Below, one piece after another: positions 1-36,826 of a DNA stretch of 36,826 bases; position 1 is the stretch's first letter, and each line of letters opens with the position of its first letter. The position numbers and the translations under genes were made by a program. Origin of the DNA: Anaerolineae bacterium (GTDB taxonomy: Bacteria > Chloroflexota > Anaerolineae > B4-G1 > SLSP01); contig PWVB01000339.1 in assembly GCA_003562365.1 (NCBI GenBank), forward strand, positions 1 through 36,826. Direction: 5' to 3'. The notes beneath the pieces were generated by a model. It was not told where the DNA came from, did no database searches, and worked only from the letters and a program-made list of their open reading frames with translations.

Positions 1-527
1 CAGCCGCAGATGTTGTGGGGGTTGTTCAGATCGGCGACGGTGAGGTAGGGCGCTGCGCCATCGTAGCGCTCAAGCCATTCCACGGTCTTCTGGGTCGTAT
101 ATCGATCCTGAAAGGTATCGTCATTTAACGGCCAAGCCGGCGCCGCCTCTACCGGTAGCGACCGAACGGGTGCCAGATCAAAGCCCCGCAGGCTGCCCGC
201 GTCGTGCTGCTTGCCGAAATGGACCGTGGCGTATCCTGCCTCTGAGGCGAGCTCGCCGAGGGTCGGTATCTCAGTGGGCAACGGCGGCACGGAATGTCTG
301 CGCCCGTTGGAGAGAACGCCGGTCTCGTGGGGATGGCGCCCGGTCCAATAGGCCGCGCGTGCCGGCTGGCATAGCGGATACGGAGTGTAGCACTCTGAAA
401 AGCGCACGGCTCTGCGCGCGATGCGGTCGATGTTGGGCGTCTGTGCATACGTGTCTCCGTATGCCGGCAGCGCGCGCCAGGCCAATTGGTCGGCAAAGAT
501 AAGCAGGATGTTGGGGCGTTGGGGCAT
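1..527 (-). CDS. Sulfatase (arylsulfatase family), N-terminal part, cut by window edge
   Basis: Type I sulfatases hydrolyse sulfate esters on sugars, steroids or aromatics. The start at 527 is supported by GGAGG in the 'acggaggagaacg' leader. The protein opens with M-P-Q-R-P-N-I-L-L-I-F-A-D-Q, the usual sulfatase beginning in which the early Asp helps bind the metal. The active-site signature C-x-P-x-R appears as C-Q-P-A-R with Cys53, the residue converted to formylglycine in this family, so a maturation enzyme must exist elsewhere. The last visible residues, L-N-N-P-H-N-I-C-G, match the conserved second region of the family. About 175 residues are present and the C-terminal half lies left of the window. 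No signal peptide is seen at this start, so a cytosolic location is possible. The substrate cannot be deduced. It is divergent from the glycan operon. Confidence 0.9.
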   Translation of the reverse strand, partial: MPQRPNILLIFADQLAWRALPAYGDTYAQTPNIDRIARRAVRFSECYTPYPLCQPARAAYWTGRHPHETGVLSNGRRHSVPPLPTEIPTLGELASEAGYATVHFGKQHDAGSLRGFDLAPVRSLPVEAAPAWPLNDDTFQDRYTTQKTVEWLERYDGAAPYLTVADLNNPHNICG

Positions 528-561
528 CGTTCTCCTCCGTCCAGGTTCTTTTCGAAGTACC

Positions 562-589
562 ATCATAGCATGGTTTGCGAACGCGTTAA
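562..589 (-). promoter_or_regulatory. Putative sigma70-like promoter for the sulfatase
   Basis: On the minus strand TTAACG (plus 584-589) is followed after 16 bp by TATGAT (plus 562-567). Each differs from consensus by one or two bases. It lies about 35 bp upstream of the sulfatase start in the divergent spacer. Predicted by eye only. Confidence 0.4.
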
Positions 590-596
590 GCGACAG

Positions 597-625
597 TTTT
601 CAGCTTCGTTATCTGATAGTATACT
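597..625 (+). promoter_or_regulatory. Putative promoter for the 729-10642 operon
   Basis: TTTTCA (597-602), a 17-bp spacer and TATACT (620-625) lie about 100 bp upstream of the first start codon at 729, in a locally AT-rich part of the spacer. The plus-strand genes that follow have no other sizeable gap, so this could serve the whole cluster. Predicted by eye only. Confidence 0.4.
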
Positions 626-728
626 GCTCTCGGCTTGGTCTGCGAATTATCGGCCCTTTTCGTCGCCGTCAACGCCGCAGCAGGGCAGTCCTTGGGTCTC
701 TGGTGGATACGGTTGGAGGATTGTGCAT

Positions 729-1736
729 ATGGTGATCGATCGTCCTGATGCCTCAAGGCTCCCCTGGTCTACACCGGCGGTTGGCTCGCTGACGGAGGCG
801 ATCCTTTTTACGCTGTCGTATGCAGATGTCTTCCACTACCCGCTCACGCTTGCCGAACTACATCGTTATTTGATTGGCTATTCCGCCACACCTGAGTCCA
901 TCGCTGCTGCATTGCAGGATATGGTGGGCACGTCTGAGCAGAACGGGTATTACACGTTGGCTGGGCGGGACCCGCTGGTACCGCTGCGTGAACAGCGGTT
1001 GCCTACAGCAGTTGCGATGTGGCCTCGGGCGCTCGCCTATGGACGCGCCATCGCCAGACTGCCGTTTGTTAGAATGGTTGCGCTGACAGGCGCTCTGCCG
1101 ATGCTCAATGTCGAGCCAGGGGATGACTTTGACTATCTCATTGTGACGGCTTCAGAGCGAGTATGGCTGACGCGCTTCTTCATCATTCAGCTGGTTGTGA
1201 AATCGGCAGCGCGCCGCGGCGATGAGGTTTGTCCGAACTTCCTGCTTGCTGAACACGCCCTGACCCTCCAAGAGCGCGATCTATTTCATGCCCACGAGTT
1301 GGCGCAGATGATCCCGCTCTATGGATGGGAGCTCTATGGGCGCTTCCGCGCGGCCAATCGTTGGGCCGACGCTTTCCTCCCCAATGCAGTGGGGCCGCCG
1401 CGGATGGATGCGCTGTTGTCCGTCCAGCGGTCGGTTCCCGGGGTCATATTAGAGTGGATGCTATGCGATCCGGTGGGAGGCCGGCTGGATGGTCGCGAGA
1501 TGCGGCGGATGCAGGTAAAATTGAAGGCTGCCGGCAACCAGGAGGAGTTGGTTTTCTCCCCTGACCGCTGTAAAGGTCATCTCGGCGCCCACGCACAGGG
1601 AACGCAGAGAGCGTTCTCGGAAGTTGTGAGCGATGCCGCAATCACTGCTGTCCGTGGCGGCGGGAACCGAAATTCCACGGTAATGCGGTCACTCCAGTCT
1701 GATCCTGAACCGAACCGAGGTATGGCTGATGATTGA
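729..1736 (+). CDS. Nucleotidyltransferase-like protein, first gene of the glycan operon
   Basis: The reading frame is open from 486, but I chose ATG 729 because GGAGGA lies 8 bp upstream (715-720); this gives 335 aa. Residues 120-140 read T-G-A-L-P-M-L-N-V-E-P-G-D-D-F-D-Y-L-I-V-T. This resembles the nucleotide-binding core of the MNT/pol-beta nucleotidyltransferase fold, a G-[AS] turn followed by Asp-x-Asp (Asp133, Asp135). The N-terminal ~80 residues look like a winged-helix-type segment (L-T-L-A-E-L-H-R-Y-L), which I infer only from pattern. Function is unknown; nucleotidylation of a lipid, sugar or protein is possible but unproven. The gene overlaps the radical SAM gene by 8 bp, so the two are probably translated together. 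The last ~60 residues, rich in Arg, Gly and Ser, look poorly conserved. Confidence 0.7.
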   Translation: MVIDRPDASRLPWSTPAVGSLTEAILFTLSYADVFHYPLTLAELHRYLIGYSATPESIAAALQDMVGTSEQNGYYTLAGRDPLVPLREQRLPTAVAMWPRALAYGRAIARLPFVRMVALTGALPMLNVEPGDDFDYLIVTASERVWLTRFFIIQLVVKSAARRGDEVCPNFLLAEHALTLQERDLFHAHELAQMIPLYGWELYGRFRAANRWADAFLPNAVGPPRMDALLSVQRSVPGVILEWMLCDPVGGRLDGREMRRMQVKLKAAGNQEELVFSPDRCKGHLGAHAQGTQRAFSEVVSDAAITAVRGGGNRNSTVMRSLQSDPEPNRGMADD

Positions 1737-3234
1737 CCTGCTGTTGGTGAATCCGCTTTTCTTGTTCGAGGATCCCGTCGAAGCCAAGCTGATGACGCCC
1801 TATTTTCCTCTGGGACTTCTCTATGTCGCGGCCGTCGCACGCGAGGCGGGCTATACGGTCGAGATCTTCGATGCTATGTTTGCAGAAAGCGATGCAGACT
1901 TCGTTGCCGAATTGCATCGCACGCGCCCCAAAGTGGTGGGTTTTGGTGTGTTGGCGACCGTCCGTCGGACAGCGCTGAGGCTCGCGGCTCTGGCTAAGGC
2001 CCAGGACGCCACGGTGATTATGGGGGGGGCTGACCCGACGGCTCGACCTGACGTCTATCTGCGTCATCAAGCCGCCGAGGGCCAGGCCGTCGATCTGGTT
2101 GCCGTGGGCGAGGCGGAGGCCACCATTGTGAAGCTGTTGTCGCTGCTGGTCACCGACTATAGCTTCGAGGAGAATCCGGTGACGGCTCAAACGCTCATCC
2201 GCCAGCGCCTCTCGGAGATTCCAGGGGTCGCGTACCGCGACGAGACCGGCAAGGTTGTCGTCACGGAGCGTTGTGCTTTGCTCCAGAACATCGACGACCT
2301 TCCTTATCCTGCTCGGGATCTGGTGAATTGGGCACCCTATCGTGCGGCTTGGCGCGCTAACCACGGCAGCTTCTCTATGTCGCTGATCGCGTCTCGAGGC
2401 TGCCCTTTCGAATGCGCTTGGTGCCAGAAGATCGTGTTCGGGCGCAGTTTTCGACCTCGCGACCCGGTTAGCGTTGCTGAGGAATTACGGCAGATGAAGG
2501 AGGCCTACCATCCCGACTTCGTACGGATCGTCGACGATGCGATGGGCATTCAGAAGGGATGGGTTAAAGCCTGGCGGGACGCGGTGTTGGAGAAGGATGC
2601 GGTCATCCCCTTCGAGTGCCTCTCGCGGGTCGATCTCTTGGATGCTGACATCGTCCGGTGGCTCAAGGAAGCCGGTTGTCAGCGTATTGCGTTGGGAGCG
2701 GAGTCCGGTTCACAGCGGGTGCTGGACGCGATGCACAAGGGAGCTCGCGTTGAGCAGATCTACCATGCGGCGAGGATCTGCCGTGACTTCGGCATCGAAA
2801 CCTACTTCTACATGATGGTTGGCTATCCTTCCGAAACGTGGCAGGATCTTCTGATGTCGGCCAAGCTGCTGCGTGAAACGCGTCCGGATATCTTCAGCAC
2901 CACCATTGCCTATCCTTTGCCGGGCACTGCCTTCTATGAACAGGTCAAGGATCGATTGCCTCAGGACGATGGCTTGGTTCCGGACTGGGATTACACTGCC
3001 GAGAACCGCCTGCTCTTTGGCCGGAGTCAGTACAGCACCTTCTTCTATCGTCGCGTAATCCGTTGGTTGCATCATGAATGGGAAGACGCCTGGATCAAGG
3101 CCGGTAAACCTGCGGCACCGGCACAACGGCTACGGATCAGACTGGCGCTGTGGCGAGATCGGTTGATGGTACGCGTCTTGGCGAAACTGCCGGGACTTGG
3201 TGCAAGGGCTGCAGGATGGGAGGCTGGCAGATGA
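1729..3234 (+). CDS. B12-binding domain radical SAM protein
   Basis: This 501-aa protein has the BchE/P-methylase-like arrangement. A cobalamin-binding Rossmann-type domain fills about residues 1-140 (M-I-D-L-L-L-V-N-P-L; G-L-L-Y-V-A-A-V-A; V-V-G-F-G-V-L). A radical SAM TIM barrel follows. The [4Fe-4S] motif is C-x3-C-x2-C at Cys225, Cys229 and Cys232 (R-G-C-P-F-E-C-A-W-C). The downstream G-A-E-S-G-S motif fits the SAM-binding part of the barrel. Family members usually methylate or rearrange unactivated carbons; the substrate here is unknown, though the neighbours suggest a glycan or lipid precursor. The start ATG lies inside the end of the previous gene and the stop overlaps the next start (ATGA). 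A run of eight G at 2022-2029 is in frame as read. Confidence 0.9.
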   Translation: MIDLLLVNPLFLFEDPVEAKLMTPYFPLGLLYVAAVAREAGYTVEIFDAMFAESDADFVAELHRTRPKVVGFGVLATVRRTALRLAALAKAQDATVIMGGADPTARPDVYLRHQAAEGQAVDLVAVGEAEATIVKLLSLLVTDYSFEENPVTAQTLIRQRLSEIPGVAYRDETGKVVVTERCALLQNIDDLPYPARDLVNWAPYRAAWRANHGSFSMSLIASRGCPFECAWCQKIVFGRSFRPRDPVSVAEELRQMKEAYHPDFVRIVDDAMGIQKGWVKAWRDAVLEKDAVIPFECLSRVDLLDADIVRWLKEAGCQRIALGAESGSQRVLDAMHKGARVEQIYHAARICRDFGIETYFYMMVGYPSETWQDLLMSAKLLRETRPDIFSTTIAYPLPGTAFYEQVKDRLPQDDGLVPDWDYTAENRLLFGRSQYSTFFYRRVIRWLHHEWEDAWIKAGKPAAPAQRLRIRLALWRDRLMVRVLAKLPGLGARAAGWEAGR

Positions 3235-4676
3235 GCTTCGGACTGACTCTATTGGTCCTATTGCTGCTGATGCTGGGTTGTCGTTCGCCGGCCCGCCCGC
3301 CGGTGGATTTGAGCCTGACACATCGGTTCCGATCAACCCGTGCGCCGGTAATCTCCTCGCCCATTGCCTGGGACTTCACCGGCGACGGCGTCAAGGAGAT
3401 CGCGGTGGGTTCGTGGGATGGTTACTTCTACCTGATGGACATTGAATTGAACGATATGCCGGGATGGCCTAAATACAGTCCCAAGGGCTTCTTCTCGTCC
3501 CCCGCTTTGGCAGATCTATCCATGGCTCAGGATCTACTTTCCGACCTTCCAGTCGGTGAGGATCAACTAGAAAGGATGGGTGTCCCTAGTGGCGTGCCGG
3601 AGATTCTGGTGGGTGCAGAAACCGGTGAGCTGTTTGCGTGGACCTACGAAGGGCATACCGTTCCCGGCTTTCCGGTGGACCTGGGTTATCATATCTGGGC
3701 CTCGCCAGCGATCCTTGACGGCCCCCGTATCGCGGTGAGCGGATTTGAGGAGATGTTCGTGTTGGACGCACGTGGCCGCTTTGTGGACGGATGGCCCCAG
3801 CCGATGCAGGGGTGGGCCGATGCCACGGCGGCGACCGATGGGCGGATCCTCGCCGTCACCACCTTGACCCCTGGCGACCCGTCGTGGGGGTGGCTCTACG
3901 CCTGGACGGTAGAGGGTCAGCTATTGCCAGGATTCCCTCTTGATCTCCCCATGGATTCCGACTCGTCTCCGGCGCTGGCTGACTTAGACGATGATGGTGA
4001 ACTATGGATCATCTTTGGGGATGACGCGGGCTTTCTCTACGTGGTTGATACGGCAGGCCGCCTGAGGCCGGGTTTTCCGACCCGCACCGAGGGGCCGGCG
4101 CCCGGCCTGCCCACGCCGACGCCACATCCTCCTGGGGGCAACGTCTATTCCATCGAGGCCTCCCCGGCTGTGGCAGATCTGACAGGTGATGGACGCTTGG
4201 AGATCGTAGTTGGTTCCTGGGACGGACAACTCTACATCTGGAACGATGCAGGCCAACCGCTTCCTGGTTGGCCGATCCGCGTGAGGGATCAGATTATTTC
4301 GTCCGCCGCGCTGGTTGACCTGACTGGCGACGGTCAGCTCGATATCGTCGTTGGCTCCAAAGACGGTCACCTCTACGGATGGACGGTTTGGGGCGAGGCT
4401 TTGCCCGGCTTCCCTTACGATCTGAGGGCTCCCGTCTTCTCATCGCCCTGGGTTGGCGATCTGAACGGCGATGGTCGTGCAGACATCGTGGTGGGCGCTG
4501 ACAATGGGATTCATCTGCTGCGGGACATCGGGCCGTTGGGCTACCGGGCGTGGCCCACATTCCACGCGAACGCACGGCGCAGCGGTGTGAGCGGTGAGGC
4601 AGACAGACTCCCGCGGACGGTGCTGGTCCCTCAAAAGGTGTCAGTGTCTGAAGCGCTCTCCGCGTTACAGCGTTAG
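3231..4676 (+). CDS. FG-GAP/VCBS-repeat lipoprotein
   Basis: Starting at ATG 3231, with GGGAGG upstream and a 4-bp overlap with the radical SAM gene, this encodes 481 aa. The N-terminus is a hydrophobic stretch ending L-M-L-G-C, so Cys17 is a likely lipidation site, although Met at -3 makes the lipobox slightly atypical. The rest is a series of beta-propeller blades carrying Ca-binding FG-GAP loops: D-F-T-G-D-G, D-L-D-D-D-G, D-L-T-G-D-G (twice) and D-L-N-G-D-G, each followed by [IV]-[IV]-x-G-[SA]-x-[DN]-G. Such propellers are extracellular ligand- or glycan-binding modules. In this operon it may hold or recognise the glycan at the cell surface (inference). The blades between residues ~100 and ~230 are less regular. 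Confidence 0.88.
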   Translation: MSFGLTLLVLLLLMLGCRSPARPPVDLSLTHRFRSTRAPVISSPIAWDFTGDGVKEIAVGSWDGYFYLMDIELNDMPGWPKYSPKGFFSSPALADLSMAQDLLSDLPVGEDQLERMGVPSGVPEILVGAETGELFAWTYEGHTVPGFPVDLGYHIWASPAILDGPRIAVSGFEEMFVLDARGRFVDGWPQPMQGWADATAATDGRILAVTTLTPGDPSWGWLYAWTVEGQLLPGFPLDLPMDSDSSPALADLDDDGELWIIFGDDAGFLYVVDTAGRLRPGFPTRTEGPAPGLPTPTPHPPGGNVYSIEASPAVADLTGDGRLEIVVGSWDGQLYIWNDAGQPLPGWPIRVRDQIISSAALVDLTGDGQLDIVVGSKDGHLYGWTVWGEALPGFPYDLRAPVFSSPWVGDLNGDGRADIVVGADNGIHLLRDIGPLGYRAWPTFHANARRSGVSGEADRLPRTVLVPQKVSVSEALSALQR

Positions 4677-4693
4677 CCGGGGGCAGCCGAACT

Positions 4694-5536
4694 ATGTCTA
4701 GGCGTCTACGAATCGGCTGCACTGGGGCCCTGCTGGTACTTTTGATCCTGCTGGGGGTGCGCGAGCATTTCGATCCATTCTTGATTCTTTTCTTGGATGG
4801 TTTTGTACGCCCCAGGCCTGCACCGTTGGAACTGGCGCTTAACTCATCGTTGCGGTTGCGGCTCTACGCCGATACACGTCCGCACATCGGGAAGATTGCC
4901 GCGCTGCAGAAGGGCCTGGTTCTGGTTCGCGACGGAAAACCGGTGATCGAAGAAGGATACGGATTCGGACTGCCGCTCATCCAATATGATGATCTTGTGT
5001 ACAATTCGCGCCACGCCGAGGTCGAGGCGGTCGATGATCGCACATTGGTCAAACGGTATTCGGTGGACGTGGCTGACCGTTGGTCGCGCTTCCTGCGTAT
5101 CAAGTATAAGGATGTGCCGTCTTTCGGCACGGTCGTGGTGACCTACACAGTTACGTCACCTGCCACCTTACACGTGGATGTGGATTTCACCGGCTTGACG
5201 GACGGTTGGAGCACGGCTTACCTGATGAACGAGCAGGGCGCGGTGCATTTCCCCCTGTATGAGGATGGCACCGGCCTGCGTCGTCACGGGGACGAGGTGG
5301 GGATCTGGCATCCAGAAGACGACCCGCTGGGGTGCTGGGTTTCTGCTGACGAGGGGCTGCGCTTCTGTGTAGACACCGAGCCGGGACGCCTCCGGTATGT
5401 AGGCCGCGAGCGCTATAATCAGTATAACTGGGTGCGTATCTACGTGCTATCGTGGTCTGGGATTGACATAAAGATCGACACACCGGTGGACCACTATGCC
5501 TATGTGGTCCGCATTGAACTCCTAGATGAACCCTAG
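4694..5536 (+). CDS. Unknown membrane-anchored extracytoplasmic protein
   Basis: This 280-aa protein has a short positively charged start (M-S-R-R-L-R) and one hydrophobic segment at about residues 9-23, so it is probably an N-terminally anchored or secreted protein. The remainder reads as beta-rich sandwich-like sequence with many alternating hydrophobic residues (V-V-V-T-Y-T-V; L-H-V-D-V-D-F). It has two cysteines in the mature part, in G-C-W-V-S and R-F-C-V-D, that could pair outside the cell. I recognise no family and see no catalytic motif. It lies 17 bp after the lipoprotein gene and overlaps the glycosyltransferase gene by 11 bp, so it belongs to the operon. No strong ribosome site precedes ATG 4694. 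Confidence 0.75.
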   Translation: MSRRLRIGCTGALLVLLILLGVREHFDPFLILFLDGFVRPRPAPLELALNSSLRLRLYADTRPHIGKIAALQKGLVLVRDGKPVIEEGYGFGLPLIQYDDLVYNSRHAEVEAVDDRTLVKRYSVDVADRWSRFLRIKYKDVPSFGTVVVTYTVTSPATLHVDVDFTGLTDGWSTAYLMNEQGAVHFPLYEDGTGLRRHGDEVGIWHPEDDPLGCWVSADEGLRFCVDTEPGRLRYVGRERYNQYNWVRIYVLSWSGIDIKIDTPVDHYAYVVRIELLDEP

Positions 5537-7157
5537 GTCCGCCGGTGCAGGACGGGAGAGCTTAGCCGACGTTCGTGTCGAACGGAGCGCTCTGCCGATC
5601 CTGGTTATATGGACTGCATTCAGTCTGCGCGTAATCGGTCTTGGCCGTGTGCTGCTGCTGCCTGATGAGGCCTACTACTGGCTTTGGTCGCGGCGTCTCG
5701 ACTGGGCCTATTATGACAATCCCGCCGGCACAGCATTGCTGCTGCGGGCCAGCACAGCGCTCGGAGGACAAACTGAGTTCGGTCTCCGCTGGCTGAACGC
5801 ACTGCTCGGGGTAATCTGCGTTGCACTGCTGTGGGCCGTGGGACGGCGGTTGATCTCCGTGGTGCTTGCATCCGAAACCTCTATGGCTGGTTGGGGTGCG
5901 GCAGTGATGACCTTAGGTGCGCCTTTCCTGGTGGTTTCCCGTTTCGTGTACACTGATGGACTATTCCTTTTTCTGCTGCTCCTTAACTTTTGGTGTTTTC
6001 TGCGCATGCTCGGTCGTGCATCATCGCCTCACGTCCCCAGACAGCGCCGAACATCCGTCCTGGGATTGAGGCTGCAGAGTGGGTTCTCGTTCCTCGCCTG
6101 GGGACTCACCCTGGGCCTGCTGCTCAACACCAAGTACACTGCCTATCTCTACGTCGCTGGACTTGGGCTGTGGGTGGCGTGGCAGCGTCCGGATCTGCTG
6201 CGGGAACATCGGCTCTGGTATGCAGTTGTGCTGGCTGGGCTAGGCCTGCTGCCGGTGGTGGGCTGGAACGTGACTCACGGATGGGTGTCGTTTCGATGGC
6301 AGTTGGCGCACCTGGTTAGCCGGTCTCCGGGCGCAGCTGTCCCACCGCTCAGGTCGATGGTCCTGGACCTTGGGTGGATGTGGGCTCGCAATGCGCGCCA
6401 CGCAGTACTTTACCTCACCTGGCCGAGCGTGTTCTTCGCGTTGATGGGGTGTCTCCCGTTGGCGCAGCCATGCGACGCCCCTGACCGGTCCGTGGATCGC
6501 CTGCTTTGGTTGCTGGGCCTGGTGCTTCTGTTGCCGGTCCTGCTTAGCCCCTCCGGCAGTCCTAGGAACATGGTCGGCGGCCTGGTCTTCCTGATGCTGC
6601 GAGCGGTCGTCTGGTTGGCAGGACAAGCGGCTTATCGGACGGGTAAGCATAGGCTGATCGGTGCTGTTAGATCAGTCGTTCTGCTTGTAGGGCTCTACGG
6701 AGTGGGGTCGCTGCTCGCGCTGCGTGGAATCGATGTCCCCCTGAAAAGCAGTGTGGTTCCTGAGATTGTGTGGGATACAACCGGCCTTCGTGAACTGGCG
6801 GCAACAGTGGCGCCGCTAGAGGCAGCGCCACTGTTCACGGTAGACTATTCCCTCGCCGGACAGCTCAGCTACTATGCGGGGCGACCGGCTTATACGGCCT
6901 GGGGGCAATATCGCCTGTGGCAGATGCCGGCGCCGGAGCGCCTGATCGTGGTCAGCCTGGACTACGTGCCGCCGTCCCTGGTTGACACTCGGCTCCGCGA
7001 AGCCTATGCACAGGTCGAGGGGCCCAACTCGGTGGACGTGGACGGGCCCGAGGCCGCCCGTGACATCAGCTGGTGGCAGGTCTCGGGGTTGCGCTGGAAC
7101 CCCAAACGTGTTCTGCAGGCCTTTGACTTCTTCACATTGGTGGAGGCCTCATGGTGA
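5526..7157 (+). CDS. GT39-like (PMT/ArnT-type) membrane glycosyltransferase
   Basis: GT-C glycosyltransferases of this type move a sugar from a polyprenyl-phosphate donor to a lipid, protein or glycan on the outer face of the membrane. The 543-aa product carries the family's first-loop signature L-P-D-E-A-Y-Y-W-L-W (Asp47-Glu48, the metal/catalytic acids) and the second landmark Y-Y-D-N-P-A-G at about residues 62-68. Many hydrophobic helices follow, with a hydrophilic C-terminal domain after about residue 400. The start at 5526 has little Shine-Dalgarno support and overlaps the previous gene by 11 bp, suggesting translational coupling. The acceptor is unknown. A perfect 11-bp inverted repeat lies inside the gene at 6803-6835. 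Confidence 0.9.
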   Translation: MNPRSAGAGRESLADVRVERSALPILVIWTAFSLRVIGLGRVLLLPDEAYYWLWSRRLDWAYYDNPAGTALLLRASTALGGQTEFGLRWLNALLGVICVALLWAVGRRLISVVLASETSMAGWGAAVMTLGAPFLVVSRFVYTDGLFLFLLLLNFWCFLRMLGRASSPHVPRQRRTSVLGLRLQSGFSFLAWGLTLGLLLNTKYTAYLYVAGLGLWVAWQRPDLLREHRLWYAVVLAGLGLLPVVGWNVTHGWVSFRWQLAHLVSRSPGAAVPPLRSMVLDLGWMWARNARHAVLYLTWPSVFFALMGCLPLAQPCDAPDRSVDRLLWLLGLVLLLPVLLSPSGSPRNMVGGLVFLMLRAVVWLAGQAAYRTGKHRLIGAVRSVVLLVGLYGVGSLLALRGIDVPLKSSVVPEIVWDTTGLRELAATVAPLEAAPLFTVDYSLAGQLSYYAGRPAYTAWGQYRLWQMPAPERLIVVSLDYVPPSLVDTRLREAYAQVEGPNSVDVDGPEAARDISWWQVSGLRWNPKRVLQAFDFFTLVEASW

Positions 7158-8434
7158 GGCGCTATGCCCTCTTGCGGGTCGGCAAGAACGCGCTTGCCCT
7201 TCTTTTCGGACGGATAGGGGTGTTGCTCCTCGGCCTTTGGCTCAACGGGCAGCTGACCCGCACCGTAGGAGTTGCGGGCCTGGGACGTTATCTTCTGGCG
7301 CTGACGGTGGAGGGAATCACATTGGCGGTGGCCAACGCAGGACTCAATATCTATGCGACGCGGGAGTTTTCTCGGGTGAAGGACGATGCGGCGGCGTCGC
7401 TTCTGGGTGTTGTGCTGATTTTGAAGGTGCTGCTGGCCCTCACTGGCATCTTTATGATCAATGGGTTGGTTGCACCGTGGTTCTTTCCTGGCCCCCGGCG
7501 CCTGGTCATCGCCTGGGCCTCGCTGGGGCTGCTGCCTCAAGCAATCAACGGTGGTCTGGAAGCGCTCCTGAAGGGGCGGCAGCGAATGGAGCTCAGCAGT
7601 ATGATCGAGCTGACGGCTCGGTTTGCCGCTGTCTTAGGCGGACTGGCCTGGTTGGCGCAAGGTGGTGACGAGCGCCACGTGCTCGTTTGTTACGTTGTCG
7701 GTCACCTACTGGCCACGGTAGCCTTGGGCGGCGTTCTGGTCCGTTGGGGCGTGGTGCCCCGTTGGCGTGGTTGGCGCAAGCGGGCCGCAAAGGTGCTGGG
7801 CGAAGCGATTCCCTTTGCCGGTGTCGATCTGGTGTCGATCCTGTATCGTCGTATGGATCTGTTACTGCTCTCCTACTGGCACGGTGACGGCGTCGTCGGC
7901 ATCTACGGCGCTGCGTATCGTCTTTGGGAGACGCTGGGTCTGCTCCCCAGCAGCTTCTTGGATGCGCTTTTTCCTGAGTTGGCAAGGCGGACCGTGACAC
8001 CCACTGGGCGGATGCAACTCCGCCGGCTCTATCGACGCGGCGTGCCGCTGCTGCTGCTACTCATTCTGGTGGTAGGCGGCACAGGGTTCTGGCTCGCGCC
8101 ACAGTTGATGGTGTTGCTTTACGGCGGCGTCGCCGGCGTTGATGTCGCCACCCACCTTTTCCGGACGCTGATCCTGGCTCTGCCTTTTACCTATCTGTAT
8201 CTCTTCAACGGACACCTGCTTTACGCCACAGGCGAACAGGGACGCGTCCTGGTCACGATGGCGGCCGTCACGGTGGGCAACGGACTGCTTAATGCGCTGC
8301 TGATTCCACGCTGGAGTTACTGGGGAGCTGCTATTGTGGCGCTGGCAGCTGAAGCCGCACTGTTGTTGGCGTTAAGCACGCTTGCCCGCCGCTGGGTCTT
8401 CAGTCGGATTGCCGTCGAGGGAGCCGCCGGATGA
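7151..8434 (+). CDS. Polysaccharide flippase (Wzx/MATE-like)
   Basis: A very hydrophobic 427-aa protein with about 12 predicted membrane segments and the layout of the MOP superfamily, whose members move lipid-linked oligosaccharides across the membrane. Typical pieces include the charged N-terminus leading into L-L-L-G-L-W-L-N-G-Q-L-T-R-T-V-G-V-A-G, the segment G-E-A-I-P-F-A-G-V-D-L-V-S-I-L-Y-R-R-M-D, and Y-G-A-A-Y-R-L-W-E, which recur in Wzx-type proteins. GGAGG just before ATG 7151 supports the start. It overlaps the glycosyltransferase by 7 bp and the ligase by 4 bp. Placement between a GT39 enzyme and an O-antigen-ligase-like protein fits export of a lipid-linked glycan unit. Confidence 0.88.
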   Translation: MVRRYALLRVGKNALALLFGRIGVLLLGLWLNGQLTRTVGVAGLGRYLLALTVEGITLAVANAGLNIYATREFSRVKDDAAASLLGVVLILKVLLALTGIFMINGLVAPWFFPGPRRLVIAWASLGLLPQAINGGLEALLKGRQRMELSSMIELTARFAAVLGGLAWLAQGGDERHVLVCYVVGHLLATVALGGVLVRWGVVPRWRGWRKRAAKVLGEAIPFAGVDLVSILYRRMDLLLLSYWHGDGVVGIYGAAYRLWETLGLLPSSFLDALFPELARRTVTPTGRMQLRRLYRRGVPLLLLLILVVGGTGFWLAPQLMVLLYGGVAGVDVATHLFRTLILALPFTYLYLFNGHLLYATGEQGRVLVTMAAVTVGNGLLNALLIPRWSYWGAAIVALAAEAALLLALSTLARRWVFSRIAVEGAAG

Positions 8435-9804
8435 TAGCGAGCTCACGGACGGACGGCGCCGCACAATCGCTGATGACCTTCAGTCGCCTGGCCTTCTCTA
8501 TATCCTGGGCGCTCGTTAGTTTCAATATCTCTGAGGCCCACGACCTGTTTACCCGGCCACGGCTCTTTTCCGTGGCGGTCGGCGGTGCTGCCTATCCGGT
8601 AGGGGCAATCATACTCTTGCCTGTGGCTGCCGCGATCGCTATGTTGGCCGGTTGCTGGCTGCAGTCACCTTCACGCTCTTGGCGCTGGGGGCGCATTGAG
8701 ATCACCCTCCCGGTCGTGGCTCTGGGTGCTCTGGCTTTGATGCGATCTTGGCCTGTCCATCAGTTGACGGTGCTTGTCCCTTCGGCGGGCGGCGTCCTGC
8801 TCTTCTGGGGCGTTTACGTCTACACGTTGCAGAACTGGCCGTCCAGATGGGCGGTGTTGACGTTGGCGTCCTTGATTGCACTCCAGGGTGGGGTGGCGGT
8901 GGCGCAGTTTGTGCACCAAAGATCCATCGGCCTGACCTTTCTCGGAGAGCTGGTGCTGGATCCGGCGGTCTATGGTGTCAGCGTTTTGGAGGTTGCCGGA
9001 GAGCGATGGCTGCGTGCTTATGGCTTGCTGCCGCATCCCAATGTCCTGGGGGGCGTGGCCGGTTTGGGGCTGCTGGCCTCCCTCGGGGCGCTGCTGCAGG
9101 ATTCCCGGCGCCAGTGGTTGTGGATCCCTGTGTTGGCTGCGGGAGCCGGACTGCTTACGTCCTTTTCCCGATCGGCCTGGCTGGGAACGTTGGTGGGCTT
9201 GCTCTATCTTGCTGGCGTGACACACCTGTGGCGCCGGGTCCAGTGGCGAGAGCGTCGAACGCTGTGGACCACCTTGGGCCTACTGGTGGTTGCGGGAGGG
9301 ATCGCTGTGACGTTTGGCGGGTTCTTGGGCGCGCGACTGTTGCGCTCGGACTCTCTTCTGGAGCACAACTCCGTTGCGGAGCGTATCCGAGATGCCGGAC
9401 AGGCCTGGATGCTCGTCCGGCATCTTCCGCTGACCGGAGTAGGGACCGGTTATTACGAAGGGGCGCTTTGGGCTTGGGCCGACGCCACCGGCCAAAGCTT
9501 TCCAGCTTTTCAGCGAGTTCACAATGTGCCCTTGCTGTTAGGTGCCGAGATGGGCGTTGTGGCTGCCATCCTATGGCTCTGGCTGGTGACAGTGCCGCCA
9601 TTTACGCTGCTGCGGGCTGCGCGAAGCCGACCGGCCCAACCGGCGCTCGCCGGTTGGGCGGCGGCCCTTCTCTGTCTGCTGATCGTGGGATTGCTGGACT
9701 GCTACCCTTATTTCCTTAACTTCCGCGCGGGAGCACTGTTGGGCGCCTTGTGTGGTATCTGGGCGCGTCTGGGAGGCGAGGGGTTTGTCGAAGATTGGTC
9801 CTGA
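8431..9804 (+). CDS. O-antigen ligase / Wzy-like membrane protein
   Basis: This 457-aa multi-pass membrane protein has the features of the Wzy_C/WaaL group, which joins or transfers lipid-linked glycans at the outer face of the cytoplasmic membrane. Supporting segments are R-A-Y-G-L-L-P-H-P-N-V-L-G-G, then L-L-T-S-F-S-R-S-A-W-L-G (the conserved R-S-A-W-L loop). A long extracytoplasmic loop carries L-T-G-V-G-T-G-Y-Y-E and ends R-V-H-N-V-P-L-L-L-G-A-E-M-G; the His-Asn pair is the usual mark of this loop. Ligase and polymerase cannot be told apart from sequence. The start overlaps the flippase stop (ATGA). Confidence 0.88.
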   Translation: MIASSRTDGAAQSLMTFSRLAFSISWALVSFNISEAHDLFTRPRLFSVAVGGAAYPVGAIILLPVAAAIAMLAGCWLQSPSRSWRWGRIEITLPVVALGALALMRSWPVHQLTVLVPSAGGVLLFWGVYVYTLQNWPSRWAVLTLASLIALQGGVAVAQFVHQRSIGLTFLGELVLDPAVYGVSVLEVAGERWLRAYGLLPHPNVLGGVAGLGLLASLGALLQDSRRQWLWIPVLAAGAGLLTSFSRSAWLGTLVGLLYLAGVTHLWRRVQWRERRTLWTTLGLLVVAGGIAVTFGGFLGARLLRSDSLLEHNSVAERIRDAGQAWMLVRHLPLTGVGTGYYEGALWAWADATGQSFPAFQRVHNVPLLLGAEMGVVAAILWLWLVTVPPFTLLRAARSRPAQPALAGWAAALLCLLIVGLLDCYPYFLNFRAGALLGALCGIWARLGGEGFVEDWS

Positions 9805-10642
9805 CCGGCAGCATGCTGCAGCGGCTGCGGCTTTCGATGAGATCGCAGCGGATTATGATGGCGTCTATGGTCCTGATGGGAATGCCGTGATGACTTGGAT
9901 GCGCCATCAAAGCCTCTCGCTTTTGCAGGCGGCCTTTCGGGCTCACGATGCGCCTCCGGGAAGCCGCCTTCTGGAGTTGGGCTGCGGCACCGGCGAGGAG
10001 GCTGTCAGCCTGGCGCAGATAGGATATCGGGTCCTGGTGACCGATGTTGCACCTCAGATGGTGGCCTTGGCACGGGCGAAGGCGGATCGGGTTGGGGTTG
10101 GTGGGCAGGTACACGGTGTGGCGCTAGCAGCCGGTCGGATCGATGCACTGCAGCCATCACAGGCCTTCGACGGTGCCTATGCGAGCTTTGGCGGCCTCAA
10201 CTGTGAGCCGGATCTGCTTGCAATGGGGAGGGCTCTGGCACGGCTGGTTCGGCCCGGTGGCGTGTTTGTGACCTCGGTGATGGGCCCGACGTGCCTTTTT
10301 GAGATGGTTTGGTACCTGCTGCACCTGCGACCGCGACGGGCTTTGCGCCGTATGGGAGGGCGCTGGCAACGGGCCCCGGTGGCCGGTCGGTCGGGACGCG
10401 AACGGGCCGTGCTCACACGCTATCTGACGGTCAAACAGCTGACCGCCGCACTGTCGGGATTTGTGTTGGTCCGCGCTCTGGCTCTGCCTCTCTTCCTGCC
10501 GCCACCTTACGCCGATTCTCTCTACCGGCGCCACGCGGATCTTTTTCGCTGGGTGGAGCGTTACGACCGCAGCCTGCGCGATCGGCAACCGTGGCGGCAT
10601 CTGGGTGACCACACAGTGCTCGTGCTGCAGCGGCGGGCGTAG
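9785..10642 (+). CDS. Class I SAM-dependent methyltransferase
   Basis: The Rossmann signature L-L-E-L-G-C-G-T-G-E-E-A at about residues 61-72 identifies a class I methyltransferase. It follows A-F-D-E-I-A-A-D-Y-D, the usual opening of the Methyltransf_11/25 group; V-T-D-V-A-P-Q-M comes next as motif II. No ATG precedes these conserved parts. I prefer TTG 9785, preceded by GGGAGG at 9771-9776 with 8-bp spacing, giving 285 aa and a 20-bp overlap with the ligase gene; GTG 9752 is the alternative. It is the last gene of the plus-strand cluster and probably methylates a sugar or lipid of the exported glycan (inference). The C-terminal ~100 residues are Arg-rich and may contact membrane or acceptor. 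Confidence 0.85.
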   Translation: MSKIGPDRQHAAAAAAFDEIAADYDGVYGPDGNAVMTWMRHQSLSLLQAAFRAHDAPPGSRLLELGCGTGEEAVSLAQIGYRVLVTDVAPQMVALARAKADRVGVGGQVHGVALAAGRIDALQPSQAFDGAYASFGGLNCEPDLLAMGRALARLVRPGGVFVTSVMGPTCLFEMVWYLLHLRPRRALRRMGGRWQRAPVAGRSGRERAVLTRYLTVKQLTAALSGFVLVRALALPLFLPPPYADSLYRRHADLFRWVERYDRSLRDRQPWRHLGDHTVLVLQRRA

Positions 10643-10704
10643 ACGAGGATACGTTGCGGCGTTTTCTGCGGCAGACCTCCGGACGGCGATGCTGTGCGCT
10701 AGCT

Positions 10705-13107
10705 CTATCCCAGCACGACCTCAACGCTGTGCGTCTTGCCGTCGGCAAAGTTTGGCACCACTGAGCCCTCAACGAGTTCGCCGTTCACCCGCATCGAGAC
10801 CACGCCCTTGCTAATACGGCGCGGATTGCGCACTTCGATTTCGTAGGTCGCGCTGCGGTAGACGCGTCGGGCCCTGAAGCTGTCCCAGTGACTCGGGATG
10901 CATGGGTCGATCTCTAGGCCATCATAGGTGGGCCGTACGCCCAGGACATACTGCGTGCCAGCCTGATAGACCCAGGAAGCAGTGCCGGTGAGCCAGCTGT
11001 TGCGGCCCAGTCCGAACTGCGGGTGCTCGTCGCTGAGAATGTTCTGGCAGTATGCATAGGGCTCGACCTCGAAGCTCTCGATCCTGTCATTGCGCGCCGC
11101 CGGGTTGATCTGAGAGTAGTATTCGTAGGCTCGATCTCCACGACCGATCAGGGTCTCAGCGATGATCATCCAGGGGTTGGTGTGCAAAAAAATGCCGCAG
11201 TTCTCCTTGGTTCCGGGCGGGTAGGTGGTGATGCCCCCCTTGTGTGGATCGAAGCCGTCGTAACCGGGAGTGGCGACCTTGAGACCGTGATCGGTATTGA
11301 GGTGCTCACGGGCCGCATCGAGCGCCTGGATCGCGCGCTCCGGCGGAGCGAAACCCGACAGCACGGCCCACGACTGGGCATTGAGGTAGATACGGCCCTT
11401 CTCGTTAAGGCGCGAGCCGATGGGCTGCCCGTCGCTGTCGAAATAGCGAACATACCAGGCACCATCCCAGGCCTGATCGTTGACGCGGTCGCGCATCACG
11501 GCGTAGCGCGCCTGAAAGGTTTGAACCTCTTCAGGCTCTCCCAGATAGCGGTGCAGGGCGATCATCTCAAGGAGCGCCACGCCGAAGAGGTTGGCGTTGA
11601 AGAGCGACTCAGCGCCCTCCCGCAGGTTGACCGTATCGTTCCAGTCGGCGTAGCCGAGCAGCGGCAGCCCGTGCTCCCCTACGTGCGACCAGGTGAAGTC
11701 CAGGGCGCGCCGCAGATGGTCCAGAACTGTGCCGGAGTCCAACGGCGTGCCGTCCCGAGCTGTGTCGTAGTAGGGAATCTCCTGCTCCAGGAAAGCGAGG
11801 TCGCCCGTCTCCTTGAGATAGGCTGCAACTGCCAGCACGATCCAGAGATGGTCGTCGCCGTAGTAGTCCGGACGGTCCCGGCCCTCAGCGGCGTCGCCGA
11901 TATTCGCCTCCATCGTTGCTGGGTAGAATTGGTGCATTGCGCAGCCGTCTTGCCGTTGCACGCTCAGCAGCTGCTCCATCAGCGTCCTTGCTTTCTGAGG
12001 CGCGTTTCCCACAACTCCCATAATGTCCTGAGCGCTGTCCCGAAAGCCGATCCCGCGTGCGCCCAGCCCCACCTGGTAGCGAGAGAGATAGCGGGACCAG
12101 TTCAGGGTGATGTAGCATTGCCGGGGATTATGGATATTGAGCATCGTGGTCATCTCCGGGTCAGGGATCGCGACCTGCATTCGGCCGAGGTAAGCATCCC
12201 AGGCGGCCCCCAGCATCTCCAGCGCTGCCTCTACAGCCTGAGGATCGCGGTACCGCTCAATGTCGGGCAAAGCTTCCTCCACGCTTGGGGCCTGGCCCAG
12301 TTGGGTAATCAGCCTCCGGCTTTCTCCCGGCCGCAGCGCGCCCAGGTGGTGGAGCAGGGCACCGATGTTCTGACCGCGCCACGCCTCGTAGTTGCCGAGT
12401 TCCGGCTGCTGCAGGCTGTCGGGAGCAGCCCAGCCTCCGTATCCCAAGAAGCGATCCCGATCAGATTCGAAAGAGGACAAGGGAAGGTTCGAGGTGAAGT
12501 AGTTCTGGCGCAGGTCACGATGCATAAACGGATATTGGGTCAGAGTGCCGTATCCGTCGACCTCCCTGTGGAAACGGCTGACCATTGTCTGGGGTACCCA
12601 GTCGTTGTTGTTGAACTGCTTGATCGCCTCAGGATGCGAGTAGTCTACAACAGGAATGGCATCGACGGTGATGGGGCTTTGAGATATGTTGGTGATGGTG
12701 ACGTCGCGCAGCTCCTGGTTCCCGCCTAGGGGTACGAAAATGGTCGCTGAGGTCCGCAGCCCGTAGAACTCCGAGACGATGCAGCTGTACCCCAGCCCTA
12801 TGTGACATATATAATGCTCGTAGAGATCGCCCGTGGGCACGTAATAGGGTGAGAAGACCCGGTAGCTGTCATCCTCATGGATGCGAAGATAGAGAGTTGT
12901 TGCCTGGAAGTCCGATATAGGGCGCTGGGGCACATACCAGGTGATTCTGTTGAGCGCTGGATCACCTTTGCAGAGGGCGGCGCCGCCGGTGTGGTCTACA
13001 TATCCGCCGAATGCCAGCGTGCCGATGAAGTTGATCCACTTGACCGGGGTTCGCGGGTCGGTGATCACATACTCGCGGCGTTCGTTGTCGAAGTGACCGA
13101 ATCTCAT
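10705..13107 (-). CDS. GH94 glycoside phosphorylase (cellobiose phosphorylase-like)
   Basis: GH94 enzymes split beta-linked glucobioses with inorganic phosphate, giving glucose 1-phosphate and saving ATP. From ATG 13107 (GAGGAT upstream) the protein is 800 aa, normal for the family. The opening M-R-F-G-H-F-D-N-E-R-R-E-Y-V-I-T is the family N-terminus, followed by W-I-N-F-I-G-T and D-H-T-G-G. The catalytic-acid motif A-D-W-N-D lies at residues 487-491, inside the (alpha/alpha)6 domain. No signal peptide is present, so it is cytosolic. The specificity (cellobiose, laminaribiose or another disaccharide) is not readable. It starts 10 bp after xylB ends. A large open frame on the opposite strand (11023-12729) is a GC-codon shadow. 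Confidence 0.92.
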   Translation of the reverse strand: MRFGHFDNERREYVITDPRTPVKWINFIGTLAFGGYVDHTGGAALCKGDPALNRITWYVPQRPISDFQATTLYLRIHEDDSYRVFSPYYVPTGDLYEHYICHIGLGYSCIVSEFYGLRTSATIFVPLGGNQELRDVTITNISQSPITVDAIPVVDYSHPEAIKQFNNNDWVPQTMVSRFHREVDGYGTLTQYPFMHRDLRQNYFTSNLPLSSFESDRDRFLGYGGWAAPDSLQQPELGNYEAWRGQNIGALLHHLGALRPGESRRLITQLGQAPSVEEALPDIERYRDPQAVEAALEMLGAAWDAYLGRMQVAIPDPEMTTMLNIHNPRQCYITLNWSRYLSRYQVGLGARGIGFRDSAQDIMGVVGNAPQKARTLMEQLLSVQRQDGCAMHQFYPATMEANIGDAAEGRDRPDYYGDDHLWIVLAVAAYLKETGDLAFLEQEIPYYDTARDGTPLDSGTVLDHLRRALDFTWSHVGEHGLPLLGYADWNDTVNLREGAESLFNANLFGVALLEMIALHRYLGEPEEVQTFQARYAVMRDRVNDQAWDGAWYVRYFDSDGQPIGSRLNEKGRIYLNAQSWAVLSGFAPPERAIQALDAAREHLNTDHGLKVATPGYDGFDPHKGGITTYPPGTKENCGIFLHTNPWMIIAETLIGRGDRAYEYYSQINPAARNDRIESFEVEPYAYCQNILSDEHPQFGLGRNSWLTGTASWVYQAGTQYVLGVRPTYDGLEIDPCIPSHWDSFRARRVYRSATYEIEVRNPRRISKGVVSMRVNGELVEGSVVPNFADGKTHSVEVVLG

Positions 13108-13117
13108 CGTTTGATCC

Positions 13118-14629
13118 TCATCCGTCCATATCGGCCACGGATTTGAAGGTTGGCTTAAGTGCAGGATAGAGCTGGCGGTAGAGCGGATAGTGGGTCGCGT
13201 AGACCGCGACCCGTGCCGGCACGGGTTCGACGCGGTCGACGATCCTGACGATAGCACTGCACGCCGCCGGAACGCTGGGCCAAGCGCCGGCACCCACGCT
13301 GGCCAATACGGCAGCGCCGAAGGCGGCGCCTTCAGTGGTGTTGACGGTTACTAGGGTCTGTCCCATCACATCGGCGAGGATCTGACGCCAGAGTGGGCTC
13401 TTGGCGCCACCGCCGGACAGCCGGACCTGCGCGATCTCACCCAGGCCGGCCTCCTTTATGAGCTCCATACTGTCGCGCAGCCCGAAGGCCACACCCTCAA
13501 GCACCGCGCGGGTCATATGGGGCTTGCCGTGTCGTAGGGTAAGCCCAACAAATCCGGCGCGCGCTAGCGGGTCGGGATAGGGGGTGCGCTCACCAGTGAG
13601 ATAGGGCAGGAACAGCAGGCCCTCGGCACCGGGCTCGATGTCGGCGGCAGGTGCTAGGAGCTCGTCAAAAGACAGGTTGGGAGCCAGGGTGTCCTTGAAC
13701 CACTGCAAGCTGCCGGCAGCGGAGAGCATCACGCCCATAAGATGCCAAGTCTCCGGCACGGCGTGACAGAAGGCGTGAAGGCGGCCTTCAGGCTCGATGA
13801 AGGGCCTGCCGGTGGTGGCAAAAACGACTCCGGACGTGCCCAGGACGAGGCTCACGATGCCCGGCTCTACTGCGCCTACCCCAACGGCCCCGGCGGCCTG
13901 ATCACCGCCGCCGCCGACCACCGGTGTGCCTGGTCGAAGGCCGGTGAGTTCGGCGGTCGCCGTTGTGACGGTGCCGGTGATCTCTGGGCCCTCGTGGGTT
14001 GGAGGCAGCCAATGTGCGGGGATGTCCAGTGCCTCCAGCACCTCGGTAGACCAATCGCGAGCCTTGAGGTTGAACAGGATCGTGCCGGCGCCGCCAGCCT
14101 TATCACAGCCGTACTCACCGGTGAGCTGGTAGCGTATGAAATCCTTGGGCAGCAAGATCTGGGCTACCTTGGTGTAGACCTCCGGCTCGTGCTCGCGGAC
14201 CCAGAGAATCTTCGGTGCGGTGAAGCCGGTTAACGCGTCGTTGCCGGTGACCTTAATGAGGTGGGCGCTGCCACCCATACGGCTGCGGATCTCAGCACAC
14301 TGCGCACCGGTGCGTTGATCGTTCCAGAGGATCGCCGGACGCAGCACCTCACCGTTTTCGTCCAGGAGGGTAAGACCGTGCATCTGCCCGGTGAGGCCGA
14401 TGGCCTCGACTTCCTCTCCGGCAGCGCTAGCCTGAGACAGGGCCGCGCGAATAGAGTGCACGATGCCGTCCCACCAGTCGTTGGGCTCTTGCTCTGACCA
14501 GAGAGGGCGAGGGGTGGCAAGGGGGAGTGGCGTGGTGGCACTGCCGACCACCTCGCCGCTTGCCTGGATCAAGAGTGCCTTGGCGCCGGTTGTCGAGACG
14601 TCAAGGCCGAGAAATAGCTGTCTAGCCAT
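13118..14629 (-). CDS. xylB: Xylulokinase
   Basis: Phosphorylates D-xylulose to xylulose 5-phosphate, the second step of the isomerase route for xylose. This is a 503-aa FGGY-family kinase. The N-terminal phosphate-binding loop is L-G-L-D-V-S-T-T-G-A-K (residues 7-17). G-L-T-G-Q-M-H-G-L and W-N-D-Q-R-T mark the sugar site. The catalytic base is expected at Asp243 in G-G-G-G-D-Q-A-A-G-A-V-G. GGGAGG at 14635-14640 fixes the start. Q-M-H-G is typical of xylulokinases rather than glycerol kinases, and xylA lies immediately upstream, so the assignment is firm. Confidence 0.95.
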   Translation of the reverse strand: MARQLFLGLDVSTTGAKALLIQASGEVVGSATTPLPLATPRPLWSEQEPNDWWDGIVHSIRAALSQASAAGEEVEAIGLTGQMHGLTLLDENGEVLRPAILWNDQRTGAQCAEIRSRMGGSAHLIKVTGNDALTGFTAPKILWVREHEPEVYTKVAQILLPKDFIRYQLTGEYGCDKAGGAGTILFNLKARDWSTEVLEALDIPAHWLPPTHEGPEITGTVTTATAELTGLRPGTPVVGGGGDQAAGAVGVGAVEPGIVSLVLGTSGVVFATTGRPFIEPEGRLHAFCHAVPETWHLMGVMLSAAGSLQWFKDTLAPNLSFDELLAPAADIEPGAEGLLFLPYLTGERTPYPDPLARAGFVGLTLRHGKPHMTRAVLEGVAFGLRDSMELIKEAGLGEIAQVRLSGGGAKSPLWRQILADVMGQTLVTVNTTEGAAFGAAVLASVGAGAWPSVPAACSAIVRIVDRVEPVPARVAVYATHYPLYRQLYPALKPTFKSVADMDG

Positions 14630-14666
14630 AGAAGCCTCCCGTGAAGCGGATTGGAGTGGAGCGCGG

Positions 14667-14716
14667 GCTAGCCTTCGAGCGCTGCGCGTGAGCTAGCCTC
14701 GAAAGCGCTGCACGTG
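14667..14716. repeat. Imperfect tandem repeat of ~25 bp between xylA and xylB
   Basis: Two adjacent copies at 14667-14690 and 14692-14716 both start GCTAGCCT and end in GCGCTGC[AG]CGTG, with a few differences between. The second copy contains GCACGTGC, a perfect 8-bp palindrome, inside an AGCGC/GCGCT inverted repeat. It lies in the 98-bp spacer. It may be a regulator site, an mRNA processing element or a replication-slippage scar; nothing decides between these. Confidence 0.6.
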
Positions 14717-14727
14717 CGCTGAAGCGC

Positions 14728-15897
14728 CTATCTCACTCCTAGGAGCAACTCGTTGGTCAACTGATCAAGCCTCTCGTAGCCTAAGCCGCGGGCGCCGAGG
14801 GCATCACGGTTGAAGCTATGCGCGCGCAGCGCGGCGGCCTTCTCCGGCGTATACGGGCCCTTGAATGGATCCATCGAGCCGTCATCGGCATTGATCTCCG
14901 CCAGCAGGGCCTGAATCTCAGGGTCCTTGTTGAACTGCTCTCCCTTTTCCTTAAGGATCAGGTAGGTGCGCATGCAGCCTCGGGCAAAGTCTTTGACACC
15001 ATCATAGTCTTCGGTTCTGTAGGCGTGAGCGTCGAAGTGGCGACTGCCAGTGTATCCCACGTCCTCCAGAAACTTCACCAGGAAGAAGGCCTGCTTCAGG
15101 TTCTGCGCTCCAAACCGCCAATCCTGGTCGAAGCGGGCATAATTCTGGTCGTTTAGGTCGATGTGAAAAAGCTTGCCAGCCTCCCAGGACTGCGCGACGG
15201 CGTGGAGGAAGTTGAGGCCTGCCATATGCTCGTGGGCGATCTCAGGATTAACGCCGACCATCTCAGGATGGTCGAGCGTCTCGATGAATCCAAGGTAGGC
15301 ACCGGTCGTGGGTAGGTAGAGGTCGCCCCGCGGCTCGTTGGGCTTGGCCTCTAACGCGAACCTTAGATGATAGCCACGGTCCAGCACATACTCGCTTAGG
15401 AAGTTAAGTGCCTCGCGGAAGCGCTTAATGGCATCCACCGGGTTTTTGGCGGCGTCGGTCTCGATGCCCTCACGACCGCCCCAGAAGACATAGACATCTG
15501 CCCCCAGCTCTACGCCCAGGTCGATAGCATTCAGCGTCTTCTGCAGTGCATAGGCACGCACCTTAGCGTCATTGGAGGTGAAGGCGCCATCCTTGAAGAC
15601 GGGATGGGCGAACAGGTTAGTGGTGGCCATGGGAACCACCAGCCCGGTGTCATCAAGGGCTTTCTTGAAAGACTTCAGGATGGCGTTCCGCTCTGCTGGC
15701 GTGGCGTCAATGGGGATTAGGTCATTATCGTGGAAGTTGACGCCGTAAGCGCCGACGTCCCCCAACAGGTAAACCAGGTCTGCCGGAGACAGATCGGGTC
15801 GGACAGCCTCACCGAAGGCGTCAGCGCCTGGATTGCCTACTGTCCAGAGACCGAAGGTGAACCTGTGCTCGGGTCGGGGATTGTATTGTTCGGACAT
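14728..15897 (-). CDS. xylA: Xylose isomerase, actinobacterial/Thermus-type
   Basis: Converts D-xylose to D-xylulose (also glucose to fructose) in the cytosol using two divalent metals. The frame is open to 16044, but ATG 15897 has the strong AAGGAG site and yields 389 aa, the length of the short class I enzymes. Expected residues are visible: [10 protein letters not shown] with His56 and Asp59 (catalytic His/Asp pair), Y-V-F-W-G-G-R-E-G, the metal-binding E-A-K-P-N-E-P-R and [18 protein letters not shown], and R-H-F-D-A-H. It lies between the GH130 phosphorylase and xylB in one minus-strand group. Confidence 0.96.
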
Positions 15898-15961
15898 ATT
15901 GTCATCTCCTTGAAAGCTAGCTAGACAAGGTCTGCAGGACTCCGGTGCCTGACTGTGATGC

Positions 15962-17155
15962 CTATACTGTCTTCTCCATGTGCGCTCGGTTCCGCGCAAT
16001 GAGTGCCAGGCGCTGTGCCACACAGGCAGCCGACCGCCCGCCATCCGGCGGGGGGTTCTTTGCGTAGTCGAGCAGCTTTTCGACAGTCGTGGTCGCTACG
16101 TGCATTCGGGTATCGGAGGAAGCGTAGTAGATGAAGACGTCTCCGTTGTCGTGAGAGATCACGCCATTGCAGAAGAGCACGTTGGATACGTCGCCAAATC
16201 GCTCCTCCCCGTACGGCGCCATCAGATAACCGCCGGGTCGGGCAATTACCCGGCTGGGATCCTTCGGATGACAGAGGAAAGCGTAGAGAACGTAGCGGAG
16301 CCCCGCCGCGCAGCCGCGTACACCGTGGGCGATGTGGAGCCAGCCCTCACTCGTCTTGATTGGCGGGGCACCGGCGCCGTTTTTCAGCTCCTTGATCGTA
16401 TGATAGGCGCGAGGATCGATCACCGTCTCCTCCTCGATCACTGCGTGAGCGATGTCATCGGCGACGCCGAAGGCGATACCTCCGCCGGTTCCTGCCTGGA
16501 TGAAATCATCCTGAGGTCGCGTGTAAAAGGCATAGCGCCCCCCGATGAACTCCGGGTGCAGCACCACATTACGCTGTTGGGGTGAACTCGTGATAAGGTC
16601 GTCGAGCCGCTCCCAGGACTTCAGGTTTTCTGTCCGGGCGATACCGGTCTGCGCCACGGCACTGCTCATATCGCCGGGCGGTGCGTTGGGGTCCTTGCGC
16701 TCGGTACAGAAGACGCCATAAATCCAGCCGTCAGCGTGACGTGTCAAGCGCATATCGTAGACGTTTACGTCGGACTTAGCGGTCTCGGGCATCACGATAG
16801 GCTGGTCCCAGAAGCGGAAGTTATCGATGCCGTTCTCACTTTCTGCAACGGCGAAGAATGACTTGCGATCGGCACCCTCTACGCGACACACGAGAAGGTG
16901 CTTGCCGTCCAGCGCGATCGCCCCTGCGTTGAATACGGCATTGATGCCCATCCGCTCCATTAGATAGGGGTTCGTCTCGGAGTTTAGATCGTAGCGCCAG
17001 GCCAGCGGTGTATGATCAGCGGTCAAAATCGGATGGCGGTAGCGGTCGAAGATACCGTTGTGCCATTGTGGGTTAACCTCATTTCTCCGCTCGATCAGAG
17101 CTTCGTGGTCGTTCTGAAGCTGACGGCGCCGAGTGTCAAAGGTAACTCTATCCAC
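15962..17155 (-). CDS. GH130 phosphorylase, 4-O-beta-D-mannosyl-D-glucose phosphorylase-like
   Basis: Enzymes of this GH130 branch split beta-1,4-mannosyl-glucose with phosphate, giving mannose 1-phosphate and glucose, the final step of beta-mannan or glucomannan use. The 397-aa protein matches the mannosylglucose phosphorylase pattern in [19 protein letters not shown], then [16 protein letters not shown] and N-G-I-D-N-F-R-F-W. The expected catalytic Asp is Asp134 in N-V-Y-D-M-R. The start is GTG 17155 with AAGGAG six bases upstream; a nearby ATG at 17157 is out of frame. No signal peptide is present. Specificity is inferred from sequence pattern, not measured. Confidence 0.92.
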
Positions 17156-17281
17156 ATCTAGCTCCTTACACGCGCAGCATCCTTTACCCAGTCCGACTAT
17201 ACCATGATTCGTGCAGGGTGCATGCCCACGCTGGCTATGATGGGACTAAACTCTGATGCTAATGGTCGAGGCAATGAGGAA

Positions 17282-17308
17282 GGAGAGGGACTTCTGCAGC
17301 CCCTCTCC
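17282..17308 (-). terminator. Possible stem-loop downstream of the ferredoxin gene
   Basis: GGAGAGGG (17282-17289) pairs with CCCTCTCC (17301-17308) around an 11-base loop. It lies in the 261-bp spacer (17156-17416) between the ferredoxin stop and the GH130 start. No clear T-run follows on either strand, so terminator function is uncertain. The rest of that spacer holds no convincing gene. Confidence 0.35.
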
Positions 17309-17416
17309 CTCTTTGATGATCGGATTCGACTATCGATCAACCCCCAGATGCCGGAACTCGGTCAGATGCCGGGGTGCGCACATCCACTGTCGGTTTGCGT
17401 CACCGGTATAAGGGTT

Positions 17417-17587
17417 CTACTGCGGTAGGGCCGCATCCACAGGGCACACGTCGGCGCAGGCGCCGCAGTCGATACAGGCGTCAGCGTCGATCACGTACTT
17501 GCTAGGCCCCTCAGAGATGGCGTCGGTCGGGCATTCGGGTGCGCAGGCGCCGCAGCTTATGCAGTCGTCGGTGATCGTGTAGGCCAT
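17417..17587 (-). CDS. 2[4Fe-4S] ferredoxin
   Basis: A 56-aa clostridial-type ferredoxin that carries low-potential electrons. Two complete cluster motifs are present: C-I-S-C-G-A-C-A-P-E-C-P and C-I-D-C-G-A-C-A-D-V-C-P. The frame extends further upstream, but ATG 17587 follows a strong AAGGAGG site and gives the standard length. It is alone, with its own promoter on the minus strand and a 261-bp gap before the phosphorylase gene. Such ferredoxins suit an anaerobic or facultative lifestyle and enzymes like pyruvate:ferredoxin oxidoreductase; the partner is not visible here. Confidence 0.95.
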   Translation of the reverse strand: MAYTITDDCISCGACAPECPTDAISEGPSKYVIDADACIDCGACADVCPVDAALPQ

Positions 17588-17647
17588 ATCTTGCCTCCTT
17601 GATGAGTTGTAGGACATCCCATTGGTTGGCGCTAGGCGCCGCCGGAC

Positions 17648-17675
17648 ATTATAGGCGATTTCTCTCGTGGGACAA
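17648..17675 (-). promoter_or_regulatory. Putative promoter of the ferredoxin gene
   Basis: On the minus strand a consensus TATAAT (plus 17648-17653) lies 16 bp after TTGTCC (plus 17670-17675), about 60 bp upstream of the ferredoxin start. It is one of the best -10 matches seen in the window. Confidence 0.55.
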
Positions 17676-17735
17676 CCTGCTGTGGGCTCCTCAAACGGCA
17701 TTGGCAAGCGGTCGGGAAATCGGCGATGTTGGTAT

Positions 17736-17763
17736 TTGGCTTTTCCAGGCTTCAACCTATAGT
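17736..17763 (+). promoter_or_regulatory. Putative promoter of the GH9 gene
   Basis: TTGGCT (17736-17741), a 16-bp spacer and TATAGT (17758-17763) lie about 75 bp upstream of ATG 17839, divergent from the ferredoxin promoter in the 251-bp spacer 17588-17838. Apart from these two promoters I see nothing else in this spacer. Confidence 0.45.
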
Positions 17764-17838
17764 AGGAAAGTGCATTGAGGACCCTGTCCTGACCCTGGGT
17801 TGAATCTGCTCGCTAGACCACAATGGGAGTTGACTGCG

Positions 17839-20295
17839 ATGACGAACGGATTTTGGACGCTCAACGAGCATGGATACTTTGATGCGCCTGGCTTGTCCGC
17901 GTTGGTTTTCCACAATGCCTATCCCGAGGGGAAACAAGGTGGTGTGGAGCTAATCCAGCACGGAGAACGTATCGCGACCTGTGGGGATCTTCGATTGTCC
18001 AAAGCACCGGGTCAGTGGGATGTGCTGCCCGAAATGCTGGGCCGGGACGTGGCGGAGTCCGACCCGGGATCGGAAGCGCTGGCCTCGGTGACGATAACTG
18101 GGCAGCTTCCCGGGCAGAAGGCGTCCTACACACTGGTGGTCGAGCCGGATGGCCGTTCGCTGCGTGTGAGCGTTGATTTGGACGAACCGTTGCCGGAGCC
18201 GGTCGCAGAGCGGCTTGGGTTTAACTTGGAGATTTATCCGGGATCTTATTGTGGCAAGAGCTTTGTTATGGGCGATCTTGCGTCCGCTGAGCCAGTGCGA
18301 CGCCTCTTTCCCCAACAGGCTAACGGCCCCCGTCTTGCAGGAACTGACGAGGGGGTCGAGCCTGCGCCGCTCGCCGAGGGCTCTCGGTTCGTCGCGGCGC
18401 CTGAGGATCCTATGCGTCGCTTTGAGATTGCCTCTGAGACGGGCAGTCTCGTATTATATGATGGGCGTGCGATGGCGCAGAACGGTTGGTTCGTGCTGCG
18501 CGAGCTGGTGGCGCCGGGCGCGACCACAGACGCAATCGTCTGGATCATCACACCGAATGCAGACCTGAGCTGGCGCCGGGAGCCCGTGATCGCCGTTTCA
18601 CAGGTAGGATACCACCCGGAGCAGGTAAAGCAGGCTATCTTTGAGCTCGATGCGCGGACCGAGACATTGGAGAACGTGGTGCTGGAGCGACTGGAGAGCT
18701 CCGGTACTATCGAGGTGCTGTCGGGTGTTCCGGAACGGTGGGGACGTTTCCTGCGCTATGATTATGCGGTGTTTGATTTTACCGCGGTGCATGAGCCGGG
18801 ACTGTATCGGGTTCGTTATGGAAAGCAGGTGACGTCGCCCTTCGAGATTCATCCGCAAGTCTATCACCACGATGTCTGGCAGCCGACACTGGCGACCTTC
18901 TTGCCGGTTCAGATGTGTCACGTGACGGTGAAAGACCGTTATCAGACTTGGCACGGCGCTTGCCATCTCGATGATGCGTTGCAGGCTCCGGCGCCGCACA
19001 GTCATTTTGATGGATATCAGCAGTCTGCGTCCACCGATACAGCGTACGAACCCTACGCCCATATACCTCATTTGGATCGCGGTGGATGGCACGACGCGGG
19101 CGACTACGATCTGGCTGCCGGATCTCAGGCACGGACGACGCACACGTTGGCCCTCATTGGCGAGCTCTTCGCGGTCGACCTGGACCAGACTACGGTTGAT
19201 CAGGAGGCGGGTGTTGTCTTTTTGCATACTCCAGACGGCGTGCCCGACATCGTTGAGCAGGTAGCTCATGGTGTCGAGAACCTGCTTGGAGGGTATCAGG
19301 CCGCCGGACACAGTTTCCAGGGTATCATCGCGAACTCCATTGAGCAGTATGTGCACCTTGGCGATGCGAGCACGATGACCGATAACTGCATCTACGATCC
19401 TGAATTAGCGTTGGAGGAGTCCGAGGTCACGCCAGAGGGCTGTTTCTCTGGTGAGATGGACGATCGTTGGGCATTCACCAACCGTGATACGGCGTTGGAA
19501 TATCTGGTAGCGGGGGCGCTGGCTGCTTCCAGCCGGGTGCTGAAAGACCATCTACCGGCGCTGGCTGAGACGTGCTTGCGGACTGCCGTAGGGATCTGGG
19601 ATTATGAGCATAGTCACGAGCCGGTTTCGCAGCCGGGGGCCTATGTCCCACGCGGTGTGGAAGCCCAGGAAGTATTGGCAGCCGCGGAGCTGCTACTGAC
19701 AACGGGCGAAGCACGTTACGGCGAGCGGCTGCTGGCGCTGCGCCCCACGATCGAGTCGCAGATACTACGGCTGGGCGGCCCTGTCGCGCGAACGCTCCCT
19801 GTCCTCAATGATAAGACCTTCGCAGCGGGCTTCCGAGAGGCGGTGGCGGCTGCCATTGTTGAGTTTGAGGGCGAGTTGCGCACCAATCCCTTCGGCATCC
19901 ATTTCCACCCCCATATTTGGGGCATCGGTTGGCAACTGCTGGGATATGCCGTGCAGCTTTATCAGCTGTGGCTGGCGTTCCCCGAGTTGATTGACCGCGA
20001 GATGGTACTGCGGGTGGTCAACTTCAACCTGGGCTGCCATCCGGCTTCAAGCACCTCGCTCGTCTCGGGTGTTGGGGCCAACTCAGCGACAGTTGCCTAC
20101 GGCATCAATCGAGAGGATTGGTCGTATGTGCCTGGTGGCGTTATCTCCGGACCGGCGCTGATCCGACCGGATTTCCCAGAGCTCAAGGAGCCCTGGCCGT
20201 ATCTCTGGCAGCAGACGGAGTATGTTATCGGCGGTGCGGCTAACTACATCTTCTGTATCTTGGCTGCGGATCGAATGCTGAATCCACAAGACTGA
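17839..20295 (+). CDS. Cytosolic GH9-family glycoside hydrolase with CelD-type Ig domain
   Basis: GH9 enzymes hydrolyse beta-1,4-glucans or related beta-glycosides by inversion. From ATG 17839 (GGGAG upstream) the protein has 818 aa and no signal peptide, unlike secreted cellulases, so it probably acts on imported oligosaccharides. Layout: residues 1 to about 245 are beta-rich and unrecognised. A CelD_N-like Ig domain begins near residue 249 (V-I-A-V-S-Q-V-G-Y-H-P). The catalytic (alpha/alpha)6 domain holds G-G-W-H-D-A-G-D-Y-D, the catalytic-base motif (HDAGDYD at 418-424). A candidate acid, Glu794, lies in Q-Q-T-E-Y-V-I. Exo-acting glucosidase or glucosaminidase activity is possible. The gene is 20 bp before the DUF3604 gene. 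Confidence 0.88.
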   Translation: MTNGFWTLNEHGYFDAPGLSALVFHNAYPEGKQGGVELIQHGERIATCGDLRLSKAPGQWDVLPEMLGRDVAESDPGSEALASVTITGQLPGQKASYTLVVEPDGRSLRVSVDLDEPLPEPVAERLGFNLEIYPGSYCGKSFVMGDLASAEPVRRLFPQQANGPRLAGTDEGVEPAPLAEGSRFVAAPEDPMRRFEIASETGSLVLYDGRAMAQNGWFVLRELVAPGATTDAIVWIITPNADLSWRREPVIAVSQVGYHPEQVKQAIFELDARTETLENVVLERLESSGTIEVLSGVPERWGRFLRYDYAVFDFTAVHEPGLYRVRYGKQVTSPFEIHPQVYHHDVWQPTLATFLPVQMCHVTVKDRYQTWHGACHLDDALQAPAPHSHFDGYQQSASTDTAYEPYAHIPHLDRGGWHDAGDYDLAAGSQARTTHTLALIGELFAVDLDQTTVDQEAGVVFLHTPDGVPDIVEQVAHGVENLLGGYQAAGHSFQGIIANSIEQYVHLGDASTMTDNCIYDPELALEESEVTPEGCFSGEMDDRWAFTNRDTALEYLVAGALAASSRVLKDHLPALAETCLRTAVGIWDYEHSHEPVSQPGAYVPRGVEAQEVLAAAELLLTTGEARYGERLLALRPTIESQILRLGGPVARTLPVLNDKTFAAGFREAVAAAIVEFEGELRTNPFGIHFHPHIWGIGWQLLGYAVQLYQLWLAFPELIDREMVLRVVNFNLGCHPASSTSLVSGVGANSATVAYGINREDWSYVPGGVISGPALIRPDFPELKEPWPYLWQQTEYVIGGAANYIFCILAADRMLNPQD

Positions 20296-20315
20296 ATCGG
20301 TAAGGAGTGCGGTAG

Positions 20316-22193
20316 ATGGCGTGTCAGGGGGAGATGCTCACCGTCCCGGTGAGCGCGGACTTTCCGTCACCTCTGGAGTTGACGTTGACGAAGTCCGTGC
20401 CGTCTGGCACACTGCTGCGTCTGCGCGCCAGCGGCGTGATGATGCTGCGCAGCCTGAAGGTGGTGGCTGTGTCTGCTTATTGTGACCGAGACGCCAAGAC
20501 CGTCGAAGTACCGCTCGACGTGGTGCAGCATTTCTCCTGGGAGGCGATGCAGCAGCACTGGATGAAGCATCTCCGAACGCTAGCGCTGGCAGCTGTGGAG
20601 GTGCCGCGCGACCTCAAAGCGGGCACCCGGATAAAGGTCCATTGTAAGCCGGGTGCTTTGGCTAGGGAATTAGGTTCTCCGGCTTTTAACGTCGTCGCTG
20701 GTCTCACCTGGAGGCTTCTGGTCGGTCGCGTGAAGACACTGGAGGCGGTTGACTTTGCGCCGGTGGCCCTCCCTCTGACCATTCGCTTCGTTGCCGGTCC
20801 TACCGATCGTCTTGATGCAATGCTGAAATCCGACGGTCACGTTTTGGTGCAGCAGTTTGACGCTTTCGGTAATCCAACACACCCTCAGCCGGGGGAGGAT
20901 CTGACTGTCTCCACCGGCGAGCTGGCTCTGCAGGTGTCACCGACGCCTTCGGTTGCTGTGACTGCCGTCCCCTTGTCGCCCAAAGGAGGCGGAGCGGAAC
21001 CGCTACCCTTGCGGGTGCGAGTTGAGGATCGTGCGGGACGCAGCGCCGAGAGCCATGCCCTTCCTGTAGCTTCGGACGGTACGCCTATCTACTTTGGCGA
21101 GATCCATTGGCATACCGACTTCAGTGGTGATGGACAGCGAACCTTGGTCGAGGCGTTGACCAGCGCCCGTGATGAGTTGGGGTTAGACTTCGCGGGGTCG
21201 ACGGATCATCTATCACCGGACGGCACCTATATTCAACGGCTGCCCATCGAGCAGGTAGAGATCTGCCGGCGCTTTGATGATCCCGGCCAATTCTGCACAC
21301 TTCTCGGAGCAGAGCTGAGCGGTCGCTATGGGCACGTCAACCTTTACGCTGCTGATGCTGAGGCCTTCCTCGCCATCGTGCGTCGCTTTCCGCATGAGTT
21401 GCTTCCGGTCTGGCGCGAGGATCCCGATCGCTACCCGCTGGACGTGCTGGCGGCTCTTTGTCCTGAAGGTAAGGCGATGATCGTACCGCATCACACGAAT
21501 ATGGATTCGTCGGCGAGTGCAGGGGTTGTCCGCAGCGATGGACGTTCTTTCTGGTGCGCGCTGCATTGGCCGCTGGTCACGCCCCTCCTGCGCCAGGGCT
21601 TGCGCTTGGTAGAGATCGTCCAGAATCATGGGGCTTTTGAGACGGAGATGCCCGACGCACTATGGCGCGTTCGTTGGGGGCGGTTGGGCGGCAGCGTGCG
21701 CACCGGCTTGTTACGCGGACATCGGCTTGGTTTCGTTGGCGGTAGTGACAACCATATGGGCTGGCCTACGCGGTTGGATATGGGAGGCGGATATGGCGGG
21801 CTAACCGCCGTTCAAGCCTCACGGCTGGACGGGGCGGTGCTCTTTGACGCTCTATACCGGCGCCATTGCTATGCTACGAGTGGTGCCCGGATCGTGGTCG
21901 ACGCGACGCTGAATGGGCTGCCGATGGGAAGTGAGTTGAGTTTGCCGCCCGACGCGGAGCGTGTTTTTCGGATCTCCGTGCGCGGCACGGCACCGCTTGC
22001 GGCGGTGCAGATCATCTCGTTGGGCGCGATTCTGGCCGATCTGCCAGTTGGCGATATGTCCCCAGATCTTGAGCTCAGATGGTCGGATGACCGACCGGGT
22101 CGTCCGTTGGATGATGTCTACTATTATATCCGGATCCGTCAGTCTGATGGTCATTGTGCGTGGCTGAGTCCCTGGTGGGTAGATCGGGCATAA
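20316..22193 (+). CDS. DUF3604 (PHP-like metalloenzyme) family protein
   Basis: The 625-aa protein has a beta-rich N-terminal half (about residues 1-250) and a PHP-fold-like C-terminal half. Metal-ligand candidates recur as Y-F-G-E-I-H-W-H-T-D-F-S-G-D-G (from residue 259), G-S-T-D-H, V-P-H-H-T-N and G-G-S-D-N-H-M-G-W-P. This is the DUF3604 pattern, including the ending Y-Y-Y-I-R-I-R-Q-S-D-G-H-C-A-W-L-S-P-W-W-V. Family function is not established; PHP relatives are phosphoesterases or hydrolases. No signal peptide is evident. GGTAAGGAG precedes ATG 20316. The gene is probably co-transcribed with the GH9 gene, hinting at a role in sugar or glycan breakdown. Confidence 0.87.
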   Translation: MACQGEMLTVPVSADFPSPLELTLTKSVPSGTLLRLRASGVMMLRSLKVVAVSAYCDRDAKTVEVPLDVVQHFSWEAMQQHWMKHLRTLALAAVEVPRDLKAGTRIKVHCKPGALARELGSPAFNVVAGLTWRLLVGRVKTLEAVDFAPVALPLTIRFVAGPTDRLDAMLKSDGHVLVQQFDAFGNPTHPQPGEDLTVSTGELALQVSPTPSVAVTAVPLSPKGGGAEPLPLRVRVEDRAGRSAESHALPVASDGTPIYFGEIHWHTDFSGDGQRTLVEALTSARDELGLDFAGSTDHLSPDGTYIQRLPIEQVEICRRFDDPGQFCTLLGAELSGRYGHVNLYAADAEAFLAIVRRFPHELLPVWREDPDRYPLDVLAALCPEGKAMIVPHHTNMDSSASAGVVRSDGRSFWCALHWPLVTPLLRQGLRLVEIVQNHGAFETEMPDALWRVRWGRLGGSVRTGLLRGHRLGFVGGSDNHMGWPTRLDMGGGYGGLTAVQASRLDGAVLFDALYRRHCYATSGARIVVDATLNGLPMGSELSLPPDAERVFRISVRGTAPLAAVQIISLGAILADLPVGDMSPDLELRWSDDRPGRPLDDVYYYIRIRQSDGHCAWLSPWWVDRA

Positions 22194-22366
22194 TCTTCGG
22201 CGGTTGGCTGACTCCTGGCGACCGAGCGCTATCTGCACGTTATGCCCCTTAGGCGATCAAGGAGGGAGTGGCTGCTGACTAAAACCTTGCCAAAAAGTGA
22301 TAACCATTGTCAACTCGCTTCTAATTCTATGCTGTACTTGGAGGTGATGAAATCGAGGTTTGGGCA

Positions 22367-22531
22367 ATGACCAAAGATCAAGTGATTGTCGACGGCGAGA
22401 AAATCTACTTCGATGAACCATTTGACGAGGCGCCTGACCGGACCGACTCTGATAAGTGGCTGCATCGCGTAGAGAACTTGTTAGAAACACTCTTTTGCTC
22501 AAAGGTTGCCGATGAAGCTATACACGATTGA
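22367..22531 (+). CDS. Unrecognised 54-aa acidic ORF beside the TnpB relic
   Basis: ATG 22367, with GAGG 8 bp upstream, opens a 54-codon frame ending at TGA 22529-22531. The product is acidic (E-P-F-D-E-A-P-D-R-T-D-S-D-K-W) with a likely helix (R-V-E-N-L-L-E-T-L-F). A preceding 7-codon frame starts at 22347 beside a near-perfect GGAGGTG and its stop overlaps this ATG. The local base composition is more AT-rich than the flanks, suggesting imported DNA. I recognise no family; it may be chance coding or a remnant. Confidence 0.35.
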   Translation: MTKDQVIVDGEKIYFDEPFDEAPDRTDSDKWLHRVENLLETLFCSKVADEAIHD

Positions 22532-23133
22532 GAAAGCTAAAGCGCCTGAGTCGCGAGCTATCCCGCCGTCAGGAGGGAAGCGGCAGATGGAATCGCACCA
22601 ATAAGAAGCTGGCGAAACTGCAGCGGCGCATTGCGAATCGCAGGCTAGAATACCCGCATCAGATGACCACCAAGATTGCCCACACGTATCGGGTCATCGG
22701 CGTTGAGGACTTGAACGTAGCCGGGATGAAACGCAATCACCGCCTGGCCTTGTCCATCGCAGATGCGGGGTTTGGTGAAATTCATCGTCAACGGGCCTAC
22801 AAAAGCGAGGGGTACGGGGGGATGCTGGTAGCGATGGACCGTTTCTTCCCGTCGTCGCGTTTGTGTCACGTTTGTGGGTGCATCAACAGTGACTTGACGC
22901 TTGCTGACAGAACCTGGACTTGTGATTGCGGCGCAGTACTAGATCGAGATTTGAACGCAGCCTTGAATATCGAAAGGCAAGCGTTAGAGATGGTCGCCGG
23001 AGTGGGTTCACGGAGACCTAAAACGCCCGGGGAGCGGATGTCAGACTCTTCGGCGCAATCTGCGTCGAAACGTGAAAATAGGGCCGAAGAAAGGCGGCCT
23101 TCCAAACCGTGTCAGTTTGGCACAGTTTGGTAA
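22528..23133 (+). pseudogene. tnpB: 5'-truncated tnpB (IS200/IS605 family RNA-guided nuclease)
   Basis: The 201-codon frame (TTG 22528, or unstarted) is the C-terminal half of TnpB. It has the helix R-K-L-K-R-L-S-R-E-L-S-R-R-Q, the RuvC-II Glu60 in V-I-G-V-E-D-L-N-V, a zinc ribbon with C-H-V-C (Cys113, Cys116) and C-D-C (Cys132, Cys134), and the RuvC-III Asp in L-D-R-D-L-N-A-A. The WED/REC part and the RuvC-I Asp are missing: a stop at 22513-22515 closes the frame just upstream, and full proteins are near 400 aa. It cannot cleave DNA as encoded. No tnpA is present. The frame ends 13 bp before the isomerase start, so the relic interrupts the GH9/DUF3604/isomerase group. Confidence 0.85.
23109..23123 (+). 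repeat. Small hairpin at the tnpB end, possible IS right end
   Basis: GTGTC (23109-23113) pairs with GGCAC (23119-23123), with one G-T wobble, around AGTTT. IS200/IS605 elements end in small imperfect hairpins, and this one is at the expected place near the tnpB stop. No matching left end was found, so the boundary is tentative. Confidence 0.3.
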
Positions 23134-23146
23134 ACAAGGTAGTCTG

Positions 23147-24016
23147 ATGAGGACGCGTACTGGTTCGTTTCCGATTGGCTTTCGCCGCGGTTCAGGCGCT
23201 TGGCAGCAGGATCTGTCCAAGTTGATTGCGTGGACCAAGGAGAACGATCTAGAGGTCGTCGATCTGGGTCGTGATGGTGACACGGCGGCAGGCGCCGTGG
23301 TTAATGCCGACCTTCTCGTTGGCTCAGTGGATCTCCCTGAGGTTCAGGGGATGATCTCTGCCGACAAAGCTAAGCGCGCCGAGGCTGTGGCGCGCAACAC
23401 TGCGTATATAGAGGCGTGTGCTGTGTATGGCCCGATGAAACACTTCCTGGTTATGCTCCCTGAGGATCCCGGGCGCCCTCGCAAGGAGAATTTCGAATTC
23501 ATGGTCGAGAGCTTCAGTGAGTTGGCGCCGGTGATGGAGGCCAATGATGCACGCTTGGTGATCGAAGGCTGGCCCGGCCCCGGCGCGCTTTGCTGCACGC
23601 CCGAGGGCTACCGGGCCTTCTTTGAGCGCTGTCCCTCACCGGCGCTGGGCATCAACTATGATCCCTCACATCTGTTACGTCAGTCGATCGACCCTATCCG
23701 CTTTCTCTGGGAGTTCTACGAGCGTGTCTACCATCTTCACGGCAAGGATACGGAAATTCTCACCGAGAATCTCTATGAGTACGGGCACGAGTTGCCGGCG
23801 ACCTTTGCGCCGAAGTTTGGATTTGGGGCGTGGGCCTGGCGCTACACGATCCCGGGGCAAGGGGCGGTTCGCTGGGGTCAGATTCTGAAGATCCTGGCAC
23901 AGACCGGCTACGAGGGCTCGATCTCTATCGAACTCGAAGACGCCAACTTCAACGGCCAGGCTGAGAGCGAGCAGTGTGGCATTCTTCACGCGGCATGGTT
24001 CTTGCGCGGGTGTTAG
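23147..24016 (+). CDS. Sugar phosphate isomerase/epimerase (xylose isomerase-like TIM barrel)
   Basis: The 289-aa protein from ATG 23147 (AAGG upstream) belongs to the AP_endonuc_2/xylose-isomerase-like TIM barrel superfamily. Metal-ligand candidates are Glu in V-I-E-G-W-P-G-P, Asp/His in I-N-Y-D-P-S-H-L, His and Asp in H-L-H-G-K-D-T-E, and Glu in S-I-E-L-E-D. Members isomerise or epimerise ketoses and their acids, and some are oxidoreductase partners; the substrate is not readable. The frame is open upstream to 23072, inside the tnpB 3' end, but homology starts at M-R-T-R-T-G-S-F-P. It probably belonged with the GH9 and DUF3604 genes before the insertion. Confidence 0.85.
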   Translation: MRTRTGSFPIGFRRGSGAWQQDLSKLIAWTKENDLEVVDLGRDGDTAAGAVVNADLLVGSVDLPEVQGMISADKAKRAEAVARNTAYIEACAVYGPMKHFLVMLPEDPGRPRKENFEFMVESFSELAPVMEANDARLVIEGWPGPGALCCTPEGYRAFFERCPSPALGINYDPSHLLRQSIDPIRFLWEFYERVYHLHGKDTEILTENLYEYGHELPATFAPKFGFGAWAWRYTIPGQGAVRWGQILKILAQTGYEGSISIELEDANFNGQAESEQCGILHAAWFLRGC

Positions 24017-24039
24017 GCCGCGGGTAGCCACAAATCGGT

Positions 24040-24080
24040 GAGCCCCGCCCGGCGTCTTTTCGCTGCAATCGGCGGGGCTC
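24040..24080. terminator. Inverted repeat after the isomerase gene
   Basis: GAGCCCCGCC (24040-24049) and GGCGGGGCTC (24071-24080) form a perfect 10-bp stem with a 21-base loop, 24 bp after the isomerase stop in the 158-bp convergent spacer 24017-24174. No T-run follows, so intrinsic termination is not certain. Confidence 0.5.
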
Positions 24081-24109
24081 GAAGCCTGTTCATTGCATCT
24101 TCTGGGGGC

Positions 24110-24133
24110 ACGGGGACCCTGATGGGTCCCCGT
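24110..24133. terminator. Strong hairpin between convergent genes
   Basis: ACGGGGACCC (24110-24119), loop TGAT, and GGGTCCCCGT (24124-24133) form a perfect 10-bp stem. It can be extended by GGC (24107-24109) with GCC (24136-24138). It sits between the isomerase and the convergent hydrolase gene and could block transcription from both sides, though without a T-run. Confidence 0.55.
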
Positions 24134-24174
24134 CTGCCGTGGTTGATCTAAGTTCTGTGTGTCCTCCGGTCACA

Positions 24175-25464
24175 TTATTCCCCTCGAATGGCGAGCGGAA
24201 GGTGTGTGACGTGAAATGGCACGAAGCCGGGTAGCGTCAGCGGGTTGGGCCTAACACCTGTATCCAGCCAAGCTTCCATGGCTTCAAACAGAGTGACTAC
24301 CTGCTGATCCGTGAAGTGACAGTGACCGGGCAGGTCGGTGTAAACGCGGACCAGCCACTCTCCGGCCCCGGCGGCGTTGACCATTGCCTGATACGTCAGC
24401 GTCTCTGCTACGGGTGTCGTCGAGTCCTCGAGATTGTGGGCCAGGAGCACCGGTGTGCTGATCACGCCGGTGGTATCGCCAAGGGTTGCGAGGGCCTGCC
24501 TGGCGTCCGGATCCGCCTCGATATTGGTCTTTGCGTTCATCGATGCCAATAGGGCATCGACATCGAGCTCCATTGCTGAGAGCTCTCGGGCATCGCGGGG
24601 GCTCAGACTGTAGACGCGTCCGACGTTCTGCTGCACAGTCCCACCGGTCCGGATCTGTATCTCGGCGATCCCGCCAGTCGCGAAGAAGTTGTTCAGAAGC
24701 ACCGTCGGGGCCGGCATAAGGGGGGATTCAGGGGCATAGAAGCCGCCCCGTGACGTGCCGGTGACCCGGCGGATGAACTCCCACTCTGTCTGGTTGATGT
24801 ACGCCCCGTGCTCGTCGAACAACTCGCTCTGAACCTTCGGCAGCACGTGATTCAGCCACAGCATCCTGAAGTCGATGTCGGTGCGCACTTTGCCGATCTC
24901 ACCCCACGCGGCATCCCAGCCAAAAGCTGCATTGTAGGCCACGGCCCAGTCCAGCATTAGGTCGCTCTCTCGCGTCGCCTTGGGCACCGCGCACATCGGT
25001 ATGGTACCATCATACCGATCAGGATAGACCTCGATGCTTTTTAGGGCCACCTGTCCGCCCATTGACACGCCGTAGAGGATCACGCGGTCAGGTGCAGCCA
25101 CGTTTTCCTCGAAGAACCGGACCAGCGCCTCAGAGTCCTCCACGCCTTCCGCTGTGGTCTGACCTGCTCCCCGAAAGCCCGATGCGGCCAAGGCGTACCC
25201 TTTCTCCAACAGAAGCTCTTCCAGCTCCCCAATCAGAAGTGTAAGATCCGGATCAGTGATCGGCCAGGGACTGTACCCATGCGCATAAACGAGCAGCGTC
25301 CCGTTCCACCTCTTAGGTACGTGGATTCTGTACGCCGCACCGTCGATCTCACCTGATAGCTCGATGGGTAGGATGGTCTCCATCTCCGCGACCCCGATCG
25401 ATGTGGGCAACGGCAGCGCCAACACCATCATCACCAGCACAATGCCGCATACTCGCCTGTTCAT
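24175..25464 (-). CDS. Secreted alpha/beta hydrolase
   Basis: The 429-aa product begins with a signal peptide (M-N-R-R-V then V-L-V-M-M-V-L-A-L-P-L-P, cleavage probably near residue 26), so it is exported. The alpha/beta-hydrolase core shows A-H-G-Y-S at 61-65 (oxyanion region), the nucleophile elbow G-V-S-M-G-G with Ser134, and a C-terminal G-H-C-H-F with His381 or His383 as catalytic His. The acid is probably in L-E-D-S-T-T-P. The substrate is unknown; esterase or lipase-like activity on glycan esters would suit the surroundings but is inference. AAGGAGG before ATG 25464 fixes the start. Confidence 0.85.
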   Translation of the reverse strand: MNRRVCGIVLVMMVLALPLPTSIGVAEMETILPIELSGEIDGAAYRIHVPKRWNGTLLVYAHGYSPWPITDPDLTLLIGELEELLLEKGYALAASGFRGAGQTTAEGVEDSEALVRFFEENVAAPDRVILYGVSMGGQVALKSIEVYPDRYDGTIPMCAVPKATRESDLMLDWAVAYNAAFGWDAAWGEIGKVRTDIDFRMLWLNHVLPKVQSELFDEHGAYINQTEWEFIRRVTGTSRGGFYAPESPLMPAPTVLLNNFFATGGIAEIQIRTGGTVQQNVGRVYSLSPRDARELSAMELDVDALLASMNAKTNIEADPDARQALATLGDTTGVISTPVLLAHNLEDSTTPVAETLTYQAMVNAAGAGEWLVRVYTDLPGHCHFTDQQVVTLFEAMEAWLDTGVRPNPLTLPGFVPFHVTHLPLAIRGE

Positions 25465-25533
25465 CTTGAACCTCCTTGCTGAATTGGGAACTCCTCCGGT
25501 GGGTCTGATGGGTACCTGAACGACCTTGGAACC

Positions 25534-25752
25534 TCAAACGTCCTCCGAAGCCTGCGGCGGTTTGCCGCTGCCGGGTGCTTCAGAGCTCACGAGTGTCCTT
25601 GTGAGCATGTATTCGTACGCCTCTGAGAGGCTGCCGAATCTCACACTCACGCCGGTCTCTACGTCCTCAAGGCTGGCGCACCAGGGATGGTTTGGTCCGC
25701 TGCGCCACAGGCGGAGCAGATAGCCGTAGTAATCGGACGGGTTATCGGCCAT
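25534..25752 (-). CDS. Small conserved 'YLLRLWRS' protein, 72 aa
   Basis: ATG 25752, with GGAGG upstream, gives 72 aa. The sequence D-Y-Y-G-Y-L-L-R-L-W-R-S, then H-P-W-C-A-S-L-E-D-V-E-T-G and V-R-F-G-S-L-S-E-A-Y-E-Y-M, resembles a family of small proteins I associate with Chloroflexota. Those often lie near BTAD-type regulators, with pattern [YF]-L-L-R-L-W, W-x-A-S-L-E and a terminal 'F-x-S-L' segment. Function is unknown. It lies 236 bp from the divergent BTAD regulator gene and 69 bp upstream of the secreted hydrolase, so it could be co-transcribed with the latter. Confidence 0.75.
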   Translation of the reverse strand: MADNPSDYYGYLLRLWRSGPNHPWCASLEDVETGVSVRFGSLSEAYEYMLTRTLVSSEAPGSGKPPQASEDV

Positions 25753-25830
25753 AGTCTGACCTCCGGATGGGAATGTGCCTTTAGGGTAGAAGACAACTAT
25801 CAACAAACCATCATAACAACGTCAAAAAGC

Positions 25831-25859
25831 TTGCTGAGGACCACGAATTGGACTACAAT
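25831..25859 (+). promoter_or_regulatory. Putative promoter of the BTAD regulator
   Basis: TTGCTG (25831-25836), a 17-bp spacer and TACAAT (25854-25859) lie about 130 bp upstream of ATG 25989. On the opposite strand TTGACG (plus 25820-25825) could be the -35 of the small-protein gene, but its -10 is poor. The remaining spacer shows nothing clear. Confidence 0.4.
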
Positions 25860-25988
25860 ATAGGAAATTAGGCGTTCGGGCACGTCGTGGGTCTCCATCC
25901 ACACAGGTCGTGGCCCACGGCTGTGCACCCATCCACTGCAGCCCACATTCCACTCCTAGGACTCTTGTCTCTGTGAGGGAATTCCTCT

Positions 25989-28900
25989 ATGGCGGAGCTT
26001 TCGATTGTGACCTTTGGGGGCCTGCGGGTCACGCTACGCGGCGAGCCACTTGTCGGCTTCCGCACCGATAAGGAACGAGCGCTGCTGGCCTATCTGGCCA
26101 TTGAGGTGGGCAGGCCGCATCGTCGTGAGATGCTGGTTGGCTTGTTGTGGCCCGACTTTCCCGAGCCGAATGCGCGCCACACGCTGAGTCAGGCGCTCAC
26201 CGATCTGCGACGGCTACTGGATGACCGTGCGCGGGCCTCCCCCTATCTTGACACGACCCGCGCCACTGTGATGTTGGCCAATGGGGGGCAGATGTGGGTG
26301 GACGTGCGAGAGTTTGACGCCCTGCTGTGCCGAACGCCTGCTGATCCTGGGGCCGCAGAAGTCGATGCAAAGCTCAGGGCCGACGACCTGGAGTGTATTG
26401 CCCACGCTGTGACGCTCTATCAGGGCGACTTCCTGAGTGGTTTCTCGCTGGGGGATGCGCCAGCTTTTGAGGAGTGGCAGCTTCTTCAGCGCGAGCGCCT
26501 CCGCAGGCGGGTTGCGGAGGCGCTTACTCGGTTAGTCGGCCAGCATACGACTGAAGGCGCCTACGATATCGCGCTTCCCTTCGCCTGGCGCCTGGTTGAG
26601 CTGGATCCGTGGCAGGAGTCAGGGCAGCGACAGCTGATTCGCCTGTTGGCGTTAACGGGACAGCGAGGCGCGGCGCTGCGACAATGTGAGCTGTGTAATC
26701 GTATCCTCAAGGACGAACTCGGCGTCAAGCCCGATGAAGAAACGCGGGCGCTCTACCGTGCCGTGCGTGCAGGGACGGTTGAAGGGGCCAGTCTCCACCA
26801 TCGAACGGCGCCGGCTTCAAGCGTCACTGCAGGCACGCGACGGATCGAGACCGTGCCAATTGCGTTGATGCCGCTCATCGGGCGTGAAACTGAGATGGAG
26901 CAGCTGACCGAGCTCCTGGAGGACCCTAATGTGCGGCTTCTGACGCTCGTGGGTCCGGGCGGTATTGGGAAGACGTGTCTGGCGTTGGAGCTGGCGGCGA
27001 TCCATGCCTCCGACTTCGCCGACGGCGCGTATGTAGTCCCCTTGGCGGCGGCAACATCGTGGGATGCGTGCATCGCCGCCATCGCTCAAGCCATGGGCTT
27101 CGTGGCTTCCGAGCTTTCCGACGCAATCGAGCAGCAGTTATTGCGCTATCTCTCTGGGAAATCATTGCTCTTGCTCCTCGACAGCTTCGAGCAGCTCGTG
27201 GCGCATGCGCCCTCGGTTGTCAGGCTGCTTCAGTCGGCAGAGAGGGTTCGTGTGATCGCCACCTCGCGGGAGCGGCTGGGTGTGTTAGGCGAGGTCGTCT
27301 TCGCCGTCGAGGCACTTTCGGTACCGGAAGAGGGTGCGTTGTCGTTGACGGAGCTCCGCGATGTTGCTGCAGTAAAGCTGTTCGTTCACAGCGCGCGACG
27401 CGTGGAAAACAGCTTCAGACTGTTGGAGGACAACAAGCAAGCGGTGGCGGCAATCTGTCAGCAGCTCGAGGGTATTCCGCTGGCGCTGTTGCTGGCGGCA
27501 TCATGGGTTGACACCCTAGGGCCGCGCCAGATCCTTGCGCGGCTCTTGGACGGGATATCGAGCGGAGGCGATCAGCCGATCGACTTTCTGCGGGCGTCCT
27601 GGCCCGATGTGCCGGCGCGGCAACGAAGTATGCGCGCAGTCTTCGACCATTCATGGCGCCTGATCCGGGTCCGCGAGCAGGCCATCCTGCAGGCGCTTAC
27701 CGTCTTCCGCGGTGGGTTTACGTTGGAAGCGGCCTATGCCGTCAGCGGCGCAACCCTGCGCGAAATCCGGCGGCTTGTGGAACAGTCCCTTATCAACCGG
27801 GCATCGGGGGAGCGCTACTGGATGCAGGAGTTGTTGAGGCAGTACACAGCAGAGCTGCTGGCAAACGCGCCGGTTGCAGAGCGGGTGGCACGGGATCGAC
27901 ACGCCGCTTACTACGTTAACGCCCTCCGTCGCTGGTTCGAGGAAGCCAAGGGCCCGCGGCAGGTCGCGGCCCTGGCTGAGATGGATTTCGAGATCGACAA
28001 TGCACAAGCCGCGTGGGAGTGGGTTGTGGCGCAGGGCGACGTGCCGCAGATCGGGCGGGCCGTCGATGGGCTTTGCCTCTACTATATCCGCCGCGTGCGG
28101 CCTCAGGCGGTGGCGCGGGCGTGTGCGGTGGCTCTGACCGGACTTGATCAGCCCAAAGCACGTGCCCAGGCGGATGAGGGTACGAAGCTGGAGACAATGG
28201 CCAGGCTTCTGATCTGGCAGAGCCAGATGGTCCGCGGGGCCGTGGCTGACGAGGCGGTGGAGAAGGCTCTGGAGATTCTATCGTTGCCGGGCTCGGAAGC
28301 TGTTGACGTTCGAGTGGCCCGCGGGCGTGCGCTGCGTCGCAAGGCGGATCTGTCGATGAGCACAGATCGGCAGTGTGCGCGGGCATTGTATGAGGAGAGC
28401 CTGGCGGTATTGAAGGAGGCTGGCGACCGTTGGGAAGTAGCTAGGGTTCTGACTAGTCTGGCTTGGCTGACCCTACTGACCACAGACTTCGAAGCGAACC
28501 AAGCGTACGGCGAGGATCTGTTGCGAATCAGTCGGTCCCTGGGCGACCTGCAAGGCCTGGCGTATGGATTGACTGTCATGAGCGGCAATGCACTATACCA
28601 AGGGCGAACCGAGGAGGCGACACGCCTTGCGGAGGAGGGGCTGGCGGTGCGACGAGAGTTAGGGCAGCCGCTGGAGCTTGCCGGGGGATTGTCCGCCCTG
28701 GCACTACGCCGGCTATGCGCGGGGCGGTTTGATCAAGCGTTCGCTTTGTACGATGAGACACTTGACATCATGGATCGACTGGGCTTGCCGACCTCCTATC
28801 CTAGGGGGATCAAGGCGTGGGGACTGATGCTTGCCGGACGCTATGACGCAGCGCGCGCGTTGGTGCAACGAGCTCTGGATGAGGCGTGTTCAATCGGGCA

Positions 28901-29423
28901 GCGTCGGATGATTGCCTGGAACGAGCACGTGTTGGGTGGTCTCGCGCTGGCCAACGGAGAGGTCGATGGCGCTATAGCGAGACTGGCCTACAGTGTCAAT
29001 GAGTTTCGCGCTCTGGGTGAATCGGCCTTTCTAGGTATGATGCTCTCGTTCCTGGGATATGCATATCGTGCAAATGGCGAGCGGGATCGGGCGTGTGCCT
29101 GCTTTATTGAGGCCTTGCAGATTGGTGTTAAGGTTGGGGCTTCACCTAACACGGCATGCGCTCTACCGGGCATAGCTATGCTCTATGCCGATGCGGGACG
29201 CGCGGAGCGGGCTCGCGCGCTGGTCGCCGTCGTCAAACAGTGTTGCGTCGCAGTGGTCGGCACCCGGTGGTTCGCTGATGTTGCAGGGCCAGCGTACCAC
29301 GCTGCAATGGCGGCACTGTCGCCCGAGCAGATTGCAGAGGCGGAGCGCAGTGTTCTGTTGAGTGATATGGTGAGTGAGGCCCAGGCGGTACTGGCGGAGC
29401 TGGGGGAGGACGCTATACTGTGA
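25989..29423 (+). CDS. BTAD/SARP-type transcriptional regulator with NB-ARC ATPase and TPRs
   Basis: The 1,144-aa protein is a large signal-responsive activator. The N-terminal winged-helix/Trans_reg_C-like part (about 1-95) reads F-G-G-L-R-V-T-L-R-G-E-P-L, then K-E-R-A-L-L-A-Y-L-A, and L-L-W-P-D-F-P-E-P-N-A-R-H-T-L-S-Q-A-L. A BTAD helical domain follows to about residue 260. Then comes an NB-ARC/AFSR-like ATPase with Walker A G-P-G-G-I-G-K-T (322-329) and Walker B L-L-L-L-L-D-S-F-E-Q-L around Asp398. The C-terminal ~450 residues are TPR-like helical pairs. Such proteins sense ligands or glycan cues; the target genes are not known. The lyase-like gene starts 40 bp downstream and is the likeliest partner. 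Confidence 0.93.
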   Translation: MAELSIVTFGGLRVTLRGEPLVGFRTDKERALLAYLAIEVGRPHRREMLVGLLWPDFPEPNARHTLSQALTDLRRLLDDRARASPYLDTTRATVMLANGGQMWVDVREFDALLCRTPADPGAAEVDAKLRADDLECIAHAVTLYQGDFLSGFSLGDAPAFEEWQLLQRERLRRRVAEALTRLVGQHTTEGAYDIALPFAWRLVELDPWQESGQRQLIRLLALTGQRGAALRQCELCNRILKDELGVKPDEETRALYRAVRAGTVEGASLHHRTAPASSVTAGTRRIETVPIALMPLIGRETEMEQLTELLEDPNVRLLTLVGPGGIGKTCLALELAAIHASDFADGAYVVPLAAATSWDACIAAIAQAMGFVASELSDAIEQQLLRYLSGKSLLLLLDSFEQLVAHAPSVVRLLQSAERVRVIATSRERLGVLGEVVFAVEALSVPEEGALSLTELRDVAAVKLFVHSARRVENSFRLLEDNKQAVAAICQQLEGIPLALLLAASWVDTLGPRQILARLLDGISSGGDQPIDFLRASWPDVPARQRSMRAVFDHSWRLIRVREQAILQALTVFRGGFTLEAAYAVSGATLREIRRLVEQSLINRASGERYWMQELLRQYTAELLANAPVAERVARDRHAAYYVNALRRWFEEAKGPRQVAALAEMDFEIDNAQAAWEWVVAQGDVPQIGRAVDGLCLYYIRRVRPQAVARACAVALTGLDQPKARAQADEGTKLETMARLLIWQSQMVRGAVADEAVEKALEILSLPGSEAVDVRVARGRALRRKADLSMSTDRQCARALYEESLAVLKEAGDRWEVARVLTSLAWLTLLTTDFEANQAYGEDLLRISRSLGDLQGLAYGLTVMSGNALYQGRTEEATRLAEEGLAVRRELGQPLELAGGLSALALRRLCAGRFDQAFALYDETLDIMDRLGLPTSYPRGIKAWGLMLAGRYDAARALVQRALDEACSIGQRRMIAWNEHVLGGLALANGEVDGAIARLAYSVNEFRALGESAFLGMMLSFLGYAYRANGERDRACACFIEALQIGVKVGASPNTACALPGIAMLYADAGRAERARALVAVVKQCCVAVVGTRWFADVAGPAYHAAMAALSPEQIAEAERSVLLSDMVSEAQAVLAELGEDAIL

Positions 29424-29463
29424 CCCTGTTAGCTGACATCAACCGTCTCTTCAGGGGGCTGCA

Positions 29464-31149
29464 ATGCAGTGTCTTCTCAGCTTATCGCACGTGCTTTCGC
29501 ATCTTGAATCTGCTTATCGGGAATCGCTGGGCTCGCAACTCACCGATCCCCACCGACAGGGCTTCGGCGCGGTTGTCCAAAGCGACGATGGACGCCCTTG
29601 GCCGGGGGGGACCGTCAACCTTATTGTGGCAGGCGCTTACCTGCACATCGCAGGCGTGCACCTGGCGGATACGTCACTTGATCGGCTGCTGCGGGCTGCC
29701 GAGGCGCTGTTGGCGTTGCAGCGACCCAGCGGCCTGATCGACCTGCCGACAGTTAACATCGACTCGGCGCCGGACACCGGTTTTGCTGTGCAACAGCTTT
29801 GTACCGTGCTGGAGCTGGGTCGCAGCATTGGCGGAAAGGATGGGCGTTGGGCACAGCTGCTGGATAAGATTGGGCACTTTATCCGCCGGGCTGCGGTCGG
29901 GATGCGCGAGGGCGGATTCCACACACCGAATCACCGCTGGGTGATCGCTGCGGCGCTCACACAGGCCCAAGCGCTCTATCCCGATCTGAACGTGGCCGAC
30001 GCCGTGGATGCCTATCTGGCAGAGGGGATTGACGTTGACGCAGAGGGCTTCTACATAGAGCGGAGTATTGGGGCTTATGACGCCGTGAACAACCGCTCTT
30101 GGCTGCTGCTAGCCGATCACCACCATCTGTCCGCGGCGCTCGACGCCGTGGGGCGCAATTTGGCACTCGATCTTCACCTCCTCCATGCCGACGGGACCGC
30201 CGAGACTGGGCTCTCCCACCGGCAGGATCTCGGGCGCCGCGAGGTGCCCACAGGCTTGATTCCCTGTTATCTCCTCTATAATCGGCTCCGACCGACCCCC
30301 GTTTTCGCGCGGGCTGCGCAGTGGCTGTGGGCGCAGGCTGAGGCGCCCGGCAACCTGCTGTGGACCTGCTATGCGCTGCTGAAGGGCGGCGATCCAGCGG
30401 CAGAGGCTGACATCGCTCTGCCCACGGACTTCGTATGCCATCTCCCTTTGAATGGGATCTGGCGGCTCAGGCGTGGGCCTCTGAGCGTTTCGGCTTTTCA
30501 GCATGCCACGCGCCTGCTCTCCTTTGCTCACGGGCAGGCGTCACTGAGTGCGGTACGCATCGATCAGACTTATTTCGGCGGAGATGCAGGGCACTTTGTT
30601 AGCGACAAGATGGACGTCGCGGATGGTCGCGCCGTGCTCCGCTCAGAGGGGCGTGGGCGGCCGCGTCGGCCTGGCTACGAGCTGCCGCTGGGATATGTCG
30701 TGCATCCCGACCGATGGAGTGAAGCGCTGCCGGAGCGGGAGCTGCGCGTCCTGCCACCCGCGGTCAGCACGCTGACGCTTGAGGAGGTGAAGGGTGGGCT
30801 GAGCCTGCGCTATCGTACCGTCGACGGCGAACACGGCGTCGCTGCGCAGGCGATCCTCGACTTCGAGCCTGGCGGTATCTGGGAAACGGCGGATACGCGG
30901 TTGAGGCCGCAGCCGGGTCAGGTGCTCTTTCTCAAGGAAGGCTGGGGTGAGATGCGCTATGGGTCCGATGTGATCCGCGTCGAAGGCGGCGCCTATGCCC
31001 ACAGTATGTGGCGGATGCGAGAATCCGAGCCGCCGCGTGGCGCGGTTAGGCTCCTGCTCACCTTCGAGACACCCGTGGATCACGTCTGGCGTTTGATCGG
31101 CTACTCATCGCCCGATGCCGTGACGAGTTGTAGTCGCAGAGAGATTTGA
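29464..31149 (+). CDS. Alpha/alpha-toroid protein resembling polysaccharide lyases (heparinase II/III-like)
   Basis: The 561-aa protein has an N-terminal helical half (about 1-320) and a beta-rich C-terminal half, the usual layout of heparinase II/III and PL8/PL15-type lyases. Landmarks are G-F-H-T-P-N-H-R-W-V-I-A-A-A-L (residues 151-165), with Asn156 and His157 as possible carboxylate and proton contacts, and E-G-F-Y-I-E-R-S-I-G-A-Y-D-A-V-N-N (194-210), with Tyr197 or Tyr205 as possible catalytic Tyr. I do not recognise a specific lyase family, so this rests on pattern only. No signal peptide is visible, which would place it in the cytosol. It follows the BTAD regulator by 40 bp. ATG 29464 is weakly supported by AGGGGG. 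Confidence 0.6.
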   Translation: MQCLLSLSHVLSHLESAYRESLGSQLTDPHRQGFGAVVQSDDGRPWPGGTVNLIVAGAYLHIAGVHLADTSLDRLLRAAEALLALQRPSGLIDLPTVNIDSAPDTGFAVQQLCTVLELGRSIGGKDGRWAQLLDKIGHFIRRAAVGMREGGFHTPNHRWVIAAALTQAQALYPDLNVADAVDAYLAEGIDVDAEGFYIERSIGAYDAVNNRSWLLLADHHHLSAALDAVGRNLALDLHLLHADGTAETGLSHRQDLGRREVPTGLIPCYLLYNRLRPTPVFARAAQWLWAQAEAPGNLLWTCYALLKGGDPAAEADIALPTDFVCHLPLNGIWRLRRGPLSVSAFQHATRLLSFAHGQASLSAVRIDQTYFGGDAGHFVSDKMDVADGRAVLRSEGRGRPRRPGYELPLGYVVHPDRWSEALPERELRVLPPAVSTLTLEEVKGGLSLRYRTVDGEHGVAAQAILDFEPGGIWETADTRLRPQPGQVLFLKEGWGEMRYGSDVIRVEGGAYAHSMWRMRESEPPRGAVRLLLTFETPVDHVWRLIGYSSPDAVTSCSRREI

Positions 31150-31199
31150 GCGCCCGTTGTGGTAGAGGCGCTTAGTTGATGCCGGGCGCTCAAATCTCT
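31140..31199. terminator. Perfect 17-bp inverted repeat between convergent genes
   Basis: AGAGATTTGAGCGCCCG (31140-31156) and its exact complement (31183-31199) flank a 26-base loop. The left arm includes the TGA stop of the lyase-like gene. The right arm lies about 30 bp from the iolO stop. It probably ends or stabilises both convergent transcripts; there is no T-run. Confidence 0.6.
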
Positions 31200-31231
31200 G
31201 TTGGTCTGGGTAGCCTTGGTTTTGCGGTGCA

Positions 31232-32044
31232 TCAGTCCTGCAGGAGCGGCCTGATATGTGCAATGGCACGCTGGGCGGCGGTGGCAGCGTCGGGTTGGGG
31301 CATGAACTCGCCCGATAGCCAGGCGTCATAGCCGATCTCACGTAGCGTCTCGACGACGCTGCGGAAGTCGACGTGGCCTGCGCCAGGATACCAGCGATTG
31401 GAGTCGGCGAGGTGGATGTGAAAGATCCGGTCACCACAGCGGCGAAGGCCCTCTTCGATGGACGGCTCCTCGATGTTCATATGAAAGGTGTCGAGCAGCA
31501 GCCCGACGTTCTGAAGTCCAACCTCATCGAGAAAGATTAGACTTTCCTGAACAGTGTGCAGGAGATCAGTCTCGTAGCGGTTAAGCGGCTCGATGGCGAA
31601 GCGGACGCCGGCGTCTCGAGCGGGCTTCGCACAGGCCTGCATCGCCTCGACGAAGTAGGCCATCGACTGTGCGTGCGTTTGGCCCGTCGGTGTGATGCCA
31701 CGGATGAGCCCGATTATGATCTGCGCGTCCAGTTCTGCCGCCAGCGGAATGTGGCTCTGGATGCGCGCAACGGCCGCCGCACGGACTTCAGGGTCGGGGT
31801 CAGTGAAGGAGAGGTGTTCCTCGCCCCACGCTTGGCCGGTGCCGATGGCCGGGACCGCCAAACGGTGTGCGTCGATCACCTCAGTGAGCGCCCTAGCATC
31901 CACCAGCGCCGGGTCACGAATGGCCAGCTCGACGCCATCGTAACCCCAGCCCGCGATCTTTGCCACATTTGTCTCAAAGTCACCTTTTAGTGCCACGGCC
32001 TCAAACTGAGCGGCGTGCGTGGATAGGACGAGACTTGATTTCAT
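31232..32044 (-). CDS. iolO: 5-keto-L-gluconate epimerase (IolO-type), inositol catabolism
   Basis: In the Thermotoga inositol route IolO epimerises 5-keto-L-gluconate to D-tagaturonate. The 270-aa TIM-barrel protein closely follows the remembered Thermotoga sequence: S-L-V-L-S-T at the start, G-W-G-Y-D-G-V-E-L-A-I-R-D-P, P-A-I-G-T-G-Q-A, I-I-G-L-I-R-G, F-A-I-E-P-L-N-R-Y-E-T-D, L-L-L-D-T-F-H-M-N-I-E-E and H-L-A-D-S-N-R-W-Y-P-G-A-G-H. These supply the Glu, Asp, His and Glu metal ligands of the family. ATG 32044 is preferred over GTG 32050 because GAGGAG is five bases upstream. The gene follows iolN after 122 bp containing a hairpin. Confidence 0.87.
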   Translation of the reverse strand: MKSSLVLSTHAAQFEAVALKGDFETNVAKIAGWGYDGVELAIRDPALVDARALTEVIDAHRLAVPAIGTGQAWGEEHLSFTDPDPEVRAAAVARIQSHIPLAAELDAQIIIGLIRGITPTGQTHAQSMAYFVEAMQACAKPARDAGVRFAIEPLNRYETDLLHTVQESLIFLDEVGLQNVGLLLDTFHMNIEEPSIEEGLRRCGDRIFHIHLADSNRWYPGAGHVDFRSVVETLREIGYDAWLSGEFMPQPDAATAAQRAIAHIRPLLQD

Positions 32045-32098
32045 GATCACTCCTCTATATGTTGAGGGACAAAGGATAGGGCACGGGATAAGGTGCGC

Positions 32099-32140
32099 GG
32101 CCCCCGGATACTGGCTGATATCTGCCGATATCTGGGGGCC
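32099..32140 (-). repeat. Intercistronic hairpin between iolN and iolO
   Basis: GGCCCCCGGATA (32099-32110) pairs with TATCTGGGGGCC (32129-32140), 12 bp with one G-T wobble, around an 18-base loop. The octamer GATATCTG occurs twice here, ten bases apart. It may lower transcription into iolO or protect the upstream mRNA end. Confidence 0.5.
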
Positions 32141-32166
32141 AGGCTTTTCCTCGATTTGCTAATGTA

Positions 32167-33297
32167 TCAGCCGCTGAACGTATCCTGCCCGATACGGGGG
32201 ATCGCGTAGGCCGGTCGCCAGCCCTCGCTCATCGGCTCCTTCAAGAAGGGTGCCATCTCCTCCGCACTGCGCAGTGTGACCTCCTCGACAGGCGGTACGG
32301 TGCCGGGCGGAAAGGCCTCAAGGATGTGGTCGTTGAGCAGCGTTAAGTAACGCAGGATTGCGGCCAACGGCCGCTTCGCCTTCTCGGGATCGCCGTGGGT
32401 GGCCTTGCCGACTACGCCTTCTGGTGTGCCGGCAAGCTCGATAGCTGACTGGCCCTCACCCTCCGACCAGCGGCTGGCCCGACCGAAAGGATCGACTGAT
32501 TTGTCGAAGTGACCCTCGGGAAGATAGCTAATGCCCTCGGTATCGACAGCATAGTCCATATCGAGCATCTCGGGATGTAGGTAGAGTCCCAGCGACGTCT
32601 CCGACTCATCGGCGTGGACGAAGTTGGTGTCCCACTTGCCGCCCCGGTCCTTTGTGCGGAAGAACTCGCGCACGGCGCGGTGCCAATCGATCACCCGGAA
32701 GATGCCGGGGAGCTGGTACCGCTTGCAGAACTGTTGTACGGCGGCCTCCAGTACCCAGAGCTGGCCGTGGTTGTTGATCATGATCTGCTTGCGAAAGCCA
32801 TCGTTCCAGAGTCCGAGCATCACGTCGATGAGCTGTTCGCGCATCACGTTCTCGCGGACGATCACGGTGCCAGGCATACCCAGGTGGTGATAGGGATGCG
32901 CACCGTAGTTGATCGGTGGCAGCGCCAGGTTGATCGGTGCGCCTTGCTTGGCGGTGTAACGGCGGACGCCCTCGCAGATCTGGCTAACGTAGAGCGTGTC
33001 TGAGGCGCTGGGCATATGCTGTCCGTGCAGCTCGGTGCTGCCCACCGGGATCAACACGATGTCGTTCTTCCTGCGGTTCTCCTCAACCTGCCAGCGGACC
33101 GTCGTCTGGATGTACGAGCCGGGCTTTCCCCACTCAACAGGCGTGGGCATGCCGTACTGCTCCAGGATGGCGTCGATCTCGGCGTCGCTCGCCTCCCAGA
33201 GTTCCTTTTTCATGCGTCCGATGGTATTGTCCTCGAAGAAGAGGTCGGGTTGCTCGGTTGGCAACAGCCCGGGGGGTGTTTGCTTGATCTCTGACAT
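32167..33297 (-). CDS. iolN: Creatininase-family 3-dehydro-scyllo-inosose hydrolase (IolN-type)
   Basis: IolN opens the diketo-inositol ring hydrolytically, giving 5-keto-L-gluconate. The 376-aa protein belongs to the creatininase metallohydrolase family. The metal-site stretch is I-P-V-G-S-T-E-L-H-G-Q-H-M-P-S-A-S-D-T (Glu, two His, Asp). L-P-P-I-N-Y-G, H-H-L-G-M-P-G-T, I-N-N-H-G and H-A-D-E-S-E-T-S follow in the family order. The length exceeds plain creatininases (~260 aa), which fits the IolN branch with its extra N-terminal ~80 residues. Its position between iolM and iolO strongly supports the role. AAGGAGG before ATG 33297 sets the start. Confidence 0.87.
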   Translation of the reverse strand: MSEIKQTPPGLLPTEQPDLFFEDNTIGRMKKELWEASDAEIDAILEQYGMPTPVEWGKPGSYIQTTVRWQVEENRRKNDIVLIPVGSTELHGQHMPSASDTLYVSQICEGVRRYTAKQGAPINLALPPINYGAHPYHHLGMPGTVIVRENVMREQLIDVMLGLWNDGFRKQIMINNHGQLWVLEAAVQQFCKRYQLPGIFRVIDWHRAVREFFRTKDRGGKWDTNFVHADESETSLGLYLHPEMLDMDYAVDTEGISYLPEGHFDKSVDPFGRASRWSEGEGQSAIELAGTPEGVVGKATHGDPEKAKRPLAAILRYLTLLNDHILEAFPPGTVPPVEEVTLRSAEEMAPFLKEPMSEGWRPAYAIPRIGQDTFSG

Positions 33298-33357
33298 TGT
33301 AGGCCTCCTTATGAGCTTTGAGTTATCCTCTACCGTCTTTGTGCCTTGTATAAGGCA

Positions 33358-34518
33358 TTACAGGTTTGGTTTGACGATGATCTTGCCGTCAGTGCGCTTG
33401 GTCGACTGCGCGATGGCGTCGACGACGCCCTCCAGTCCATAGTGCGCGGTGATGATCTCGCTCAGATCCAGCCGGCCCGCGGCAACCATGCGGATTACGT
33501 TAGGGAAGTTCTCGTGACCTGAGTGGCCCTGAGCGCCGAACGCCTGAGCCCGGCGCACCTGGAAGCTCTCCAGGTACATCGGCACGCGCTGAGCGGCGCG
33601 ACCGATCTGCACGATCTTGGCGTTGATCGCCAACGCTTGTTCCATCTCAGGTACCGTTAGGTGTGGGGCGCCAGCGGCCTCGAAGTGGAAGTCAAAGCCA
33701 GCCCCGTGGCTCAACGTCATCAGCACCTCGTGCGGGCTGACCTCGCGAGGATCGTAGACGTAGTCGGCGCCGACTTGCTCTGCCAGATCCCGACGGGGCC
33801 CGGAGATCTCGAAGGCGACGATGGTGCCAGCCCCAGCTGCTCGTGCCAGGCCGATGGCAGCCAGGCCGATGGGCCCGGCACCGAAGACGCTAACATAGTG
33901 ACCGGGCCGAAAGCCGCCGGCGCGCTCGAACATCGCGTTGTAGGAGACGCAACTTGGCTCGGTGAGCGCACCCACCTCGTAAGCTTTCTCCTCGTCGCCG
34001 AATCGCTCGGCGATAGCGTCAATGGGCCAGCAGTATTTTTCATCCATCGCAATGTACTGGGCGAAGGCACCGGGAATAGTGAACCCGATCTCCTCCAGAT
34101 TCGTACAGTGGTTGGGGAATCCATTGCGACAGGGGGTGCAGCGTCCGCACCAGATCATCTCCTCTGCGGTGACCATGTCGCCCACTGTGAGGCTCTCCAC
34201 TTCGCTGCCCACCTCAACGACCTTGCCTGAGAACTCGTGGCCTAGGATCGTGGGGAACTTGGTAAGCCCTGGATAGAGGATGTAGCCTTCGTCGTCGGTC
34301 TCGTAGAAGTGCATATCCGAGCCACAGACACCGCATGCCTGGACCTCAATCACGACGTCCCGCGGCCCGGGTTGAGGGTCAGGCCAGTCGCCCACCTCAA
34401 GCTTGGGGTGGCGCCATACGGCACTGCCGGTGATGGCCTTTCCGGTTGAGCGCTCCCACTCCGAGAGCTGGTAGTCTGCCCGAGGTTCCCACTTTGCGTC
34501 CAAAATCATGCCCTTCAT
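33358..34518 (-). CDS. iolM: Zinc-type scyllo-inosose 3-dehydrogenase (IolM-type)
   Basis: IolM oxidises scyllo-inosose to the diketone using NAD. The 386-aa protein is a medium-chain Zn alcohol dehydrogenase. The catalytic-zinc residues lie in G-V-C-G-S-D-M-H and G-H-E-F. Structural-zinc cysteines are in C-G-R-C-T-P-C-R-N-G-F-P-N-H-C. The Rossmann loop is V-F-G-A-G-P-I-G-L-A-A. The long N-terminal leader (K-W-E-P-R-A-D-Y) and W-R-H-P-K-L-E-V are atypical of common sorbitol dehydrogenases. The specific name rests mainly on the iolG-iolM-iolN-iolO order. AAGGAGG lies ahead of ATG 34518. Its own promoter and a candidate operator lie immediately upstream. Confidence 0.85.
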   Translation of the reverse strand: MKGMILDAKWEPRADYQLSEWERSTGKAITGSAVWRHPKLEVGDWPDPQPGPRDVVIEVQACGVCGSDMHFYETDDEGYILYPGLTKFPTILGHEFSGKVVEVGSEVESLTVGDMVTAEEMIWCGRCTPCRNGFPNHCTNLEEIGFTIPGAFAQYIAMDEKYCWPIDAIAERFGDEEKAYEVGALTEPSCVSYNAMFERAGGFRPGHYVSVFGAGPIGLAAIGLARAAGAGTIVAFEISGPRRDLAEQVGADYVYDPREVSPHEVLMTLSHGAGFDFHFEAAGAPHLTVPEMEQALAINAKIVQIGRAAQRVPMYLESFQVRRAQAFGAQGHSGHENFPNVIRMVAAGRLDLSEIITAHYGLEGVVDAIAQSTKRTDGKIIVKPNL

Positions 34519-34544
34519 CTACTGGCCTCCTTACAGAAAGCGTT

Positions 34545-34573
34545 ATTGCACACGTGTGCATTTTGGATATCAA
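34545..34573 (-). promoter_or_regulatory. Putative iolM promoter
   Basis: On the minus strand TTGATA (plus 34568-34573) is 17 bp from TGCAAT (plus 34545-34550), 27-55 bp upstream of the iolM start. The GC stem CCCGCC/GGCGGG (34575-34580 / 34595-34600), followed by TTT on this strand, lies just upstream and could end the iolG transcript. Confidence 0.45.
34547..34560. promoter_or_regulatory. Candidate LacI-type operator at iolM
   Basis: TGCACACGTGTGCA is a perfect 14-bp palindrome with a central CG, the form expected of LacI-family operators. It covers most of the spacer and part of the -10 of the putative iolM promoter, so a bound repressor would block transcription. The LacI protein encoded at 35684-36727 is the obvious candidate. 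Confidence 0.6.
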
Positions 34574-34652
34574 ACCCGCCCGCGTACGTCAGTCGGCGGG
34601 CAACTACACTGAGTTGATCGGGTCGCCTTGCCCTCAGAGGGTCAATGGCCGC

Positions 34653-35687
34653 CTATGAGGTTGCGTTGTCTTGTGTCACCTCCTCCACTCTAACTGGACG
34701 GTTTTCGGAGTAGGATCGGCGCGCTGCATAAGCCATCAAGGTGGCATAGCGCCCATCCTCGCCTCCGACCGGGGGCTCGTCATCCGTCTCCACACAGGTG
34801 ATGAAGGCTTGAAGCTCGGCGACATAGGACTCGGTATAGCGATCCATAAAGAAGCTGAGGGGCAGATCACGACGGATGCTGGTGGCGTCGTTCATGGTGA
34901 CGGTGTTAGGGAAGTCGTTGTCGGCCCGGACGGCGCCGCCGCTGCCAAAGACTTCAACTCGCTGGTCGTAGCCATAGACCGCTTGACGGCTGTTGTCTAT
35001 GGTACCGATCGTCCCATTCTCAAAGCGCAGCACAGTTAGAGCCGTGTCGATGTCGCCGGCCTTACCGATCGCCGGGTCGACCATCACGCCTCCTGTCACG
35101 AACACCTCCACGACTTCGCTCCCTATTAGATAGCGTGCCATATCGAAATCGTGGATGGTCATGTCGAGGAAGATGCCGCCCGATATCCTGACGTAGGCGG
35201 GAGGAGGCGGCGCCGGATCGCGACTGATGATATGGAGCAGATGAGGAGTGCCGATGCTTCCCGCACGTACCAGGTCGTGGACGCGGCGGAAGTTGTGGTC
35301 GAATCGTCGATTGAAGCCAACCATGAATTTGACGCCGGCAGCTTTCACCGCTGTCAGTGTTTCTTCGATGCGGGCGAGGTTCAGGTCGATGGGCTTTTCG
35401 CAGAAGACGTGCTTGCCAGCCGCTGCGGCCTGCATGGTTAACGCCGCATGGGTGTCGGTGCTGGAGCAAATCAGCACCGCGTGGATGTCTGGGTGCGTGA
35501 GCACAAGCTCAGGGTCCGCGTAAGCCTGCGGTATGCCCCAAGCCGCCGCACAGCGCTCTGCGGCTTCGCGACGGATATCGGAGATCGCAACGATATGTGC
35601 TCCGGAGATACGGGTGGCGAGGTTCTGGGCGTGAACGGCACCGATTCTTCCGGCTCCGATGATTCCGACGTTGATCTGATCGTTCAT
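34653..35687 (-). CDS. iolG: Myo-inositol 2-dehydrogenase
   Basis: IolG oxidises myo-inositol to scyllo-inosose with NAD, the first step of the pathway. The frame is open to 35858, but ATG 35687 with AAAGGAG six bases upstream gives 344 aa, the family norm. It is a Gfo/Idh/MocA protein. The Rossmann start is N-V-G-I-I-G-A-G-R-I-G, the E-K-P motif is H-V-F-C-E-K-P-I-D, and G-F-N-R-R-F-D, G-G-I-F-L-D-M-T-I-H-D-F-D supplies the catalytic Asp/His region of inositol dehydrogenases. It overlaps the lacI-type gene by 4 bp and is followed by iolM after 134 bp. Confidence 0.92.
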   Translation of the reverse strand: MNDQINVGIIGAGRIGAVHAQNLATRISGAHIVAISDIRREAAERCAAAWGIPQAYADPELVLTHPDIHAVLICSSTDTHAALTMQAAAAGKHVFCEKPIDLNLARIEETLTAVKAAGVKFMVGFNRRFDHNFRRVHDLVRAGSIGTPHLLHIISRDPAPPPPAYVRISGGIFLDMTIHDFDMARYLIGSEVVEVFVTGGVMVDPAIGKAGDIDTALTVLRFENGTIGTIDNSRQAVYGYDQRVEVFGSGGAVRADNDFPNTVTMNDATSIRRDLPLSFFMDRYTESYVAELQAFITCVETDDEPPVGGEDGRYATLMAYAARRSYSENRPVRVEEVTQDNATS

Positions 35688-36727
35688 AGCGGCTCCTTTC
35701 TTCTGACGGGTGCGGTGCTGGCGCGTCGGATAAGGACAGGGGACAGCAGACGGTCTGCAACTGTCCGTTCGGCTAGAAGATCCAGCAGCATCTCCATCGC
35801 CAGCCGGCCCATCTCCTCCTTGGGCTGGCGGACGGTGGTTAGCGGCGGGCTCACCCACTGCGCGAGCTCAAGATCGTCAAAGCCGACAACGCTCAGCTCG
35901 TCGGGGATGGCAACCGCTGCCCTGTGGCAAGCCTGCAATCCGCCTACAGCCACCCGATCGTTATAACAGAGCATGGCGGTGACGCCCGCTTCGCTTAGCT
36001 GCGGCAGGGCGCTCTTGCCGACGTCGATGTCTCCACGGCCATCGATCTCCGACTCCGACACCACGAGCTCCCACTCTGCCATAGTGGAGAGGCCAGCCTC
36101 CTGCAGTGCGTCCCGATAGCCGCGCAGCCGCAGGTCGTTGGACCGCTGGCGATTCCCGAGTCCCAGGTAGCCGATGCGTCGATGGCCCAACTCGATCAGA
36201 TGCTCGGTTGCCAGGCGCGCGCCAGCGCGTTCATTGAACGCTATGGTGTGAAATGCCGTCTGTGCCTGCTCTGCGTGCTGATTGATGAGCACGATGGGGA
36301 CCCGGATCTGGCGCAGTCGCTCGGCATAGCGGTCGCTAAGGCGGGACGCGGCGACGATGATGCCCTCAACGCGCCGCTGATGAAAGGTCTCGATCACAGC
36401 CATCTCCCGCTCCGGATCGTTGTGTGAGGCGGTAACAAACATACTGAGGTCCGCGCCACCGGCGACAGTGTCCACACCGTGCATTACCTCGGCGAAGAAA
36501 GGGTCTGTAAGGGATGTCAAGACCAGACCGACGGTGCCGCTGTGGCGTGCCTTCAGGCTACGTGCGACAGCGTTGGGAATATATCCGGTGTCGGCGGCGA
36601 GCGCTTTGATGCGTTCCCGAGTCTTCTCGTTCACCAGCGGACTGTCGTTGAGCGCCCTGGAGACCGTCGAGTGCGAGACGCCGGCCATACGGGCGAGATC
36701 CTTGATCGAGAGACGTGATGGACTCAT
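35684..36727 (-). CDS. LacI-family repressor of the inositol operon
   Basis: A 347-aa LacI/GalR regulator. The helix-turn-helix is at residues 6-28 (L-S-I-K-D-L-A-R-M-A-G-V-S-H-S-T-V-S-R-A-L-N-D). The hinge helix reads N-A-V-A-R-S-L-K-A, and the periplasmic-binding-like sugar domain follows (T-V-G-L-V-L-T-S-L, G-R-G-D-I-D, V-V-G-F-D-D-L-E). The effector is presumably an inositol pathway compound (inference). GAGG precedes ATG 36727. The stop overlaps iolG by 4 bp, and the upstream gene overlaps its start, so the repressor is part of the operon. A matching candidate operator lies at 34547-34560. Confidence 0.93.
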   Translation of the reverse strand: MSPSRLSIKDLARMAGVSHSTVSRALNDSPLVNEKTRERIKALAADTGYIPNAVARSLKARHSGTVGLVLTSLTDPFFAEVMHGVDTVAGGADLSMFVTASHNDPEREMAVIETFHQRRVEGIIVAASRLSDRYAERLRQIRVPIVLINQHAEQAQTAFHTIAFNERAGARLATEHLIELGHRRIGYLGLGNRQRSNDLRLRGYRDALQEAGLSTMAEWELVVSESEIDGRGDIDVGKSALPQLSEAGVTAMLCYNDRVAVGGLQACHRAAVAIPDELSVVGFDDLELAQWVSPPLTTVRQPKEEMGRLAMEMLLDLLAERTVADRLLSPVLIRRASTAPVRRKEPL

Positions 36728-36826
36728 GAAACCTCGCGACGGGAGGGATTGTTGTTAAACTCAGACAGTGTCTTCTGGAAAAGATCGGCGTGATCAAGGT
36801 TGATCATGTCTGGCTCCCAGGCGATG
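36724..36826 (-). CDS. C-terminal end of an unidentified upstream gene
   Basis: A minus-strand frame enters from the right edge and stops at TGA 36724-36726, overlapping the repressor's ATG by four bases. The last 33 residues include W-E-P-D-M-I-N-L-D-H-A-D-L-F-Q and T-L-S-E-F-N-N-N-P-S-R-R. The ATGA junction and reading-frame continuity argue that it is real and in the same operon. The family is not recognisable from this tail. Confidence 0.6.
   Translation of the reverse strand, partial: IAWEPDMINLDHADLFQKTLSEFNNNPSRREVS

Follow-up and report, generated by a model that had tools for sequence, protein, structure and literature searches.

Introduction

The closest described relatives of the locus analysed here are the Wzx/Wzy-dependent polysaccharide clusters (O-antigen/EPS), in which a Wzx-type flippase, a Wzy_C protein, glycosyltransferases and a methyltransferase lie in one operon; the Wzy_C domain is common to ligases, polymerases and O-oligosaccharyltransferases. 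Other described families are also relevant: cobalamin-dependent radical SAM enzymes such as BchE, HpnJ, HpnR and PhpK, with a B12-binding N-domain and a CxxxCxxC radical SAM domain; the MNT/ANT nucleotidyltransferases (NTases), such as the HEPN-MNT antitoxin MntA and the aminoglycoside enzyme ANT(4'); and galactose-mutarotase-like supersandwich domains, which occur in GalM, GH174, polysaccharide lyases and the C-domains of alpha-mannosidases.

The locus at positions 729-10642 of our window (one whole Anaerolineae contig of 36,826 nucleotides) shares all of the Wzx/Wzy features listed above. It differs from such clusters in that its most conserved members are a B12-radical SAM enzyme and an NTase-like protein, in that a mutarotase-like, membrane-anchored protein is added, in that a Pfam search of its eight open reading frames (ORFs) gave no initiating transferase or sugar-nucleotide gene, and in that the genome, which is 97% complete, has no match to LpxC (PF03331). 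The parts are thus of known kinds, and what is unusual is the pairing of export machinery with a B12 radical enzyme and an NTase-like protein that co-occur across a phylum. We found no description of this gene combination in the open literature, which does not prove that none exists. The envelope chemistry of Chloroflexota is poorly known, and the link between glycan export and a gene pair that co-occurs almost perfectly suggests a surface molecule not yet charted.

Results

Layout and gene families of the eight-gene operon

All eight ORFs lie head to tail on the forward strand. P1 (729-1736), winged-helix-like and NTase-like by predicted fold, overlaps P2 (1729-3234), a B12-binding radical SAM enzyme, by 8 bp, and P2 overlaps P3 (3231-4676), an FG-GAP/beta-propeller protein with a lipoprotein-like N-terminus, by 4 bp (ATGA). 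A 17-bp gap separates P3 from P4 (4694-5536), modelled as an N-terminal membrane helix followed by a beta-supersandwich. P4 then overlaps P5 (5526-7157), a GT39/PMT_2-like polytopic glycosyltransferase, by 11 bp; P5 overlaps P6 (7151-8434), a Wzx-type flippase (Polysacc_synt), by 7 bp; and P6 overlaps P7 (8431-9804), an O-antigen ligase/polymerase-like Wzy_C membrane protein, by 4 bp. Read from its GTG at 9752, P8 (9752-10642), a class I SAM-dependent methyltransferase, overlaps P7 by up to 53 bp, and by less from an internal start; its true start probably lies inside the annotated ORF. The P2-P3 overlap depends on our correction of the P3 start from 3150 to 3231, for which we cite the ATGA overlap itself, a GGAGG-like ribosome-binding site upstream and a hydrophobic, lipoprotein-like signal; the P3 homologue in locus L008 has the matching start, likewise with a 4-bp overlap with its P2. 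A sequence-only reading had described eight genes fused by overlaps of 4-20 bp: all eight are present and six of the seven junctions overlap, but the P3-P4 gap departs from that description, as does the P7-P8 overlap when P8 is read from its GTG.

Pfam bears out the earlier family calls for six of the genes: PF02310 and PF04055 in P2; PF13517/PF01839 in P3; PF13231 (1.3e-10, 42.2 bits against a cut-off of 26.1) and PF02366 (6e-10, 39.5 against 22.7) in P5, which also has hydrophobic segments and a PDE motif in its first loop; PF01943 above cut-off (1.8e-17) in P6; PF04932 (9.2e-14) in P7; and PF13649 (6.8e-13) in P8. P1 and P4 gave no Pfam family. In an NCBIfam search of the cluster ORFs, none of the matches listed reached its cut-off, the best for P8 being CpaM (8.6e-16).

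P7 falls within the Wzy polymerase/Wzy_C ligase-like group. Because LpxC is absent, it is not an ordinary LPS O-antigen ligase and the product is not ordinary LPS, and we rejected LPS O-antigen ligation on this ground. The same absence, which implies that P7 does not ligate onto ordinary lipid A, would fit protein glycosylation, with P5 (PMT-like) and P7 (PglL-like) acting as O-glycosyltransferases, P4 and P3 aiding acceptor recognition, and P1, P2 and P8 making an unusual sugar. P5 does match PMT families and the family of P7 also includes O-oligosaccharyltransferases, but the cluster holds no dedicated acceptor protein and sequence separates neither polymerase from ligase nor either from oligosaccharyltransferase; we regard protein glycosylation as improbable.

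Conservation of the gene set

A first search with P4 yielded three contigs that bear the label Anaerolineae or Thermoflexales. L008 and L009 have all eight genes in the order of the window, and L010 has P3 to P8, up to the contig end. Across 298 genomes of the class, P4 is present in five: that of the window and those containing loci L051 to L054. L051 and L053 hold all eight genes in window order, L054 holds all eight rearranged, and L052 reads P1-P2-P8-P3-P4-P5-P6 with an extra membrane protein. The order is thus repeated in four other Anaerolineae contigs and reshuffled in two more. Since L008-L010 and L051-L054 were all found via P4, the evidence in them is the linkage of the other seven genes and not the presence of P4 itself. 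Recurrence in independent genomes shows that the arrangement is not due to chance, and the eight-gene operon is one real, evolutionarily conserved unit.

In the wider phylum, where contig ends truncate several of the compared loci, a search of 301 Chloroflexota genomes gave P1 in 33 and the P2 subfamily (E <= 1e-138) in 34, namely the 33 with P1 and one more (G128). The hypergeometric chance of this overlap is ~3e-43, a figure to be read in the knowledge that the genomes are related and that the way the P2 profile was made, from members encoded next to P1, partly favours such an overlap. In 31 of the 33 genomes with P1 (37/39 loci), the distance from P1 to a close P2 relative is at most 10 kb; G035 and G216 have theirs on a different contig. 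When a family treated below (f27) is set aside, the same distance in the remaining 20 P1 genomes also takes in a P8-type methyltransferase in 15, a Wzy_C gene in 11 and a flippase in 10, several contigs ending nearby. Several Anaerolineae loci read P7-(GT2)-P1-P2-P8-P6, with genes alongside that are GT4-like glycosyltransferases by eye. Beyond P6, three Anaerolineae loci (L059, L063, L064) also encode a member of the phosphorylase superfamily (PF01048) and another methyltransferase, which begins with a zinc-ribbon-like segment. Carriers of P3-P4-P5 sit in one part of the P2 tree, in a clade whose inner order is not resolved. From these counts and gene orders, P1 and P2 emerge as the constant members, P8, P6 and P7 as frequent partners, and P3-P4-P5 as a lineage-specific block.

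These neighbourhoods also bear on whether P1-P4 and P5-P8 could be two unrelated operons brought together by chance, as the small gap between P3 and P4 might suggest. P1 and P2 stay linked to P6, P7 and P8 in distant genomes that have no P3-P5, and P5 adjoins P4 in every P4-bearing Anaerolineae locus, so that conserved linkage largely refutes a division into two operons, which we hold to be very improbable. The earlier proposal of a single assembly system accordingly stands as regards the linkage of the two halves across Chloroflexota; as regards its extent it needs narrowing, as the full set of eight is lineage-specific and conservation centres on fewer genes, P1-P2 first and P8/P6/P7 next.

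The P1-P2 pair

An AlphaFold2 model of P1 built from 27 homologues has a mean pLDDT of 89.2. Residues 91-215 of this predicted model align with aminoglycoside (ANT) and MNT nucleotidyltransferases at Z scores of 5-7.4 over ~110-130 residues (best 7.4 over 115), which, being under 8, are modest. Foldseek returned nothing below 0.001 (best E 1.7e-3), and a sequence search against solved structures gave just one weak MNT match (E 0.38). The NTase motif hG[GS]...DxD appears as TG[AS]L...D.D in the 27 homologues, among which G121, L123, D133 and D135 are invariant. The call of P1 as nucleotidyltransferase-like, for which Pfam gives no support, is thus upheld by the predicted fold and the conserved DxD. 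Residues 17-82 of the model weakly match a winged-helix regulator, and P1 is predicted to be a winged-helix-like plus MNT/ANT-type nucleotidyltransferase. It would share the core NTase fold region with the known MNT/ANT proteins, from which it differs in its winged-helix-like N-terminus, its own C-terminal region and its genomic partner, a radical SAM enzyme, with no HEPN partner seen. P1-like proteins are presumably also found in Patescibacteria.

P2 has the architecture of the BchE/HpnJ/HpnR/PhpK enzymes, with an invariant RGCPxxCxxC motif. It differs from them in reaching no curated NCBIfam equivalog and in being linked to a glycan locus and to P1. Thirty-six NCBIfam families matched, and the best 25 of these 36 all fall below cut-off; the top matches (BchE, ApyD, HpnJ) are far below it, the best scoring 141 bits where 481 are required for BchE. 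We therefore rejected each curated B12-radical SAM function considered (BchE, HpnJ, HpnR, PhpK and others), as none of the matches listed reached its cut-off. At L055 and L069, P1 adjoins a row of two or three radical SAM genes resembling P2, and the radical SAM step may be duplicated in some genomes.

A predicted supersandwich protein and a second architecture

Modelled from 13 homologues (mean pLDDT 88.9, pTM 0.85), P4 has a single long helix at its N-terminus and a body rich in beta structure. The model resembles many carbohydrate-acting supersandwiches; its closest structural match is the GH174 fucanase 9k1g (Z 15.9, 3.1 A over 208 residues), closely followed by PL26, GH2, GH38, GalM and polysaccharide-lyase domains. 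Comparison with B. subtilis GalM gives Z 12.9-13.0, and the top Foldseek match is a GalM homologue (1lur, 1.2e-5); a sequence search against solved structures found chance-level lectins only. Invariant residues include E87, D128, N179, E180, Q181, R238 and E239. No histidine is invariant among the 13 homologues, so the catalytic His and Glu of GalM are not both conserved, and the alignment gives no support for an epimerase site of the GalM His/Glu type. P4 is thus predicted to be a membrane-anchored galactose-mutarotase-like beta-supersandwich, so that a family for which Pfam has no entry now has a predicted fold and a probable setting. It differs from the known domains of this fold in occurring either by itself on a membrane anchor or as a fusion with GT2, in lacking an invariant histidine and in a sequence identity of ~5-13%. 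A glycan-binding or glycan-processing role outside the membrane may be proposed.

The fusion to GT2 is seen in f27, a family of the same phylum. In all 13 of its P1 genomes, P1 is followed by a single ORF of ~1300-1500 codons (start uncertain) that combines GT2 domains with a long membrane region and, at its C-terminus, a P4 domain, and then by P2. By eye the membrane region resembles a GT-C transferase; homology to P5 was considered and dropped, as profile comparison returned a probability of 7% and Pfam nothing. Being fused to a GT2 here as well as neighbouring P5 in Anaerolineae, P4 is tied to glycosyl transfer.

P6, P7 and P8 are not near P1-P2 in the f27 loci, where neither a flippase nor Wzy_C was detected in the vicinity, nor in several other P1-P2 loci; the pair may thus belong to a pathway in which Wzx/Wzy takes part only in some cases. 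This would suit a tailoring of glycolipids or membrane lipids, with no polymer made, in which an HpnJ/HpnR-like P2 acts on an isoprenoid lipid and the transferases add one or a few sugars: P1 and P2 of f27 accompany one large GT2-membrane-P4 protein, and the under-cut-off neighbours of P2 include HpnJ, HpnR, BchE and lipid-acting radical SAM enzymes. However, P2 lies below every curated cut-off among the matches listed, and the window, like many Anaerolineae loci, has a flippase and Wzy_C alongside; we consider lipid tailoring unlikely.

Proposed assembly pathway

As the best explanation of the observed gene identities, conserved linkage, P1-P2 co-occurrence and P4-GT2 fusion, together with the predicted folds of P1 and P4, we infer that the locus rather probably specifies a single Wzx/Wzy-type system of Chloroflexota, with a B12-radical-SAM/NTase core, that assembles and exports a lipid-linked glycan. 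A polyprenyl-linked glycan would be started by a phosphoglycosyl transferase encoded outside the cluster. In the cytoplasm-facing steps, P2 (through C-methylation or some other radical alteration of sugar or lipid) and the methyltransferase P8 would modify it, and P6 would then flip it. Outside, the GT-C-type P5 would lengthen it from a polyprenyl-phosphate sugar, and P7 would polymerise or transfer it. P4 and the propeller lipoprotein P3 could be outside-facing glycan-handling partners of P5 and P7, while P1, the near-obligate partner of P2, might either have the glycan precursor as its substrate or regulate by nucleotidylylation.

Elsewhere, the window genome has three PF02397 and three PF00953 genes (families of initiating phosphoglycosyl transferases), which are candidates for the initiating step, and, on contig C510, a GT2 that is 42% identical to an Anaerolineae GT2 found beside P1 and that could make the donor for P5. 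The earlier suggestion that, with no sugar-nucleotide gene in the cluster, a polyprenyl-phosphate sugar is supplied from elsewhere is compatible with this GT2 and with the GT2-P4 fusion of a distant lineage; the glycan product itself is putative. A few kb from the C510 GT2 (L079, G000:C510, 5957-7546, reverse strand) lies the gene of a B12-type radical SAM protein whose N-terminus carries a SEC-C-like motif.

More tentatively, the loci could stand for a separate, so far undescribed class of envelope glycan or glycolipid in Chloroflexota. Its hallmark would be a sugar or lipid that a cobalamin-dependent radical SAM enzyme alters together with a dedicated nucleotidyltransferase, and its export and transfer machinery would vary by lineage (Wzx/Wzy plus P3-P4-P5 here, the GT2-membrane-P4 fusion elsewhere). 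The study of a Chloroflexota surface molecule gains named genes and candidate substrates.

Flanking genes in the window

Upstream, a sulfatase-like ORF (3-566, reverse strand) runs off the contig start, divergent from the cluster. Downstream, convergent sugar-use genes (10705-17155, reverse strand) comprise a GH94-like phosphorylase, a xylulokinase-like gene, a xylose-isomerase-like gene and a glycosidase-like ORF, and are probably unrelated to the cluster. Further along (22528-23133, forward strand), a TnpB/OrfB-like ORF with a zinc-ribbon C-terminus apparently lies in an IS200/IS605-type element.
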